Of a DNA stretch of 64,000 nucleotides, positions 1-64,000 are shown one piece after another. Position numbers and translations under genes: made by a program. This stretch comes from Streptomyces sp. HUAS CB01 (GTDB taxonomy: Bacteria; Actinomycetota; Actinomycetes; Streptomycetales; Streptomycetaceae). Location: assembly GCF_030406905.1 (NCBI RefSeq), contig NZ_CP129137.1:5290001-5354000 (forward strand). The letters are read 5' to 3'. How positions within the stretch are numbered: position 1 is the first letter of the stretch; every line of letters starts with the position of its first letter. The notes under the pieces were generated by a model that saw nothing but the letters and a program-made list of their open reading frames with translations, did not search any database and had not been told where the DNA came from.

Positions 1-819
1 CGCCCCCGCGCCCGCGAGCAGCAGGCCCACCACGATCCAGCCGGTCCTGCCCGTGGCGACGTAGAGCATGACCACGAAGAGCCCGAAGAACAGCAGCGAG
101 GTACCGAGGTCCCGCTCCAGCACCAGCACGACCACACTGATCAGCCAGATGGCCACCACCGGTCCGAGCACCCGGCCCGCGGGCAGCCGCAGCGGTCCGA
201 TCCGGCGGCCCGTGTGGGCGAGGGCGTGCCGGTTCGCGGCCAGGTACGCGGCGAAGAACACCGCCAGCAGGATCTTGGCGAACTCGCCCGGCTGGAACGA
301 GAGACCGCCGACCCGGATCCAGATACGGGCGCCGTTCACCGCGGGGAACAGGATCGGCACGATCATCAGCACGAGCGCGGTGACCACCGAGAGGTACGCG
401 TAGCGCTGCAGTACGCGGTGGTCCCGCAGCAGCACCACCACCGCGATGAACAGCGCGACACCCAGGGTGGACCAGATCAGCTGCGCCGGGGCGGCACGGT
501 CGGCCGGTGTCTCCAGGTCGAGGCGGTAGATGAGGACGAGTCCCACGCCGTTGAGGAGGACGGCGATCGGCAGCAGCAGCGGGTCCGCGTAGGGCGCCCG
601 CAGTCGCACGGCGAGATGGGCGAGCAGCGCGAGCAGACCGAGCCCCGCACCGTAGGCGAGAGCGTCGGGCGGAACGGCTCCGCTCCTGGCCAGACCCACG
701 TCGGCGTAGCCGTAGACGGAGATGAGGACGGCGCACAGGAGGAGCGAGAGCTCCACGCCCCTCCGTCGCGCCGGGCGGGGCCGTTCGGGCGGGGGAGCCT
801 CCGCTGCCGTTGCCGTCAT
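1..819 (-). CDS. FtsW/RodA/SpoVE family SEDS protein (5' part, runs off the window)
   Basis: This is a SEDS-family peptidoglycan glycosyltransferase of the cytoplasmic membrane, acting in elongation or septation. The visible N-terminal 273 residues start at an ATG (817-819) with a short basic, proline-rich cytosolic tail. Strongly hydrophobic membrane segments follow, with a stretch reading GARIWIRVGG then FQPGEFAKI, and later LERDLGTSLLFFG. The PGEFAK and DLGTS elements are hallmarks of RodA/FtsW. The C-terminal part lies outside the window, so RodA cannot be told from FtsW. In Streptomyces such genes often sit with a class B PBP and pkn genes, which would lie to the left. Family assignment is firm. 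Confidence 0.9.
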   Translation of the reverse strand, partial: MTATAAEAPPPERPRPARRRGVELSLLLCAVLISVYGYADVGLARSGAVPPDALAYGAGLGLLALLAHLAVRLRAPYADPLLLPIAVLLNGVGLVLIYRLDLETPADRAAPAQLIWSTLGVALFIAVVVLLRDHRVLQRYAYLSVVTALVLMIVPILFPAVNGARIWIRVGGLSFQPGEFAKILLAVFFAAYLAANRHALAHTGRRIGPLRLPAGRVLGPVVAIWLISVVVLVLERDLGTSLLFFGLFVVMLYVATGRTGWIVVGLLLAGAGA

Positions 820-845
820 GCGACGCAACGTAGCAAGCGGGGATC

Positions 846-2273
846 TTATATCCGCTTATCTGTGGACTCTGTGCGCCGCATGTCGGTGTCCGGGGCGCCC
901 GGACCGGGCTCCGGCACCGGCCGGGCGTCCGTGTCCGGCACCGGCGCGGGGCCGGCGTCCGGGCAGTCGGCGAGGTGCACGTACTCGGGCAGCGTCAGCC
1001 GGGCGAGCGCCCCGCCCCCGGCGACGTTCGCGAACTCCAGCTCGGCCCCTATCACCGCGGCCTGGCCCACCGCGATCGTCAGCCCGAGACCGTGGCCCTT
1101 GCCGCCGGACTCGGTACGGAACCGCTGGGGGCCGTGCTCCAGCAGGTACTCCGGATATCCCGTCCCGTGGTCCCGGACCGACACCACCGGTCCGTCCACG
1201 GAGACCACCACCGGCTGCGCACCGTGCTTGTGCGCGTTGGTGATCAGATTGCCGAGCACCCGCTCCAGCCTCCGCTTGTCCGTCTCCACGCTCGTGCCCC
1301 GGACGACCAGCAGATCCGTCTTGGCACCGGTGGAGCGCGCCATCCGCACCACCCGCTCGGCCAGCGGCGCGAGTTCATGGATGTCGAGGTCGACCGTCTC
1401 CCGGCCGGCGTCCAGCCGCGATATCTCCAGCAGGTCCTCCGTCAGGGCCCGCATCCTGCGCACCCGGTCCTGCACCAGCTCGGACGGCCGCCCCGGCGGC
1501 AGCAGCTCGGCCGCCGCGGACAGGCCCGTCAGCGGGGTGCGCAGCTCGTGCGCCACGTCGGCGGTGAAGCGCTGCTCGCTCAGCAGCTTCCGCTGCAGGG
1601 TGGAGGCCATGGTGTCCAGTGCGCCGGAGACCGTGGCCACCTCGTCCTCGCCGCGCGAAGGGTCCTTCGTCCGGGGGTCGTTGACGCGCGCGTCCAGATC
1701 GCCCGCGCTGATCCGCCGCGCCACCTGCGCGGTCAGATGCAGCCGCCGGGTCACCCGGGTCACCGAGAAGGCCCCCGCCAGCAGCGTCGCGCCGATCGCC
1801 AGCGCGGAGGAGCCGACGATGGCCCGGTCGAGGCCCATGATCGTCTGCGCGCTCAGGGTGTAGTCGACCCGGACCGCCAGCGCGCGGCCGTCCGCCGGGC
1901 CCGCGGCCCACATCGTCGGCCGGCCGTCGACGTCCGAGACCATCGTGCCGCGCTGCCCGCGGAGCGCCAGCGCCCGCAGCCCGGACGGCAGACCGTCCGG
2001 GTCCACGGCGCCGTACCGCCCCGTCGGCTCGCCCGCCTCGTAGGCCTCGGTCACGTCCTCCAGCTTCGACAGCGCCTTCTCGCGCGCCTGGTCCACGGTC
2101 TGGCGGGTCACCGACACATGCACCAGCGCACCGAGCAGCGCCGCCAGGGCGCAGCACATCACGGTGATGAAGACCGCGGCCTTCCAGGTGAGCGTGGCGG
2201 TCCAGGCGGGCCTGCGCAGCCGCGGCCGGCGCCGTGACCGCCGCGCCCGGCGGACCGTCGTCGTACGCGTCAT
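846..2273 (-). CDS. two-component sensor histidine kinase
   Basis: A 475-residue membrane sensor kinase. A basic N-terminus is followed by TM1 (about 31-55), a periplasmic-side sensor region of about 95 residues, and TM2 (about 151-170). Then come a HAMP linker, a HisKA motif with the phospho-accepting His near residue 242 (ADVAHELRTPLTG), and a HATPase_c domain with the N box (NLITNAHKHG) and GxGLGL glycines. Its ATG overlaps the stop of the upstream lipoprotein gene by four bases, so the two are translationally coupled. No response regulator gene is adjacent, although Streptomyces kinases are usually paired. The lipoprotein pairing recalls CseA/CseC, but the sigE and cseB neighbours are missing, so no symbol is assigned. 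Confidence 0.92.
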   Translation of the reverse strand: MTRTTTVRRARRSRRRPRLRRPAWTATLTWKAAVFITVMCCALAALLGALVHVSVTRQTVDQAREKALSKLEDVTEAYEAGEPTGRYGAVDPDGLPSGLRALALRGQRGTMVSDVDGRPTMWAAGPADGRALAVRVDYTLSAQTIMGLDRAIVGSSALAIGATLLAGAFSVTRVTRRLHLTAQVARRISAGDLDARVNDPRTKDPSRGEDEVATVSGALDTMASTLQRKLLSEQRFTADVAHELRTPLTGLSAAAELLPPGRPSELVQDRVRRMRALTEDLLEISRLDAGRETVDLDIHELAPLAERVVRMARSTGAKTDLLVVRGTSVETDKRRLERVLGNLITNAHKHGAQPVVVSVDGPVVSVRDHGTGYPEYLLEHGPQRFRTESGGKGHGLGLTIAVGQAAVIGAELEFANVAGGGALARLTLPEYVHLADCPDAGPAPVPDTDARPVPEPGPGAPDTDMRRTESTDKRI

Positions 2274-2977
2274 CGTGCGTCCGCCGACGACTCGGGAGCG
2301 GGCCGGGACGGCTTGACCCGGACGATCTCGTCGCGCGCGGGGAGCATCGCCCGCTGCTGCTCGTCCCAGGACCAGGCCGTGCGGTACTCGTAGCCGGGGA
2401 TGCCGGCGGACACCGCGCGCAGGATCAGGTCCCGCCCGGCGAGCTCGACGCTGACGATCGCCTCCGCGTCGGACATGATGCGGGTCAGCCCGCCCTTCTC
2501 CGGCATGTACACCCGTATCGCCGTCTGCTGTTCGGGCATCGTGATGCCGACGATCAGCTCGTCCTTCCCGTCACCGGTGAGATCCCGGTAGTACGGCTTC
2601 AGTACGGGGCACTTCCCCGGCTTCGTCCCGCACTCGCGTATCTGCCGGGCCGTCTCCTCGTAGAGCCCGTCCGGTCCGGTGACCTCGCCGGGGTGGGCGG
2701 CCACCTCCGCCTGGACGACGGCGATCGGGTCCACGGAGTGGACGTCGCCGCCGGGGACCTTGATGCCGCGTATGTGTTCCGTGTCACTCTCGCCGTAGTC
2801 GACGGGGGGCGCGGATATGTCCGGCAGCTCCGGCCACAGCTCCACCGGCCCGACGGCGGTCGGCGTGGGCCCGGCGCTCTCCAGTCCGCCCGCGTCGTCG
2901 CAGCCGGCGAGCAGCAGCGCGGCGGCGGTGACGGCGACGGCGGCGAGCGCGGGGCGGGGGGTGCGGTGGCGGGCCAA
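2270..2977 (-). CDS. lipoprotein co-transcribed with the sensor kinase
   Basis: A 235-residue predicted lipoprotein of unknown function. The start chosen is TTG at 2975-2977, because it leaves a short basic n-region, a hydrophobic core and a lipobox (LLLAGC). No ATG or GTG lies in frame close upstream, and coding character is lost there. The mature part is acidic and contains a DLTGDGKDELIVGI stretch, the Asp-rich form of an FG-GAP or VCBS-like calcium-binding repeat. It ends four bases inside the kinase gene. Acting as an accessory sensor for that kinase is inference. The domain is not otherwise recognised. Confidence 0.8.
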   Translation of the reverse strand: MARHRTPRPALAAVAVTAAALLLAGCDDAGGLESAGPTPTAVGPVELWPELPDISAPPVDYGESDTEHIRGIKVPGGDVHSVDPIAVVQAEVAAHPGEVTGPDGLYEETARQIRECGTKPGKCPVLKPYYRDLTGDGKDELIVGITMPEQQTAIRVYMPEKGGLTRIMSDAEAIVSVELAGRDLILRAVSAGIPGYEYRTAWSWDEQQRAMLPARDEIVRVKPSRPAPESSADAR

Positions 2978-3530
2978 GAGGGGTCCTGGGGAGGTCGATG
3001 CGAATGCGGGCCGTCCCCCAGGGTACGGAAGTCCTTTTTGCCCTTTGCGAGTGGCCTGCGGATGGTTTGTGGTGACGCTCCCGTCGAGGCCGGGCGACCG
3101 GCGGCGCCCAGCCCCATGGGCCCCGTTCGGCCCGGACCGGACGGTGCGCGCGGGCGCTCGGGACACGGGGCTGGCTGAGCGGGGCCGGGTGCCGGTGCTG
3201 ATACCGGTGCCAGTGCCTGTGACCGGGGCCGCCGGCCGTGTCCGGTGGCCGTAGCTGTAGCCGAGGTCGAAGTCGTCGGGGCCGAGGCGCGACCTTGCAG
3301 CATCACGCGCGCCGCCGTGCCGGATCGCGCCGATCGTGGGCCCAGGCCCAGGCCCAGGCCCAGGCCCGGGTCCGTGCTCAGGCGGTGCCGGTCCGCCGGG
3401 TGCGCGGGGGCCTCCGGATCGGGTGAGTTCCGGCCGTCCCCGCCGGGCCGGACCTGCGGCCCGGTGGACTCCTCGGCGCGGCGGACCGGGGCGCGCGGCC
3501 CTGGTGCGCGGGCCCGCCCGCCCCGGCCCC
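2978..3530. other. intergenic region without a supported gene
   Basis: About 550 bases between the start of the lipoprotein gene and the stop of the HEAT-repeat gene. Open frames here are compositionally biased shadows with no recognisable protein. A short GGCCCA array lies at 3338-3370. No clear promoter for the lipoprotein gene was found. Confidence 0.6.
3338..3370. repeat. GGCCCA hexanucleotide tandem repeat
   Basis: Five consecutive copies or near-copies of the hexamer GGCCCA, ending in GGGC. Non-coding low-complexity tract. Confidence 0.85.
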
Positions 3531-5564
3531 TCACGCGTGAGCGCGGAGGGCCGCGCGGCAGAGGGTGAGCAGGCGTTCGTCCTGCTCGATGTCATGGCTG
3601 CCCGACCCCCCGTCCAGCACGTTGTGCCGCCGGGGCCGCGCCAGCTCCGCGCGCAGCAGCGGCGCCGCCGGCCCCGCCGAGGGGCCCATCTCGGCGAGGC
3701 ACTCGGCGATCTCGACCCGCCCGTAGCGGTTCTCCTCCCACGCGGTCCGCAGCACCGGCAGGGATTCCCGGGCCTCGCCGGTGACCCGCCACAGCGCGAC
3801 CGCGGCGTCCATCCGGAGCCACCGTTCCGGCGAGGCGAGCAGGTCGCGGAGCGCGGGCGCCGCGGCGGCCGCCGCGCCGCCGACGGCGCCCAGCGCCGCC
3901 GCGGCGGCGCGGCGCTCGTCTGGACCGTCCGCGGCGAGCAGCTCGCGGAGCACCGGCAGTACCGCGGCGACGTCCCCCGTCGCCGCCCACAGCGCACGCG
4001 CCGCGCCCGCGACGACCGACGAGGACGGGCGCGAGGACGCCCCGCCGAGCAGCGCACGGAGCTCCGGTGCGGCCGGCAGGGCAGCAGGCCCGAACGACGT
4101 GAGGGCGCGCAGCGCCGCCTCGGTCACCCACTCGCCGCCCCTGGCCGGAGCGCCGCGCAGGACCCGCAGCACCTCGGGCAGCGCCTCGGCCGCCCGTACG
4201 CCGGCGATCCCGGCCAGCAGCGGCACCGCCCGCTCGTAGAGCTGTTCGTCCAGGGCCAGCTCGCCGAGCCGCCGCCGCAGCAGCGGCACGAGCGGCGCGG
4301 CCAGGTCGCCGAGGTACGGCACGGTGAACGCCGCATCGCGCGGCAGATCCGGCTGCTCCAGTGCCCGTGCGAGCGCCGGGACGGCACGCGGGTCGCCGAG
4401 CCGGGCGAGCGCGACGAGCGCGCGACGGTCGGCCGGCCGGTCCCCGTCGGCGGTCCGCACCCGCTCCGCGAGCGCGTCGGCCGCGGGCAGCGCCAGCCCG
4501 AAGAGGCTCTCCAGAAGGCTGACCGCCGCGCCGTGCAGCAGCGGATCGGGGTCGCCGAGCTGTGCGCCGACGAGCCGCACCACCTCGTCGTACGGGCCGC
4601 GCCAGGCCCGGATCAGCCCGTGGCACATCCATACGGCGTCCGTGCGCTGCCCCGGATCGGCGCTGGTCAGCTGGCCGGTGAGCAGCGCGATCCGGTCCTC
4701 GACACGGTCGCCGAGGGCGGAGTGGAGTGTCCGCAGCAGGTCGTCGGCCCAGGGTGCGCCGGGGCCGCCGCCTTCCCCCGTCGCGACCCCGGCCCCCGGC
4801 CCGCCGGTGCCCGCCACCGACGGTCCCGTCCCGGCTGCGGCGCCGTCCGTGGCCCGCAGCAGCGCGGTGGCCGTCGACGCCACGTCGTCGGGCAGCAGGC
4901 CGGGCGCGCAGCGGGCCAGTTGGGTGAGGGCGGCCAGCCGCAGCCCGGGCGGCCGGTCCGCGGCGAGCAGTGTGGTCAGCCAGGTCACCGACTCGGCCCG
5001 CAGCGCCTCGTGGCGCAGCGCGATCCGCCCCACCGCCTCGACGAGCGCGAGCCGTACCTCCGTGTCCCGTTCGCCCTCCAGCCGGGCGCTGAGGAGGGCG
5101 AGCACCCGCGCCGGGTCGCCGTGGAGCATCGCCAGCGCGCAGGGCGCCGCGAGCCGGACCCCCGCGTCCGGGTCGTCCAGCAGCCCGACGAAGACGTCGG
5201 CCCCCGCCGCCACCGCAGCGGCTGCCATCGCGTAGTTGGCGGCGTCCTCGAACTCCTCGTCCTCCGGGTCGAGTTCGTCGTCGTCGAGGTCGATGCCGCC
5301 GATGCTGGTGAGCAACTCCACGATGGCGCCCCGGTCCTGCACCTCGGGGCTGGCGACGAGCTCCAGCAGGAAGGGGATGCAGGCCAGCGTGGAGTCGTAC
5401 ACGTCACCCTGGTGGTGCACCGCGGTGTACAGCCCGTCGAGCGCGGTCTCCCGGTCGGCCGGATCGGCGGATGCGAGCCCCCTCAGCAGCCCCGGTACGT
5501 CGTCAGCCGGACCGTACGCATGTCCCATCGAGGCCCAGTCGACCTCGTCCATCCCCGTGAACAC
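3531..5564 (-). CDS. HEAT-repeat protein
   Basis: A 677-residue alpha-solenoid protein built almost wholly of HEAT/PBS-lyase-like helical repeats (recurring patterns such as DPDAGVRLAAPCALAMLHGDP and ALVALARLGDPRAVPALARAL). Such scaffolds usually mediate protein contacts, and no catalytic motif is visible. The start chosen is GTG at 5562-5564, preceded by GGAAGGG at good spacing. An in-frame ATG 12 bases downstream (5552) is the alternative. Longer upstream extensions are low-complexity and unlikely. A Gly/Ala/Pro-rich linker near the middle separates two repeat blocks. It appears to be a single-gene unit. Confidence 0.82.
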   Translation of the reverse strand: MFTGMDEVDWASMGHAYGPADDVPGLLRGLASADPADRETALDGLYTAVHHQGDVYDSTLACIPFLLELVASPEVQDRGAIVELLTSIGGIDLDDDELDPEDEEFEDAANYAMAAAAVAAGADVFVGLLDDPDAGVRLAAPCALAMLHGDPARVLALLSARLEGERDTEVRLALVEAVGRIALRHEALRAESVTWLTTLLAADRPPGLRLAALTQLARCAPGLLPDDVASTATALLRATDGAAAGTGPSVAGTGGPGAGVATGEGGGPGAPWADDLLRTLHSALGDRVEDRIALLTGQLTSADPGQRTDAVWMCHGLIRAWRGPYDEVVRLVGAQLGDPDPLLHGAAVSLLESLFGLALPAADALAERVRTADGDRPADRRALVALARLGDPRAVPALARALEQPDLPRDAAFTVPYLGDLAAPLVPLLRRRLGELALDEQLYERAVPLLAGIAGVRAAEALPEVLRVLRGAPARGGEWVTEAALRALTSFGPAALPAAPELRALLGGASSRPSSSVVAGAARALWAATGDVAAVLPVLRELLAADGPDERRAAAAALGAVGGAAAAAAPALRDLLASPERWLRMDAAVALWRVTGEARESLPVLRTAWEENRYGRVEIAECLAEMGPSAGPAAPLLRAELARPRRHNVLDGGSGSHDIEQDERLLTLCRAALRAHA

Positions 5565-5993
5565 GCCGTTCCCTTCCGTGAGCCGGATGCCTGGGGAGAG
5601 TGTGCACCAGGACGGCGGCAACCCACCCCGCGCAAGTGAGCCGGATGAACGCGTTCGTCGGACGGGCAGCGGCATGTGCCGGCCCCGCGGGGCACCGCCG
5701 GTCCCCGGGGACCGGCGAGGTGAGCGGCGGGGCGAGCGGGAGGTGAGGGGCGGAGTGGCCGGTGGGGCGAGGGTGGGGCTGCCCGGACCGAACGTCACAT
5801 CGGGCTGTGCGTACGGGTGTTGACGACGTCCCGACCCTCGGTCGGCGGTCCGGCGGCTGCCGGCGCCCTCGGACCTCGGGCGCGTACGTCCCGCGGCCGC
5901 GCAAGGGGGCACGAGCGCGCCCCGGTCGCGTACGGTCCCGCCCGAGGCCGTCGACGCGGCCGCGGGCGGGACGTACGCTGCGGGCGCGACGGC
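5565..5993. other. intergenic region with palindromes
   Basis: No supported gene. A perfect 22-base palindrome centred on CCCCGGGG occupies 5696-5717. A longer inverted repeat (arms about 5881-5901 and 5955-5977, with a four-base bulge) lies just beyond the 3' end of the SnoaL-like gene and could terminate it. Confidence 0.5.
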
Positions 5994-6425
5994 TCAGCGC
6001 AGGTTGTCGCCCCAGCCGCTCTGCAGCATGGTCTGGAACGCCCACTGCCCGTCCCGCTTGATCAGGACGTCGGCGTACCGCAGTTGCTGGGTGGTGCCGC
6101 CCGCGGTCATGGTGGAGTCGGTGAAGACGACCGCCATCGCGGGGCCGAGGAAGACGGGCGTCCGCACCGACGCGAACGTGATGTCCTCGGACCCGCCTCC
6201 CATGACCTGGGTCATGGTCCGGACGAACTGCTCGCGGTCCCACTGGGCGGAGGCGCCACTGCCCGCGGAGTCGTCGCTGACCAGATTGAGCGGGAAGACG
6301 GCCAGATCCGCCATCCGCTCGATGTCGCGGCGCGCGGCGGCCGCGTCGTACTCGGTGAACCACGCCTCGATCGAGGCGAGTTCATCGGAGGTCGGGAGGT
6401 ATCCGGTGTCGGGAAGCTGGGGCAC
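5994..6425 (-). CDS. SnoaL-like / DUF4440-type protein
   Basis: A 143-residue single-domain protein of the NTF2-like superfamily (SnoaL/SgcJ/DUF4440). It has an N-terminal helix (SIEAWFTEYDAAAARRDIERMADL), a middle basic strand region and a C-terminal beta-sheet ending IKRDGQWAFQTMLQS. Members can be small-molecule isomerases, hydrolases or ligand-binding proteins, so the reaction cannot be assigned. GTG at 6423-6425 is chosen because AGGAG lies five bases upstream. The GTG at 6429-6431 would overlap that ribosome site. Its promoter and two operator copies lie directly upstream (6449-6502). Confidence 0.85.
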   Translation of the reverse strand: MPQLPDTGYLPTSDELASIEAWFTEYDAAAARRDIERMADLAVFPLNLVSDDSAGSGASAQWDREQFVRTMTQVMGGGSEDITFASVRTPVFLGPAMAVVFTDSTMTAGGTTQQLRYADVLIKRDGQWAFQTMLQSGWGDNLR

Positions 6426-6448
6426 ACACACTCCTTAGTGCAGACTCA

Positions 6449-6502
6449 TCAAACTTGACTAGCAGGTACCGTATCCCCGGTTTCTCGACTAGTCAAACTT
6501 GA
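6449..6502 (-). promoter_or_regulatory. promoter with two TCAAACTTGA operator copies
   Basis: Read on the minus strand, TTGACT (6491-6496) and TACGGT (6468-6473) are separated by exactly 17 bases, which fits a sigma-70 type promoter for the SnoaL-like gene. Near-palindromes of the form TCAA-NN-TTGA occur at 6449-6458 (between -10 and ribosome site) and 6493-6502 (over the -35). The layout suggests repression by a dimeric MarR- or TetR-type regulator, which is not encoded next door. The upstream copy overlaps the stop codon of the ligase gene. Confidence 0.72.
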
Positions 6503-7428
6503 TTAATGAGGTCGTCCCGCAGCCGGTGGACCGTGACGACGCTGTGGCGGGTGGTGCCCCGCCCGACCTCGGCCACCAGCCCGGGTTCCACGGCGCGGAA
6601 GGGCACCTCGCCGATCCCGATCGCCATCGCCGTCCGGGGTGCTCCCTCCGGGTGCTCCGTCGCGCGGTCCGCGAGCAGTCGGCCCGCCTGGGTGCGCAGG
6701 GCGGGCGGCAGCGGGCTGGACACCACCGGAGCGTCGTCGTCGGGGAGCACGAGGACCAGGGCGGCCGGGCGGCCCGGGGGGCCGGTGAAGCCGGTCACCA
6801 CCGCGTCGTGCACGTCCGTGTGGCGGAGCTTGCGCCAGTCCCGGGCGCCGGGCCGGTACGGCCGGCTCAGGTGCTTCACCACCAGCCCTTCGATCCCCGC
6901 CGCCGGCAGCGTCTCGAACCAGGTCGCGGCGAGTTCGGGGTCCGTGGTCATCGGCACCGGCTGGAGCGGCGGCCCGAGCGGTTCGAGCAGCGCGGTCAGA
7001 CGCTGTCTGCGCCGCTCGTACGGGGCGGGGCGCAGATCTTCCCCGCGCTCCCCGAGCAGGTCGAACGCGGCGTAGGAGGCGGGCATCCGGCGGGCGAGGA
7101 GCCCGGCCCGAGCCGCGGTGGCGGCCGCCCGGCGCTGCACGGCGGCGAAGTCGACCCGGCCGCCGCTCCACACGACCACCTCGCCGTCCACCACCGTGCC
7201 GTCCGGCAGGGCGAGCGCGGCCTCCGCGAGATCGGGGAAGGCGGTGGTCACGATGCGCCCCGAGCGGGCCTGGAGCACCGCCTTGCCGTCGATCTTGAAG
7301 ATCAGCATCCGGTGGCCGTCGAACTTCGGTTCGTACGCCAGTCCCTCACCGCGCGGCAGCGTGGCCACCGGCTCGGCGAGCGCCGGTCTCAACGGGGGCC
7401 TCAACGCGCCCTGCGTACGGGGGCTCAC
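6493..7428 (-). CDS. ATP-dependent DNA ligase (LigC/LigD ligase-domain type)
   Basis: A 311-residue ATP-dependent ligase of bacterial NHEJ. It has the adenylation core with the nucleotidyl lysine in YEPKFDGHRML, then VVDGEVVVW, a FDLLGERGEDL element, the IEGLVVKHLSRPYRPG motif and a C-terminal OB-like region. The GTG start (7426-7428) overlaps the stop of the polymerase gene by four bases, so the two are translationally coupled. Together they form a split LigD. The 3'-phosphoesterase domain of fused LigD proteins is absent from both. Confidence 0.9.
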   Translation of the reverse strand: MSPRTQGALRPPLRPALAEPVATLPRGEGLAYEPKFDGHRMLIFKIDGKAVLQARSGRIVTTAFPDLAEAALALPDGTVVDGEVVVWSGGRVDFAAVQRRAAATAARAGLLARRMPASYAAFDLLGERGEDLRPAPYERRRQRLTALLEPLGPPLQPVPMTTDPELAATWFETLPAAGIEGLVVKHLSRPYRPGARDWRKLRHTDVHDAVVTGFTGPPGRPAALVLVLPDDDAPVVSSPLPPALRTQAGRLLADRATEHPEGAPRTAMAIGIGEVPFRAVEPGLVAEVGRGTTRHSVVTVHRLRDDLINQV

Positions 7429-8309
7429 GGCAGCGCGCCCGCCGCCGCGGGGTCGGCCAGGGGCGCGAGCAGATCCCCGTACCGCTCGAGCCGCCCCGGG
7501 ATGTCGCCCAGGCGGAGGACCAGGTCCTCGGGCGATGCGCAGCCCTCGACCTCGTCCCAGGTGACGGGCGCGGACGCGGTCGGCTCGGCGCGGGCGCGCA
7601 GGGTGTAGGGGGTGGCGGTCGTCTTGGCCGCCGCGTTCTGGCTGTGGTCGACGAAGACCTTCCCCGGCCGCAGGGCGCGCGCCATCCGGTGCACCACCAG
7701 CCCTCCGAGTTCCGCCTCGGCCTCCATCGCGAGGTCCTTCGCGTACGCGGAGACCTCCTCGGACGGGGTCGGTTCCAGTGGCACCAGCAGATGCAGGCCC
7801 TTGGAGCCGGAGGTCTTCGCGTACGCGTCCAGGCCGTCGGAGGCCAGTCGCCCCCGCAGCCACAGCGCCACGTCGCAGCACTCCACGACGGTGGCCGGAA
7901 CCCCGGGGTCGAGGTCGAGGACCATCCGGTCGGCCCAGGCCGGCCGGTCCGCCTTCCACTGGGGGGTGTGGAACTCCACGACCAGGTTCGCCGCCCACAT
8001 CAGGGACGGCAGGTCCTGGACGACGACCTGCTCACCCCTCTCGCCGGAGGAGCGCGGCACGTCGACGACCTCCACCCAGTCGGGGGTGCCGGGCGGCGGG
8101 TTCTTGGTGAAGAACAGTTGGCCGTCGGGGCCGTCGGGATAGCGGAGGAAGGACAGCGGCCGGTCCCGCAGGTGCGTCAGGATCGCGTCCGCGACGGTGG
8201 CGTAGTAGTGCAGCACCTCGCCCTTGGTGGTCCCGGTGGCCGGATGAAGGACCTTTTCCAGATTGCTGAGGGCCAGACGCCGCCCCTCCACCTCGGTGAT
8301 GGGCGTCAT
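7425..8309 (-). CDS. LigD-type primase-polymerase (NHEJ polymerase)
   Basis: A 294-residue archaeo-eukaryotic-primase-superfamily polymerase of the LigD-Pol family. It opens with GRRLALSNLEKVLHP, the usual start of these proteins. It carries the metal-binding acidic pair in RMVLDLDPG and the SGSKGLHLLVPL motif, and ends with LRLGDIPGRLERYGDLL. It fills and tailors ends held by Ku before ligation. The ATG at 8307-8309 is chosen since any longer frame would run antisense through ku. It is divergent from ku by 49 bases, a typical shared regulatory arrangement, and directly upstream of the ligase. Confidence 0.92.
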   Translation of the reverse strand: MTPITEVEGRRLALSNLEKVLHPATGTTKGEVLHYYATVADAILTHLRDRPLSFLRYPDGPDGQLFFTKNPPPGTPDWVEVVDVPRSSGERGEQVVVQDLPSLMWAANLVVEFHTPQWKADRPAWADRMVLDLDPGVPATVVECCDVALWLRGRLASDGLDAYAKTSGSKGLHLLVPLEPTPSEEVSAYAKDLAMEAEAELGGLVVHRMARALRPGKVFVDHSQNAAAKTTATPYTLRARAEPTASAPVTWDEVEGCASPEDLVLRLGDIPGRLERYGDLLAPLADPAAAGALP

Positions 8310-8358
8310 ACGATGAGAATCCCATGAATCCCTACGTATCGGATGAAAGGGATGAAAC

Positions 8359-9393
8359 GTGCGATCCATCTGGAACGGCGCGATCTCCTTCGGGCTGGTC
8401 AGCATTCCGATCAAGCTGGTGAACGCCACGGAGAGTCGCTCGGTCTCCTTCCGCCAGATCCACACCGAGGACGGCGGGCGCATCCGGTACCGCAAGGTCT
8501 GTGAGCTGGACGACCAGGAGGTGTCGCAGGCGGAGATCGGGAAGGCGTACGAGGACGCGGACGGGACGATGATCCCGATCACCGACGAGGACCTCGCCTC
8601 GCTGCCGTTGCCGACCACGAAGACGATCGACATCGTCGCCTTCGTCCCGGCCTCGGAGATCGATCCGCTCCAGATCGAGGGCGCGTACTACCTCGCGGCG
8701 AACGGCGTGCCCGCGGCCAAGCCGTACACGCTGCTGCGGGAGGCCCTCAAACGGAGCAAGAAGGTCGGAGTGGCCAAGTTCGCCCTGCGGGGGCGGGAGC
8801 GGCTCGGCATGCTCCGCGTCGTCGACGACGTCATCGCCATGCACGGGCTGCTCTGGCCGGACGAGGTGCGCCGGCCGGAGGGGGTCGCGCCGGACTCGGA
8901 CGTCACGATCCGCGACGCGGAACTCGATCTGGCGGACGCGCTGATGGACACGCTCGGGGAGGTCGACCTCGACTCGCTGCACGACGACTACCGGCAGGCC
9001 GTGGAGGAGCTGATCGCGGCGAAGGCGGAGGGCGTGGAACTGGAGCCCCAGCCCGCGCCGGCGGGCGGCGGCAAGGTCATCGACCTGATGGCCGCGCTGG
9101 AGAGCAGCGTGCGGGCGGCGAAGGAGGCCCGGGGTGACGAGGCGGCGGAGGTCTCCGCGCCGGTCACGGAACTGAAGCCCCGCAAGAAGGCGACGGCGAA
9201 GAAGACCGCGGCGAAGGGGGCGTCGAAGACGGCGGCCAAGCCGGCGGCGAGGAAGACGGCGGCCAAGCCGGCGGCGAGGAAGACGGCGGCCAAGAAGGCG
9301 GCGGCGGCCACGTCGTCGAAGACGGCCTCCTCGAAGTCCGCGGCCAAGAAGACGACGGCGAAGAAGACCACCGCCCGCAAGCGCGCCTCCTGA
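8359..9393 (+). CDS. ku: non-homologous end joining protein Ku
   Basis: A 344-residue bacterial Ku with the canonical opening (RSIWNGAISFGLVSIPI) and the beta-barrel core to about residue 255. The C-terminal tail from about residue 270 is extended, Lys/Ala-rich and histone-H1-like. The tail is built from repeated blocks (KTAAKPAAR and AKKT) that are also direct repeats in the DNA. Such tails in Streptomyces and Mycobacterium Ku proteins bind DNA and bridge ends. It starts at GTG 8359, divergent from the polymerase gene. The 49-base spacer contains an ATCCCT/AGGGAT inverted pair. Copy number in the tail may vary between strains by slippage. Confidence 0.95.
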   Translation: MRSIWNGAISFGLVSIPIKLVNATESRSVSFRQIHTEDGGRIRYRKVCELDDQEVSQAEIGKAYEDADGTMIPITDEDLASLPLPTTKTIDIVAFVPASEIDPLQIEGAYYLAANGVPAAKPYTLLREALKRSKKVGVAKFALRGRERLGMLRVVDDVIAMHGLLWPDEVRRPEGVAPDSDVTIRDAELDLADALMDTLGEVDLDSLHDDYRQAVEELIAAKAEGVELEPQPAPAGGGKVIDLMAALESSVRAAKEARGDEAAEVSAPVTELKPRKKATAKKTAAKGASKTAAKPAARKTAAKPAARKTAAKKAAAATSSKTASSKSAAKKTTAKKTTARKRAS

Positions 9394-9423
9394 ACGCCCC
9401 GGGCCGCGGGCACTCGGGGGCGT
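9394..9423 (+). terminator. hairpin after ku
   Basis: ACGCCCC (9394-9400) and GGGGCGT (9417-9423) form a seven-pair stem immediately after the ku stop codon. There is no U-tract, as is usual in Streptomyces. The following stretch to about 9890 contains no supported gene. Confidence 0.5.
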
Positions 9424-9894
9424 ATGCCCGGATCGACTGCGGGCTCCTGGGCCGCGGGCACTCGCGGGCCGACGCCCTGATCGGCCGTCGGAGAGGCCGG
9501 GCCGCCGGCGCCCGGCGCCTCGGCCCCGTCGGCCCGGGCGGGCGCGGAGGCCCGGCCGGCCTTCTGGAGATCTCCGCCTGTCCGGCCCGACAGCCCGGAC
9601 GCGCGAGCGCCCGGGGTCGGCGCGTCCGGCCCTGACTCCCCGTGCATGAATTCCGGCCTGAGCGGCACGTACGGCCTGCACCGCCCGGGCAACCGCGTTC
9701 CGTCCACCGGACGACCCCACCGGTCGCCACCGGTCGACCTGCCCGGCGCAGCAGACGCACCGGGCGCACGGGGCCCACGAAGAGCGCCGGAACGGGCCTG
9801 CGCGCGGGTGCACCACCGCACGCCGCGCACCGCCGCACTACGCCTTTCGGCCGATGCCGTAACACCCCCACGCGGAGCAGGTGTTGAGGGAGCA

Positions 9895-9940
9895 TTGACA
9901 GCCCAAAACTGCCCGGCTACTTTCGGCCCAGGCCGAAAGT
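9895..9940 (+). promoter_or_regulatory. promoter and palindromic operator of the ABC importer operon
   Basis: TTGACA (9895-9900) and TACTTT (9918-9923) are separated by 17 bases, an excellent promoter for the importer operon. Overlapping the -10 is the near-perfect palindrome TTTCGGCCCAGGCCGAAA (9921-9938). Flanking GCCCGGC and GCCGGGC extend the symmetry, so the whole block can also fold as a hairpin. The core matches three other sites near 15837, 19834 and 21331. Placement over the -10 predicts repression. Confidence 0.82.
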
Positions 9941-9991
9941 GCCGGGCTCTTCGCTCGTTTCCCCAGGTCCCCAGGGCTTCCGGAGGCCCCC

Positions 9992-11254
9992 ATGAAGACA
10001 GGGTTCAAGCGCGCCACCGTTCCTCTCGCACTGCTCACGCTCACCACGCTCACGGCCGCCGGCTGCGGCGGCGACAGCGGCGCCGAGTCCAAGAAGGTCA
10101 CCGTCTGGATGTACCCGGTGATCATGGATCCGAAGGCCAACACCGCGTACTGGGACGGGATCGAGAAAGGGTTCGAAGCCCGGGAGAAGGGCGTCGACCT
10201 CAGCATCGAACAGCTGCCCTGGGAGAACCGGGACCAGAAGCTCGCCACCGCCTTCGGCAGCGGCAAGGGCCCGGACGTCGTGCTGCTGGGGCCCGACCAG
10301 ATTCCCCAGTACCAGGCCAACGGGGCGATCCAGCCGGTCGACCGGGCCATCGAGGAGGCCCGGAGCGCCTTCCGCCCGAACGCCCTGCAGGCCATGAGCC
10401 AGGACGGCAAGGTCTACGCAGCACCGATCTACCACACCGTCACCAGCACGCTCTACAACAAGAAGCTGCTGGAGAAGGCGGGTATCACCGAGCCGCCCGC
10501 GACCTGGGACGCCATCAGGGCCGCGGCCCCGAAGCTGAAGCAGGCCGGCGCGTCCACCCTCGACTACTCCGCCAGCAACGAGGCCTCGCTCAACATGAGC
10601 TTCTACCCGCTGCTCTGGCAGGCGGGCGGAAAGGTCTTCGACGACGGCGGCGGCAAGGCCGCCTTCAACGGCCCGGAGGGCGTCGAGGCGCTCACCTTCC
10701 TCGTCGACCTCTACAAGAGCGGGGCCGTGCCGAAGTCCGCCATGAACAACGCCAACCTCTTCACCGACCAGGCGCTCGGCAAGCAGCAGGTCGCCATGGG
10801 CTACACCAACACCCCCGCCGACGCCGTACTGGCCGAGAAGGCGTGGGGCAAGGGCAACGTCATCGTCGGCCCGGCCCTCACCGGCCCCGGCAAGCAGGTC
10901 TGCTTCGGCATGCCCGGCGGGCTCGGCATCAACGCCAGGTCCAAGAACGTGACGGGGGCCGAGAAGTTCATCGCCTACATGGTCGAGCCCGCGCAGATCG
11001 AGTCCATGGGCAGGGCGGGCGGCTTCTTCTCGCCGCGGACCGATGTGACGGTCCCGAACGACAGCACCTACGCCAAGGAGTACCAGGAGGCGCTCGAACA
11101 CACCTATCCGGGTGAGCCGAACCCGGCGGCCCGTCAGCTGATGGCGCTGATCAGCCCGGAGATCCAGGCCGCGCTGACCGGGAAGAAGAGCCCCAAGGCG
11201 GCCCTGGACGCGGCCGCCGCCGAGGCCGACGAGCTGCTGGCGCGTCAGCGTTGA
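9992..11254 (+). CDS. extracellular sugar-type substrate-binding lipoprotein
   Basis: A 420-residue family-1 solute-binding protein of a carbohydrate ABC importer. It has a basic n-region, a hydrophobic core and a lipobox ending AAGC at about residue 25, so it is a lipoprotein on the outer face of the membrane. The mature part has the SBP1 pattern: VTVWMYPVI at the start, LATAFGSGKGPDVVLLGPDQIPQY, then YAAPIYHTVTSTLYNKKLLEKAGI. The ATG at 9992 follows GGAGG by five bases. Substrate is unknown. The two permeases follow with overlapping starts, and no ATPase gene is present. Streptomyces sugar importers commonly share the MsiK ATPase encoded elsewhere. Confidence 0.92.
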   Translation: MKTGFKRATVPLALLTLTTLTAAGCGGDSGAESKKVTVWMYPVIMDPKANTAYWDGIEKGFEAREKGVDLSIEQLPWENRDQKLATAFGSGKGPDVVLLGPDQIPQYQANGAIQPVDRAIEEARSAFRPNALQAMSQDGKVYAAPIYHTVTSTLYNKKLLEKAGITEPPATWDAIRAAAPKLKQAGASTLDYSASNEASLNMSFYPLLWQAGGKVFDDGGGKAAFNGPEGVEALTFLVDLYKSGAVPKSAMNNANLFTDQALGKQQVAMGYTNTPADAVLAEKAWGKGNVIVGPALTGPGKQVCFGMPGGLGINARSKNVTGAEKFIAYMVEPAQIESMGRAGGFFSPRTDVTVPNDSTYAKEYQEALEHTYPGEPNPAARQLMALISPEIQAALTGKKSPKAALDAAAAEADELLARQR

Positions 11255-12270
11255 GGAAGACCGCCACCGACGAGGTCGCCCCGGACGAGGGCGGCGGGCC
11301 GCCCGGAGCGAGCGGCCCGCCGCCCGGGGCCGAGGCAACGGGCCCCGGAAAGCGGAGCGGCGGGGGCCGCCCCGCCCCCGGGGCCGCCGGGGCGCGGAGC
11401 CGGATCCTGCGGCGGCGCGAGGCACTGGCCGGTCTCGCGTTCGTCGCGCCGATGCTCGCGCTGTTCATCGTGTTCCGCTTCGGGCCGACGCTCGGAGCGG
11501 CGTTCCTCTCCGTCACCGACTACCGGCTCAGCGGGGAATGGACCTTCATCGGCGCCGGGAACTACACCCGGCTCCTCGGCGACGACCTGTTCTGGGAGAG
11601 CCTCGGCGTCACCGCCGTCTACACGGTCCTGTACGTGCCGATGACCGTCGCCCTCGCCCTCGGCACCGCGGTCCTGCTCCATCGCACCCTCTGGCTGCGC
11701 GGCTTCTTCCGCGGGCTGTTCTTCCTCCCGTACGTCACGAGCATCGTGCTGGCCGCCGTCATCTGGAAGTGGATCTACGAGGTCCAGGACGGCCTGCTCA
11801 ACGCCTCCCTCGGCGTCCTCGGTATCGGCCCCGTCGACTTCCTCGGCAGCGAGTCACTGGTACTGCCGTCCATCGCCGCCGCCTCGGCGTGGAAGGGCTT
11901 CGGCTACTCCATGCTCATCCTGCTCGCCGGACTCCAGTCCATCCCCCGCGAGGTCACCGAGGCCGCCACCATCGACGGCGCGAGCGGCTGGCAGCGCTTC
12001 CGATGGGTGACCCTGCCCCTGCTGCGCCCGGTGCTGTTCTTCGTCCTCGTGATCGAGGCGATCCTCGGCTTCCAGGTCTTCGACGCGATGTACGTCATGA
12101 CGGCCGGCGGCCCGGTCCGCGCCAGCTACTCGCTCGTGTACTTCCTCTACGACGCCGGCTTCAAGTTCTTCGACTTCGGCTACGCCAGCGCGGTCGGCCT
12201 CGTCCTGTTCCTCGTCGTCCTCGTCTTCTCGCTCGTCCAGCGGCGACTCATCGGAAGGGACACGGACTGA
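11251..12270 (+). CDS. ABC sugar importer permease, MalF/UgpA type
   Basis: A 339-residue inner-membrane permease with six predicted membrane helices after a Gly/Pro-rich cytosolic tail of about 50 residues. The EAA loop that contacts the ATPase is present (EVTEAATIDGASGWQRFRWVTLPLLRPV). The TTG start (11251) overlaps the previous stop as TTGA, and no other start precedes the first membrane helix. It forms a heterodimer with the next gene product. Confidence 0.88.
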   Translation: MRKTATDEVAPDEGGGPPGASGPPPGAEATGPGKRSGGGRPAPGAAGARSRILRRREALAGLAFVAPMLALFIVFRFGPTLGAAFLSVTDYRLSGEWTFIGAGNYTRLLGDDLFWESLGVTAVYTVLYVPMTVALALGTAVLLHRTLWLRGFFRGLFFLPYVTSIVLAAVIWKWIYEVQDGLLNASLGVLGIGPVDFLGSESLVLPSIAAASAWKGFGYSMLILLAGLQSIPREVTEAATIDGASGWQRFRWVTLPLLRPVLFFVLVIEAILGFQVFDAMYVMTAGGPVRASYSLVYFLYDAGFKFFDFGYASAVGLVLFLVVLVFSLVQRRLIGRDTD

Positions 12271-13172
12271 TGGCGACCCCCTCCACGTCCGCCGAGCGGT
12301 CCGTGTCCCCCGTGCCCGCGCCGTCCTCCGCACCTCCGGCCGGGACCGCGCGGCCCCCTCGGCGGGCGGCGGCCCGGCTCGGACTGCCCGTGCTGCTCGT
12401 CCTGGTCGCCGTCGTGACCGTGACACCGTTCGTCGTCATGGTGCTGGTGGCGTTCGCCCCCGCCGGCGGCCAGACCCTCCCGGGCGCCCTGGACGTCACC
12501 CGGGCCACGTTCGCCAACTTCACGGACGTCCTGGAGAACGCCGACGTCACCCGCTGGGCCGTCAACTCGCTCATCTACTCGCTGGTGTCGGTGCTGCTCA
12601 TCCTGCTGTTCTCGTCCATGGCCGGCTACGCGTTCGCCAAGAAGCGCTTCCCCGGCCGCGAGATCCTTTTCTGGTCCTTCCTGGCGACGCTGATGGTGCC
12701 GTTCCAGGCCACCCTGATCCCGTACTACATCCTCGTCTCGGAGCTGGGCGGCGTGGACACGTACTGGGGCCTGATCGTGCCGACGCTCGCGAACTCGCAG
12801 GCCGTGTTCCTGATGCGCCAGTTCATCGTGCAGCTGCCCGACGAGCTGTTCGAGGCCGCCAGGATCGACGGGGCGTCGGAATGGCGCATCTACACGACCG
12901 TCGTGGTGCCCCTGATCCGGCCCGTGCTCGCCACGCTCGGCGTGTTCGTCTTCCTGTGGCACTGGAACGACTTCCTCTGGCCACTGGTCATCGGCCAGTC
13001 TGAGGAGATGCGCACGCTCACCGTGGGACTCGCCACTCTGGAGGGGGAGAACGTGGCGATCAACCAGATCATGGCCGGCGCGACCATCACCGTCATCCCC
13101 TGCCTCCTCGTCTTCGGACTGCTCCAGCGCTACCTCACCGACTCGATCGCCACCTCCGGGCTCAAGTCGTGA
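12270..13172 (+). CDS. ABC sugar importer permease, MalG/UgpE type
   Basis: A 300-residue permease, second half of the importer. After a Pro/Ala-rich tail it has six membrane helices, the MalG-type EAA loop (LFEAARIDGASEWRIYTTVVVPLIRPV) and the conserved WNDFLWPLVI. The ATG at 12270 shares a base with the previous TGA (TGATG), so it is tightly coupled. It continues with a GTGA overlap into an amidohydrolase-like gene, which links uptake to a catabolic step. Confidence 0.9.
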   Translation: MATPSTSAERSVSPVPAPSSAPPAGTARPPRRAAARLGLPVLLVLVAVVTVTPFVVMVLVAFAPAGGQTLPGALDVTRATFANFTDVLENADVTRWAVNSLIYSLVSVLLILLFSSMAGYAFAKKRFPGREILFWSFLATLMVPFQATLIPYYILVSELGGVDTYWGLIVPTLANSQAVFLMRQFIVQLPDELFEAARIDGASEWRIYTTVVVPLIRPVLATLGVFVFLWHWNDFLWPLVIGQSEEMRTLTVGLATLEGENVAINQIMAGATITVIPCLLVFGLLQRYLTDSIATSGLKS

Positions 13173-13891
13173 CCCTCGCCGCGCCGGCCGTGGTCGACGT
13201 CAACAGGGTCCTCGGCCCGCTGCCCCACGACGACGTGCCCAGCCGCGACGAGATCGGACTGGTCAAGGAACTGGAGCGGCTGCGGATCGACTCGGCCTGC
13301 GTCGTGCACTCCCACGCCGTGTACGGGGACCCGCGCGACGGCAACGCCCGGCTGGCCCGCACCGCCGACGAGCGGCTGCTGCCCGTGCCCGTCCTCGTGC
13401 CCGGCCCGCTGGGGACCGGTGACTGGACGGGCGGCGGCGCCCGGCTCGTCCGGCTCTGCCCCGACGTCCACGGCTGGGCCGCCACCGGGCCGGGCGCGCT
13501 GTGCCTGACCGCGGCACTGTCCCGGGCCGGCGTCACGGTGCTGCTCGCCTGGGACGCCGTCACCGCCACCGACGTCGACCTGCTCGCCGGCAGCCGGCCG
13601 CGTCTGAGGATCGTCCTCACCGGAACGGGCCACCGCAGCCTGCGCGAACTCGCCGAACTCCTCGACACCCACGACCAACTGCACGTCGACACCTCCACGC
13701 TCGCCGGACACCGCCAGGTGGAGTGGTTCGCCGAGCGGTACGGAGCCCACCGCGTGCTGTTCGGGACCGGCGCGCCCGTCACGGACGACGCCGGCCCGCG
13801 CCATCTCCTCGACACCCTCGACCTGCCGGACGAGGACACGGCCCTCATCGCCGGCGGCAACGCCCTGCGGTTCCTCGGGAGCCCGGCATGA
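13169..13891 (+). CDS. degenerate amidohydrolase-2-like protein
   Basis: A 240-residue TIM-barrel protein resembling amidohydrolase family 2 but shortened and without its metal site. Where intact members have D-x-H-x-H at the first strand it reads VVDVNRVLGP. Where they have a final Asp (FGSD or FGTD) it reads LFGTGAPVTDD. A GTG start (13169) overlaps the permease stop by four bases, and its own stop overlaps the next ATG by four bases. The next gene is an intact member, so a regulatory or structural partner role is plausible. It is probably not a hydrolase by itself. A very similar pairing occurs at 17149-18665. Confidence 0.7.
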   Translation: MTLAAPAVVDVNRVLGPLPHDDVPSRDEIGLVKELERLRIDSACVVHSHAVYGDPRDGNARLARTADERLLPVPVLVPGPLGTGDWTGGGARLVRLCPDVHGWAATGPGALCLTAALSRAGVTVLLAWDAVTATDVDLLAGSRPRLRIVLTGTGHRSLRELAELLDTHDQLHVDTSTLAGHRQVEWFAERYGAHRVLFGTGAPVTDDAGPRHLLDTLDLPDEDTALIAGGNALRFLGSPA

Positions 13892-14766
13892 CGGCGGGCG
13901 ACACGGGACCGGCCGGCGCCCCGCGCACCCGGGGCGGGCAACAGGGACCGCTGCCGGGACCGGTCGGCGCCTTCGGGCCCCGGACCGGCGGACCGGCGGG
14001 AGGCCACCGGCCGCGTGTGGTCGACGCCCACGGCCACCTCGGGCGCTGGCACGCCTTCGCCATGACCGACGGCTCCGCCGCCGGACTGATCGCCATGATG
14101 GACCGCTGCGGAGTCGCCAGCGCCTGCGTCTCCCACCTGCTGGCCGTCGGCCCCGACGCCCGCGCCGGCAACGCCCTCCTGCTGGACGAACTCGCCGCGC
14201 ACCCCGGGCGCCTGCTCGGCTACGCGGTCTACAACCCGCACGACCCCGAGGCCGCGCCCCGGTTGCGGGACCTGCTCGAGGTGCCCGGCGTCGTCGGCGT
14301 CGAACTCCATCCCGAGGTCCACGAACTCGCCCTCGACCACCCCGCCTACACGCCCGCCTTCGAGGCCGCCGCGGACCACGGCCGGATCGTCCTGGCGCAC
14401 AGCCGGCACGGCAGCCGCCACTCCGGAGTCAGCCGCTTCACGGCCGTCGCACCGCGCCACCCGGAGGTGCCGCTGCTCATGGGCCACGCGGGACTGCTCC
14501 CCGAGGGCCGCGCACCCGCCGTGGAGGCCGCCGCCCGCTGTCCGAACCTGGTGCTGGAGACCTGCGGCTCCCTGATGACGGCACGTCATCTCGTGCGGCT
14601 CGTCGCCGAGACCGGGGCGCACCGCATCGCCTTCGGCTCGGACGCCGCCTTCCTCGACCTGCGTATCGGTCTGGGCCGGGTGCTGCTGGCCGACCTCGAC
14701 GAGCCGGACCGCGAGCAGATCCTGCACGGCACCATGGACGCCCTGCTGAACGGCTCCCGCCGCTGA
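13888..14766 (+). CDS. amidohydrolase family 2 protein (metal site intact)
   Basis: A 292-residue amidohydrolase-2 TIM barrel. Relevant families are lactonases, decarboxylases and ring-opening hydrolases. Visible metal and catalytic elements are HGH in VVDAHGHLGRW (strand 1), LAHSRHG, LLMGHAGLL and the final Asp in IAFGSDAAF. About 45 N-terminal Gly/Pro-rich residues precede the barrel. The ATG at 13888 overlaps the previous stop (ATGA). A downstream start closer to the barrel cannot be excluded. Last gene of the importer operon and convergent with the LLM oxidoreductase gene. Confidence 0.82.
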   Translation: MTAGDTGPAGAPRTRGGQQGPLPGPVGAFGPRTGGPAGGHRPRVVDAHGHLGRWHAFAMTDGSAAGLIAMMDRCGVASACVSHLLAVGPDARAGNALLLDELAAHPGRLLGYAVYNPHDPEAAPRLRDLLEVPGVVGVELHPEVHELALDHPAYTPAFEAAADHGRIVLAHSRHGSRHSGVSRFTAVAPRHPEVPLLMGHAGLLPEGRAPAVEAAARCPNLVLETCGSLMTARHLVRLVAETGAHRIAFGSDAAFLDLRIGLGRVLLADLDEPDREQILHGTMDALLNGSRR

Positions 14767-14839
14767 GCACGCCGGTCCGGCCGGCCCGTTCCGGCCGCGG
14801 TCGCACGCGGTTCGCCGCCGTGAGGCGCGGCCCCTCGCG

Positions 14840-15808
14840 TCAGACGCCGAGCTCGCCGAACGCCTCGATGGCACGCAGCGCGTCCGCCTGCGGCATCCCT
14901 GGCGGCTGAACCCGCAGGACCAGTCCGTCCGCGCCCATCTCGGCGTACCGGCCGATCCGTTCCCGGCACTCGTCGGGCGAGCCGATCACCGAACGGGCCG
15001 CGATGTCGTCCCACTGCTGGGCGTACCGTGCCGCGTCCGCCGAGGTGCGCTTCCAGTCGCCGTACGCGTCGTACAGCCCCCGCAGCGGCCGCTCCAGCGC
15101 CGCCCGCGCCCGCTGGGTGGTGGCGGCCGCGTATCCCTCACGGCAGACGATGACCTCGGCGCCCAGGGAGGCCGGACCCTGCGGGTACGACCGGTAGGCC
15201 CGGATCTTCTCCGGGAGTTCCGCGTCCGTCTCGTTGAAGGACGTCGTCCAGCCGTCGCACATCCGGGCCGTGCGCTCCAGCGCGGCGGGCACACGGCCGC
15301 CGTTCCAGATCCGGGGCCGCGGGTCCTGCACGGGCCGCGGCGACAGGTACGCCCCCTCGACCCGGGTCCAGCGGCCCTCGAACGTCACCTCGTCGCCGGT
15401 CCACAGCCGGGTGAGCAGTTCCAGGCACTCCTCGAAGCGCGGTACGCGTTCCGCGGGCCGGGTGCCGAACAGGGTGAACTCCTCGGGCCGGTAGCCGAGG
15501 ACGAACCCGGCGGTGAGCCGGCCGCCCGACAGGACGTCGATGTGCGCCAGCGTCTCGGCGAGCCACACCGGCTGGTAGACGGGGGCGATCAGCCCGGCGG
15601 TCGCCAGCCCGATCCGCTCGGTGTGCGCGGCGAGATAGGCCAGGGAGGTGAGCGCCTCGTGGTAGCCGGGCCGGTGCAGATGGCGCTCGCCCAGCACCAC
15701 CCAGGAGAACCCGGCCTGTTCGGCGAGCCGGACCTGCTCCACCGCGTCGGCGAGCCGGGGCCGGTCCGCCTTGTCCGCGTAGAGGTTGACGTAGAGGCCG
15801 AGGCGCAT
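14840..15808 (-). CDS. LLM-class (luciferase-like, F420-type) oxidoreductase
   Basis: A 322-residue luciferase-like monooxygenase-superfamily protein. It shows the family signatures near the N-terminus (AEQAGFSWVVLGERH), the strand IGLATAGLIAPVYQPVWLAE, and DVLSGGRLTAGFVLGYRPEEF. In actinobacteria this class mostly uses coenzyme F420 for hydride transfer (sugar-phosphate, alcohol or imine substrates). Some members use FMN. The ATG at 15806-15808 lies 17 bases from a perfect palindrome shared with the divergent DapA-like gene, so both should respond to the same regulator. Substrate not inferable. Confidence 0.85.
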   Translation of the reverse strand: MRLGLYVNLYADKADRPRLADAVEQVRLAEQAGFSWVVLGERHLHRPGYHEALTSLAYLAAHTERIGLATAGLIAPVYQPVWLAETLAHIDVLSGGRLTAGFVLGYRPEEFTLFGTRPAERVPRFEECLELLTRLWTGDEVTFEGRWTRVEGAYLSPRPVQDPRPRIWNGGRVPAALERTARMCDGWTTSFNETDAELPEKIRAYRSYPQGPASLGAEVIVCREGYAAATTQRARAALERPLRGLYDAYGDWKRTSADAARYAQQWDDIAARSVIGSPDECRERIGRYAEMGADGLVLRVQPPGMPQADALRAIEAFGELGV

Positions 15809-15824
15809 CAGGGCGGAATCCCTT

Positions 15825-15848
15825 CCTTTACGGTCCGGACCGTAAAGG
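15825..15848. promoter_or_regulatory. palindromic operator between divergent genes
   Basis: A perfect 24-base palindrome whose core is TTTACGGTCCGGACCGTAAA (15827-15846). It lies between the LLM oxidoreductase gene and the DapA-like gene and could repress both. Same motif family as the sites at 9921, 19825 and 21322. Confidence 0.85.
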
Positions 15849-15891
15849 CTAGCGTAGCGGCGACGACCGCAACAGACGGGAGAGAACACCC

Positions 15892-16860
15892 ATGTCTGCG
15901 ACGGACCTGCTGGTGCGCCGGCTCCGCGGCACCGTGCTGCCCGCGGTCGCAACCCCCATGGACGCGCGGGGAGTCGTCGACCTCGCGGCCCTGCGCGGCT
16001 ACGCCGGACGCATCGCGGCCCAGCCGGTCGGCGGAGTCGCCGTGTGGGCGCACACCGGCCGGGGGCTGTACCTCTCCGAGGAGGACCGCCGCCGGGTCCT
16101 CGGGGTGTGGCGGTCGGCGGTGGAAGGGCCGGTCGTGGCGGGCGTCGGCGTGCCGCGGTCCGTGCGCGCCGAACGGCCGCGCGACGCGGTGGCCGCCACG
16201 GTCGCCATGGCGGTACAGGCCGCCGAGGGCGGCGCGGACGCCGTCATGGTCTACCCGTCGGCCCTGCTGGCCGGTGACGAGGACGCCGCAGTCGCCCTCC
16301 ACGAGGAGGCGGCCGCGGCGAGCGGGCTACCCGTGCTCGGCTTCTTCCTGCACGGCGAGGCGGGCGGATACCCCTATCCGCCGCGGCTGGTCGGCAGGCT
16401 CCTCGGACTGCCGGCCGCGGCCGGCCTCAAACTCGCCACCCTGGACCGGGCGATGGCCTGCCAGGACGCGATCAGGGCGGCGCGGCCCACCGGCAAGCTG
16501 GTCATCACCGGCGAGGACCGGATGTTCGGGCCCTCGCTGATGTGGGGCGCCGACTCGGCCCTCGTCGGCATCGCGGCCGCCCGCGTACCGCTGACGACCG
16601 CGGTGCTGGACGCCTGGCGCGCGGGTGACCACGCGGCGTTCGTCCGGGCGTCGGCGCGGCTGGACGCCTTCGCCGAGGCCACCTTCCTCGACCCGATCGA
16701 GGGCTACGTGCAGCGCATGCTGTGGGCGGCGGTCTGGGAGGGCGCCGTCCCCGAGGAGGCGGCGCACGATCCGTACGGTCCGGACCTGCCCGACGCCGAG
16801 CGCCGGGCCGTGGTCGACTGCCTGGAGCGGCTCGCGAAGGAGCCGGACGAGGCCCGCTGA
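15892..16860 (+). CDS. DapA-family (dihydrodipicolinate synthase-like) aldolase/lyase
   Basis: A 322-residue class I aldolase-type TIM barrel of the DHDPS/NAL family. The N-terminal signature TVLPAVATPMDARGVVDLAAL and the Schiff-base lysine in AGLKLATLDRA are visible. The second catalytic residue (Tyr in the family) appears not to be in a standard YNxP; the local sequence is FFLHGEAGGYPYPP, so chemistry may differ from true DapA. Family members cleave or form 2-keto-acid adducts. Lysine biosynthesis is unlikely in this context. The ATG at 15892 follows GGGAGAG. Confidence 0.85.
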   Translation: MSATDLLVRRLRGTVLPAVATPMDARGVVDLAALRGYAGRIAAQPVGGVAVWAHTGRGLYLSEEDRRRVLGVWRSAVEGPVVAGVGVPRSVRAERPRDAVAATVAMAVQAAEGGADAVMVYPSALLAGDEDAAVALHEEAAAASGLPVLGFFLHGEAGGYPYPPRLVGRLLGLPAAAGLKLATLDRAMACQDAIRAARPTGKLVITGEDRMFGPSLMWGADSALVGIAAARVPLTTAVLDAWRAGDHAAFVRASARLDAFAEATFLDPIEGYVQRMLWAAVWEGAVPEEAAHDPYGPDLPDAERRAVVDCLERLAKEPDEAR

Positions 16861-17000
16861 CGGGGCGGCGCGGGCCGCCTCCGGCGAAACGAGCCGTCCC
16901 GGTGGGTGCGGGCCCGGGAGCTCCGCGTGGCGGCCGCCGGAGCGTGGCGGTCGACGACGGGCACCGGGGTCTGCCGCGAGGCCGGGGTTCCGGCCCCGGG

Positions 17001-17076
17001 GAGCGGGGCCCTGTCGTGGGGCCGGTTCCGGCGGCCGGGGGAGCGGGCCTTGTCGTGGGGCCGGTTCCGGCGGCCG
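17001..17076. repeat. two tandem copies of a 36-37 base unit
   Basis: Copies at 17001-17037 and 17041-17076, differing by one indel and one base. They lie in the 288-base spacer between the convergent DapA-like and amidohydrolase genes. A third partial match (GGAGGGAGCGGGCC) follows. Confidence 0.8.
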
Positions 17077-17121
17077 CGCCGGAGGGAGCGGGCCCTGCCC
17101 GGCTCCAGACGTCCGGGAGAG

Positions 17122-17147
17122 GGCTCTCCCGGACCTCGGGGAGAGCC
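17122..17147. terminator. bidirectional terminator hairpin
   Basis: GGCTCTCCC (17122-17130) and GGGAGAGCC (17139-17147) form a perfect nine-pair stem with an eight-base loop. It sits between convergent genes and abuts the stop codon of the amidohydrolase at 17149. Confidence 0.75.
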
Positions 17148-17148
17148 G

Positions 17149-17889
17149 TCAGACGGGGACCTCGAGCCCGAACAGCTCCGCCGCGTTGCGCCACAGCACC
17201 CGGTCCAGTTCCGCCGGGGTGAACCCGGCGTCCCGCAGCACGCCCAGCGACCAGCAGGGGTCGATCAGCGTCGCGTCCGTGCCGAACAGCATCCGCTCCA
17301 CGGGCACCCCGGCCTCGCGCGCGTACGCGACCCGCCCCGCGTCGGCGGCGGTACGGCAGTGCTCCAGGTACAGCCCCTCGCACGAAGCGGCCGCGTGCGC
17401 CGCCTCGCGCCACGCGTCCCCGCCCGCGTGGCCCATGATCACCCGAAGTCCCGGGCGCGACGCCACCATGTCGGGCAGCTGGGTGACCTCCCGCCCCCAG
17501 GTGTGCAGCAGCAGCGGTACGCCCGCCTCGGCGACCACGTCGAACGCCTCGGCCATCTCCCGCGAACCGGGCAGCCGCCCCGGATAGTGCGTGTGGATCT
17601 TCGCGCCGACGAACCGCCCGGAGTCCAGGCAGCGGCGCAGGTCCGCGGCGCTCTCCTCGATCCGGTTCGGGTTCACCACGGCGTAGCCGTACAGGCGCGG
17701 CCGGGACGCCAGTTCCTTCATCAGCGCCGCGTTCCCGGCGACCGCGTCGTACACCACCGCCTCGGACGCCGACACCAGCTGGAGGTCGATGCCGTAGCGG
17801 TCCATCAGGCGCAGGTTGTCGTCCGCGTCGCCGCAGCTGAGGTGGAACTGCCAGCGGCCCACATGGGCGTGCACGTCGATGATCGGCAT
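17149..17889 (-). CDS. amidohydrolase family 2 protein (metal site intact)
   Basis: A 246-residue amidohydrolase-2 barrel with the full ligand set: HAH in IIDVHAHVGRW, His in LLLHTWG, MGHAGGDAW and the final Asp in LFGTDATLID. It starts at ATG 17887-17889, sharing one base with the stop of the upstream degenerate homologue (TGATG). Third gene of the DegT operon. Family members include sugar lactonases and metal-dependent decarboxylases. The exact substrate is unknown. Confidence 0.85.
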   Translation of the reverse strand: MPIIDVHAHVGRWQFHLSCGDADDNLRLMDRYGIDLQLVSASEAVVYDAVAGNAALMKELASRPRLYGYAVVNPNRIEESAADLRRCLDSGRFVGAKIHTHYPGRLPGSREMAEAFDVVAEAGVPLLLHTWGREVTQLPDMVASRPGLRVIMGHAGGDAWREAAHAAASCEGLYLEHCRTAADAGRVAYAREAGVPVERMLFGTDATLIDPCWSLGVLRDAGFTPAELDRVLWRNAAELFGLEVPV

Positions 17890-18665
17890 CAGCTCAGCAG
17901 CTCCTCGATGTTCCTCGTGGCGATGGCCTCGCGCTCGTCGTCGGAGATGTCCGCGTACCGCAGCCGCAGCGTGAGCGGCGAGATGTCCATGAACGGGGTG
18001 CGCGAGCCGAAGACGAGATGACGCGCCCCCACCGAGTGAACGACCCGTTCGACGGAGTCGGGACCCGACAGCATCCGCGTCGTCACCCGGAACCCCGGCT
18101 CCTCGCGCGCCATCAGGAGGAAGTCCGCCAGCAGGTACGCGTGCAGGTCCAGGAAGACCACATCGGCGCCCCGGCCCATCAGGGGAGGGCCGTAGCGGCG
18201 CGGGTCACCGTCGTGGAGCAGCACCAGCCCGCGCGCCAGGGCCAGATCGACGACCCGCCGGTAGCCGGGGAAGCCGGGGTCGGTGGCCTGCTCGACGGTG
18301 AACAGACGCAGGAAGCGCACCCCCGCCGCCGCCAGCTCGTCCAGCCGGTCCTCGGCGGTCAGCGCGTCCCGGACGTCGACGGTGCCCACCGGCAGCAGCT
18401 CCGGGCAGTCCGCCAGGTCGCGCAGCGTCTCCTCGTTGCCCGCCCGGTCGTCGAAGAGCGGACCGCGCGTGGACAGGGCGAGCGCCCCGCACACGGGGGA
18501 GCGGTCCAGGCGCCGGCGCACCTCCGCGAGCGGGATGTCCCGGTGGTGCCGGGGCCACGGCCCGTACAGCACGTCCACGTCCCAGCCGATCTGCTCCCGC
18601 GGGGACGGCGTCAGCCACTCGTACGCGGCGGGCCGGTCGTGCGCCGTCGTCGTGCTCGTGCTCAT
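17889..18665 (-). CDS. degenerate amidohydrolase-2-like protein
   Basis: A 258-residue relative of the neighbouring amidohydrolase. It lacks HxH at strand 1 (IGWDVDVLYGPWPRHH) and has FGSRTPF where the catalytic Asp should be. The ATG (18663-18665) overlaps the stop of the DegT gene (ATGA). As at 13169-14766, the degenerate copy lies directly upstream of an intact one. This suggests a conserved pseudoenzyme/enzyme pair rather than decay. Confidence 0.7.
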   Translation of the reverse strand: MSTSTTTAHDRPAAYEWLTPSPREQIGWDVDVLYGPWPRHHRDIPLAEVRRRLDRSPVCGALALSTRGPLFDDRAGNEETLRDLADCPELLPVGTVDVRDALTAEDRLDELAAAGVRFLRLFTVEQATDPGFPGYRRVVDLALARGLVLLHDGDPRRYGPPLMGRGADVVFLDLHAYLLADFLLMAREEPGFRVTTRMLSGPDSVERVVHSVGARHLVFGSRTPFMDISPLTLRLRYADISDDEREAIATRNIEELLS

Positions 18666-19795
18666 CGCGCTCCCACCTCGCCCAGTGCCCGGGCGATACG
18701 GTCGACGTCGTCCTCGGTGTACGCCTCGTTCCACTGAAGCACCAGCAGCGTACGGTCGATCAGCGTCTCCGCCCGGGGACACGGGCCCGGCGGATGGCCG
18801 GACAGTGCCGGATTGGCGTACAGCGGCCGCTCCAGATAGCCCGGCAGCGCCGGCACGCCCGCGGTCCGAAGCCCCTTCGCCCAGCGGGAGTTGTCGTCCA
18901 CCAGCAGCGGCATCACCCACCAGGCGTGCCCGGCCCGCCGCGTGGGGAGACGGACCTCGGCGGCCGGCCCGAGCCCCGCCACGGCCGCCGCGAACCGGGC
19001 GGCCCGCTCCCGCCGTACCCGTACGACCTCGGCGACCCGGGTGAGCTGGGCCCGGGCGACCGCCGCGGCGAGCTCCGTCATCCGGTAGTTCAGACCCATC
19101 GTGCGGTGGATGCGGCCCTCCGTGCGGTCCCAGCCCTTGTCCATGAACAGCCGCATCCTGCGGGCCAGTTCCGGGTCGTCCGTGATGCTCAGGCCGCCGT
19201 CGCCGGCCGTGATGTGCTTGTACTGCTGGAGGCTGAAGCAGGCGATGTCGCCGACGGTGCCGAGCAGCCTGCCGTCCTCGTCCTCGCCCAGCCACGCCTG
19301 CGCGCAGTCCTCGATCAGCAGCACCCCGTGCCGGTCGCAGATCTCCCGCAGCCGGACCACGTCGGCGGCACCGCCGAAGAGGTGGACCGCGACGACGGCG
19401 CGGGTGCGGGGCGTGATCGCCGCCTCGACCGCGGCCGGATCGAGATTGCCGTCGTCCGCCCGTACGTCCGCGAACACGACCGTGGCGCCCTGGGCGAGCA
19501 CCGGCGCGACCGTGCCGAAGTCCGAGATCGGGGTGGTGACGACCTCGTCCCCGGGACCCACCCCGGCAGCGGCGACCGCGAGGTGGAGCGCGGCCGTGCC
19601 GGAACTGGACGAGACGGCCTCGGCACGCCCGTACAGCGCCGCCATCTCGGCCTCCAGCGCCCGGGTCTCCCCGCCGAACGCCCCGCACAGGACCGCCGAG
19701 TCGAGGACCCGCAGCACCGCTGCGCGCTCCTCCTCGCCGAAGGTCCTGCCGCGCGGTTCGAGAACTGTGGGCAGTGGCATTTCCCGTTGCGGCAT
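18662..19795 (-). CDS. DegT/DnrJ/EryC1/StrS-family PLP aminotransferase
   Basis: A 377-residue fold-type I PLP enzyme of the sugar-aminotransferase family. The PLP lysine is in SLQQYKHITAGDGG. Other family features are SSSSGTAALHLAVAAAGVGPGDEVVTTP and LLIEDCAQAWLGE. Members transaminate keto-sugars or cyclitols, or dehydrate them. ATG at 19793-19795 is chosen; GAGG lies upstream, and a longer frame starting MCCRE would begin inside the promoter region. First gene of a three-gene coupled operon with two amidohydrolase-2 proteins. Confidence 0.88.
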   Translation of the reverse strand: MPQREMPLPTVLEPRGRTFGEEERAAVLRVLDSAVLCGAFGGETRALEAEMAALYGRAEAVSSSSGTAALHLAVAAAGVGPGDEVVTTPISDFGTVAPVLAQGATVVFADVRADDGNLDPAAVEAAITPRTRAVVAVHLFGGAADVVRLREICDRHGVLLIEDCAQAWLGEDEDGRLLGTVGDIACFSLQQYKHITAGDGGLSITDDPELARRMRLFMDKGWDRTEGRIHRTMGLNYRMTELAAAVARAQLTRVAEVVRVRRERAARFAAAVAGLGPAAEVRLPTRRAGHAWWVMPLLVDDNSRWAKGLRTAGVPALPGYLERPLYANPALSGHPPGPCPRAETLIDRTLLVLQWNEAYTEDDVDRIARALGEVGAR

Positions 19796-19824
19796 CGGGG
19801 GATTATCCTCTCGGCAGCACACGA

Positions 19825-19868
19825 TTATGGCCTGGGCCGAAACTAGGACTCCCGTGGTCGGTCGTCAA
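19825..19868 (-). promoter_or_regulatory. promoter and operator of the DegT operon
   Basis: On the minus strand, TTGACG (19863-19868) and TAGTTT (19840-19845) are 17 bases apart. The palindrome TTATGGCCTGGGCCGAAA (19825-19842) overlaps the -10, the same geometry as at the importer promoter. The site is also upstream of the divergent regulator gene at 19970, so it may serve autoregulation. Confidence 0.8.
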
Positions 19869-19969
19869 TCACGCGCGAACCGCCCGCGACACGCGTCCCC
19901 GGCCCGCCGGTAGCGTGCGTCCTCCCCCCCAGGTCGTCGTCGCGACCCCAGCAGAACGGAGACCGGGCC

Positions 19970-21202
19970 ATGCCGCTCACGGTCGGCGTGATAGGCCCCG
20001 AGGACCTGGTCCGCAAGGTGGTCGCGGTCGGCGGCCAGGCGGGCCCGGGCCGGCTGCTGCCGCTCCCGTACCGCCACGAGGCCGAGACGACGGACGTCGT
20101 CACCGGAGCCGGCTCCACCGCGGACGCCCTGCTGTTCACCGGAGTCGTCCCGCACAGTCTCGCCGCGGCGGCGGGCGTCCTCGACCGCCCGGCGATGTAC
20201 GTGCCCTACAGCGGCGCCACCCTGCTGCGGGCCCTCGTCGAACTGCTCCGCCTCGGCCACGACGTGTCCCGTGTCTCCATCGACACCCTCCGCCGCGACG
20301 AGGTGCTGGAGACGCTCACCGAGGCGAAGCTCCCCACCGAGCACATACAGGTCCTGCCCTACCGGCCCGGCCTCACCTCCCAGGACCTCGTCGACTTCCA
20401 CCTCGACGCGCGCGACACGCGGAAGTCGAGGGTCGCGATCACCTGCCTCGGCTCGGCGTTCCACGTCCTGGAGCACCGGACCCACGCCGTACGGCTCGCC
20501 CCCTCGCGTCACTCCATCCTCGCGACCCTCCAGGCCCTCGCCCTCGCCACGGCGGGGCAGCACAGCGGTGACGCCCAGGTCGCCCTCGGCGTCATCGACC
20601 TGCCCGGCGCGGACGACCGGCTGGCCGACGACGTAAGGATCCTCGGCGGCAGCCTCGCCGCACTGCCCGACGGCCGGCGGCTCGTCGTCACCACCCGGGG
20701 CGTGCTCGAGAAGGCCACCGACCGGTTCACCCGCATCCCCTTCCTCGACGTCCTCGCCGCCCGGCACGGCACCGCCCACGTCGGCTTCGGCCTCGGGCGC
20801 ACCGCCGCCGAGGCCGAGGCCCTCGCGCGCCGCGCGGTGAACCGGGCCCGGTCCGTCGGCGCCGCCGCGGGCGTCGTGTCGATGACCGACGACGTCGACA
20901 TCGTCATCGACGGCGCCGTCGGGGACACCGAGGGCGAGACCGCCCCTGCCGGCGGAGCCGCGCTGCTGGCGCGGCGCACCGGCATCAGCCCGCAGACCCT
21001 CGACCGGCTGCGTGAACTCGCCTCCGGCGACCGGGGGGAGGGGCTGACGGCGCACGCCGTCGCCGAGCACCTGTCCGTGCAGCAGCGCACGGCGCGCCGG
21101 ATACTCAAGCGGCTGGAGCGCGCGGGTGTCGCCGTCCCGACCGGCATCCGCCAGGAGGGTCAGACCGGCCGGCCGCCCATCGTGTACCGCGTGCGGCTGT
21201 AG
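19970..21202 (+). CDS. multidomain transcriptional regulator with C-terminal winged helix
   Basis: A 410-residue protein that I cannot place in a named family. The N-terminal 1-230 looks like a Rossmann-like sensing module (LTVGVIGPEDLVRKVVAVGG; AMYVPYSGATLLRALVELLRLG). Residues about 235-310 resemble a degenerate GGDEF or nucleotide-cyclase fold, ending VGFGLGRTAAEAEALARRAVNRA. The C-terminal 60 residues form a winged helix (AVAEHLSVQQRTARRILKRLERAGV) and a basic wing. It is the only regulator in the cluster and lies beside one of the four shared operators, so it is the best candidate to bind them. ATG 19970 follows GGAGA. Confidence 0.75.
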   Translation: MPLTVGVIGPEDLVRKVVAVGGQAGPGRLLPLPYRHEAETTDVVTGAGSTADALLFTGVVPHSLAAAAGVLDRPAMYVPYSGATLLRALVELLRLGHDVSRVSIDTLRRDEVLETLTEAKLPTEHIQVLPYRPGLTSQDLVDFHLDARDTRKSRVAITCLGSAFHVLEHRTHAVRLAPSRHSILATLQALALATAGQHSGDAQVALGVIDLPGADDRLADDVRILGGSLAALPDGRRLVVTTRGVLEKATDRFTRIPFLDVLAARHGTAHVGFGLGRTAAEAEALARRAVNRARSVGAAAGVVSMTDDVDIVIDGAVGDTEGETAPAGGAALLARRTGISPQTLDRLRELASGDRGEGLTAHAVAEHLSVQQRTARRILKRLERAGVAVPTGIRQEGQTGRPPIVYRVRL

Positions 21203-21321
21203 CCCGGCGCGCTGCGGGCGGGGGTGGCGCTTCCGCAGGGGCGGCGCCGTCCGGGGCGGCGGACCGGGCGCGGCCGCGCCCTCCGCCGCCGCCCGTTTGC
21301 GTACGACCGTCGCGAGGGAAG

Positions 21322-21339
21322 TTACGGTCCGGACCGAAA
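21322..21339 (+). promoter_or_regulatory. operator upstream of the enolase-superfamily gene
   Basis: TTACGGTCCGGACCGAAA is the fourth copy of the shared palindrome. A weak -35 (TTGCGT, 21297-21302) sits 17 bases before AGTTAC (21320-21325), so the operator again overlaps the likely -10. Confidence 0.75.
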
Positions 21340-21366
21340 CGACGCCTGCGAAGGAGCTGAGCCGGC

Positions 21367-22452
21367 TTGAAGATCGCCTCGTTCCACACCCGAGTGGTCC
21401 GCGCCCCCTACCGCCGCCCGTTCGCCATCAGCAGCGGAACCAGCCCCGAACTCGTCAGTCTGCTCGTCGAGGTACGCACGACCGACGGGGCGTCCGGCTT
21501 CGGCGAGGCCTCACCGATGACCGCGTACACGGGAGAGACCCTGGCCGGCCTGCGCGCCGCCCTCACCGAGCACGCCGCGCCCGCCCTCATCGGCCGCGAC
21601 CCGCGCGATCTGGCCGGGGCGCACGCGGCCATGGACGCCGCCATCCGCGGCCAGCACCTGGCCAAGGCCGCGCTCGACCTCGCCCTCCACGACCTGGCCG
21701 CCCGCGCCGCCGACTGGCCCGCGCACTTCCTCCTCGGCGGGGCCGTCACCCATCGCGTGCCCACCACCTGGGTCGTCGGACTCGGCAGCATCGCGGAGAG
21801 CGTCGAGGAGGCCGCGCGGTACGCCGAGTACGGCTTCCCCCACATCAAGCTCAAGGGCGGTGAGGACCCCGAGCGGGACGTCGAACTCGTCGCCGCCGTA
21901 AGGAAGTCCGTCCCCGACTCCGTGTCGCTCTCCCTCGACGCCAACGAGGGCTACGCACCCGGCAGCGCGCTCCGCACGGTCGCGCGCCTCGCCGACGCCG
22001 GGCTCGACCTGGTCGAACAGCCCCTGCCCCGCTGGGACCTGGCGGGGCTCGCCGCGCTGCGCGCCCAGGGCGGCGCACGGGTGATGGCCGACGAGTCGCT
22101 CCAGTCGCTCCACGACGCGCTGGAGATCGTGCGCCGTGGCGCCGCCGATGTGCTCAACATCAAGATCCTGAAGGTCGGCGGCCTCCACCGGGCCCGTCAG
22201 ATCGCCGCCGTCGCCGAGGCGGCCGGTCTGGCCGTGAAGATCGGCTCCATGCCGGAGCTCGGCGTCGCGACCCTGGCGGCCGCCCATCTCTCCGCGGCCC
22301 TCCCGCACGCCACGGTCCCGCCCGACCTGGTCGGCCCCCTGCTCGTCGAGCAGGAGCCGCTCGCCCCGGAGACCTTCGCGGCGACGAGCGGCACGGGCCA
22401 CGTCCAGCTCCCGGACCTGCCCGGGCTGGGGCACCGCCTGGCGCCCCTGTGA
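21367..22452 (+). CDS. enolase-superfamily enzyme (mandelate racemase/MLE, KxK subgroup)
   Basis: A 361-residue member of the muconate-lactonising-enzyme subgroup. It has an N-terminal capping domain (VRAPYRRPFAISSG) and a barrel with KxK in FPHIKLKGG. Metal ligands are in SLDANEGY, VEQPLP and MADES, and the second general base is Lys in LNIKILKVGG. Subgroup members include dipeptide epimerases, N-acylamino acid racemases, OSBS and cycloisomerases. Sugar-acid dehydratases normally carry different acid/base residues, so dehydratase activity is not supported. TTG at 21367 follows AAGGAG by 10 bases. It is a monocistron under the shared operator. Confidence 0.87.
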   Translation: MKIASFHTRVVRAPYRRPFAISSGTSPELVSLLVEVRTTDGASGFGEASPMTAYTGETLAGLRAALTEHAAPALIGRDPRDLAGAHAAMDAAIRGQHLAKAALDLALHDLAARAADWPAHFLLGGAVTHRVPTTWVVGLGSIAESVEEAARYAEYGFPHIKLKGGEDPERDVELVAAVRKSVPDSVSLSLDANEGYAPGSALRTVARLADAGLDLVEQPLPRWDLAGLAALRAQGGARVMADESLQSLHDALEIVRRGAADVLNIKILKVGGLHRARQIAAVAEAAGLAVKIGSMPELGVATLAAAHLSAALPHATVPPDLVGPLLVEQEPLAPETFAATSGTGHVQLPDLPGLGHRLAPL

Positions 22453-22460
22453 GCGAGGCC

Positions 22461-22489
22461 GGGCCGGTACGCCGCCGGCGGACCGGCCC
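22461..22489. terminator. bidirectional terminator hairpin
   Basis: GGGCCGGT (22461-22468) and ACCGGCCC (22482-22489) bracket an inner GC-rich stem. Lies between the convergent enolase-superfamily and sbnA genes, and marks the border of the biosynthetic locus. Confidence 0.65.
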
Positions 22490-22561
22490 CGCACATCGGC
22501 CCGGCCCGCCCGGCCGTCACCCCGTCCCCAGGTCTCGGACGCTCCCACGTCCTGCGCGTCC

Positions 22562-23650
22562 TCACCCGCCGCTGCGGCGCCGGTGGCGTCTGCGGGCCGC
22601 GCGGTCGCCCGTCCGCAGGTGCGGACGCCGGCCGCCCGGCGACGGTGCCGGCGGGGGAGCGGTGGGCAGGATCCAGGACTCGGCGTTCGCCGGCTCGGGT
22701 TCGAGGATGTCGTCACCGTAGAGTCCGTGCAGCCAGTTGGTCTGGTACACGGTGTCGAGGTAGCGCTCGCCCAGGTCGGGCGCGATGGCCACCGCCGTGC
22801 GCCCGTCGCCGCCGTGCTCCGCGAGCCAGCCCATCGCACCGCTGACGACCGTGCCGGTGGAGCCACCGAACAGGAAGCCGCGGCGGGCCAGCCGGTGGCA
22901 GGCCCGGATGGTGTCCCGTTCCTCGACGCGGATCACCTCGTCCACGAAGGACTCGTCGAGCAGCGGAGGACGGATGCTCATCCCCAGCCCGGGGATCATC
23001 CTGCGCCCCGCCTCACCGCCGAAGGAGACGGAGCCGACGCTGTCCACCGCGACGATCCGCACCGGCCGGTGCCACTCGCGGAAGAAGCGGGCACAGCCCA
23101 TCAGCGTGCCGGTGGTCCCGGCGCCGATGAACAGTGTGTCCAGTTCGGGGAACTGGCGTGCGATCTCCGGCGCCGTCCTGCGGTAGTGCGCCTTCCAGTT
23201 GCCGGGATTCGTGTACTGGCTGAGCCACACGTACCGGCTGTCGGAGGCGCACAGCGCACGGAGGTAGTCGATCCGAGCGCCCAGGAAACTGCCGTGGGCC
23301 TCCTGGCCGGCGATGACGTGCACCTGGCTGCCCAGGGCCTCCATCATCAGCCGGGTCGTCAGATTGCAGCGGGAGTCGGTGACGCACAGGAACTTGTAGC
23401 CCTTACTCGCCGCGATCATGCTCAGCGCCACACCCAGGTTGCCCGAGGAGGACTCTACGAGGATCGAATCCGGCGTCAGGACTCCGTCCCGCTCGGCGCC
23501 CTCCACCATCTCGATCGCGGCCTTGAGCTTGATCGAGCCGGCGAAGTTGAAGCCCTCGCACTTCAGGAAGAGCGAGCGCCCGAATATCGACTCGAGGTCG
23601 ATGTAGAGATCGTCTTCGTTGAAGTCTTGGGGAACGGATATGACAGGCAC
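22562..23650 (-). CDS. sbnA: SbnA-type N-(2-amino-2-carboxyethyl)-L-glutamate synthase
   Basis: A 362-residue fold-type II PLP enzyme of the cysteine-synthase family, SbnA branch. SbnA condenses O-phospho-L-serine with L-glutamate, the first step to L-2,3-diaminopropionate. Visible are the PLP lysine in FAGSIKLKAAIEM, the substrate loop ESSSGNLGVALSM, the phosphate-binding GAGTTGTLMG and the C-terminal GGSTGTVVSG. The GTG start (23648-23650) follows AGGAGG by five bases, and the longer upstream frame lacks homologous sequence. The C-terminus carries an unusual Arg-rich tail (ending RRHRRRSGG). The sbnB partner is directly upstream. Confidence 0.9.
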   Translation of the reverse strand: MPVISVPQDFNEDDLYIDLESIFGRSLFLKCEGFNFAGSIKLKAAIEMVEGAERDGVLTPDSILVESSSGNLGVALSMIAASKGYKFLCVTDSRCNLTTRLMMEALGSQVHVIAGQEAHGSFLGARIDYLRALCASDSRYVWLSQYTNPGNWKAHYRRTAPEIARQFPELDTLFIGAGTTGTLMGCARFFREWHRPVRIVAVDSVGSVSFGGEAGRRMIPGLGMSIRPPLLDESFVDEVIRVEERDTIRACHRLARRGFLFGGSTGTVVSGAMGWLAEHGGDGRTAVAIAPDLGERYLDTVYQTNWLHGLYGDDILEPEPANAESWILPTAPPPAPSPGGRRPHLRTGDRAARRRHRRRSGG

Positions 23651-23792
23651 GATGGCCTCCTCGTCTGCAGTGGACCCGTGGGGCCCCTGCGTCAGCGGCC
23701 GTGGTGTGGTCCGTGGTGCTACGGAGACTTGACCCTTGTTCTCTCCTGGGGACCAGTCCTGCAATGAGCCTCCTCACTGGCTTCCGGGCAGC

Positions 23793-24911
23793 TCAGCCGT
23801 ACCGGTGCAGTTCGTGGAAGAAGCCGTCGACGACGTGCAGCCCGCCGGAGCGCGCCACCTCGTCGTAGACCCATGCGCCGACCGCGAGGTCCAGCACCCC
23901 GAGACCGAACGGCGAGAAGACCACCGGCCGGTCCGCCGGGACCGTCAACCGGCCGGCGATCACGTCGTCGAGCGTGCCGTCCAGGAAGGCACGGCCGCCC
24001 GTCCGCTGCTCCGCCAGGTGCGCAGAGGTGTCCGCCGTGAGGCAGTGCTCGACGTCGTCCACCACATTGGCCGAGGCGAGCAGGATCTCCGGGGCGAGAT
24101 CGCGCAGGGAGACGTGCAGCACCAGCGGGTTGTGCGCGAACCACGCCGGGTCCGTGACGTGCGGCTTCGCGGCGACGGTCGCGAAGACCAGCAGGTCGCT
24201 GAAGCGGATCAGCTCCTCGGGGTCCTCGTGCACGCTGATCCGGCCCGCCGTGCCCGACTGCTCCAGGTAGCAGCGGAACCCGGCCGCGCTCTCCGGCGCC
24301 ACGTCGTGCACCCCGATCTCGTCGAACGACCAGCCGGTGCCCGCGAGAAAGGTGTGGATGTAGCGGGCGATCAGACCGGTGCCGAAGAACCCGACCCGCG
24401 TCGGGCGCCCGGCCGACCGGCCCCGGCTGAGCCGGTCCGCCGCCAGCGCCGCCGAGGCCGCCGTCCGGGTCGCGCTGATGATGGAGCTCTCCAGGCAGGC
24501 GAAGGGGTAGCCGGTGTCGTGGTCGTTGAGGATCAGCACCGCGGAGGCGCGGGGGAATCCGGACTCCACGTTCGCCGGGAAGCTGGAGATCCACTTGATG
24601 CCGTCCACCCCGGACTGCCCGCCGAGCGACGCCGGCAGCGCGATGATCCGCGACGCCGGACGGTCGGGGAAGCGCAGGAAGTACGAGGCCGGACTGACCG
24701 TACGTCCCTCGCCGTGCAGCCGGTACGTGGCCTCGACGAGCTCGACGATCCGCTTCTCGTGGCCCTGCAGCGCACGCTGCACCTGCACACCCGGGATCAC
24801 CGCGAACGACGGCGCGGTCCCGGGGCTGCTGTCCCGGTCGCCCGGGCTGTGCGGGCGGGGCTTCACGGATTCCACGGCGGACTCCGTCCCGCTGTTTCGG
24901 ACGGTGGTCAT
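23793..24911 (-). CDS. sbnB: SbnB-type 2,3-diaminopropionate synthase (ornithine cyclodeaminase family)
   Basis: A 372-residue NAD-dependent enzyme of the ornithine cyclodeaminase/mu-crystallin family. SbnB oxidatively hydrolyses the SbnA product to L-2,3-diaminopropionate plus 2-oxoglutarate. Family elements are GGQSGVDGIKWISSFPANV, the Rossmann GFFGTGLIARYIHTFL, and LHVSLRDLAPEILLASANVVDD. The ATG at 24909-24911 overlaps the stop of the dioxygenase gene (ATGA). A 142-base gap separates it from sbnA, which has its own ribosome site. The sbnA/sbnB pair is diagnostic for a diaminopropionate building block. Confidence 0.92.
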   Translation of the reverse strand: MTTVRNSGTESAVESVKPRPHSPGDRDSSPGTAPSFAVIPGVQVQRALQGHEKRIVELVEATYRLHGEGRTVSPASYFLRFPDRPASRIIALPASLGGQSGVDGIKWISSFPANVESGFPRASAVLILNDHDTGYPFACLESSIISATRTAASAALAADRLSRGRSAGRPTRVGFFGTGLIARYIHTFLAGTGWSFDEIGVHDVAPESAAGFRCYLEQSGTAGRISVHEDPEELIRFSDLLVFATVAAKPHVTDPAWFAHNPLVLHVSLRDLAPEILLASANVVDDVEHCLTADTSAHLAEQRTGGRAFLDGTLDDVIAGRLTVPADRPVVFSPFGLGVLDLAVGAWVYDEVARSGGLHVVDGFFHELHRYG

Positions 24912-25915
24912 GGCTCCCTCACCTCGACGGTCGGCGAGCAGTCGGCCAGGGACACCGGATCGGCCAGTCCGACGAGGATCTCGCGGGGGCCGTCGTAGGG
25001 CTCGCGGCTGTGTGCGGTGCGGATGTTGTCGACGAGCATCAGGTCGCCGGGCTGCCAGGGTTCGCGGGCCGTGTGGGCCTCGTAGACCTCGTTGAGGGTC
25101 CGTACGACGTCCTCGCCGACCGGGTCGCCGTTGCCGTAGCGGGTGTTGAACGGCAGGCCGTCCTCGCCGTAGACGTCGATCAGGTATTCGCGGACCTCGG
25201 GGGCGAGGGTCCATTCGTTGAGGAACGCGATCTGGTTGAACCAGCAGCGCGCTCCGGTCACGGGGTGGCGCACGACCGCGCTGCGGCGCTGGCGGGTGCG
25301 CAGTCCGCCGTCGCTCTGCCAGGCGACGTCGATGGCGTTGGCGCGGCAGTACTCCTCGACGGCGGCCCGGTCGCCGGTGCCGAAGGCGTCGGCCCAGGAG
25401 GCGCCGATCTCGTCGTTGTAGCTGCGGGTGAGCAGCCAGCCCTCGCGTTCGAACCGCTCCGTCATCGCCGAGGGCAGCGCCTCCAGCACGGCCGTCGCGT
25501 CCGCGACTCCCGTGACCCCGCCGGAGGCCGGCGCGGTCAGGCACGCGAACATCATCGTGCCGGGGGACGTCAGGGTGTAGCTGAGTTCATGGTGCATGCA
25601 CATCGGCTGGTTCGGCGGCCATGCGGTGGAGGAGTACACACCGTCCCGGTACGACTCCCGCGCGGCGAACGCCTCCCGCTCGGTCATCAGCGCGCCGCCC
25701 GCCAGCTGCTGGAACACCGCGCCGACCTGGTCCGCCTCACGCAGCCCCAGACCGCGCACCAGCACCGAGCCGCGCTCGGCGACGAGCGAGCGCAGCGCCT
25801 CCCGCTGCCCGGCCGCCCAGCTCGCCGCGTCCCCGGGGGACTCGACGCGCAGGACCGGGGGCCTGCCCGGCTGCGACTCCACGTCGAGCAGTGACGCGTG
25901 GGATGAGGACGACAT
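24908..25915 (-). CDS. SyrP-like TauD/TfdA-family Fe(II)/2-oxoglutarate dioxygenase
   Basis: A 335-residue jelly-roll dioxygenase of the TauD family closest in pattern to SyrP-type amino-acid beta-hydroxylases of NRPS clusters. Iron ligands are His and Glu in MCMHHELSYT and the distal His in NIRTAHSREPYDGPRE, with a 2-oxoglutarate-binding Arg following. It has the typical SyrP-like segment FNQIAFLNEWTLAPEVREYL. Likely role: hydroxylation of a free or carrier-bound amino acid, perhaps diaminopropionate (inference). ATG 25915 follows GGAAAAGAG. It overlaps sbnB by four bases and follows the NRPS gene by 22 bases. Confidence 0.87.
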   Translation of the reverse strand: MSSSSHASLLDVESQPGRPPVLRVESPGDAASWAAGQREALRSLVAERGSVLVRGLGLREADQVGAVFQQLAGGALMTEREAFAARESYRDGVYSSTAWPPNQPMCMHHELSYTLTSPGTMMFACLTAPASGGVTGVADATAVLEALPSAMTERFEREGWLLTRSYNDEIGASWADAFGTGDRAAVEEYCRANAIDVAWQSDGGLRTRQRRSAVVRHPVTGARCWFNQIAFLNEWTLAPEVREYLIDVYGEDGLPFNTRYGNGDPVGEDVVRTLNEVYEAHTAREPWQPGDLMLVDNIRTAHSREPYDGPREILVGLADPVSLADCSPTVEVREP

Positions 25916-25937
25916 CTCTTTTCCTTTCGGTCGCGGC

Positions 25938-28900
25938 TCAGGAAGGAGCCGGCAGGACAGCGGCGCGCAGCACGGCTCGTGCCGCCTCGGCCGGACGGGT
26001 GCGGAGGAAGTAGTGGCCGCCGTCGGCGAGCTCGTACAGATCGACGTGTTCGGCCAGCAGCCGCCAGTCGCGCTGCCGCCCGGGGGAAGCCGTGACGGGG
26101 TCGTCGGCGGCCACGACGACGGTGACCGGGGCGGACAGCCTCACCGCGGGCGGGGCCTCCAGGAGGCCGGCGAGGTACTGGTGGGCGGCCACGCAGTCGT
26201 GACGGTAGGCGGCGCCGATGTGCTCGGCGCGCTGGGCGTCCAGCTCACCGAGTTCGGTGTAGCCGAGCGCGGCGGCGATCTCGGCGTTGCTCCTGCGTGT
26301 GAGCTCCTCGACGCCGTTCCGCCGTTCCGTGGCCCCGCCGAGCAGCTGCGCGGCGAGGAACACCCGCTCGACCTCGACACCGCGCTCCTCGAGCCGCCGT
26401 GCCGTCTCCACGGCGGGAGCGGTGCCGGAGGAGTGGCCCCAGAGCAGCACCCGGGACGGGCCCAGACCGATGATCTCGTCCACGACCCGGTCGACGACCT
26501 GCTCCAGCGGGGCGAAGGGTTCGCGGGCGGCCGCCACGTCGTGGCCGGGCAGCTCGACGGCGTACACGGCCGGTCCGCCGGCGGTGTCCAGGGCCCGGGC
26601 CAGCGGCTGGAAGTTCACCGCGTTGCCTCCCGCGTACGGGAAGCAGATCAGGGCGCCGGCACGTGCGTCCCTCGGTTCCGACAGACGCTCGAGCAGGCCG
26701 TCGTCCGCGGTGCGGCGAGCGCCCTGTCCGGTGCCCGGGCCGTTCGGCGCGGGTTGGTTGTCGGTGGTGTTCCTGGTGTCGAGGAGTGCGGCGAGGTCGG
26801 TCAGGACGGGGTGGCGGGTGACGTCCTTGAGGGTGACGGCCCGGTCGAGGGCGATGGCGAGTTTCACCGCGGACAGCGACGTGCCGCCGCGGTCGAAGAA
26901 GTGGTCGCCCCGCCCGATCCGGTCCTCGGGGACACCGAGCACCGTCGACCAGGCCGCCGCCAGCCGCCGTTCCGCCGCGGTCACCGGCGCCCCACCACCA
27001 CCGCTGCCGGTGTCCCCGGTGGAGGTGTCCAGGGTGGCGGCGAGCGCGGTCAGGGCCTTCTTGTCGACCTTCCCGTTCGCGGTCAGCGGCAGCTCCGGCC
27101 GCCAGTGGAACACCGACGGCACCATGTACGACGGCAGCGTCGCCCCCAGCCCCGCGGCCAACTGCCCCGCCTCCAACGGCCCCGCGGCCGTGTAGAACGC
27201 CACCAACTGCGTCCCCGCCCCACCCGCCACCGCGACCACCGCACCGTCCCGCACCCCCACCTGACGCAGCAGCGTGTTCTCGATCTCCCCGATCTCGATC
27301 CGGAACCCGCGGATCTTCACCTGCGTGTCCCGCCGCCCCAGGAACTCCAGCTTCCCCGACACATCCCAGCGCCCACGGTCCCCGCTGCGATACAACCGCT
27401 CACCCGGCCGCAACGGATCCGCCACGAACGCGGCAGCCGTCCGCTCCGGATCATTGACATACCCACGCCCCACACACACCCCGGAGAACACGATCTCCCC
27501 CGGCGCGCCCAACGGCACCGGCCGCAACCCCTCGTCCACCACGTACACATGCACATTCGCCACCGGCCGGCCCAGCAGCACCCGCTCCGGCACCGACGTC
27601 ATCACCTCGTGATTGGTGTCGTCACACGTCTCGGTCAGCCCGTAGGCGTTCACCAGCCGGATCCCCGGCTGCACGGCGAACCACCGCTCCACCAGCTCCC
27701 GCTTCAACGCCTCACCCGTCACCGACACACACCGCAACCCGCCCAGCGACCGCGGCGCGTGCTCCAACGCCGCCACCACCGCCTCCAGGTACGACGGCAC
27801 CACCTGCAGCACATTCACCCCGGCACCCGTGACCGTGTCCAGGAACCGCGGAACATCCAGCACCGCGTCCTGCTCCACCACCACCGTCCGCCCACCCACC
27901 AGCAGGCCCGCCACCAACTGCCACAACGAGATGTCGAAACACTGCGGCGCGACCTGCGCCACCACACCACCCTCACCGATCCCCAGATCCTCGATCTTCG
28001 CGAACAGGTGATTGACCAGCCCCGCGTGCTCGCACATCGCCCCCTTCGGCTCACCCGTGGAACCCGAGGTGAAGTAGATGTACGCCAACTGCCCCGCACC
28101 CACCGGCACGTCCAGATCGTCCGCGGCATGCCCCTCGCCGTACGCCACCTCCACCAGCAGCCGCTCCACCCCGCCCACCGACACCAGCGCCTCATCGAGC
28201 GTGCCCGTACTGCCGGACTCCGTCAGCACCAGCCGGCACCCCGCCCGCGCCAGCGTCGCCGCGATCCGCCCCGCCGGGAAACCCGGCTCGACCGGCAGAT
28301 ACACCCCACCCGCCTTGAACACCGCCAGCACCGACGCCAGCCAGTCGGCACTGCGCTCCAGCACCACCCCCACCACACCCTCCCCCGCCACACCACGCGC
28401 CCGCAGCGCCCGCGCCAGCCGGTTCGCCCGCCCGTTCAACTCCCCGTACGTCCACTCCCGCCCCGCGTCCACCACCGCCACCGCATCCGGATGCGCCCGC
28501 ACCCGCTCCTCGAACAACTCGTGCACCCGCAACCCCGGCAACTCCCGCCGCCGCCCCGCCAGACCCTCGACCTGAAACGCCACCTCCTCTGCGGACAGCA
28601 GGCTCGCGTCACCGCACACGGCGTCCGGATCCCCGGCGATCTGTTCGAGCGCGGCCAGGTGGTAGCCCGCGATCCGGCCCGCCGCCTCCCCGTCCAGCAC
28701 ATCGGTGCGATACCGCAGCCGCAGCACCACAGCCCCGTCCGCACCCTCCGCGCCGTTGACGACCGAAAGCCGCAGCACCGTCCCACCGACGACGTCCCCG
28801 TCGCCCCCGTGGGGATCGAACTCCACCTCGTACAGCTGCTCGGCGGCGCCCAGTTCGCGTGCCAGCCGCTCGACCGGGAAGTCACCGTGCTCCAGCAGCG

Positions 28901-29276
28901 CCCCGACGGCACGGTGGGCGTCGAGCACCAACGACCGCCACGTACGCACGCCGTCGGCGGCCAGCCGGCAGGGCAGCGGCCGGGCGCCCGGGGCGGGAAC
29001 GCAGCCGGTGACGGCCTCGTCCTCACCCGACAGCACCGCGAGGACGCGGGCGTGGGCCGCGAGCACCACCGCGCCCGGCGGCACGCCCGACTCCTCGGAC
29101 AGACGCCGCAGTGCCTTCGCCGACGCGTCGGCGACGGTGACCTCGTACGTCCCGGTCCCGGTGCCGGGCGCCGGTTCGGCCGCCACCCAGCGGGGCACCG
29201 GGGTGAAGCCGCCCGCCGCCAGCACCTGGTGCCAGAACTCCCGGGCGGAGTCCGTGCGCGCCATCTGCGTCTCCAT
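25938..29276 (-). CDS. NRPS: half-condensation, adenylation, carrier, thioesterase
   Basis: An 1112-residue synthetase. Residues 1-235 resemble only the C-terminal half of a condensation domain and contain no HHxxxDG. The A domain spans about 250-750 (YFTSGSTGEPKG at 402; NAYGLTETC at 543; YRSGDRGR at 629; NGKVDKK at 734). The carrier Ser is about 800 (FFDRGGTSL). The TE spans about 872-1105 with nucleophile near Ser949 in GHSSG. Motif-guided reading of the A-domain pocket gives roughly D-I-W-Q-S-T-A-D-D, which I cannot match to a substrate. ATG 29274-29276 lies nine bases after AGGAGG. The neighbouring gene supplies a second carrier with Pls-type domains. Diaminopropionate is the likeliest substrate by context only. 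Confidence 0.9.
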   Translation of the reverse strand: METQMARTDSAREFWHQVLAAGGFTPVPRWVAAEPAPGTGTGTYEVTVADASAKALRRLSEESGVPPGAVVLAAHARVLAVLSGEDEAVTGCVPAPGARPLPCRLAADGVRTWRSLVLDAHRAVGALLEHGDFPVERLARELGAAEQLYEVEFDPHGGDGDVVGGTVLRLSVVNGAEGADGAVVLRLRYRTDVLDGEAAGRIAGYHLAALEQIAGDPDAVCGDASLLSAEEVAFQVEGLAGRRRELPGLRVHELFEERVRAHPDAVAVVDAGREWTYGELNGRANRLARALRARGVAGEGVVGVVLERSADWLASVLAVFKAGGVYLPVEPGFPAGRIAATLARAGCRLVLTESGSTGTLDEALVSVGGVERLLVEVAYGEGHAADDLDVPVGAGQLAYIYFTSGSTGEPKGAMCEHAGLVNHLFAKIEDLGIGEGGVVAQVAPQCFDISLWQLVAGLLVGGRTVVVEQDAVLDVPRFLDTVTGAGVNVLQVVPSYLEAVVAALEHAPRSLGGLRCVSVTGEALKRELVERWFAVQPGIRLVNAYGLTETCDDTNHEVMTSVPERVLLGRPVANVHVYVVDEGLRPVPLGAPGEIVFSGVCVGRGYVNDPERTAAAFVADPLRPGERLYRSGDRGRWDVSGKLEFLGRRDTQVKIRGFRIEIGEIENTLLRQVGVRDGAVVAVAGGAGTQLVAFYTAAGPLEAGQLAAGLGATLPSYMVPSVFHWRPELPLTANGKVDKKALTALAATLDTSTGDTGSGGGGAPVTAAERRLAAAWSTVLGVPEDRIGRGDHFFDRGGTSLSAVKLAIALDRAVTLKDVTRHPVLTDLAALLDTRNTTDNQPAPNGPGTGQGARRTADDGLLERLSEPRDARAGALICFPYAGGNAVNFQPLARALDTAGGPAVYAVELPGHDVAAAREPFAPLEQVVDRVVDEIIGLGPSRVLLWGHSSGTAPAVETARRLEERGVEVERVFLAAQLLGGATERRNGVEELTRRSNAEIAAALGYTELGELDAQRAEHIGAAYRHDCVAAHQYLAGLLEAPPAVRLSAPVTVVVAADDPVTASPGRQRDWRLLAEHVDLYELADGGHYFLRTRPAEAARAVLRAAVLPAPS

Positions 29277-29290
29277 CGGCACGTCCCTCC

Positions 29291-31870
29291 TCACCCTCGC
29301 CCGGGCTCCGCGAGCTGCCCCTGGGGGCTGCCGTTCAGCGCCACGGGCCGATAGGCGGCCCCACGCGCCTCGGCGGCCGGGTTGCCGACCCACCGGGCGT
29401 GCGCGGGCATCTCCTCGCCCTTCATCAGGAAGGCGTCGGCGGCGAGCTGCGCGTGGTCGCCCATCGTCACGCCGTAGTGGACGTGGGAGTTGACGCCGAG
29501 GGTGCAGCCGGTGCCGAGGACGCTGTGGTCGGACTTGAACGTGCCGTCCTCCTGCGAGTGGCACTGGACCTTGCTCGCCTGGTTGAGCGTGCAGAAGTCG
29601 CCGATCGTGGTCAGCGTCCGCTCCGTGAAGCCGGCGCCGTCGTCGAACACCCGCTTGCCCATGCGCACGCCCAGCATCCGCCAGAGCAGCGTCTTGTACG
29701 GCGTGCCGCTGAACAGGTTGAGGTAGTGCTCGGGGACCTTCCAGAGGCGCTCGTGCCACCAGAAGTACGGGTCGTAGATGGAGCACAACTTCGGTTCCAG
29801 CGGGCGGAAGCGGGTGATGAGGCGCTCCGACAGGGTGAAGTAGCACGCGGTGAACGCCAGGGTGATCGCGAGGTACAGGGCGATCATCAGCTGGCCGAAC
29901 ACGCCGAACATGTCCAGCGTCGCCAGGCCGAACGCCGTCAGCACGAACGCGTGCACCCAGCGCACGAACAGCCAGAAGGCCATGGTGCGGAGGTTGTACC
30001 GGTTCTTCGCCGCGAGGCTGCGATGGAACTCCTCGCCGGTCCGCAGATGGTCGAACCTGGTGTCGCGCTCGACGGTGCGCGGGATCTCGAAGCACGGTGC
30101 CCCCAGCAGGCCCACGTCCTCGCGCGCCTCACCGTCGAGCGGGATCATCACCTTCGTCGCGAGCAGGGTGTTCGCCCCGGTCCTGCCCCCGGACGGGTAG
30201 GCGATGTTGTTGCCGAGGAAGCTGTTCGGACCGATCACGGCCCGGGAGACGCGAAACGAGGTCCCCGAGAAGTCCGCGTTCATCACGGACAGCCCGTCGG
30301 CGACCATCGTCCCGCTTCCCACCGTGGTGAGGTACGGGGACTCGTGCTGCACGTGCGTACCGAAGTTGGACCCGGTCTGCTCCACCTTGGACAGGTCGTA
30401 CCCGAGGCAGCGCAGGTAGTGGACGATGTACGAGCTGTCCCCGAAGAGCCAGCCGTAGAACTTGACGTTCGTCATCCGCGCGATGAGCCGGTGCAGCGAG
30501 TACTGCAGGCCGTACAGCGGATAGACCTTGTCCGGCTTGATCGTCAGGCTGAGCAGTCGCGGCACGGTGAACAGCCAGACCAGGCCCAGGACGAGAAAGC
30601 CGAAGAAGAGGACGACCGACAGGATCAGGGCGTCGATGTACAGGGACGCCGAGGTGATGTGCGTCGCGCCGGGGCCGAGTACCCGGTTCAGCGCCGGGAT
30701 CTCCGTGACCAGCATGTACGCGCCACCGACGAGCAGCGGGACGTACAGCACGAACAGCTGGAGCACGCTGCCCAGTCCGAAGAGCATCCGGCGCATCGTG
30801 CTGCAACGCGCCGCCGGCACCCGTACGTAGTCGACGTCGGTGCGCTCGGCCGGGGAACCGTGCCAGTGCTCGCCGTCCGGGATCGACTCACCGCTCTGCA
30901 GCGCCGAGGTGTGGCCCAGTTGGGACCGGTCGCCCATCGAGGTGTCGATGTCGAGGACGGTCTTCTCACCGACGAACGCGTCCCGGCCGATGGTGACGCG
31001 GCCCGTCTGGATGCGTCCGGCGTGCGCGCGGTACCCGATGAAGTAGGACTCCTTGCGGATGACCGTGCCGGCGCCGATCGTGATCAGGTCGGTGCACACC
31101 GGTACGGTCCGGGAAAGGATGGTGACGCCCTTTCCGATACGGGCACCGAGGGCCCGCAGATAGAGCACGTACAGCGGATTCCCGACGTAGAACCTCATCG
31201 GGTTCGCGTTGACCAGCACCTTCACGGTCCAGAACCGCAGATAGGCCAGTCCCCAGACGGGGAACTCCTGTGGCTTCCAGCGGCCGACCAGAATCCATTT
31301 GGCGGCGATGGGGAAGAGGCAGAGCGCAATCATCGCGGCGCTTCCGAAGACCAGGGACCGCAGATATATGTGCAGCACGCCCGAGCCCTTGGAAACCCAC
31401 TCGTAGCCACGGGTGGTGACGGTGCCGAGAGCAAAGCAGTAGGCAAGGAAAATCAGGGTCTGCGCTGCTCCGCACAGGACGTAGGTCCCTCTGCTGACGG
31501 GCGTCGCGCTCTCGGCCGGTTCGGATGCCTGCGACGTCTCGGCCGCGGGCGCCTCGTCCACCAGCGCCGTCACCAGGCTGCGGATCGTCGGGTACTGGTA
31601 GATGTCCTTCATCGACACCGACGGAAGGTCGTCGCGCTTCCTGACCCGGGCGCAGAACTGTGCCATGACCAGCGAGTTGGCACAGAGGTCTTCGAAGAAA
31701 TGGCTGTCCACCGATATCTGCTCGGCCTTCACCAGGCCGGCCAGCACCTCGGCGAAGTCCCTCTCGGCACCTGCCGTCCCCGTTCCCGTTGCCGGATCTC
31801 GGTACCGGCGCTCGGTGAGCGCCGATTCATCCGGCTCGGGCGTCAGGACCTCGACAGACTTTTCCACCAT
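29291..31870 (-). CDS. Pls/PosA-type protein lacking the A domain: carrier, membrane and tandem acyltransferase domains
   Basis: An 859-residue membrane protein equal to the C-terminal two-thirds of epsilon-poly-L-lysine synthetase-type enzymes. A carrier domain (about 35-105, Ser66 in DLCANSLVMAQF) is followed by three repeats of two membrane helices plus a left-handed-beta-helix-like soluble domain. Helices lie near 129-151, 168-194, 362-388, 413-436, 630-652 and 659-681. In Pls, the three soluble domains form isopeptide bonds between carrier-bound monomers. Here no adenylation domain is fused; the A-T-TE protein encoded 14 bases downstream can supply it. ATG 31870 follows AAGGAG by five bases. 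First gene of the five-gene operon. Confidence 0.88.
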   Translation of the reverse strand: MVEKSVEVLTPEPDESALTERRYRDPATGTGTAGAERDFAEVLAGLVKAEQISVDSHFFEDLCANSLVMAQFCARVRKRDDLPSVSMKDIYQYPTIRSLVTALVDEAPAAETSQASEPAESATPVSRGTYVLCGAAQTLIFLAYCFALGTVTTRGYEWVSKGSGVLHIYLRSLVFGSAAMIALCLFPIAAKWILVGRWKPQEFPVWGLAYLRFWTVKVLVNANPMRFYVGNPLYVLYLRALGARIGKGVTILSRTVPVCTDLITIGAGTVIRKESYFIGYRAHAGRIQTGRVTIGRDAFVGEKTVLDIDTSMGDRSQLGHTSALQSGESIPDGEHWHGSPAERTDVDYVRVPAARCSTMRRMLFGLGSVLQLFVLYVPLLVGGAYMLVTEIPALNRVLGPGATHITSASLYIDALILSVVLFFGFLVLGLVWLFTVPRLLSLTIKPDKVYPLYGLQYSLHRLIARMTNVKFYGWLFGDSSYIVHYLRCLGYDLSKVEQTGSNFGTHVQHESPYLTTVGSGTMVADGLSVMNADFSGTSFRVSRAVIGPNSFLGNNIAYPSGGRTGANTLLATKVMIPLDGEAREDVGLLGAPCFEIPRTVERDTRFDHLRTGEEFHRSLAAKNRYNLRTMAFWLFVRWVHAFVLTAFGLATLDMFGVFGQLMIALYLAITLAFTACYFTLSERLITRFRPLEPKLCSIYDPYFWWHERLWKVPEHYLNLFSGTPYKTLLWRMLGVRMGKRVFDDGAGFTERTLTTIGDFCTLNQASKVQCHSQEDGTFKSDHSVLGTGCTLGVNSHVHYGVTMGDHAQLAADAFLMKGEEMPAHARWVGNPAAEARGAAYRPVALNGSPQGQLAEPGRG

Positions 31871-32786
31871 GGGAGCTCCTTGAGGAAATGCCGGTCGCCA
31901 TCGTCCCGTGCGGCCGGCACTCGTTGTCCTCACGCTCCAGCGATGGCCGGAGCGAGCAATCCGGAAGTCACGCGGTCGTGAGCTCTTCTCCGGTCACAAT
32001 CACGATCACCAGTCTCCGCCGTACATCGACGGGTTGCCACTTGGACTACATCCCACCGGACCGCTCCCCGACGTGACGGCAACGCTGATGAATCCCGGCC
32101 ACCGAACCGCCCGATGACCAGCAGTCCGGCCACCGCATCAAAGCTGTTGTCATCGTCAGAACGAGGCGACGGCCCCCGGCGCCGACCGCCGGTCGCGGCC
32201 GCTTCCGGAGGCGCCTTGAATCGCACCCGTCAGGTATTCGGCACGGGCGGCCGGGCGGATGGGAAATTCATCAATCAAATGTCTCAAAGTGCCGGGCGGA
32301 GATCGGCCGGACGGGTGAGAGAGGCGCACGGGGGGCGTGCGCGGGGCGTACGGAGGGCGGGGGAGGGGCTGCGGGGACGGAGCGGGAACACCGGGAACGG
32401 GGCGCTGGTCCGAACGGGCGAACCACGCGCGTGGACCCCGGTTGGACCGGGACCTGTGGTGCGTGGACCGGGGCGTGGCGCGGGTTGGCCCCGGGACGGG
32501 GCGCGCATGGACCGGGACGTGGTCCGGGTCGGCCCCGACGTCGACTCGTGGCAATCGGCTGCGACGGCCGAGGAGAGAAGACCCGGACGGCCGTCGCACG
32601 GATGGCGCACCTCGGCCGTACCTCGGCCCCGACGGGCCGCCGGTCGAGGGCGGCCCGCTCTCCGGGGGCGTGACCACGGGGGAGGTGGAGGGAAAAGAGA
32701 AGAGAGGAGGAGGGCGGAAGCCGGGCAGGGGAGTCGGACGGGCAGACGGCGACGGGCGACAGGGCCGCGGTACGGCCCCGGAGCGC
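31871..32786. other. long intergenic region upstream of the Pls-like operon
   Basis: More than 900 bases without a supported gene. The part next to 31870 must hold the operon promoter, but no clear -35/-10 pair was found. From 32280 to 32760 the sequence is a purine-rich tract with irregular GGACCGGG repeats. Open frames in it are compositional. Confidence 0.55.
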
Positions 32787-33410
32787 CTACGGGATCCGAA
32801 TACTGTCGACGATCTCCTGGTGCGTCTTCTCCAGCGCCTTCTCGTTCGCCTTCGGACCGAGGGCCACGGTCTGGACGAGGAACGTGCCGCCGTCGATGAG
32901 ACGGGTGGATCCGGTGATCTGCTTCCCCCCGTCCGACGCGATCCGGGCGTCGAGCGTGGGCCGGCCGTCGACGGTGGTCTCCTTGACGCCCGTACTGACG
33001 AAGGAGGCGCCGGTCTCCTTCTTCGCCGCCTCCACGAAGGACTGGAGCTCGGCCGGGAGCCGCATGTCGTAGGCGTCCGGCACTTCCGTGACGGCGAAGA
33101 CGGCGAGGCCCTCCTCGGTCTCCACCAGGTACCCGCGGGTGATCACTTCCTGGCCGAGTACGCGTTCGGTGCGCTTCTCGACGGTGGCCTTGCCGGGCAG
33201 GTCCACGGTGACCCCCGTCGGGGCGTCGGTGGTCTTCACCCACCCCGCACGCAGCTCGGCCTGGATGGCCTGGACCGCGCCGGTACGTGGTGTGACGGGG
33301 GCGGCACTCGCGGTGGTGGTGGCCACCGCGCCTCCGGTCACGGCGGCGGCGGCGACGGTGAGGACGAGGAGGCGTTTGGTCCGGGTCAGGGTCCGGGTCA
33401 CATGGGACAT
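32787..33410 (-). CDS. secreted protein of unknown function
   Basis: A 207-residue protein with a Sec-type signal peptide: a basic start (MSHVTRTLTRTKRLL), a hydrophobic core, and Ala-rich cleavage around residue 36 (ASA-A). The mature domain is mixed alpha/beta, with GVTVDLPGKATVEKRTERV, PDAYDMRLPAELQSFVEAAKK and VDGRPTLDARI, ending in TRLIDGGTFLVQTVALG. The pattern resembles small secreted Streptomyces proteins of unknown role. Start is ATG 33408-33410. No operon partner. It may be unrelated to the surrounding biosynthetic genes. Confidence 0.78.
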   Translation of the reverse strand: MSHVTRTLTRTKRLLVLTVAAAAVTGGAVATTTASAAPVTPRTGAVQAIQAELRAGWVKTTDAPTGVTVDLPGKATVEKRTERVLGQEVITRGYLVETEEGLAVFAVTEVPDAYDMRLPAELQSFVEAAKKETGASFVSTGVKETTVDGRPTLDARIASDGGKQITGSTRLIDGGTFLVQTVALGPKANEKALEKTHQEIVDSIRIP

Positions 33411-33737
33411 GGGAATCACTTCCGTCAAAGAGGAGCGGCACGAGGGATCTGTCGAGAACGACCCGGGGCATTCGGCGAACCACGTACCGACGAGCCGCGC
33501 GGTCCATCCGTCCGGTGTGGCCCGCATCTCCATTACGCCGGGACGGCCGACGGACGTCATGCCCCTGGATCGCGTGACAGGGAAATTCGGGGCTTGACAA
33601 CGGCTCCGGGGTCAGGGAGGAGCCGCGCGTGCAGCGCCGGCGCCGCTCACCTGCGGGGACGCACCCCGACCACCCGGCAGAGACGCGGCCCGCCCGACCG
33701 CCCGTCCCTGCCCGCCTGCCGGGCTGCGACGGGGACG
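33411..33737. other. intergenic region without a supported gene
   Basis: About 330 bases between the secreted-protein gene and the AraC-type gene (both minus strand). A TTGACA occurs on the plus strand at 33593, but no -10 or gene follows it. Nothing else recognised. Confidence 0.5.
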
Positions 33738-34559
33738 TCACAACGGCCGCAGGGCCGCCTTGGTGTCGCCGCTGCGGGCGTACAGACCGGGGCTGATGCC
33801 CAGCATCCGCTTGAAGTGCCGGTTGAAGTGGGACTGGTCGTAGAAGCCGGACGCGGCGGCCACGAGGCGCGGGGTCATCCCGCCGAGCAGCAGACGCCTG
33901 GCGAGGTCCACACGGCGACCGGTGAGGTACTGGTGCGGCCCCATGCCGAACTCACGGCTGAACACCCGTACGAGATGGGCCGGATGGACGTGCAGGGTCT
34001 CGGAGGCGTCCTGAAGGCTGACGCCCTCCACGAACCTCTCGTCGAGCAACTCGCGCAACCGGTGGGCGATCCCGGCGTCACGCACCTCGGCCCGGTCCTC
34101 GACCCGCTTGAGCAGATGGTCCCGGAGCCGCTCCGACACCAGCGTCAGCCGGCTCTCCGCCTCCAGCTCGTCGCCCGCGTGCTCGAGACTCAGGTGCAGT
34201 TGGTGGATGCGCCGGCGCAGCAGCGGGTCGTCCAGGACCGGGCTGTCCACGGCCAGTCCGGCGAGGCCGTCCTCGATCTGGGAGGAGTCGAGATACACGA
34301 CCCTCTTCTGGAATCCGTCCGGTGTGACCGAGCGTCCATTATGTGGGACGTGCGGGGGCAGCAGGGTGACCGTCCGGTCGAGGGCGCCGTGCTCGTGCCG
34401 CTCCAGGTCGTACCGGACCATGCCGTCGTCCACGATCAGCAGCGTCCACGTCTCATGGGTGTGCATGGGGTAGACGTGGTCGGTTATGCGGGCATGGTAG
34501 ACCTCGTCGATTCCCGCCAGCGGCGGACGCCAGGCCCGGATCTGCGGACGCTCAACCAT
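33738..34559 (-). CDS. AraC-family transcriptional regulator
   Basis: A 273-residue regulator with an N-terminal cupin-like ligand domain (HTHETWTLLIVDDG; LLPPHVPHNGRS). The C-terminal AraC double helix-turn-helix starts about residue 170 (GVSLQDASETLHVHPAHLVRVFSREFGMGPHQYL; second unit VAAASGFYDQSHFNRHFKRMLGISPG). ATG 34559 is chosen; a TTG five codons upstream is possible. It is divergent, by 50 bases, from the DUF2000 and DMT exporter genes, the usual arrangement for a regulator that controls its neighbour. Confidence 0.9.
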   Translation of the reverse strand: MVERPQIRAWRPPLAGIDEVYHARITDHVYPMHTHETWTLLIVDDGMVRYDLERHEHGALDRTVTLLPPHVPHNGRSVTPDGFQKRVVYLDSSQIEDGLAGLAVDSPVLDDPLLRRRIHQLHLSLEHAGDELEAESRLTLVSERLRDHLLKRVEDRAEVRDAGIAHRLRELLDERFVEGVSLQDASETLHVHPAHLVRVFSREFGMGPHQYLTGRRVDLARRLLLGGMTPRLVAAASGFYDQSHFNRHFKRMLGISPGLYARSGDTKAALRPL

Positions 34560-34609
34560 GCAAAGATCGTACAAGACTTCGCGCCGGTCACCGGGGTTGA
34601 ATCGACCTC

Positions 34610-35041
34610 ATGGAAACCGTCAACGAACCCGTTCGTTTCGAGACAAAGATCGCTGTGGTCTTGCGCGATGATCTTCAGGTGTGGCAGCGCCTCAACATGA
34701 CCGCGTTTCTGGTCAGCGGCATCGGCCAAAAGGTGCCGGAGGTAATCGGCGAGCCCTATGCGGACGCCGACGACACCGAGTACCTTCCCATGTTCCGGCA
34801 GCCGGTGCTCGTATTCGAGGCCGGCAAGGAGCAGCTCACGACGTGCCATCAGCGTGCCGTCAGCCGGGGCGTCCCCCTGTCCGTCTTCACCACGGACCTC
34901 TTCACCACCAACAACGACCGGGACAACCGCGCCGCCGTGCGCGCCGTGCACCGTGACCTGCTTGACCTGGTGGGTCTCGCGGTCTACGGGCCGCGCAACG
35001 CGGTGGACAAGATCCTCAAGGGCGCTCGCATGCACCCGTGA
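34610..35041 (+). CDS. DUF2000 family protein
   Basis: A 143-residue protein matching the DUF2000 pattern: KIAVVLRDDLQVWQRLNMTAFLVSGI near the start and LVGLAVYGPRNAVDKILKGA at the end. This is a peptidyl-tRNA-hydrolase-2-like fold of unknown activity. DUF2000 genes commonly accompany AraC regulators and EamA transporters, as here. ATG 34610 has no good ribosome site upstream, so a leaderless transcript from the AraC intergenic region is possible. Confidence 0.85.
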   Translation: METVNEPVRFETKIAVVLRDDLQVWQRLNMTAFLVSGIGQKVPEVIGEPYADADDTEYLPMFRQPVLVFEAGKEQLTTCHQRAVSRGVPLSVFTTDLFTTNNDRDNRAAVRAVHRDLLDLVGLAVYGPRNAVDKILKGARMHP

Positions 35042-35060
35042 ACGACCCTGGGGACGTGTC

Positions 35061-36065
35061 GTGCAGAACGAAATGAAATCGCGGAACGAAGCGGCGAACG
35101 CCTACCTCTACCTGCTGGCGACCATGGCGTTCTTCGGGAGTGCCTTCGCCAGTTCCAAGGCGGTCGTCGGTCATATGCCGCACCAGGTGGCGGCAGTTCT
35201 CAGATTCGGCGGCGGAGCGCTGATCCTGGTGCTTCTGCTCGTGCTTGTCGGTCGGAAGTCGAAGGGCGCCCGGCTCACCGCGGGTCAGGTGGTGCGGGCG
35301 GCTGCTGTAGGGCTGCTCGGGGTTTTCGCCTACAATCTCTTCTTCTTCTGGGGACTCTCTCTCGCCCCTTCTATCGACGGGAGCATTATTGTTCCGGTGC
35401 TGAGCCCGGTGATCACCACGGGAATTCTCGTCGTCCTCGGCAGGGAAAAGGCTTCGGCTGCCCGGATCGGCGGACTCGCCCTCGGGGTCGCGGGAGCCGC
35501 GCTGTTCTTCGTCGGCGCGGGGGGTGTCGGTGCCGGCGCGGACGGATCGCGTCTCACCGGGGATCTCATCTATCTTCTCGGGGCGCTCTCCTGGGCCCTG
35601 TACAGCATCGCGTCGAAAAAGGTGCTGGTCGGTACGGACCCACTCCGGGCGACCACGTTCGGCACCGTTGCCGGGGCGCTCGCCCTGCTCGTTCCGGCCA
35701 TCCCGGCGATGCCCGAGGTGGACTGGACGGCGCTGTCCGGCAGCACCTGGGCGAACATCGCCTACCTCGCCGTCGGTCCGACCGCCGTGGCGTACCTCTT
35801 CTACTACCGGGGGCTGCGCGTCGTCAGCCCTTCGACCGCCACCGTGATCATGTTCACGGTCCCCGTCTTCGGCGTGACCTGCGCCGTAGTCTTCCTGGGT
35901 GAGTCCTTCACCGGGCTCCAGGCCGCGGGCGCGGTCGTCATGCTGGCCGGGGCGCTGCTGGCGGTGACCCAGGGCCGACTCCGCCAGAAGCCGCCCGCCA
36001 CCACGTCCGGACACACCGCCGCCGACCCGGCGGAGCCCGTACGCACAGGACCAACCGGCCGCTGA
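35061..36065 (+). CDS. EamA/DMT-superfamily transporter
   Basis: A 334-residue inner-membrane transporter with ten predicted helices in two EamA repeats (first from about residue 18, second from about 160, LTGDLIYLLGALSWALYSIASKKVL). Drug/metabolite transporters of this type often export amino acids or small toxins, so it could export or confer self-resistance to an amino-acid product of the locus (inference). GTG at 35061 is chosen with GGGGA upstream. The ATG at 35073 is an alternative. Follows DUF2000 by 19 bases, probably one operon. Confidence 0.87.
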   Translation: MQNEMKSRNEAANAYLYLLATMAFFGSAFASSKAVVGHMPHQVAAVLRFGGGALILVLLLVLVGRKSKGARLTAGQVVRAAAVGLLGVFAYNLFFFWGLSLAPSIDGSIIVPVLSPVITTGILVVLGREKASAARIGGLALGVAGAALFFVGAGGVGAGADGSRLTGDLIYLLGALSWALYSIASKKVLVGTDPLRATTFGTVAGALALLVPAIPAMPEVDWTALSGSTWANIAYLAVGPTAVAYLFYYRGLRVVSPSTATVIMFTVPVFGVTCAVVFLGESFTGLQAAGAVVMLAGALLAVTQGRLRQKPPATTSGHTAADPAEPVRTGPTGR

Positions 36066-36284
36066 GCTCCGACCAGGAGCATTTTCCGGCCACTTGGGCA
36101 ACCCATGCCCGAAGTTCCGCATCGCCACAGGGGGATGGTGATGCACGTCTTCGCGGCTTCCGCTCGTGGTCCTACCCCGGCCCGGGCGGGAGCCGTACTT
36201 CTCACCCCCCGCCGTCACGCAGCGCCGCGTGCGACGGCAATCACGCACATCCGTTCAGAATGCGAGATCGGGGTCTCAACTTCA

Positions 36285-38309
36285 ATGCATGGAGTCGAGT
36301 TCAGAGTGCTGGGGCCGCTGGAGCTCAAGGTGAGCGGACGCCCGGTACCTCTTCGGGGAATGAAACATCGGACCGTGCTCGGTTCTCTCCTGGCGTCGGA
36401 GAACCGGTACACCTCCGTCGGCCGGCTGGTCGACGCGGTATGGGGAACTGCTCCGCCCAGCACCGCGGGCAAACAGATACGCAACGCGGTGTCCGACTTG
36501 CGCAATATCCTTGCTTCCAGCGGTGCGGCCATCACTCCCGTCGCCGACGGATACCGCCTGGACATCGGCACCGCCCGGCTGGACCTTCTCCAGTTTCACG
36601 AACACCTTGCCGCCGCCCGCGCCCATCTGGACGGGCAGCGGCCGGCGGAGGCCATTGCCGAGTTCCGTGCCGCACTGGCGTTGTGGACCGGGCCCATGCT
36701 TTCCGGGATCGAAAGCGGTGTGCTCCGGGCCCGGGCGGCCGGCGTGAACGAGACACGGCTCTCCGCGGTCGAGGAATGCGCGGACCTCGAACTCGCACAA
36801 GGCCGTCACAAGAGCCTGACCAGCGAACTCGCCCACTGGGTCGCCGAGTACCCGCTGCGCGAGCGGCTGGTCGCCCAGTACATGCTCGCCCTGCACCGCT
36901 CCGGCTCACGGGCCCGCGCGTTCGCCCTCTACGAACAGACCCGACGACGGCTGGCCGACCAGCTCGGCCTGAGCCCCGGTCCCGAACTCGTCGAGGTCCA
37001 CCGGTTGATGCTCCGGGAGGACGCCGGAACCGCCGCGCCTGCCCGGATCACCGTCCCCGCCGACCCCGGACGGCCCGCTGCCGCTCCCTCACCGCAGCGC
37101 CCGGCCGCTCCGCCGGCTCCCGCACCCGCAGGTACGCGTGAGCCGGACAGCCTTCCCCCGGACATCGCCCACTTCGTCGGCCGCGCAGACGAGTTGGGGA
37201 CCCTGCTCGGCGAGGCGGACGGTGCCGGCACACAACGGGTCCTCGCCATCGACGGTATGCCCGGCGTGGGCAAGACCGCCCTCGCCGTTCATCTGGCCCA
37301 CCGCATGGCCGCCCGCTTTCCGGACGGACGCCACTTCGTCGATCTGCGCGGGCACGGCCCCGGGCCGCTCGACCACCACACCGCGCTGCGCCGGCTGCTG
37401 CTGCTCGCCGGCGTCGCCGAGGCCGACCTGCCCCGCCGGCCGGAGGAACTCGCCGCGCTGTGGCGCACGCGCTCGGCCGGCCTCCGCCTCCTGCTCGTGC
37501 TGGACAACGCCGCATGCGCGGAGCAGATCCGCCCTCTGTTACCCGCCGGCGACGGCTGCCTCACCCTGGTCACCAGCCGTCGCCGGCTCACCATGACCAC
37601 CTGGTCCGCGACGCGCGTGCTGTCCCTGGACACCATGCCCCGCGCGGACGGATACCTGCTCTTCTGCCGGGTGCTGGGCCAACGGCACCCCAAGCCGGAC
37701 CCCAGCTCCGTCGACGGCATCCTGGCGCTGTGCGGTGATCTGCCGCTCGCCATCTCCGCGGCCGCTGCCCGGCTGCGGCGCCGACCGTCCTGGCCCCTGA
37801 CGCACCTGGTGGGACGTCTCGCGGACCCGAGGCTGAGACTGGCCGAACTCCAGACCGAACATGGCGGCGTCGGCGCCTCCTTCGACGCCTCGTACCGGCA
37901 TCTGAACGCCGGCCAGCAGAGGTTGCTGCGGATACTCGCCACGACCGACGCCGAAGGGTGCGACGTCGTGGACGCATCGGTCCTGGCCGGTCTGCCGCCG
38001 TACGCCGCCGAGCGCCTGATGGAAGAACTGGTGGACGAGCACCTGCTGTTCCAGCCGGAGCCGGGTCGCTATCGCATGCACACACTGGTGAGGACCTACT
38101 GCGCCGGGCTGAGTGCAACCGCCCGTGCGTCCGGCGCGGCACCCCGAATGGCGTCCGCCCCTGCCCGCCGGACCGCGACCGCGACGGCCCCGGCACCCGA
38201 CACCTCCGCGACGCGCGGGCCCGGCACGCCCACTCCCGCCGGGCCGGCTGCAGCGTGCCCCGCCGGAGTACCGGCCGCCGGATGCCCCGCCGGGCCGCTG
38301 GCCGCCTGA
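36285..38309 (+). CDS. SARP-family regulator with NB-ARC ATPase domain, contains a TTA codon
   Basis: A 674-residue AfsR/DnrI/RedD-type activator. Domain order: OmpR-type winged helix (about 1-95, VEFRVLGPLELKVSGRPVPLRG), bacterial transcriptional activator domain (about 100-245), Pro/Ala linker, then NB-ARC ATPase with Walker A GMPGVGKTALAV near residue 325, and a low-complexity tail. Codon 419 is TTA (37539-37541), implying dependence on the bldA tRNA and developmental timing. ATG at 36285 is chosen because the SARP domain begins there; no clear ribosome site is visible. Likely pathway-specific activator of the biosynthetic locus. Confidence 0.9.
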   Translation: MHGVEFRVLGPLELKVSGRPVPLRGMKHRTVLGSLLASENRYTSVGRLVDAVWGTAPPSTAGKQIRNAVSDLRNILASSGAAITPVADGYRLDIGTARLDLLQFHEHLAAARAHLDGQRPAEAIAEFRAALALWTGPMLSGIESGVLRARAAGVNETRLSAVEECADLELAQGRHKSLTSELAHWVAEYPLRERLVAQYMLALHRSGSRARAFALYEQTRRRLADQLGLSPGPELVEVHRLMLREDAGTAAPARITVPADPGRPAAAPSPQRPAAPPAPAPAGTREPDSLPPDIAHFVGRADELGTLLGEADGAGTQRVLAIDGMPGVGKTALAVHLAHRMAARFPDGRHFVDLRGHGPGPLDHHTALRRLLLLAGVAEADLPRRPEELAALWRTRSAGLRLLLVLDNAACAEQIRPLLPAGDGCLTLVTSRRRLTMTTWSATRVLSLDTMPRADGYLLFCRVLGQRHPKPDPSSVDGILALCGDLPLAISAAAARLRRRPSWPLTHLVGRLADPRLRLAELQTEHGGVGASFDASYRHLNAGQQRLLRILATTDAEGCDVVDASVLAGLPPYAAERLMEELVDEHLLFQPEPGRYRMHTLVRTYCAGLSATARASGAAPRMASAPARRTATATAPAPDTSATRGPGTPTPAGPAAACPAGVPAAGCPAGPLAA

Positions 38310-38410
38310 CCACCTCTCCGCTCCCCCGCACAGCGCTTCGCACCGGAGCGGCACGCCCCGCGTCCCGGACGCCCGCTTCCGCCTGACCACGTTCCTCTTG
38401 GAGTTTCCGC

Positions 38411-39691
38411 ATGACCGGTAACACCGTGGCCGACTTCTTTCTGGCCGTGTCCCTCGCCCTCGGCGCAGCCCGCCTCTTCGGCGCGCTCGCCCGCCGCCTC
38501 GGCCAGCCCGCCGTCGTCGGGGAGATCTGCGCGGGTCTGCTCGCCAGCCCCATGGTCATCACGGCGGCAGGTGCCGAAGCGGTGCTGCCGACCGAGGTGA
38601 AGCCGCTTCTCGGTGCCCTCGCCAACATCGGGCTGGCCACCTTCATGTTCATCATCGGCTACGAGATCGACGGCGGTTTCCTCCGCGACCGCCGGGGCGC
38701 CACCCTGGGAGTGGCAGCCGGATCCGTCCTCGTGCCGCTGGTCGCCGGCTTCGCCCTGGCCCTCCCCCTCGCCGCCACCTACGCCCCCGGCAACCACACC
38801 GCGTTCGTCCTCTTCGTCGGCGTGGCCATGTCGGTGACCGCCTTCCCGGTGCTCGCCCGCATCCTCGCCGACCGAGGTCTCAGCAGGCACCCGGTCGGCA
38901 GTCTCACCCTGGCCGCGGCGGCGGTCGGCGACCTGCTCGCCTGGATATGCCTCGCCGGCGTCGTCGCCTACGCGGGAGCGGCGGGCCAGTGGCGGATGGC
39001 CCTGGTGCCGGTCTACCTGGTGCTCATGGTGACCGTCGTACGACCCCTTCTCAGCACTGCCGTACGCCGCGCCAGGGACCGCGATCTGCCCGCAGAGCGG
39101 CTGGTACCCCTGCTCGTCGTCGGCGTGACGCTCTCCTGCGCCGCCACCGAGTGGCTCGGGATCCACTTCATCTTCGGGGCCTTCGCCTTCGGGGCGGTCA
39201 TGCCGCGCAACGCCCTCGGTGCCCTGCGGTCGACGGTCATCGGACAGATGGAGCAGATCGGCCACGTTCTGCTGCCGCTGTACTTCGTGGTGGCCGGCAC
39301 CAAGGTGGACCTGTCGGCCTTCACCGTCGCCGGAGTGCTCACCCTGCTCGCCGTCATCGGCGTGGCCGTTCTCTCCAAGGCCGGCGGGGCCTACGCCGGA
39401 GCCCGGCTGGCCGGGCTGCCCCACTCCGCGGCCCTGCCCACCGCCGTCCTGATGAACACCCGCGGCCTGACCGAGGTCGTCATCGTGGCCGTGGCGCTGG
39501 AGATGGGCCTGATCGACCAGAGTTTCTATTCGATGATGGTGGTGATGGCGGTCGTCACCACCGCCATGACCGGACCATTGCTGAGGCTTTTCGGTGCAAT
39601 GCCGAGCGGGGCGACGGTTCGGGAGACCGGTGGTGAACTCCCCGTGAACCCTTCGGTGATTCTGGCGGAATCCTCCCCCAAAGCCGGCTGA
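38411..39691 (+). CDS. cation:proton antiporter (CPA2/KefB type)
   Basis: A 426-residue membrane antiporter with about 12 helices. CPA2 signatures are RRLGQPAVVGEICAGLLASP near the N-terminus, FIIGYEIDG, and VLMNTRGLTEVVIVAVALEMGLI near the C-terminus. Antiporters of this type recur inside Streptomyces antibiotic clusters, where they may drive export or pH balance. Starts at ATG 38411, 101 bases after the SARP gene, same strand. Substrate ion not inferable. Confidence 0.87.
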   Translation: MTGNTVADFFLAVSLALGAARLFGALARRLGQPAVVGEICAGLLASPMVITAAGAEAVLPTEVKPLLGALANIGLATFMFIIGYEIDGGFLRDRRGATLGVAAGSVLVPLVAGFALALPLAATYAPGNHTAFVLFVGVAMSVTAFPVLARILADRGLSRHPVGSLTLAAAAVGDLLAWICLAGVVAYAGAAGQWRMALVPVYLVLMVTVVRPLLSTAVRRARDRDLPAERLVPLLVVGVTLSCAATEWLGIHFIFGAFAFGAVMPRNALGALRSTVIGQMEQIGHVLLPLYFVVAGTKVDLSAFTVAGVLTLLAVIGVAVLSKAGGAYAGARLAGLPHSAALPTAVLMNTRGLTEVVIVAVALEMGLIDQSFYSMMVVMAVVTTAMTGPLLRLFGAMPSGATVRETGGELPVNPSVILAESSPKAG

Positions 39692-39818
39692 GGCCCCCGC
39701 GAGGACCGGCCGGGGATGCATCGAGGACGCACCTTCATAGATTCCTCACATCACCGGCCGAGCCCTGCGGAACTCACCGCCGGCTGCACCGTACCGCAGT
39801 ATTCAAGGGAGGCAAGGA

Positions 39819-41609
39819 ATGACCGAGGCGCCGCCGTCGCCCCTCACGGTTTCGGGACTCAGGACTCCTCTCGGACCACGTCGCCCCGACCAGCCGTGGT
39901 GGAACACCCAGCGTGGCTCCGCGATGCCGTTCCGGCGGTACGCGCGCTCCGAACCGCGTCTTCCGGCGGGGCTTCCCGACCGCACCTGGCCGTCGAAGTC
40001 GCTGGTCAAGGCCCCGATCTGGGCGTCCGTCGACCTCCGGGACGGAAACCAGGCGCTCAGCAGCCCGATGGACATCGAGCGCAAGGGCCGGATGTTCGAC
40101 CTGCTGGTCCGCATGGGATTCAAGGACATCGAGGTGGGCTATCCGTCCGCCAGTGACGCGGACTTCTCGTTCCTGCGCGCACTGATCGAAGAGGACAGAA
40201 TTCCCGACGACGTGACGATTTCCGTCTTCACGCCGGCCCGCCCGGAATTGATCGACCGGACCTTCCAGGCCATCGAGGGCGCGGACCGCGCCATGGTGCA
40301 CCTGTGCAATGCGACGGCCTGTCTGTGGCGCGAGGTCGTATTCGGGATGACGGCCGACGAGGTGCAGGGAATGGCGCTGCGGTCGGCCGAGCAGATAGCC
40401 CGACGGGCGGAGGCCGCCAAGGGGACCCGGCTGCGTTTCGAGTACTCGCCGGAGACCTTCAACGTGACCGAACCGGAATACGTACTGCAGGTGTCCAACG
40501 CGATCACCTCCCTGTGGGAGGCGAGCCCGGACCGACCGGTCACCCTCAATCTGCCGACCACGGTCGAGACCGACTCGCCGAACGTCTTCGCCGACCAGGT
40601 CGAGTGGATGCACCGGCATCTCGACCACCGGGAGTCCGTGATCCTCTCCGTGCACCCGCACAACGACCGCGGCACCGCCGTCGCCTCCGCCGAACTGGCG
40701 GTCATGGCCGGTGCCGACCGCATCGAGGGCACCCTCTTCGGCAACGGGGAGCGCACCGGAAACGTGTGCCTGGCCACTCTCGCACTCAACCTCTTCAGCC
40801 AGGGCGTGGACCCCCAGCTGGACTTCTCCGACATCGACGAGATCCGCTCCACGGTGGAGTACGCCAACCAACTGCCCGTCGGCCCGCGCCACCCGTACGG
40901 AGGCGACCTCGTCTACACCGCCTTCTCCGGCACCCACCAGGACGCCATCGCCAAGGGCCTCGACGCCGTCGAGCGGCAGGCCCGCGAGGCGGGCACCAGT
41001 ACCACCGAAGTGCCGTGGGACGTCCCGTACCTGCCCATCGACCCCAAGGACGTCGGCCGGACCTACGAATCGGTGGTCCGGGTCAACAGCCAGTCCGGCA
41101 AGAGCGGTGTCGCGCACGTCCTCAAGAGCGCGTACGGGCTCGACCTTCCCCGCGGTATGCGGGTCGAGCTGGCGAAGCGGGTCCAGCAGGTCGCCGACGG
41201 CGACGGCACCGAACTCACCTCCCGCGAACTGCGCGCCATATTCGACCGGATGTACCTGGAGAGCGAGCGGCCCGCGCTGCTCCTCAAGGAGTTCCGGACG
41301 ACGGCGGGGGAGGGCGGCACCGTCGTGGACGCGCTGGTCGTCGACCGCGACGGCCGCGAGAGCCGGCTGACCGGTACGGGCCCGGACGCGGCGGCCGCGT
41401 ACGCCGACGCCCTGGCCGGCCACGGCACACGTGCCGAACTCACGGCGCTGACCGGCCACTCCGTCAGCGACAGCCTCGGCACCCGGTACGCCGCGTACGC
41501 GCAACTGACCGTGAGCGGAGCGACGTGGTACGGCGCGGCCCTGGACACCGACGAGGAGCGCGCGCGGCTGGGCGCCGTCACCTCCGCCGTCAATCGCGCC
41601 GCCGCCTGA
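39819..41609 (+). CDS. leuA: 2-isopropylmalate synthase-like chain-elongation enzyme
   Basis: A 596-residue LeuA-type acyltransferase: HMGL-like TIM barrel (VDLRDGNQALSSPMD; LRFEYSPETFNVTE; LSVHPHNDRGTAV; GTLFGNGERTGNV) plus the C-terminal leucine-type regulatory domain. LeuA adds acetyl-CoA to a 2-keto acid. The substrate-facing strand reads VHLCNATACLWREVVFG, whereas housekeeping actinobacterial LeuA, as I recall it, has HFYNSTS-type sequence here. The keto-acid acceptor may therefore differ from 2-ketoisovalerate. ATG 39819 follows GGGAGG. Clustering with leuC, a leuD-leuB fusion and AvtA-like transaminase suggests cluster-dedicated amino-acid supply. Confidence 0.88.
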   Translation: MTEAPPSPLTVSGLRTPLGPRRPDQPWWNTQRGSAMPFRRYARSEPRLPAGLPDRTWPSKSLVKAPIWASVDLRDGNQALSSPMDIERKGRMFDLLVRMGFKDIEVGYPSASDADFSFLRALIEEDRIPDDVTISVFTPARPELIDRTFQAIEGADRAMVHLCNATACLWREVVFGMTADEVQGMALRSAEQIARRAEAAKGTRLRFEYSPETFNVTEPEYVLQVSNAITSLWEASPDRPVTLNLPTTVETDSPNVFADQVEWMHRHLDHRESVILSVHPHNDRGTAVASAELAVMAGADRIEGTLFGNGERTGNVCLATLALNLFSQGVDPQLDFSDIDEIRSTVEYANQLPVGPRHPYGGDLVYTAFSGTHQDAIAKGLDAVERQAREAGTSTTEVPWDVPYLPIDPKDVGRTYESVVRVNSQSGKSGVAHVLKSAYGLDLPRGMRVELAKRVQQVADGDGTELTSRELRAIFDRMYLESERPALLLKEFRTTAGEGGTVVDALVVDRDGRESRLTGTGPDAAAAYADALAGHGTRAELTALTGHSVSDSLGTRYAAYAQLTVSGATWYGAALDTDEERARLGAVTSAVNRAAA

Positions 41610-41678
41610 CCCGCCGGCAGCCGCAGGCAGGGGCGCGACGGACGTCCGCGCCCCGGCCCCGCACCCTGGAGCCGAGAG

Positions 41679-42335
41679 ATGGACTTCACCTTCACCGAGG
41701 CCAGAAGAGACCCCGACCGTGACTGCTTCGTCTACACGGCGCACAGCGACCTCGACCGCATGGGCATCGAGAGCCTGCGCCGCCGGGCGGACCCGGACGC
41801 CCTCGGGCGTCCCCTCGCGGGCCCTGACGAGCCCGACCCGTTCGCACCGCACACCACCCACATGCTGGTGATGGTGGAGGGCGAACTGGTGGCCGGTGCG
41901 GAGCTGGTCGCGTACTCCCCGCTGGGGCTTCCCCTCGTCGAGTGGCCCCGGCTCGGCGGCCTGCTGCGTCGATGCAGCCGACTGGTACAGGTCCGCCGGG
42001 CAGTGGTCCTGCCCGAGTTCGCGGACCGGCCGCTGCCGGAGCTGCCGTACGGCGCGCTGGGCGGGCTCCTCAAGGGCTGCCTCCAGTGGGCCGTCTCGAA
42101 CGACGTGAGCGACGTCGTCCTGGAGGTGTCCGACGCCAGGGCGGAGAAGCGGCTCGGTGAACTCGGCTGCGTCCTCGTGGAGGGCTCCCGGCCGGACGCG
42201 GCGGTGGCCACGCACCGACTCGCCGTCAGCGAGGTCGTCGCCCGCGGCTTCCGTTCCGGCAGCCCCTTCTACGGCTATCTGCTCGCCTACGACGAGAGCG
42301 TCCTGGTCGGCGGGCTCACCTCGGCCCCCGCGTGA
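41679..42335 (+). CDS. hypothetical protein, possible GNAT-type acyltransferase
   Basis: A 218-residue protein I do not recognise with certainty. It shows a central beta-strand (LVMVEGELVAGAELVAYSP), a later LVQVRRAVVLPEFADRPLPEL, and a helix-strand unit LLKGCLQWAVSNDVSDVVLEVSDARAEKRLGELGCVLV. This layout is like GNAT or FeeM/LuxI-type N-acyltransferases. The acceptor is unknown; self-resistance by N-acylation or a tailoring step are both possible. Lies 69 bases after leuA and 60 before the A-domain gene. Confidence 0.6.
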   Translation: MDFTFTEARRDPDRDCFVYTAHSDLDRMGIESLRRRADPDALGRPLAGPDEPDPFAPHTTHMLVMVEGELVAGAELVAYSPLGLPLVEWPRLGGLLRRCSRLVQVRRAVVLPEFADRPLPELPYGALGGLLKGCLQWAVSNDVSDVVLEVSDARAEKRLGELGCVLVEGSRPDAAVATHRLAVSEVVARGFRSGSPFYGYLLAYDESVLVGGLTSAPA

Positions 42336-42395
42336 CGGCCCGGCGCGCGCCGCTGCCCGGTCCCGCTCCCCACACCTCGAGAGGAACCCTCCCGC

Positions 42396-43955
42396 ATGTC
42401 CCTCAAAGGCAGGCGACTGCCCCTGCCCGACGACCTGCTCGTGCACCGGGTCTTCGAGTCACACGCCCGGCGGCACCCCGACCGCACCGCCCTGACCTGT
42501 GACGGTGTGCGGCTGACGTACGCCGAGCTGAACGAGCGGGCCAACCGCTTCGCCCACCACCTCATCGGCCTCGGGGCGGGCCGCGGCTCGGTCGTCGGCG
42601 TCTGTCTCGACCGGACCCCCGACCTGCTGACCGCGGTCCTGGGCACGCTCAAGGCCGGCGCCGCCTACGTCCCCCTGGACCCGACCTATCCGGCCGAGCG
42701 GCTGCGCCTGATGGTCTCCCAGCTCGACGCCCTCGAGCTCGTCGTGGCCTCCGCCGAAACCACCGACCTGATCGGGGACGTCCCCGGCGAAGCCGTCCGG
42801 ATCGACACACTCGCCGCCGACCTGGCAGGACAGCCCGCGACCGACCCGGCCGTCGACCTCGCCAACGACGATCTCTGCTACGTGGTCTTCACCTCCGGGT
42901 CCACCGGCACCCCCAAGGCCATCGCGGTCCGCCACGACGGCTGGTACAACCTGCTCGAGTGGCTGCGCGTCGCCTACGGCCTCGACGCCGGCTCCAGCGG
43001 ACTGACGGTCAGCTCCTTCGGCTTCGACATCAGCCAACGCGGACTGATGTCCCCGCTCTTCTGCGGCGCGGCGATCCACCTGCTGCCGAGCAGGGCCTTC
43101 GACACGGGGATGGCGTACCGGCTGATCGCCGCACACGGTGTCCGGCAACTGCACTGCGCCCCCAGCACCCTCTACGTGCTCATCGACTACGAGCGGGCCG
43201 TGGGCGGCGACGCCCTCACCAAGGTCGGCCACGTGTTCATCGGCGGCGAGCCGCTCACCGTCGCCCGGGTGGAGGAGTGGGCCACCCGTCCCGGGAACGA
43301 GTGCGTCCTGCTGCACCAGTACGGGGTGGCCGAGTGCACGGACGTGGCGACCTCGCACGAGCTGGCCGACTACGCGCGCTACCGCGGCGCCGCGACCCCC
43401 GTCGGCGCGCCGGTCCACAACACGGAGATCCGGATCCTGGACGACGGGCTCAGCGAGGTCCCGGACGGAGAGACGGGGGAGATCTGCATCTCGGGACGGA
43501 GCGTCAGCGCCGGCTACCTCAACGCGTCCGCGGCGGACCACCGGAACTTCACCGAACTGGACACCCCCGACGGCCCCGTGCGCGTCTACCGCACCGGCGA
43601 CCGCGGCTACGCGACCCCGGACGGCGAACTCGTCGTCGTCGGCCGTGAGGACGCCCAGGTCAAGATCCGCGGCATGAGGATGGACCTCGGCGACGTCGAG
43701 CACGCGATCCGCGGCCATGCACTCGTCGAGGACGCCGTGGTACTGGCCGTCCCGGACGCGGCCGGAGAACTGGGCCTGGTGGGCTTCGTCCTCCCGGCGG
43801 GCCCCCGACTCGACACCCGGGACCTGTACCGGGACCTGCTGGAGACCCTGCCCCGGAACATGGTGCCGCAGGAGTTCACGGTCCTGGACGCCTTTCCCCT
43901 GAGCCCGAACGGCAAGACCGACCGGCGCGCCATGACGGCCCTCGCCCGCGCCTGA
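42396..43955 (+). CDS. stand-alone NRPS adenylation domain
   Basis: A 519-residue amino-acid-activating enzyme with all A-domain cores: VVFTSGSTGTPKAIAVRH, FGFDISQRGLMSPL, YRTGDRGYATPDGEL, VKIRGMRMDLGDVEHAI and LSPNGKTDRRAM. The A5 motif is atypical (HQYGVAECTDVATSH instead of NxYGPTE). A motif-guided pocket reading is about D-I-R-H-F-G-Q-D-V, which I cannot assign. There is no fused carrier, so it presumably loads the free carrier protein at 45056, as CytC1 does CytC2. Neighbouring halogenase and ketoacid genes suggest a small aliphatic amino acid. Confidence 0.9.
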   Translation: MSLKGRRLPLPDDLLVHRVFESHARRHPDRTALTCDGVRLTYAELNERANRFAHHLIGLGAGRGSVVGVCLDRTPDLLTAVLGTLKAGAAYVPLDPTYPAERLRLMVSQLDALELVVASAETTDLIGDVPGEAVRIDTLAADLAGQPATDPAVDLANDDLCYVVFTSGSTGTPKAIAVRHDGWYNLLEWLRVAYGLDAGSSGLTVSSFGFDISQRGLMSPLFCGAAIHLLPSRAFDTGMAYRLIAAHGVRQLHCAPSTLYVLIDYERAVGGDALTKVGHVFIGGEPLTVARVEEWATRPGNECVLLHQYGVAECTDVATSHELADYARYRGAATPVGAPVHNTEIRILDDGLSEVPDGETGEICISGRSVSAGYLNASAADHRNFTELDTPDGPVRVYRTGDRGYATPDGELVVVGREDAQVKIRGMRMDLGDVEHAIRGHALVEDAVVLAVPDAAGELGLVGFVLPAGPRLDTRDLYRDLLETLPRNMVPQEFTVLDAFPLSPNGKTDRRAMTALARA

Positions 43956-44026
43956 CCCGCCGGCCCCGCCGGCCCCACCGACCACCTCGATTCGCCCTTT
44001 CCCCACGGACAAAGGAACGGAACCGC

Positions 44027-44980
44027 ATGACCATCGACCAGCAGCGCCCGACCCCCGCGGCACAGATCGCGAACAACGCGGTCGTCCCGGAGGACATCAG
44101 GGCCGACATCGAGCAGTTCGGCATCGACGGCTTCACGGGCCCGATCAAGCTGTACGAGCCCGAGGAGGCCGAGGCGCTGATCCGCGAGATCCGCATCAAC
44201 AACCAGGACTCCTCGCGGGCCCTGTACAAGAACAGCGTCAACTACGACCGGCACTTCGACATCCCGGAGCTCAGCCGCCACGTCACCCACCCGACGATCG
44301 TCAAGTACCTGACCGCGATCCTCGGCCCCGACGTCCTGAACTGGCGTACGGAGTGGTTCCCGAAGTTCCCCGGAGCGAAGGCCACCGAGTGGCACCAGGT
44401 CCGCGACTACAGCTACGCCAACGGCAAGCCGCAGCTCCTCCCCACCGAGTCGGAGTGGAACGCCTACATCGACATCACCGTCTGGACGACCTTCACCCCC
44501 GCCACCAGGGACCGCGCCTGCATGAAGTTCGTCCGCGGCTCGCAGCGCGACTGGATCTTCGACGAGCACAAGGCCACCGACGCCGGCCGGGGCACCGACT
44601 ACGACGTCGCCCACGCCAGCACGGGATTCTTCGGCTACGACTTCGCCGACTTCAAGATCGACCCGAACTGGGAGCCGCGCCCCGAGGACGTCGTCGAACT
44701 GGAGATGAAGCCGGGCGAGGCCGTCATCTTCACCGCCTCCTGCGTCCACGGATCCACCCCGAACCTCACCGCACGCGAGACCCGCTTCGCCATCGCGTCG
44801 CGCTACGTGCCCACGCACGTCCGCGTCTACCCGGACCAGGACTCCTTCAGCGCCCACGGCGCGACCTTCGACCTGTCGGAGTACGGCAGCGTCCTGGTGG
44901 CCGGCGAGAACCGCTACGAGCACAACCGCATCCGGACCCACAACAACCACGGCGTGCCGTTCGGCTGGACCGAGAGCTGA
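44027..44980 (+). CDS. SyrB2-like non-haem iron halogenase-type enzyme
   Basis: A 317-residue phytanoyl-CoA-dioxygenase-superfamily protein aligning along its whole length with my recollection of SyrB2-type carrier-dependent halogenases: WHQ...GKPQ, ITVWTTFTPA, GFFGYDFADFKIDPNWEPRPED, ASRYVPTHVRVYPDQDSF. Iron ligands are His123 and His241, and 2-oxoglutarate Arg is about 259. The position that carries Asp in hydroxylases and Ala or Gly in halogenases is Val125 here, so no carboxylate ligand is present. It likely acts on an aminoacyl-S-carrier (product of the A domain at 42396 and carrier at 45056). Chlorination is the favoured reaction but not proven. Confidence 0.88.
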   Translation: MTIDQQRPTPAAQIANNAVVPEDIRADIEQFGIDGFTGPIKLYEPEEAEALIREIRINNQDSSRALYKNSVNYDRHFDIPELSRHVTHPTIVKYLTAILGPDVLNWRTEWFPKFPGAKATEWHQVRDYSYANGKPQLLPTESEWNAYIDITVWTTFTPATRDRACMKFVRGSQRDWIFDEHKATDAGRGTDYDVAHASTGFFGYDFADFKIDPNWEPRPEDVVELEMKPGEAVIFTASCVHGSTPNLTARETRFAIASRYVPTHVRVYPDQDSFSAHGATFDLSEYGSVLVAGENRYEHNRIRTHNNHGVPFGWTES

Positions 44981-45055
44981 CCACCGAGCACCGCCCCACC
45001 GCCCGTCATCCCGGACCTCCCACCCCGACGCGTCACCCCCGGAAGGAAAGAGACC

Positions 45056-45283
45056 TTGATCGCTGAGAAGATCCACGCCATCTGGAGCCGCGAGCTCGAC
45101 CTCGAGGAGTTCTCCGACACCGACGACTTCTTCAGCATCGGCGGCCACTCGCTGATCATGACGAAGATCCAGCTCGCCATCGTCACCGAACTCGGCATCG
45201 AGGTTCCGATGGACCAGCTGTTCCGCAAGTCCACGGTCAAGGAGATATCCGAGCACATCGAGACGGCGCTCTCGGCCGCCTGA
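45056..45283 (+). CDS. free-standing peptidyl carrier protein
   Basis: A 75-residue carrier domain with the phosphopantetheine Ser in FFSIGGHSLIMTKIQ (Ser about 32). TTG at 45056 follows GGAAGGA. It is the natural partner of the stand-alone A domain and the halogenase: A, carrier, halogenase and thioesterase as separate proteins mirrors the CytC1-C4 arrangement known from a streptomycete. Confidence 0.93.
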   Translation: MIAEKIHAIWSRELDLEEFSDTDDFFSIGGHSLIMTKIQLAIVTELGIEVPMDQLFRKSTVKEISEHIETALSAA

Positions 45284-45323
45284 CCGCCGTCGGTCGGCAC
45301 CGTAACGACGCTCTGCACCCACA

Positions 45324-45380
45324 GGCACCACGGCATGCCGGGGCCGGGCCCACCGCCCGGACCCGGCATGCCGCCGTGCC
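45324..45380. terminator. strong intercistronic hairpin
   Basis: GGCAC plus CGGCATGCCGGG pair with CCCGGCATGCCG plus GTGCC across a GC-rich inner stem. Lies between the carrier and aminotransferase genes, which share a strand. It could be a terminator, an attenuator or an mRNA-stabilising structure. Confidence 0.6.
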
Positions 45381-45410
45381 CCCACCATCCACCCCAAGGG
45401 AGAGCCCTCA

Positions 45411-46688
45411 GTGCAGCTATCGAGCCGGGGCCGGCAGATGACCCGTCTGTCGGGCATCCGCAGCATCATGGAGGACATCGCCGCCGCAGGCCCGGACGTC
45501 GGTGACGGCCGCTGGCTGAACCTCAGCCCCGGGAACCCCTCGCACATCCCCGAGGTCGTGTCGGCCTGGCAACGGCTCACCCAGGAGGTCCTGCACGAGC
45601 GGTTCGTGGAGTCCAGCACCCAGTACGGTCCCTCGCGCGGCACCAGCGGTCTCGTCGAGGCCGTGGCCGAGTACTTCAACCTCACCTACGGCTGGTCGAT
45701 CGGCCCGGAGAACATCGTCGTCGGCCCCGGCAGCCAGATGCTGTCGTTCGTCGCGGCGGCCCTCTTCACCGGCCCGGGCGACGACGGCCGGATCCGGCCC
45801 CTGGTCCTGCCGCGGATGCCGGACTACACCGGGTACCAGGGACTGGCCATGGACCCCGGCGGCATCGTCGGCATCGAACCGCTCGTCATCGAGGAAGGGC
45901 CCCACTCCTTCCGCTACGCGGTGGACACGGAGGCCCTCGACCGGCAGAGCAGCATGGGCATGATGCTGCTGTCCAGCCCCGCGAACCCGACCGGCAGCAG
46001 TCTCGACAGCGCCGAGCTCAAGACACTGGTCGAGACGGCCGAACGGCACGACGTACCCCTCGTCGTCGACCACGCCTACGGCGAGCCCTTCCCCGGCGTG
46101 GCGCAGACCCGGATCGCCCCGGTCCTGCACCCCCACGTGATCAACCTCTTCACGTTCTCCAAGGCCGGACTGCCGGGCGAACGGATCGCCTTCGCCATCG
46201 GCCCCGCCGAACTGATCGACCCCATGGTCTCCTTCATCGCCAACTCGTCCCTGCACGGCCCGCAGCTGCTCCAGGCCACCGCCGAACGGGCCCTGGCGAC
46301 ACGTCAGATGGACGTCCTGACGACCCGGCACATCAAGCCCTACTACAAGGCCAAGCGGGCGATGGCCGAGGCACTGCTCACCGAGGCGCTGCCCGAGCGG
46401 CTGAACTGGCGGTTGCACTCGAGCGACGGCGGCATGTTCTGCTGGCTGAACATCGACCACGAATGGTTCGACGACCTCGAACTGTACGAACTGCTCAAGC
46501 GGAAGAAGATGTTCGTCGTGCCCGGCCGTCACTTCTTCGTGGCGCCCCTGGACACGCCCTTCCTGCGTACTCACGGGCGGCGCTGCGTCCGGCTGAGTCT
46601 CAGTCCCAACGAGTGGGCCGTCGCGGAGGGCATCGACCGGCTGGCCGAGGCCCTCACCGAAATGCGCGCAGAGCGGGGCGGGGCATGA
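45411..46688 (+). CDS. avtA: valine-pyruvate-type aminotransferase (AvtA-like)
   Basis: A 425-residue fold-type I PLP aminotransferase of the AvtA branch. It opens with LSSRGRQMTRLSGIRSIMEDI and LNLSPGNPSHIPEV. The PLP lysine is in LFTFSKAGLPGERI, and it ends with RCVRLSLSPNEW. AvtA transfers amino groups between alanine and branched or straight-chain 2-keto acids (valine, 2-aminobutyrate, norvaline). Here it would convert the keto acid made by the LeuA/C/D-B set into the amino acid used by the A domain (inference). GTG start with AAGGGAGAG upstream; its stop overlaps the thioesterase ATG. Confidence 0.87.
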   Translation: MQLSSRGRQMTRLSGIRSIMEDIAAAGPDVGDGRWLNLSPGNPSHIPEVVSAWQRLTQEVLHERFVESSTQYGPSRGTSGLVEAVAEYFNLTYGWSIGPENIVVGPGSQMLSFVAAALFTGPGDDGRIRPLVLPRMPDYTGYQGLAMDPGGIVGIEPLVIEEGPHSFRYAVDTEALDRQSSMGMMLLSSPANPTGSSLDSAELKTLVETAERHDVPLVVDHAYGEPFPGVAQTRIAPVLHPHVINLFTFSKAGLPGERIAFAIGPAELIDPMVSFIANSSLHGPQLLQATAERALATRQMDVLTTRHIKPYYKAKRAMAEALLTEALPERLNWRLHSSDGGMFCWLNIDHEWFDDLELYELLKRKKMFVVPGRHFFVAPLDTPFLRTHGRRCVRLSLSPNEWAVAEGIDRLAEALTEMRAERGGA

Positions 46689-47446
46689 GCCCCGCGGACC
46701 GATGGCTGCGCCGTCACCCGGTCCGGGGGGCCGTGCGGACCCGGCTGGTCTGCCTCCCGCACGCCGGCGGCACCGCGGGGTCCTTCGCCGGCTGGGCCGG
46801 CCTGCTGCCCGCCGGAACGGAACTGATCGCCGTGCAGTACCCCGGACGGCAGGACCGGATCGCCGAGGAACCGGTCCGAGAGATGGCCGGGATGGCGGAC
46901 CTGCTGGCCGAGGCGCTGCGCCCGCTGCTGGACCGCCCGATGCTCCTCTTCGGGCACAGCATGGGAACCGGGCTGGCCTACGAGGTGGCCGGACGGCTGG
47001 AACGCACTGACGGCTTCGTGATGGACCACGTCTTCGTCTCCGCCCGGCCCGCGCCGCACCGGATCGACGGCGAACACCGGCACCGGCTGACCGACGACGA
47101 ACTCGTCGCCGCCATGCGCCGGCTGGGCGGTCCCGACGCCGCGGTGTACGACCACACGGCCCTGCTCCCGCTCATCCTGCCTCCGCTGCGGGCGGACCTG
47201 GCGCTGCTGGACCGGTACCGCCCGGAGCGGCTCGTACCGCTACGGGCGCCGCTGACGGTGCTGGGCGGCGAGGACGACGACACCTGCCCGGTCGGGGAAC
47301 TTCCCGTCTGGGCCGAGGCCACCACCGCGTCCACGCGGGTGCGGCTCTTCCCCGGCGGGCACCACTATCTGCGGGAATGCGAGGAGGAAGTGGTGTCCGA
47401 GGTGTCGGCGGCACTGTCACGTGCCGCCACCGTGCGACCGCGGTGA
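46685..47446 (+). CDS. type II thioesterase
   Basis: A 253-residue alpha/beta hydrolase of the GrsT/type II TE family: LVCLPHAGGTAGSFAGWAGLL, nucleophile Ser in LLFGHSMGTGLAYE, Asp in LTVLGGEDDDTCP, His in FPGGHHYLRE. It could release the chlorinated aminoacyl group from the carrier (CytC4-like) or edit misloaded carriers. ATG 46685 overlaps the aminotransferase stop by four bases, indicating coupling. Last plus-strand gene of this operon. Confidence 0.9.
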   Translation: MSPADRWLRRHPVRGAVRTRLVCLPHAGGTAGSFAGWAGLLPAGTELIAVQYPGRQDRIAEEPVREMAGMADLLAEALRPLLDRPMLLFGHSMGTGLAYEVAGRLERTDGFVMDHVFVSARPAPHRIDGEHRHRLTDDELVAAMRRLGGPDAAVYDHTALLPLILPPLRADLALLDRYRPERLVPLRAPLTVLGGEDDDTCPVGELPVWAEATTASTRVRLFPGGHHYLRECEEEVVSEVSAALSRAATVRPR

Positions 47447-47504
47447 AAGGGCCGGCGATAGGGCCGGCGAAAGGGCCGGCGAAAGGGCCGGCGAAAGGGC
47501 CGGA
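47445..47504. repeat. five tandem copies of a 12-base unit
   Basis: Five consecutive copies of GAAAGGGCCGGC (one with GATA, the last ending in A) begin at the stop codon of the thioesterase gene. Precise minisatellite-like array. Confidence 0.95.
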
Positions 47505-47549
47505 CAGGGTGCTCGCGAAGCCCTGCCGAACGGTTCGCTGAAAAGACCG

Positions 47550-47584
47550 GTGCCGGTCCGCACTTCACGTGTGCGGACCGGCAC
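47550..47584. terminator. bidirectional terminator hairpin
   Basis: GTGCCGGTCCGCAC (47550-47563) pairs perfectly with GTGCGGACCGGCAC (47571-47584) across a seven-base loop, between the convergent thioesterase and cupin genes. Confidence 0.85.
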
Positions 47585-47607
47585 TTCGATGTCTCGTGGG
47601 AACGTAC

Positions 47608-48000
47608 TCAGCCGAGGCGGTGACCCGTGGTGGCATCCACATGGTCGGGGATCTCCTCGTGGGTGTCCCCGACCGTCAGAGTGCCGGTGGGTTCCACCAT
47701 CAGGATGTGGGACTCCGCCTCGGCCACCGGCTTGTGCTCCGTACCGCGCGGCACCACGTAGGTGTCGCCCTGTTCGAGGGTGACCGAGCGCTCCGCGCCG
47801 GCCTCGCGCAGGTGGATCACCAGGCGCCCGGACACCACCAGGAACAGCTCGTCCGTGTCCCGGTGGGAATGCCATATGTATTCGCCATGGAATTTCGCGA
47901 CCCTGACGTCGTAGTCATTGAACTGGGCGACAATTCTGGGACTCCACAACTCGCTGAAGGAATCGAGAGTCTTCTGGAGATTCACCGGCTCGTTCATCAT
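47608..48000 (-). CDS. cupin-domain protein
   Basis: A 130-residue single cupin. Motif 1 HSHRDTDELFLVVSGRLVIHL supplies two His and a Glu, and motif 2 GDTYVVPRGTEHKPVAE supplies the last His, so the metal site is complete. Function may be an isomerase, dioxygenase or binding protein in the pathway. ATG at 47998-48000 is preceded by GGA at usable distance; ATGs at 47997 and 48009 are alternatives. It sits between the thioesterase and the leu genes, so it is probably part of the cluster. Confidence 0.83.
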   Translation of the reverse strand: MMNEPVNLQKTLDSFSELWSPRIVAQFNDYDVRVAKFHGEYIWHSHRDTDELFLVVSGRLVIHLREAGAERSVTLEQGDTYVVPRGTEHKPVAEAESHILMVEPTGTLTVGDTHEEIPDHVDATTGHRLG

Positions 48001-48288
48001 GTATTCCATCGTGCATGAGGAAAGGCGGTCCTTCAAGGGAAAGGCCGCGGTGGGGCGAGGAGTTGATCCTGCAGTTCGCGATCGGTACTTCGGCGGGCGC
48101 GCGGATTTCACCGGAGCCGCCGCGTGCGGCGTGACGGTCACCGGGCGTCCCGGAGAACACGTCCGGTACTCGGTGGAGGGCTGTGCAGCCCCGGACCTCT
48201 CCACGGCCCGACACGGCCCGCGATGATGCGGCCCGAACCGGCGCGGCCTGCTCCCCGGACCGTCCCCCTGCGGGACCGCCTCCGGCGG

Positions 48289-48379
48289 GCCGGGACGAGG
48301 AGCCGCCGGGACGAGAGATGCCGGGACGAGGTGATGCCGGTACGAGGAGCTGCCGGTACGAGGTGAAGCCGGGACGAGG
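48289..48379. repeat. six direct repeats of GCCGG(G/T)ACGAG with about 16-base period
   Basis: Copies begin at 48289, 48305, 48320, 48336, 48352 and 48368. They lie in the 535-base gap between the cupin gene and leuD-leuB. Regular spacing by 15-16 bases is like an iteron or multi-site protein-binding array. The rest of the gap (48010-48288) shows no gene. Confidence 0.85.
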
Positions 48380-48417
48380 AACTGCCCCACCCGGCGGCCG
48401 CTCCCACCGAAATACGC

Positions 48418-48455
48418 GTGCCGCCCTGGCGGCTGGGGGGAAGCCAGGACGGCAC
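48418..48455 (-). terminator. hairpin downstream of leuD-leuB
   Basis: GTGCCGCCCTGGC (48418-48430) and GCCAGGACGGCAC (48443-48455) pair with one mismatch over a 12-base loop. Placed about 80 bases after the end of the leu operon. Confidence 0.7.
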
Positions 48456-48482
48456 GCGGGTCCGGGTGTCGACGGGCGGAGC

Positions 48483-48556
48483 CCGTCACCGCGCGGCGCG
48501 TACCGCGGGGGGCCGGGCCGCGCGCGGCGGCACCGTCACCGCGCGGCGCGTACCGC
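48483..48556. repeat. 24-base direct repeat duplicating the 3' end of leuB
   Basis: The 24 bases at 48533-48556, which include the leuB stop codon, recur exactly at 48483-48506, 50 bases downstream in the gene's direction. A short local duplication, not coding by itself. Confidence 0.85.
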
Positions 48557-50167
48557 CAGCGCGTCGCCGATCTCCTCCGTCGTACGGAAGACCTCGTCGC
48601 GTTCGGCGAGGTCACCGCGGACCGCGTCCTCGATCCGCGCCGCTTCGGGTTCCATGCCCAGGTGCCGCAGCATCAGGGCCACGGACAGGACCGCCGCCGT
48701 CGGGTCGGCCTTGCCGGTGCCGGCGATGTCCGGAGCGGAGCCGTGAACGGGCTCGAACATCGACGGATACGTGCCGGAGGGATCGATGTTGCCCGAGGCG
48801 GCCAGGCCGATCCCGCCGCTCACGGCGGCCGCCAGGTCCGTGAGGATGTCACCGAAGAGGTTGTCCGTGACGATCACGTCGAACCGCTCGGGCTGCGTCA
48901 CGAGGAAGATCGTCGCGGCGTCGACATGCAGATAGTCGGTCGTCACCTGCGGATACTCGGCAGCCACCCGGTCGAAGACGTCCGTCCACAGCCGCCCTGC
49001 GTGCACGAGGACGTTGTTCTTGTGCACCAGGGTCAGCTTCTTGCGCGGCCGTGCCGCAGCCCGCGCGAAGGCGTCCCGCACCACGCGCTCCACTCCGAAC
49101 GCGGTGTTCACACTGATTTCGGTGGCCACCTCGGCGGGGGTGCCGGCGCGCAGGGAGCCACCGTTGCCCGTGTACGGGCCCTCCGTCCCCTCCCGTACCA
49201 CCACGAAATCGATCCGGGGACGTCCCGCCAGCGGCGTCGGGGTGTTCGGGAACAGCCTCGACGGCCGCAGGTTGACGAAGTGGTCGAACGCGAACCGCAG
49301 CTTCAGCAACAGCCCTCGCTCCAGCACCCCGGACGGCACCGACGGGTCGCCGATCGCGCCCAGAAGAATCGCGTCGTGCTGCCGCAGCGCGTCCAGTTCC
49401 GCGTCGGGAAGCGTCTCCCCGGTGCGGTGCCAGCGGGCTGCGCCGAGGTCGTACTCCGTGGTCTCCAGCTTCACGTTGTGCGGGAGGACCGCCCGCAGAA
49501 CCTTCAGGCCCTGCGCGACGACCGCCCGGCCGATGCCGTCCCCCGGCACCACCGCGAGGTCGATCACCCGGGGCTCGGCACGGACCGTGCGGGGTTTGTG
49601 GGTGGGTCTGGTTGCTTCGTAGGTGGCGATGTCGGCTTCGTTCTGAAGGGTGAGGCTGATGTCGTCGAGGCCGTTGAGGAGTCGCCATCGGGCGTTCTCG
49701 TCGAGTTCGAAGTCGGCGGTGATGCCGGGGGCGCGGACCTGGCGTTGTTCGAGGTCGACGGTGACTTCGGTGGTCGGGTCGGTTTCGGTGAGTTCCCAGA
49801 GGCGGTCGACGGTGTCCTGGGGGAGGACGACGGTGAGGAGGCCGTTCTTGAGGGAGTTGCCGCGGAAGATGTCGGCGAAGCGGGAGGAGATGACGGTTTT
49901 GAAGCCGTAGTTCTGCAGGGCCCAGACGGCGTGTTCGCGGGAGGAGCCGGTGCCGAAGTCGGGGCCGGCGACCAGGACGGTGGCGCCGTGGCGTTCGGGC
50001 TGGTTGAGGATGAAGTCGGTGTTCTTGCGCCAGGCCTCGAACAGGCCGTCCTCGAAGCCGTCGCGGGTGACCTTCTTGAGCCAGTGGGCGGGGATGATCT
50101 GGTCGGTGTCGACGTTGCTGCGGCGCAGTGGGACGGCCCGGCCGGTGTGGGTGGTGAAGGCTTCCAT
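48536..50167 (-). CDS. leuD-leuB: LeuD-LeuB fusion: isopropylmalate isomerase small subunit joined to 3-isopropylmalate dehydrogenase
   Basis: One uninterrupted 543-residue frame. Residues 1-200 are a complete LeuD ([56 protein letters not shown]). Residues 201-543 are a complete LeuB ([68 protein letters not shown]). The junction is about [19 protein letters not shown] with no stop between. An in-frame GTG at 49567 could start LeuB separately, but no good ribosome site precedes it. ATG 50167 lies two bases after leuC. Together with LeuC it would isomerise and oxidatively decarboxylate a LeuA product. Confidence 0.88.
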
Positions 50168-50169
50168 GG

Positions 50170-51603
50170 TCAGACTCCGGCGGGCGTGGGGGTGGCGGGC
50201 TGGTCGGTGAGGTCGGCGGGTGAGGCGAGGTGGCCGAGGACGGCGGTGGCGGCGGCGACCTGGGGGGAGACGAGGTGGGTGCGTCCGCCCTTGCCCTGGC
50301 GGCCTTCGAAGTTGCGGTTGGAGGTGGAGGCGGAGCGTTCGCCGGGGGCGAGCTGGTCGGGGTTCATGCCCAGGCACATCGAGCAGCCCGCGTGTCGCCA
50401 TTCGGCGCCGGCTTCCTTGAAGACCTTGTCGAGGCCTTCCTCGACGGCCTGGAGGGCGACGCGGACGGAGCCGGGGACGACGAGCATCCGTACGCCGTCG
50501 GTGACTTTGCGGCCCTGGAGGATCGAGGCGGCGGCGCGGAGGTCCTCGATACGGCCGTTGGTGCAGGAGCCTACGAAGACGGTGTCGACCTTGATGTCGC
50601 GCAGGGCCTGTCCGGCGGTCAACCCCATGTATTCCAGGGCCTTTTCGGCCGCGGTGCGTTCCGATGCGTCCTCGTACGATGCGGGGTCGGGGACGTGTGC
50701 GGACAGGGGTGCGCCCTGGCCGGGGTTGGTGCCCCAGGTGACGAACGGGGCCAGTTCGGCGGCGTCGATGAACACCTCGGCGTCGAAGACGGCGTCGTCG
50801 TCGGTGCGCAGGGTCTTCCAGTAGGCGACCGCGGCGTCCCAGTCCTCGCCGGTGGGGGCGTGGTCGCGTCCCTTGAGGTAGTCGAAGGTGGTCTGGTCGG
50901 GGGCGATCATGCCCGCGCGGGCGCCGGCTTCGATGGACATGTTGCAGATGGTCATGCGGGCTTCCATCGAGAGCTGCTCGATGGCGCTGCCGCGGTACTC
51001 CAGGATGTAGCCCTGGCCGCCGCCGGTGCCGATCCTGGCGATGATGGCCAGGATGAGGTCCTTGGCGGTGACGCCGTCGGGCAGGTTCCCCTCGACGGTG
51101 ATCGCCATGGTCCTCGGGCGGGCCATCGGCAGGGTCTGGGTGGCCAGGACGTGCTCGACCTGGGAGGTGCCGATCCCGAACGCCAGCGCGCCGAACGCGC
51201 CGTGGGTGGAGGTGTGGGAGTCACCGCACACCACCGTGGTGCCCGGCTGGGTCAGCCCCAGCTGCGGCCCCACCACATGGACCACGCCCTGCTCCACGTC
51301 CCCCAGCGGATGCAGCCGCACCCCGAACTCCGCACAGTTCTTCCGCAACGTCTCCAGCTGCGCACGCGAGACCGGGTCCGCGATCGGCTTGTCGATGTCC
51401 AGGGTCGGGGTGTTGTGGTCCTCGGTCGCGATGGTGAGATCCAGCCGCCGCACCCGCCGCCCGTTCTGACGAAGACCGTCGAACGCCTGCGGGCTCGTCA
51501 CCTCGTGCAGCAGGTGGAGATCGATGAAGAGGAGATCGGGCTCGCCCTCGGCGCGCCGGACGACATGATCGTCCCAGACCTTCTCCGCGAGTGTCCTACC
51601 CAT
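50170..51603 (-). CDS. leuC: 3-isopropylmalate dehydratase large subunit
   Basis: A 477-residue aconitase-family subunit. The three Fe-S cysteines are in [16 protein letters not shown] and [41 protein letters not shown], and it has [21 protein letters not shown]. The sequence is very close to what I recall of housekeeping Streptomyces LeuC. But the usual ndgR regulator is not divergent here and leuD is fused to leuB, so this is probably a second, cluster-dedicated copy of recent origin. ATG 51603 follows GGAGGGAAAG. Confidence 0.93.
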
Positions 51604-51820
51604 CGCTTTCCCTCCGGCCGACGATCAGTCCTGTCATGCCGGCGACGCTAGGGGGACCACTCCCCGGGGCGTCCTTGATCGGTCCTCACCCGGGGCGGGC
51701 CGACGGGCGAGGACACGAGGAGAGCGCCGCCGGCCGCTTCCCTCACGAGGACGTTCGCCTCTGGCCGGTTCCGGGCACGAGGTGCGGTCGCTTTGAGCCG
51801 CATACGCCTGCATGCACGCG

Positions 51821-51860
51821 AAGACCCCGTCCTCAGCGTTCTCGCTGGTGGCGGGGTCTT
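51821..51860 (-). terminator. tRNA-type terminator hairpin
   Basis: AAGACCCCG (51821-51829) and CGGGGTCTT (51852-51860) form a strong stem followed by a run of A on the minus-strand far side. Lies 19 bases downstream of the tRNA remnant on the minus strand, as terminators of intact tRNA genes do. Confidence 0.8.
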
Positions 51861-51878
51861 TGGGCACCTTCTTCGAGG

Positions 51879-51924
51879 TGCCCCCGGCAGGATTCGAACC
51901 TGCGCACACGGCTCCGGAGGCCGG
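51879..51924 (-). other. 3' half of tRNA-Arg(CCG), probable attachment site
   Basis: On the minus strand the sequence gives anticodon loop CTCCGGA (anticodon CCG), the anticodon-stem 3' strand, a T arm with GCAGG-TTCGAAT-CCTGC, and the acceptor 3' strand CGGGGGC plus discriminator A. The matching 5' acceptor GCCCCCG and D arm are absent upstream, so only the part from the anticodon stem to the 3' end is present. This is the usual identity block left by tyrosine-integrase elements in tRNA genes. The retained terminator lies at lower coordinates, so the inserted DNA lies on the higher-coordinate side. Confidence 0.8.
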
Positions 51925-52068
51925 TCCGGTCGTTCAAGGATGCGCTGGTCAGCACGCTCAGTGCTGCTCCTGCCCTTCCCTCTGTCCACGAATAGTCCGT
52001 AGGACAGGTCACGTTGTCACACCCCGTGCCTAGACTTCGAGCAAGGTCGGTACGGGAGGGGCTGGGCA

Positions 52069-55000
52069 GTGCAGGAGTCAAGTGCGGTCTCGACGGGGGC
52101 GGTTCGCCCCCAGGTGCGAGTATCCGAGATCGGTGAGTTCGTTCGTCACCAGTCGTGTCAGCGGCGATTCAAGTTGGACTCCAACCGTCGACGGCTCACA
52201 CGCCGCCTTCCCTTCGCTGAGCGTCTCTTCAACCCGCTGGACTACGTCCTGTCCGCACGCGGCAAGGAGCAGGAGAGCCACTGGGAACAGGAGCTGCAGG
52301 AAGCCGGGTTCAGCGACGTTGCACCGCATATGCCCAGTGTTGAGGAGACTGGCGCCTTCCCCTCGTGGGCCGATTTTGCGGCTGCTCTGGAGGGCTTGGA
52401 GGGCCAGCACGCCGCGTATGGCCGCGAGATCCGCTTGGTCGGCAGTTTGGGTGCCTTTGATGTTGAAGGCAGAGCCGACTTCCTTGTGCTCCTGTGGCAG
52501 GGTGGCCGGCCAGTGCTGCGGGTGGTCGAGTGCAAGGCCAGCCGTCGGGACAGGACCTATCAGCGGCTGCAAGTCGCCTTCTATGCCCTGTTGATCAAGG
52601 AGAGGCTCGCTTCTCATCCGTTGACGATTGCTGGCGAGCGCCTCGACCCCGAGCGCGTCGAATGTGTTGTAGCGCGGATCGATGCGGAAACCAACGAGCG
52701 ACAGCAGATTATGACTCTGGTGCCGTTGGACCTGTCCCTCGAAGAGGCAGATGCCCTGAGGCTTGTAGCCGGCGATGGGACTCTTGCCGGGATCATGGGA
52801 ACCGAACTCGACGACCTTGGCTACCAGCTCGATGCCAAGTGTGACGGCTGTGTCTTCAGTGTTGACTGTTTGACAGAGAGTGCCCGACAGAGGAGGCACG
52901 AGCTGTTGGGAATCAGCGCACCGACAGCTGCTGCGCTACGACAAGCCGGAATCCGAACAATCGATGAACTCGCAGAGATTGATTCCGATGACCCTCGTGC
53001 CCGTGTTGTTCGCGCAGACCCTGGATTCACCGAACCGGTCGAACGGTTGCGCACCCTTGCAGCTGCTCGACGGTCAACGTTGCCAGGTGGAAACGAAAAC
53101 CCTGACAACTTCCGTGTCCAAGCTTATAGTCCCTCCCCGACGAGTCAGCTTCCAGAATATGAGCAGGATGGCCAGAGGGTAGTTCGAATCTACCTCTCAG
53201 TCGACTACGATTACACAGAGAATCGAATCGGAGCGGTCGCGGCGCACATCACGAAGAGTGACGGCGCTATCCATACCCCATGGATTGATGTACAGGGTGA
53301 GACCCGGAAGCCGAGCCCGGATGTCGTCGAGCGGGTGCGCACAGTCGACTCCAACGGCCAGAAGCAATGGAGCGATCCGCGGCCGGTGCAGGGACAGTCG
53401 ATCGTTCACTTTCAGTCTTCCGAATGGAGCGGGGAATATCTCTCCGACACGGGTTCCGAACGTCAGATTCTACAATCGTTCTTCAGCGACCTAACAACTG
53501 CCATCGCCGAAATTTCGGACGGTGGAGACGTCAAGTTGCACTTCTATGTGTGGTCTCGTAGCGAGATGAGCAGGCTCGTTGAAGCCTGCTCGCGCACCAG
53601 TGGGAAATTGTTGAGCGCACTTCGAGAGCTGCTGGGTTGCAGGGAGAGCCTGGAGCAGCTCATCTACTCCTGCGTGCAAGACGAGGTGAACAGTCGATAC
53701 GCCCTGGGCTGGACGGGGCGAGGTCTCTCTGTTGTCACCTCCCTGCCCTGGTTTGGACGTTCTTATCATTGGCGTCGACGCGTTGCGGGTCAGGAAGTAG
53801 ATCTGGACCAGGTATTTACGCAGGACATCTTCGACTTCAAAACCAGCCTCGGGATTGACGGTCAGGGAAATTGGGCCAAGGATGCGAAAGATTCAGTTTT
53901 GTCGCATCGCTTTGAAATCCGGAGTCGGTTTCATGACAGTCTCCCCGCCCCATATTGGCATGCGGCTTGGGACACGCTGCCGGATCCTGACAACGCCGCC
54001 ATTGATATTCCGGCGAACACGCGGAATGCGATCAGGCGCTACCAGCAAGCCGGTGAGATCGGCATGCTGAAGGAATACCTGAAAGCTCGCATTCTTGCGC
54101 TTCGATGGGTTGAGGAAGCTATTGCTTTTAAGAATCCCGATATCCTGAAGCCGACGCTACAGGTTGCGGATCTCCGGCGGTTCACTCTGGGAGTCAATGA
54201 TGTCGCTGCTGCTGGTATCGACTTTCTGCGCCTTGATCACTTTGTGAAATTGAATGACTGGACGGCAACCAACATTCAGCCACCGGCATCTCGTGTCCCG
54301 ACGGGGCGGACGCTGCCGCTTGCCGGAGTGCAAAGCTTGGGGAGGGGGCGCCTGACGGCCACAATCGTTCCGGCAGAATACGGGTTGGAACTCGAAGAGC
54401 TCCGGAACAGGTCGCCATTCCAAGTAGGGTCGATGTGCCGGATCAATCCGTGTAGTGAAGATGTGTACCGCGGCCAAAGCATCCGGCAGCTACGTAAAGG
54501 GGGACGCACGGGCACGATCAAGGTCATCGATTGGACTAGTGGGGAAATTGAGATCGAGGAGTTCTTTAATCCGGAGTCTCGTTACGTCCTGCAAGGGGGA
54601 TACAGTCGAGACCCTGAGCTTGTCTTTGACTTCGCGACACTGGACGAGTCACCTTCGGACTATGTGGCTGGCAGGGTCGAAGATCGGCTTACGAGTGCAG
54701 TCGGCTCGCATGTCTATCCATGGCTCGACCCTGAGCGACCGCGAGTCACTCCTCGTTCACCGCTGACGCCAGCCGAAACAGTGCAATGGCAGGCGGTCGT
54801 CGAAGGTATCGAATTCCAGACTGGTTTCGGACTGTCCTCGGACCAAGCGCAGGCGGTGATCGAAGGACTTGACACGCGCATGCAGGTACTGCAAGGTCCG
54901 CCTGGAACGGGAAAGACCCAGACGACCAGCGTCGCAATTGCAATTCGGGCTGCTCATCGTTTGCAGGCCGGCGATGTTGTCTTGGTGGCGGCACATACGC

Positions 55001-56241
55001 ATGCCGCGGTCGACACGTTGTTGGAGCGTCTGCAGCGAGTGCTTCCGGAAGTGCGTGCGGCTGGCGAAGAGGCTGGCGCAGTAATTCCGGATATCAAGAT
55101 CGGTCGAATCCACTCGACGGAGATTCCGGCGACAGGAAATTCGTTCGGTGCGACGGACATTATCTCCACTTCGAGCACCAACGCCATTAAGAAGCTTAGT
55201 AAGAGCGGAGTTGTGGTTCTGGGAGGTACAACAGCCGCGCTACTTAAAATGGCAAAGAATTTGAACACTAAGGCGACATGGCAAAGCAGGGGAGGTTTCT
55301 CAGTTCCCTTGCTCGTCGTCGATGAGGGCTCGATGATGGTGCTCCCCCACTTCTTGGCTCTGGCCACGTTGGTGTCTCCGGATGGCGATGTACTCGTGGC
55401 CGGCGACCATCGTCAGTTGGAGCCGATTGTTGCGCATGACTGGGATCACGAAGATCGTCCCCCATCTGTTGTGTATCAGCCGTTTTCGAGTGCCTTCAAC
55501 GCTTTGCGTGGAATTGGGGCCCGTGAAGATGTTGGACCTCATGCCGTGCGCCGCTCGGCGCTTGAGCTGACATTCCGCCTACCGCCGTTGATTACTGAAG
55601 TAATCGCTCGTCTCTACCGTCTTGACGAGATTGAACTCAAGAGCCTCAAGGAAGCGTCGGTTATCGACAGCGAGGTGGACGAAGACGCCGATCGTCAAGG
55701 GCTGGAGAGGGTTTGGCGTGGGGATACAGGACTGTACCTTGTTTTGCATGACGACAAGTCGTCGAGGCAGAGCAATACGGTCGAGCTTGAAATCATTCAA
55801 CAGGTACTGGCCTCGAACACTTCGCTACCCACGGATAGCGTCGCCATCATCACGCCACACAGGGCGCAGCGTTCTATGCTCTCGGCCCACATCTCCAACC
55901 CGGCTGTGGGAGTGATCGACACTGTGGAGCGGCTGCAGGGTGGTGAGAGGCCGACCATCGTTGTGAGCGGAACGGCGAGCGATCCTGCAGCTATCGCATC
56001 AAATGCGCGTTTCCTGCTCGATCTCAACCGGTCGAACGTCGCCTTCAGCAGGGCCCAGGAGCGGCTCATCGTTGTCTGCGCGCGATCTCTGCTGGACGCG
56101 TTGCCGGCGGAGCTGGAGGACTACCACGCCGCTTTGCTGTGGAAGTCGCTGCGTTCGCTCTGTACTCGCCAGGTCGGGGAGGGGCATGTCAGCGGTGCAG
56201 CGTATGAGGTGTACACGGTCCCCCGGCAGCTTGATCACTAA
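52069..56241 (+). CDS. Cas4/RecB-like nuclease fused to Dna2/UPF1-type SF1 helicase
   Basis: A 1390-residue protein. Residues about 25-270 form a PD-(D/E)XK nuclease with GRADFLVLL near 133, VVECKAS near 152 and an RLQVAFYALLI helix. Flanking cysteines (SCQRRFK near 28; CDGCVFSVDC near 257) match the Fe-S cluster of Cas4/Dna2-like nucleases. Residues about 910-1370 are a superfamily-1B helicase: Walker A GPPGTGKTQTT near 942, Walker B LLVVDEGSMM near 1083, AGDHRQLEP, and motif VI NVAFSRAQERL near 1322. The central 600 residues are unassigned. GTG 52069 follows GGGAGGGG. Lower GC than the backbone. Next to a DNA methyltransferase, so a defence or restriction role is likely (inference). Confidence 0.88.
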   Translation: MQESSAVSTGAVRPQVRVSEIGEFVRHQSCQRRFKLDSNRRRLTRRLPFAERLFNPLDYVLSARGKEQESHWEQELQEAGFSDVAPHMPSVEETGAFPSWADFAAALEGLEGQHAAYGREIRLVGSLGAFDVEGRADFLVLLWQGGRPVLRVVECKASRRDRTYQRLQVAFYALLIKERLASHPLTIAGERLDPERVECVVARIDAETNERQQIMTLVPLDLSLEEADALRLVAGDGTLAGIMGTELDDLGYQLDAKCDGCVFSVDCLTESARQRRHELLGISAPTAAALRQAGIRTIDELAEIDSDDPRARVVRADPGFTEPVERLRTLAAARRSTLPGGNENPDNFRVQAYSPSPTSQLPEYEQDGQRVVRIYLSVDYDYTENRIGAVAAHITKSDGAIHTPWIDVQGETRKPSPDVVERVRTVDSNGQKQWSDPRPVQGQSIVHFQSSEWSGEYLSDTGSERQILQSFFSDLTTAIAEISDGGDVKLHFYVWSRSEMSRLVEACSRTSGKLLSALRELLGCRESLEQLIYSCVQDEVNSRYALGWTGRGLSVVTSLPWFGRSYHWRRRVAGQEVDLDQVFTQDIFDFKTSLGIDGQGNWAKDAKDSVLSHRFEIRSRFHDSLPAPYWHAAWDTLPDPDNAAIDIPANTRNAIRRYQQAGEIGMLKEYLKARILALRWVEEAIAFKNPDILKPTLQVADLRRFTLGVNDVAAAGIDFLRLDHFVKLNDWTATNIQPPASRVPTGRTLPLAGVQSLGRGRLTATIVPAEYGLELEELRNRSPFQVGSMCRINPCSEDVYRGQSIRQLRKGGRTGTIKVIDWTSGEIEIEEFFNPESRYVLQGGYSRDPELVFDFATLDESPSDYVAGRVEDRLTSAVGSHVYPWLDPERPRVTPRSPLTPAETVQWQAVVEGIEFQTGFGLSSDQAQAVIEGLDTRMQVLQGPPGTGKTQTTSVAIAIRAAHRLQAGDVVLVAAHTHAAVDTLLERLQRVLPEVRAAGEEAGAVIPDIKIGRIHSTEIPATGNSFGATDIISTSSTNAIKKLSKSGVVVLGGTTAALLKMAKNLNTKATWQSRGGFSVPLLVVDEGSMMVLPHFLALATLVSPDGDVLVAGDHRQLEPIVAHDWDHEDRPPSVVYQPFSSAFNALRGIGAREDVGPHAVRRSALELTFRLPPLITEVIARLYRLDEIELKSLKEASVIDSEVDEDADRQGLERVWRGDTGLYLVLHDDKSSRQSNTVELEIIQQVLASNTSLPTDSVAIITPHRAQRSMLSAHISNPAVGVIDTVERLQGGERPTIVVSGTASDPAAIASNARFLLDLNRSNVAFSRAQERLIVVCARSLLDALPAELEDYHAALLWKSLRSLCTRQVGEGHVSGAAYEVYTVPRQLDH

Positions 56242-56358
56242 GGGAACACGAAGTTGTGGAGCTGCGCGCTCGACAAACGACCAGGTCACTTGACAACCAG
56301 GTCTCAGATACTGTGAGCTCGACACGGAGGCTTACCGAGGCCACAGGAGGCTGACCAG

Positions 56359-57582
56359 GTGCGGGCGCGCAGACCCTTTGGGCGTGTTCTATCCCTATTT
56401 ACGGGTGCTGGCGGCCTAGACATCGGCCTTGAGCGTGCAGGGCTTGCGACCGTTGCATGTCTGGAGACCGACAGTGATGCACAAGCTGTTCTGCGCGCAA
56501 ATCGACCATCATGGTGGCTCCCCGCCGACGGTGATGTGGCTGTTGCGGCAAGTTGGCTGCGTCCAGCGGAGCTTGGGCTGAAGCGGGGCGAACTGGATCT
56601 TATTGCTGGGGGGCCTCCCTGCCAGCCATTTTCTAAGGCCGCGCAGTGGAACAGGGGGGCTCGCGCTGGAATGCGTGATCCGCGAGCGCAGAGCATCCAC
56701 GGCATGTTCGATCTGATAGACGACTTTCTTCCGAAGGCGCTACTCATTGAGAATGTTTCTGGATTCCTCCAGGGCAGAGAGAGTGCCATTGATGTTGTCA
56801 TGGAACGGCTCGACAGCATCAATAGGAAGCACGGTACGAATTATGACTTGTCATGGAGAATTGTCGATTCTGCTGAGTATGGTGTCCCACAGCACAGGCA
56901 GAGGGCCATCGCGATTGCTTACCGCGAAGGTCAAGACGTAGTGCTTCCAAAGCCGACGCATGTTGGCAGGCCCGTGAGGGCTTGGGACGCTCTTTGGGAT
57001 CTGGAGGAGACGGAAAAACCTGAACCTTCCGGATATTGGTCCGGACTGTTGCCGTCGATTCCCGAAGGAAAGAATTACCTGCACCATACAGCGCGGGGTG
57101 ACGGAGAAGAGATTTTTGGTTGGCGGACTCGCTATTGGTCGTTCCTGCTCAAGCTGGCGAAGGATCGCCCGTCCTGGACTCTGCCGGCCTCGCCTGGGCC
57201 CAGCACCGGGCCATTCCACTGGGAAAATCGACCGCTTTCTGTCCGCGAGCAAGCTCGTCTCCAGAGTTTCCCTGATGCCTGGCGGTTTTCAGGCGTTGAG
57301 CGAGTGCAGCGGCGAGTTGTAGGAAATGCAACCCCTCCTCTGCTGGCTGAGGTGCTAGGGCGATCAATCATCACGCAGTTGGGGCTAGGGGGCGAGGCGG
57401 AACGAGAGCTACTTGTGTCTCGACGGCCTAGTTTGTTGCGCCCCCGGCGACGGGTTATTCCCGGCGAGGAGCCCGTAATTGCCGTTCCGGATGCTTACCG
57501 AGAACATATCGGGGAAAAGGAAGCGCATCCGGGTCATGGTCGTGGCCCGTCTCCGCGGATGGCTATCGAGGAAGTCGCTTAG
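56359..57582 (+). CDS. DNA (cytosine-5-)-methyltransferase
   Basis: A 407-residue Dcm-family enzyme. It has AdoMet motif I in LSLFTGAGGLDIGLERAG, catalytic Cys in GGPPCQPFSKAAQW (near residue 88), motif VI in LIENVSGF, motif VIII in YGVPQHRQRAI, and motif X in VVGNATPP. The target-recognition region between VIII and X is of ordinary length, but the target sequence is not predictable. GTG 56359 follows AGGAGG. It lies 117 bases after the nuclease-helicase gene on the same strand, consistent with protecting self DNA from a linked nuclease. No conventional type II restriction enzyme is adjacent. Confidence 0.93.
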   Translation: MRARRPFGRVLSLFTGAGGLDIGLERAGLATVACLETDSDAQAVLRANRPSWWLPADGDVAVAASWLRPAELGLKRGELDLIAGGPPCQPFSKAAQWNRGARAGMRDPRAQSIHGMFDLIDDFLPKALLIENVSGFLQGRESAIDVVMERLDSINRKHGTNYDLSWRIVDSAEYGVPQHRQRAIAIAYREGQDVVLPKPTHVGRPVRAWDALWDLEETEKPEPSGYWSGLLPSIPEGKNYLHHTARGDGEEIFGWRTRYWSFLLKLAKDRPSWTLPASPGPSTGPFHWENRPLSVREQARLQSFPDAWRFSGVERVQRRVVGNATPPLLAEVLGRSIITQLGLGGEAERELLVSRRPSLLRPRRRVIPGEEPVIAVPDAYREHIGEKEAHPGHGRGPSPRMAIEEVA

Positions 57583-57825
57583 TCCACGTGAGTGTGTTGT
57601 CCCCGAGCGAACATGCGCTGTGCTGGATGGGGTAAATGACCTGGGCGAGCGGACGGCGCGGCAGCCGTCGGTTCAGGGCAATGCCCGCCCGGCACAAGGA
57701 TTTTCACCTTACGGCCTGATCCTTATCAGGTCGATCACGGAACCCCTGGTAGTTGGAGGAACCTCAGCCCGGCGACAGGACGACGGTCGCCGGGGACCGC
57801 TCCAGTCCGGCTCCGTTCGTCGCTG

Positions 57826-57851
57826 TTGGTGTCAGCCATTGGTGTCAGCCA
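57826..57851. repeat. perfect tandem duplication of 13 bases
   Basis: TTGGTGTCAGCCA occurs twice back to back (57826-57838 and 57839-57851) at the 3' end of the gene at 57845. The stop codon of that gene lies in the second copy. The 240-base spacer from the methyltransferase stop contains no gene. Confidence 0.9.
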
Positions 57852-58513
57852 TCAACGGGGGGCTTGACAGATCCCTGCCGCTCGACTTCCTGCACAATGC
57901 TGCTGGCCAGATCCATGAAGTTGGTGATCGACGGCGCTTCAACGATCAGTAGTCGGTCCGCTCGCTGGCTGCCATCTGCGAAGCCACAGCCGCTTTGGCG
58001 TACCAGGGGCGTGAGCCATTGGACGGTGGGGCGCTCGGCAGCGAAGAAGATCACTGGCCGATCAGACCATGAGTGATCGGAGTAGTGGCTTCGGCAGCTC
58101 GCAGCGGTGAAGCACCCGACAGACGACAAGGCGTACGAAAGTCCTGCCACTCCAAGTTCAAGAGCGTCAAGGGGCGACCCGTCTTCGGCATGGTCGCCCA
58201 CGAATCGAACAAGCTCACTGTCCGGGTGCTGTGCCGCGTAGCCAGCTGGCAGGTGGTCGAGTCCGCCGCCCTCGACCGCCTTGGCCATGGCCTCGAAACC
58301 AGCGTGAGTGCGGCTTGCCTGATCCACGAGGCTGACAAGTCGCCTTTCTTCCTCGATCATGCTGACCGCTTCTTCGTGCGTCGCCTCCCCCATGACCCAG
58401 ACATCGCGGAAGCAGCCGTAGCCCTCTTCGCCCACGTCGTCCTCATCGGGCAAGCCCATGGCCAAGTCCGTGGGGAACGCAGGGTCGACGTCAATGTCGG
58501 CGGAGGGGATCAC
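57845..58513 (-). CDS. hypothetical protein of the mobile region
   Basis: A 222-residue acidic protein that I do not recognise. The N-terminal half has a long charged helix (THEEAVSMIEEERRLVSLVDQASRTHAGFEAMAKAVEG). The C-terminal half has LSSVGCFTAASCRSHYSDHSWSDRPVIFFAAE, a Cys/His-containing core, followed by an alpha/beta segment ending in IVQEVERQG. Start is ATG 58513. It lies convergent to the methyltransferase and 34 bases from a small zinc-ribbon gene on the same strand. Codon use is like that of the adjacent acquired genes. Confidence 0.7.
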   Translation of the reverse strand: MIPSADIDVDPAFPTDLAMGLPDEDDVGEEGYGCFRDVWVMGEATHEEAVSMIEEERRLVSLVDQASRTHAGFEAMAKAVEGGGLDHLPAGYAAQHPDSELVRFVGDHAEDGSPLDALELGVAGLSYALSSVGCFTAASCRSHYSDHSWSDRPVIFFAAERPTVQWLTPLVRQSGCGFADGSQRADRLLIVEAPSITNFMDLASSIVQEVERQGSVKPPVDG

Positions 58514-58547
58514 GGGCAGCTCCTGTCTTGGGGCAGCGACGGACGGC

Positions 58548-58712
58548 CTACTCCAGCACCTTTCCCTCGGTCGTGAAGACTGTGCCGCACTCGTTGCACT
58601 GCCAGCTATGCGGGTTCTCCATGCGCGCCTGAGGGTGTGCTGCTTCGTCTCCGCACACTACGCACCTGGTGATGTTGACGCGCGACCCGAACTCGTTCGT
58701 TCTGATGGGCAT
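58548..58712 (-). CDS. small zinc-ribbon-like protein
   Basis: A 54-residue protein with two CxxC knuckles (ITRCVVCGDEA and WQCNECGTVF), the pattern of a zinc ribbon. The ATG at 58710-58712 is chosen because AGGAGG precedes it by six bases; the longer frame has no ribosome site. Probably in one operon with the HNH gene upstream and the unknown gene downstream. Function unknown. Confidence 0.72.
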   Translation of the reverse strand: MPIRTNEFGSRVNITRCVVCGDEAAHPQARMENPHSWQCNECGTVFTTEGKVLE

Positions 58713-58753
58713 TGGGGCCTCCTGGTGGATCAATGCCGCGAGTCTGACCGATC

Positions 58754-59824
58754 TCAGGTAAGGCCGTCATTGCTTTGCAGGGATCGGTGAGAAACATCAG
58801 AGGCCTGTTGCGAGGGAAGCACTACCACGCCCCCGTTGAATGTCTCCTGGATGAGGTTCCGGAGTTCGCCGGGTGTGGGCCACGGCGCACGGCGGTGGAT
58901 CATCCGGTGGCAGTTTGCGCAGATCAGAGCGAGATCGCTGAGTTTGGTGCGCCCCTCGCCGGCCTCGTGCAGGGGCACGACGTGATGGCACTCGATGTAT
59001 CCGGCGCCCCGCGGGCCGTACGTCGCCTCGAAGTCGAAGCCGCATGCCTCACAGGTGAGCTGGCGGCCCTGACGCAAGGCGGCATCGATCTTCTTCCTGC
59101 GCAGTCCCTTGTCCCGCTCGCGGCTCTTGTGTCGGCGGATCAGCAATCTGCCCTCGGGTGCGCTGTGGTCGTCTTCTTCCTCTTCGGCCTCCGGATGCAA
59201 GTCCTGGAATTCGCCTGCGTTGAGGCCATCCCGGATGCGCCGGGCTACCTCCGCCATCTCGGCTGGCCGGGCGAGGAAGTCGTTCATGACTTCGACATCG
59301 AGCGCGTTCCCATTCGTAGGCTTCCCCTGGTAGTCCGGGTGCCGGGACGTGATGTCGGCTGTCTTGCGAGCCACGCCGTTGGGGTTCCGGAAAAGCTCGG
59401 TACGCACTTCCTCGGGATGGATCGGCATGATCTGCAACAGTGCGGACAGCTCGATTACACGTGGGTCGTTGAACTCCAGCCGCTTCCAGCCGTTGGTCAT
59501 CGCCAGATCGCACGCGAGGATGATCTCGTCACGCGTCCAGTCGGGATTCCGGGACGAACGGATCACGAAGCCAAGTCTGGCGAGCCACTTGGCGGCGTGT
59601 GACCTTCCCCCGCTCAACTCCTCCGGCTTCAGCGCTCGGCCTTGATCAAACTTGTGAGCCACTCCGGCTATGGCTTTGGAGTCGTACGTCCCGTCCTCGT
59701 GAACGAGGAGGTACCCGGTCGCCGGCTTATACCCGTACTCCGACAGGAACCTGTCCCGACCCAACTCGTCGTACTCCGCTATGGCCTTGAGGACACCGTC
59801 TCGGCTGATCGCACCTTTACGCAT
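58754..59824 (-). CDS. HNH endonuclease with ScoMcrA-type N-terminal head
   Basis: A 356-residue protein. The N-terminal 100 residues (ISRDGVLKAIAEYDELGRDRFLSEYGYKPATGYLLVHEDG...YDSKAIAGVAHKF) match the head domain seen in ScoMcrA-type modification-dependent restriction enzymes. The C-terminal part from about 255 is a Cys4-type HNH nuclease (CEACGFDFEATYG; YIECHHVVPLHE; LALICANCHRMIHRR). No SRA domain is visible between them, so it may recognise something other than 5-methylcytosine. Members restrict modified or phosphorothioated DNA. Starts at ATG 59824, no clear ribosome site. Part of a probable defence island with the methyltransferase and nuclease-helicase. Confidence 0.85.
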   Translation of the reverse strand: MRKGAISRDGVLKAIAEYDELGRDRFLSEYGYKPATGYLLVHEDGTYDSKAIAGVAHKFDQGRALKPEELSGGRSHAAKWLARLGFVIRSSRNPDWTRDEIILACDLAMTNGWKRLEFNDPRVIELSALLQIMPIHPEEVRTELFRNPNGVARKTADITSRHPDYQGKPTNGNALDVEVMNDFLARPAEMAEVARRIRDGLNAGEFQDLHPEAEEEEDDHSAPEGRLLIRRHKSRERDKGLRRKKIDAALRQGRQLTCEACGFDFEATYGPRGAGYIECHHVVPLHEAGEGRTKLSDLALICANCHRMIHRRAPWPTPGELRNLIQETFNGGVVVLPSQQASDVSHRSLQSNDGLT

Positions 59825-59892
59825 GACGGAAGGGTAGGCGTCATCACTGACAGCCTGTCAGGCGTCCGCTCACCTCAACCACCACCCTCCCC

Positions 59893-60044
59893 AGCTCCCA
59901 TCCCGTCCGCCGTCGACCCACACACCGTGGAGCGGGCGTGGTTCATGGCGTCCAGGTGGAGCGCGCCACTGTACGAACGACCTGGACGCCATGGGCCGCG
60001 TCTGCTCGGCTCTGCCTGGGTCGACGGTGGACGGGATGGGAGCT
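59893..60044. repeat. 152-base imperfect inverted repeat, possible structured RNA
   Basis: Two 65-base arms (59893-59957 and 59980-60044) align end to end without gaps around a 22-base loop. The outer 28 bases have one mismatch, and the inner 14 (CATGGCGTCCAGGT) are perfect. Most differences would be G-U pairs in a plus-strand transcript. No coding gene is supported across it. Confidence 0.85.
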
Positions 60045-60722
60045 CCCTGCGCACACCACTACGGACCCGCCGTCGCGAACGGCGCCCCCTCCATCCCGGT
60101 GCCGGCCGATCCCCCGCCGGAGGCTCGTTCTGACCACAGCTTCGTTCAGGTAGAAGCAAAGCAACACCCATGGCAGCGTCCGATGTCCGGCCGGTGGCCT
60201 GGTGCGGGATCTGCGGGCCGTACGAACGCCCGTGCATCTGGCAGCGTCGGCCCGCGTGCCACCGCCACCACGATCCGGCCTCTTTCGGTAACACAAAGTG
60301 TCTTTGATCTGCACCGTTGGGGATCACAGTTCGTCCCCCGTGCCCGTGTTGGAATGTGGCCGCTGTGTGCGGCGACGGACGGGCGGCGACGTGCGGCCGG
60401 TGGCGAAGACATGGAGGCGGCGCGGCGGCGACCGGCCGGCGCCGCCGCGCTTGGTGCGGCCCTCGGTTGATCCGACCTACTGGTGTAGGCAACCGGGTGG
60501 AAAGGGGTGCGGCGTGGCCCCGGAAGCGGGGCGTTGAGGTCTGACCGCGGTTGCGTCTTTCCCCTCCCGAGGCCGGATCGTGGTGGCGGTGGCGTGTGGG
60601 CCGGAAGCGGCCGTTGATGCGCTTGGGCGGACTGTGCGGCGGTCGGGCTGGCGATGATCGCTGAGCGCCGTTGACCGCCGGCCGAGCGAGCGCAGCGAGC
60701 CTTGAACCCGTGAAGAAGATTG
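60045..60722. other. intergenic region without a supported gene
   Basis: About 680 GC-rich bases between the large inverted repeat and the DUF1152 gene. Several open frames exist on both strands but none has recognisable protein character. A small ACAC-AAA-GTGT hairpin lies near 60291. Confidence 0.5.
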
Positions 60723-61820
60723 TTACTCAGCGACTGTTGGGATGCGCCACAGTGGCGCGTCGTACTGCTCCGGCCGGCTGTTGATGAGGAGCTGCCGCAG
60801 CCCATCGCGCTGGGAGCCGCTGAGGTTCAGAGCCTCGGTGATGCGGCGGAACGTCGTGTGGGTGACTCCACGGGCGCGTGCATCGGCCTCGAACTGGTCG
60901 AGCTGGGGCCAGATTGCGGACGGGTCCAGAGTCGCGGGCTGCTGGTCCTTGAGCCAGAGGGCCTTGTTGCGCTCGTAATCGATCTCCGAGTAGCCGCAGA
61001 TCTCGCGGCTGTAGGCCTCGGCCTCGTCCAGGTGCTCTGTCGCCATGATGGCTCGGGCCAACTGGTTGCGGCTGACGGCGTCGTCCAGGTCGACCTCGTG
61101 CACCGTGGGGCTGTCGTCCGTGAGCGGTACGGGGAGCCCCGCATCCCGGATCTCGCAGATGCCTCGCGCACCCCTGGCCGTCGCCGCGAGGACCCCGGTC
61201 GCTTCGGACGGGTGCCACTCCAGAACCGAGTTGATCGCCTCCGCGTCGCTGGCGGTGAAGGTGTACACAACGTCGCCCAGCAAGTCGTCCACGTCTGCCG
61301 GCAGAAGTTCGCCGTCCAAGCCCGGCCCTGCGACCAGCAGCCGCACAGGCGCGTTCACCTGGCAGCATGCTGCCAGGGCCAGGGCGTCGGCGAGTGGGCT
61401 CCTCAGCGTCGGCTCGTCGCCGCGAGCGAGGATGTCGCCGCCCACGTCCAGGAGATCGATCGACTCGGGCTCCAAGTGACTTACCAGATCTTCGAGTTGA
61501 TGGGTGAGTCCTTCGGCTCCCTGGTAGGGGTCGAGCAGTGCGAAGGTGTGCGGGAGCTCCGCCGCCAGCCGGGGGAGTGTGGAACCTGCTGGTGGGATCG
61601 GCCGGGCCTGCGCCGGCACTGTCCAGACGGCCGGGGTGAGTCGCTGCAGGCCGGTGAAGTTCGCGGGTTGCCGCGGACCCGGTAGCGGGTCGATCAGGAG
61701 GCGGTCCCATGCGTACGTGAGGATCACCGCTTGGTCCTGGTCGCCGTAGAGGGCGGCGTGGAGCATGGCGGCGGCGACTGCGTCGCCCCCTCCTCCTGCT
61801 GCGACGATCAACCGCGTCAT
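60723..61820 (-). CDS. DUF1152 domain protein
   Basis: A 365-residue protein with the DUF1152 signature: an N-terminal glycine loop (LIVAAGGGGDAVAAAMLHAALYG), ILTYAWDRLLIDPLPGPR and later IDLLDVGGDILARGDEPTLRSPLADALALAA. The fold looks nucleotide-binding, but no activity is established for the family. The ATG at 61818-61820 is divergent from the GntR regulator across an 80-base region that carries the GntR-type operators, so it is likely co-regulated. Confidence 0.88.
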   Translation of the reverse strand: MTRLIVAAGGGGDAVAAAMLHAALYGDQDQAVILTYAWDRLLIDPLPGPRQPANFTGLQRLTPAVWTVPAQARPIPPAGSTLPRLAAELPHTFALLDPYQGAEGLTHQLEDLVSHLEPESIDLLDVGGDILARGDEPTLRSPLADALALAACCQVNAPVRLLVAGPGLDGELLPADVDDLLGDVVYTFTASDAEAINSVLEWHPSEATGVLAATARGARGICEIRDAGLPVPLTDDSPTVHEVDLDDAVSRNQLARAIMATEHLDEAEAYSREICGYSEIDYERNKALWLKDQQPATLDPSAIWPQLDQFEADARARGVTHTTFRRITEALNLSGSQRDGLRQLLINSRPEQYDAPLWRIPTVAE

Positions 61821-61844
61821 GCGATCAGACTACGGGTTCACGTG

Positions 61845-61887
61845 TTGGCCACTCACCCTATAGTGGCCAAAGGCCATAGCCACTTGG
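61845..61887. promoter_or_regulatory. operator/promoter region of the GntR and DUF1152 genes
   Basis: TTGGCCACT (61845-61853) and AGTGGCCAA (61862-61870) form a nine-base inverted repeat around TATAGT (61859-61864), a good -10 for the GntR gene. A further GCCACTTGG half-site follows at 61879-61887. The half-site AGTGGC recurs at 62679 and 62703. Autoregulation by the GntR protein is the simplest reading. Confidence 0.75.
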
Positions 61888-61900
61888 ACAAGGAGGGGAG

Positions 61901-62641
61901 ATGCCTCAGATCGAAGAGGCTCAACCGAAGTATCTCCAGATCGCTCACCACATCCGTGATCAGATCCTTCGGGGCGACCTGCGGCCGGGGGACGAGGTCC
62001 CTTCGGAACGGCAACTCGCCGCGGACTGGAAGGTGTCCCGGCCCACGGCCGCACGGTCGCTGGAAGCGCTGAGCCATCAGGGCCTGGTCGAGAAGCGTCA
62101 GGGCTCGGGGACGTACGTGCGCAGCCTCGAAGTGAACCGGCGGGCGCGGGAGTTGTACGGGCGTGCTCGGCAGACCGGGAAGATCTACACGCCCGGCGAG
62201 TACGCGGTGATCACTTCCGCCGGCTGGCTGGAGGCTCCGGACCACGTCGCCGAGGCGCTGGGCCTGGTGAAGGATCGTCGAGCCGTGCACCGCCGGCGCG
62301 TGACCAACAACCAGGACGGCCCGATCACGCTGTCCACCTCGTGGTTCGCGCCGGATGTCGGCGAGCGGGCGCCCAAGCTCACGGATCCCGAGCGGATCCA
62401 GGAAGGGACGCTGATGTACGTCGAGCGGATGACGGGGCGTCAAGGGAGCTACGCGGAGGATCGCATGTGCGCTCGGGACGCCACCGACGAGGAGGCCACC
62501 GACCTGCGGCTGGAGCGGGGATCCGCGGTCCTCATCGTCCATCACGTGGTCTTCGACCTCCAGGACCGGCCTCTGGAGTTCGCCGAAGCCACCTACCCGC
62601 CGCACCGTTGGGCCTTCGAGCAGGGTTACCCGCTGACCTGA
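61901..62641 (+). CDS. GntR/HutC-family transcriptional regulator
   Basis: A 246-residue regulator. The N-terminal GntR winged helix (about 8-75: YLQIAHHIRDQILRGDLRPGDEVPSERQLAADWKVSRPTAARSLEAL...VEKRQGSGTYV) is followed by a UTRA/HutC ligand domain (about 95-240). ATG 61901 follows AAGGAGGGG. Regulators of this type (KorSA of pSAM2) control transfer and replication in actinomycete integrative elements, which fits the tRNA att remnant. Likely binds AGTGGC-type palindromes here and at 62679-62718. Confidence 0.92.
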   Translation: MPQIEEAQPKYLQIAHHIRDQILRGDLRPGDEVPSERQLAADWKVSRPTAARSLEALSHQGLVEKRQGSGTYVRSLEVNRRARELYGRARQTGKIYTPGEYAVITSAGWLEAPDHVAEALGLVKDRRAVHRRRVTNNQDGPITLSTSWFAPDVGERAPKLTDPERIQEGTLMYVERMTGRQGSYAEDRMCARDATDEEATDLRLERGSAVLIVHHVVFDLQDRPLEFAEATYPPHRWAFEQGYPLT

Positions 62642-62678
62642 CGACTCGCCAATTACGCCGAACCGCTTGCGCCTTCGA

Positions 62679-62718
62679 AGTGGCTAATGCCACTATCCAG
62701 AAAGTGGCTAAGGCCACT
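62679..62718 (+). promoter_or_regulatory. two AGTGGCTAAKGCCACT operators
   Basis: Two 16-base palindromes, AGTGGCTAATGCCACT (62679-62694) and AGTGGCTAAGGCCACT (62703-62718), 24 bases apart centre to centre. They lie just upstream of the small zinc protein gene. Same half-site as the GntR autoregulatory region, so probably a second target of that regulator. Confidence 0.82.
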
Positions 62719-62739
62719 TGGAGGACAAGGAGGCACGAC

Positions 62740-62913
62740 GTGGTGAGTCGGCGGCCGGAGCCGGATGCACGGTTAGCTTGCCGGGGGTGTCGGGGGCGTG
62801 GCTGGAAGCGCGTCGGCTCCCGGACGGTGCTGGCGCTCTCCACGGCCAATGACCGCGACCGTGCCATGTCGAAGCGGCGCTGCCTCGACTGCGACGGCAG
62901 CGGCAAGGAGTGA
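62740..62913 (+). CDS. small DnaJ-type zinc-finger protein
   Basis: A 57-residue protein with two CxxCxGxG-type elements (ACRGCRGRGWKR and CLDCDGSGKE), the pattern of half a DnaJ central zinc domain. GTG 62740 lies six bases after AAGGAGG; a second GTG follows directly. Codon 12 is TTA (62773-62775), so translation may need bldA tRNA. It precedes the ATPase gene by six bases and lies under the double operator. Function unknown. Confidence 0.75.
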   Translation: MVSRRPEPDARLACRGCRGRGWKRVGSRTVLALSTANDRDRAMSKRRCLDCDGSGKE

Positions 62914-62919
62914 GCACGC

Positions 62920-63357
62920 ATGGCCTACACGATCGACCGCTACCCCTGCCAGGACTCGCCGCGGCTCGGCGCGATGACCCTGCATCCGGAACCTGAGTCG
63001 GTGCCCCGCGCCCGGCGCTGGTTCCGGAAGTTCATCGCTCCGTACAACCCGGCCTGCTCTGTCGACGACTGCGCTCTGATGATCTCGGAGTTGGTGACCA
63101 ACGCCATCCTCTACGGGCAGGCGGACGACCCCTGGCTGGTGCGGGTCGAGTGGTACCGCGAGGGAACCGCGCTCCGCGTTGATGTGCACAACCCGGGCTT
63201 TCCCGTGAACGTGCGGGTGCGGCACCCCGAAGCGAACGACGCTCACGGACGGGGTCTGCTCCTGGTCGACTCCATTGCCGACTCCTGGTGCTCTGGTCCC
63301 AGCCGACACGGCGGCACGGTTGTCTCCTTCGTGGTCGCCGATGCCTGGCCGGCCTGA
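62920..63357 (+). CDS. RsbW-like ATP-binding (HATPase_c) regulatory protein
   Basis: A 145-residue stand-alone GHKL ATPase of the anti-sigma-factor-kinase type abundant in Streptomyces. It has the N box (DCALMISELVTNAILYG), the G1 box (LRVDVHNPG) and the G2 box (AHGRGLLLVDSIADSW). It may phosphorylate or sequester an anti-anti-sigma partner. No partner gene is adjacent. ATG 62920 is coupled to the preceding small gene. Confidence 0.88.
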   Translation: MAYTIDRYPCQDSPRLGAMTLHPEPESVPRARRWFRKFIAPYNPACSVDDCALMISELVTNAILYGQADDPWLVRVEWYREGTALRVDVHNPGFPVNVRVRHPEANDAHGRGLLLVDSIADSWCSGPSRHGGTVVSFVVADAWPA

Positions 63358-63446
63358 CGGGACAGTCCACCCCTTCTACTGCCCGTGTGAAAGTGTCGCT
63401 AGGCTGGTTGACCAGTTGACTTGGCCAATCTCGACAGGCGGCGCTC

Positions 63447-64000
63447 GTGACCTATGATGTGGAGCCACCGAAGTACGTGCGCCTCGCGCAGACGCTTCAG
63501 CGTCGCATCGAAGACGGCACGTATGCGCCCGGCACCCGAGTGCCGAGCGAGAACCAGCTGGTGCAGACCTTCGGCATGTCCCGCCCGACCGTCGTCCGAG
63601 CCCTGGAGCTCCTGAAGCGGGACGGCTGGCTCGAGTCCCGGCAAGGGTACGGGACGACCGTCCGGGGTCGCCCGGAAGTCGTCGAGCAGAAGGACCGGCG
63701 GGGGCGTGGGGCGCTTGAGCGCGACGAGTCTCACGCCGCAGGCCGCCTGATCGAAGTCGGGCGTGTGCCTGTTCCGTCGCGAGTCGCCTCGGCGCTCGGC
63801 CTGCCCAAGAGAACCGAAGTCCTCCTGCGCCGCTTCCTGGTCGAAGAGGACGGCGAGGCGGTGGAGCTGGTCTCGTCGTACTTCCCCGCCGGCCTGGCGG
63901 AAGGCACTGGGCTGGGGTCCGGCGAACCTCTGAGTGGGAGTGCGCGCGAACACCTCGAAGCTCGGAAGAAGATCCGCTTCGATCATGTCGTCGAGCGCGT
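63447..64000 (+). CDS. GntR/HutC-family regulator (3' end beyond the window)
   Basis: The first 184 residues of a second GntR-type regulator: winged helix YVRLAQTLQRRIEDGTYAPGTRVPSENQLVQTFGMSRPTVVRALELLKRDGWLESRQGYG, then the start of a UTRA domain with two conserved strands (VLLRRFLVEEDGEAVELVSSYFP). GTG 63447 is chosen; the ribosome site is weak. Upstream TTGACC, TTGACT and TTGGCCAA elements (63407-63428) probably hold its promoter and operator. It continues past the right edge. Confidence 0.88.
   Translation, partial: MTYDVEPPKYVRLAQTLQRRIEDGTYAPGTRVPSENQLVQTFGMSRPTVVRALELLKRDGWLESRQGYGTTVRGRPEVVEQKDRRGRGALERDESHAAGRLIEVGRVPVPSRVASALGLPKRTEVLLRRFLVEEDGEAVELVSSYFPAGLAEGTGLGSGEPLSGSAREHLEARKKIRFDHVVER

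Follow-up and report, generated by a model that had tools for sequence, protein, structure and literature searches.

Among the local repressors that control carbohydrate clusters and are released by a ligand are regulators of the LacI, ROK and DeoR types. In GntR regulators the winged helix-turn-helix (HTH) domain is placed N-terminally, and regulators of the PucR/CdaR type carry a C-terminal DNA-binding domain, with HTH_30 and GGDEF-like domains. For the GntR/HutC regulators DasR and NagR, the operator dre has the consensus A(G/C)TGGTCTAGACCA(G/C)T in a passage of PMC4398421. Here we analyze a stretch of 64,000 nucleotides from Streptomyces sp. HUAS CB01 (the window), in which four copies of one palindromic operator had been predicted to define an undescribed regulon. 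A literature search on the motif, the gene set and the regulator type gave no apparently relevant description among the papers listed; four matches to the motif held only a 12-base fragment.

The cluster begins with genes for a sugar-type ABC substrate-binding protein (SBP; 9992..11254, +; Pfam PF01547), the ABC permeases permA (11251..12270, +) and permB (12267..13172, +; both PF00528), and two PF04909 proteins, the amidohydrolase-like AH1 (13169..13891, +), which by motif check is without the HxH motif, and the amidohydrolase AH2 (13888..14766, +; motif check). These are followed by a luciferase-like oxidoreductase (LLM; 14840..15808, -; PF00296) and a DapA-like enzyme (15892..16860, +; PF00701). 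On the minus strand lie the amidohydrolase AH3 (17149..17889, -; PF04909, motif check), the amidohydrolase-like AH4 (17889..18680, -; without Pfam match or HxH motif, aligned with AH1-AH3) and a DegT-family aminotransferase (18662..19795, -; PF01041). The regulator REG (19970..21202, +), with a C-terminal winged HTH, and an enolase-superfamily enzyme (ENO; 21367..22452, +; PF13378, PF02746) complete the set. Judged by its gene families, the cluster tentatively suggests an amino-sugar or cyclitol-like substrate.

All four predicted operators were confirmed in sequence, each matching the consensus TTWYGGYCYRGRCCGWAA exactly on the + strand. Operator 1 belongs to the importer (9921..9938), operator 2 is common to the LLM and DapA-like genes (15828..15845, within a 20-mer starting at 15827), operator 3 lies between DegT and REG (19825..19842) and operator 4 belongs to ENO (21322..21339); as features they carry no strand, and all were followed in the genome scan and in a comparison of 28 genomes. 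The count of four missed a fifth, degenerate copy, TTTCGGCCGATGCCGTAA (9845..9862, unstranded; 2 mismatches), which precedes the importer operator by 76 bp. This copy is kept or nearly kept among close relatives, and in relatives a similar site stands upstream of the beta-propeller gene PROP1; it may be what is left of an operator that served a beta-propeller gene since lost. In the window, 12 strand-matches with up to 3 mismatches were counted against 1.18 expected, the maximum in 100 shuffles being 6. Exact matches to the consensus number 4 in the whole 8.1 Mb genome, every one inside the cluster. Allowing up to 2 mismatches gave 7 places (the 4 exact ones, 9845 and 2 outside the cluster), compared to 0 for the backward control. 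The two outside places were taken as chance: that at 4918205 (2 mismatches) lies between open frames and had no counterpart among the matches listed for G273 and G230, and that at 5208837 overlaps an open frame. The four sites are thus genuine and far above chance.

The prediction that a site precedes every unit of the cluster was largely borne out across the 28 genomes (Streptomyces, Kribbella and Actinomadura), where the site was found ahead of 136 of 150 unit-leading genes versus 0 of 121 internal genes, counts that are not independent, owing to kinship among the genomes and to sites common to a divergent gene pair. At most 1 resulted from 60 permuted matrices in this test, and control DNA of 284,809 bases contained no site above 16. 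Together with the shuffles and the genome scan, these controls lead us to reject chance or repeat DNA as the source of the sites. The ENO operator was the least conserved (present in 19/27, absent in 8/27), and REG was without a site in 2 of 28 genomes. Conservation upstream of orthologous units extended to other species and families, so that the putative regulon reaches beyond Streptomyces. G047 has the cluster in two parts 1.3 Mb apart, each of which has kept sites. Ten of 295 genomes carry REG, and exactly these carry DegT. The expected enrichment only near homologues of the gene set held for the exact consensus, which is confined to the cluster in its own genome, but specificity was lost once one mismatch to a looser pattern was allowed: genomes without REG then had as many matches as genomes with REG. 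G007 and G043 had one exact match each, with no cluster genes within the 12 kb examined.

Promoter overlap with 17-base spacing had also been proposed. This was upheld for the importer promoter, TTGACA-17-TACTTT (9895..9923, +), and the DegT promoter, TTGACG-17-TAGTTT (19840..19868, -), both identified by sequence and conservation. At each, the operator covers the end of the conserved -10 element and the bases just downstream. TTGACA precedes the importer operator in 18/19 cases, and TTGACG/C the DegT operator in 25/25. A generic sigma-70 scan of 9700-22700 found no promoter, because the -10 elements of importer and DegT fit TATAAT at only 3/6 positions; what supports them is conservation, not fit to TATAAT. 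The promoters of LLM and ENO were not clear. From the operator position over the -10 at importer and DegT we infer repression. That REG binds the sites but activates the units, or combines activation with repression, appears unlikely, as this position is that of a repressor; the DapA-side operator, where the promoter is not clear, may however sit upstream of its -10, and the N-terminal region of REG is of sensor size, both of which would suit such a mode of action.

The same positions bear on whether the repeats are protein sites at all. Being inverted repeats, they could fold in an RNA copy, yet their position with respect to the promoters is fixed, in part within the -10, and a single site serves two divergent genes. 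Neither shuffles nor permuted matrices yield such sites. RNA hairpins, or chance or repeat DNA, are therefore an extremely improbable explanation compared with binding by a protein.

The candidate for such a protein is REG. Its relatives (regulator taken as 19970-21199), found by protein sequence alone, had the site nearby in 22 of 24 members of the REG clade versus 0 of 14 outside, consistent with the proposal of a linked regulator: the site follows REG even where neighbouring genes change, as in Prescottella, where the operator accompanies the REG relative although most neighbouring genes differ. Against this link, no site above 12 was found in the 20 kb searched around tandem REG paralogue pairs in G823 and G868 (four proteins, 39-40% identity) or in G1011 (44-45%). 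The stretches searched around distant relatives in G583 (checked by listing palindromes), G008 and Bacillus had no site above 14. REG relatives are present in 60 of 374 Actinomycetes genomes, and also in Bacillus.

Tracking of the REG clade argues against binding by a regulator coded elsewhere, for which DasR is the best candidate. The dre site shares the core GGTCTAGACC present in the Actinomadura operator, and the dre core is identical to TTACGGTCTAGACCGTAA in L042. However, the T/A flanks of dre at positions 4 and 15 were found in 0 of 36 distinct operators (C and G in 29/36), and none of the 22 dre-like places in the genome lies inside the window. By the site sequence, with flanks that differ from dre, we reject DasR as the binder, and an unlinked regulator in general is very unlikely.

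The winged HTH of REG comprises residues about 330-390, and residues 1-331 matched no Pfam family. Comparison with solved structures by sequence gave one match (E 0.44). The structure model of REG had a mean pLDDT of 61.5 and a pTM of 0.35; because this model is weak, we claim no fold match. The predicted strand-helix order of the region in front of the HTH may be beta-alpha-beta-beta-alpha-beta in this low-confidence model.

Since the site follows REG across related bacteria, we take the two as a switch pair, most likely an on/off switch for the use of a probably sugar-like compound. REG, most likely dimeric, would recognise an 18-bp palindrome that resembles TTNCGGYCYRGRCCGNAA; four of its sites would be strong and a fifth perhaps weak. 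Its binding at the importer and DegT promoters would keep RNA polymerase from acting there. The imported compound may give rise to a metabolite that binds the unclassified N-terminal part and releases REG, so that six units with 12 genes (SBP-permA-permB-AH1-AH2, LLM, DapA-like, DegT-AH4-AH3, REG and ENO) are switched on for import and breakdown of a compound that the gene families weakly indicate to be an amino-sugar or cyclitol-like one. Overall, these comparisons make it highly probable that REG represses the 12 cluster genes, its own among them, as a local regulator of an undescribed family, and the original interpretation as one putative repressed regulon is supported. We lean, with less assurance, towards a broader reading: REG would found an uncharacterised transcription factor family with an undescribed sensor region and C-terminal winged HTH, its operator clade controlling an undescribed catabolic pathway of two modules (each an amidohydrolase paired with a homologue without metal motif, plus a DegT aminotransferase), to which a sugar-type importer and secreted beta-propellers would also belong. 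The pairs predicted here are AH1 with AH2 and AH4 with AH3. The 18-bp site marks targets in several actinobacterial families, making the regulon assignable in further genomes. REG and its operator are a bench-ready pair, and operator-reporter fusions could reveal ligand and substrate. Such a regulon would also supply the first set of targets for a family of regulators which Pfam and NCBIfam place no further than a generic HTH.

DasR and NagR resemble REG in a palindromic operator with a core of the GG-TCTAGA-CC type, and they govern, locally or globally, how sugars are imported and broken down, as is proposed for REG; their dre flanks are T/A, whereas those here are C/G. REG further differs from GntR/HutC regulators in its C-terminal HTH and lack of a significant GntR match (best E 0.16, 3/8 members), and neither the GntR winged HTH in REG nor the dre operator at these sites was found. 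With the PucR/CdaR type, REG shares a C-terminal DNA-binding domain behind a region of maybe beta-alpha-beta-beta-alpha-beta order (low confidence), but its HTH is winged, and HTH_30 and GGDEF-type models were absent among the Pfam matches listed. Unlike the LacI, ROK and DeoR types, REG belongs to a family unclassified in Pfam or NCBIfam beyond a generic HTH. It is like these local repressors in its linked regulator gene, one operator per unit and an autoregulation site, the operator being common to the units and the REG promoter region.

The original prediction placed four palindromic operators at 9921, 15827, 19825 and 21322 of the window, and all four were present with an exact fit to the 18-bp consensus (the fit of the second runs from 15828). 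With up to three mismatches, the window contained 12 strand-matches against 1.18 expected, the highest number in 100 shuffles being 6. All four exact places in the 8.1 Mb genome fell in the cluster, in line with the predicted confinement. Allowing two mismatches gave 7 places genome-wide (backward control, 0), of which a fifth, at 9845, lay in the cluster and the other two outside it. Scoring the window with a matrix derived from the four sites gave values above 18 only at these operators and at 9845. Four sites scored above 12 in 284,809 bases of control DNA, of which one also passed 14 and none passed 16. Of 108 sites above 12 in the genomes compared for conservation, three lay within a mapped gene, each time in coding sequence of REG, the regulator gene (19970-21202, + strand, in the window). 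The REG coding sequence of genome G047 (locus L031) has a site-like stretch at the GFGLGRT codons (score 17.9), with counterparts in G006 and L053 scoring 12.4; these stretches are taken as chance.

Pfam assigned the cluster genes to a sugar-type importer (a binding protein, SBP, and two permeases), amidohydrolase-like proteins (AH1, AH2 and AH3), a luciferase-like oxidoreductase (LLM), a DapA-like enzyme, a DegT aminotransferase and an enolase-superfamily enzyme (ENO). AH4 could be aligned to AH1, AH2 and AH3 though it had no Pfam match, and there was no ATPase gene among the cluster genes scanned with Pfam. Neither the HxH metal motif nor the aspartate of FG-[ST]-D is present in AH1 (13169-13891; 11/11 copies) or AH4 (17889-18680; 20/20), window included, and both are kept in their partners AH2 (9/9) and AH3 (20/20). 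AH1/AH2 and AH4/AH3 may represent two catalytic-plus-dead amidohydrolase pairs. Because a second DegT-family gene, absent from the window, follows AH2 in nine stretches (e.g. L027:6730-7851), the amidohydrolase pair with DegT looks like a module occurring twice in relatives. Just past the regulon, window positions 22562-30095 hold a PLP-dependent enzyme gene and two further genes, which by eye we take to be SbnA-resembling, SbnB-like and NRPS-like, respectively. Among the loci examined, the SbnA-like and SbnB-like genes adjoin the regulon only in close relatives.

A protein scan yielded 22 named loci, Kribbella and Actinomadura among them. After exclusion of named loci repeating an assembly already compared, conservation was assessed in 28 genomes (29 stretches), counting sites that scored above 18 within about 320 nt upstream of a gene. 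As predicted, orthologous units were preceded by the operator: 136 of 150 unit-leading genes had a site, as against 0 of 121 internal genes, and 60 column-permuted matrices gave a mean of 0.017 and a maximum of 1. By gene, the counts were SBP 18/18 (two starts with missing upstream sequence excluded), LLM 26/26, DegT 25/25, REG 26/28, DapA 22/26 and ENO 19/27. They represent 94 sites with 36 distinct sequences and are not independent, because divergent genes share sites and the genomes are related. In the four DapA misses (L042, L045, L046 and L051), DapA lies behind ENO and the operator precedes ENO. The REG misses are two Kribbella loci, L046 and L051, each with sites at other places in the locus; those for ENO are G231, L039, L040, L041, L043, L044, L050 and L055. 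In G047 the cluster is split on one contig, with REG, DegT, AH3, AH4 and ENO near 3.54 Mb and the importer, AH1, AH2, LLM and DapA near 4.85 Mb. Operators are kept at both parts, pointing to action in trans.

A search of 295 Streptomyces genomes, own genome included, found REG matches in 11; ten were close (at least 69%; 96% identity in G034, two pieces of 84 and 77% in G006) and the eleventh was 28%. DegT matches at E 1e-100 or better were found in 10 of 295 genomes, identical to the ten with a close REG. The exact consensus occurred in 6 of 199 genomes: G000, G006, G034 and G047, which are all the close-REG genomes of that set, and G007 and G043, with one place each and no cluster genes within 12 kb. 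This consensus is too narrow for the whole site family, and other REG carriers have variants outside it. The looser pattern TTNYGGYCYNGRCCGNAA had 36 exact places in the nine REG genomes listed (of ten), 35 of them in the cluster; among the 12 genomes listed of 20 that have no close REG, exact places appeared in G005 and G007. With one mismatch, REG and non-REG genomes were no longer told apart (5-14 versus 1-17 forward hits among the genomes listed).

Eight bases (1, 2, 5, 6, 13, 14, 17 and 18) hardly vary among the 36 distinct operators. C-G occupies positions 4 and 15 in 29, and the centre is variable, with perfect palindromes built on a CCGG centre (Streptomyces) or a CTAG centre (Actinomadura). 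The proposed promoter overlap held for the importer and DegT sites, where the last three bases of the -10 are the first three of the operator, and no clear ENO promoter was seen at 21322. In 18 of 19 importer regions (the 19th lacks upstream sequence), TTGACA is followed after 17 or 18 nt by TACTTT, TAGTTT or TGCTTT and then the operator. For DegT, TTGACG or TTGACC lies ahead of the operator in 25/25, with a -10 of TACTTT, TAGTTT or TAATTT in 23/25. Comparison across relatives revealed no clear promoter for LLM or ENO, and a generic promoter scan of the cluster region found none.

REG matched only generic HTH families in Pfam, near residues 330-390, with HTH_23 just above its cut-off. For residues 1-331, which were split into two pieces for the search, Pfam gave no match up to E 10, and no NCBIfam model exceeded its cut-off for REG and four relatives. 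Relatives of REG were collected by protein search alone. A plasmid collection contributed three records, from Nonomuraea (45% identity), Prescottella equi (43%) and Bacillus badius (26%). Strong sites occur in the Nonomuraea locus L096, at 5220, 13957 and 17396. In Prescottella, REG and a serine ammonia-lyase gene diverge from a shared promoter region that contains TTTCGGTCAGGACCGTAA (26 bits); MFS, oxidoreductase, M20 and DapA-like genes adjoin this pair. No site above 14 was present in the Bacillus stretch searched. A search of 374 Actinomycetes genomes with a diverse profile detected REG relatives in 60, and the operator was tested at the best match in 28 further genomes with a locus (L101-L128). 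A tree of 38 proteins contains a 24-member clade with 99/99 support, and in 22 of these members the operator lies ahead of REG itself or of its operon: 20 score above 12 within 500 nt, L112 (10.7) was judged by eye, and in L097 the site precedes the operon. The other two are L046, which has sites at other places in its locus, and L116; the tree placement of the long branches L097, L098 and L116 is unsure. None of the 14 proteins outside the clade, whose HTH sequence differs from the clade's, had a site above 12. Among ten further regions on a 20-kb scale, sites are present in five. Because the other five, including the tandem paralogue pairs L134 and L135 (39-40% identity; outside the tree) and L136 around L116, are without sites, the operator marks part of the REG family, not the whole. 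The L134 and L135 paralogues adjoin several beta-propeller genes, with no such operator there.

The site also precedes other genes in relatives. PROP1, a secreted beta-propeller gene, has a preceding site above 12 in 7/7 cases and above 18 in 2/7. Secreted-looking beta-propellers with a variant operator lie upstream of the importer at L040:1395-3488 and L046:1594-3621; Pfam gave these only weak propeller-type matches. Judged by eye, the genes behind sites in Nonomuraea and two f21 genomes include NAD-epimerase-like and additional DapA-like ones. The window has no propeller gene, and its degenerate 9845 site may be what is left of a propeller-gene operator.

The link between operator and REG is a correlation that makes REG the putative binder. 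The main rival, that DasR, a GntR/HutC regulator with dre sites, binds these palindromes, is rejected because the site sequence does not fit. In the best reading, REG would be an autoregulated repressor set free by a ligand; we infer binding by REG, a dimeric form, repression, ligand release and the substrate. A search of published papers for the motif, the gene set and the regulator type returned nothing relevant among the matches listed, in agreement with the prediction of an undescribed operator. The control logic is ordinary; the REG family and its operator appear to be undescribed.
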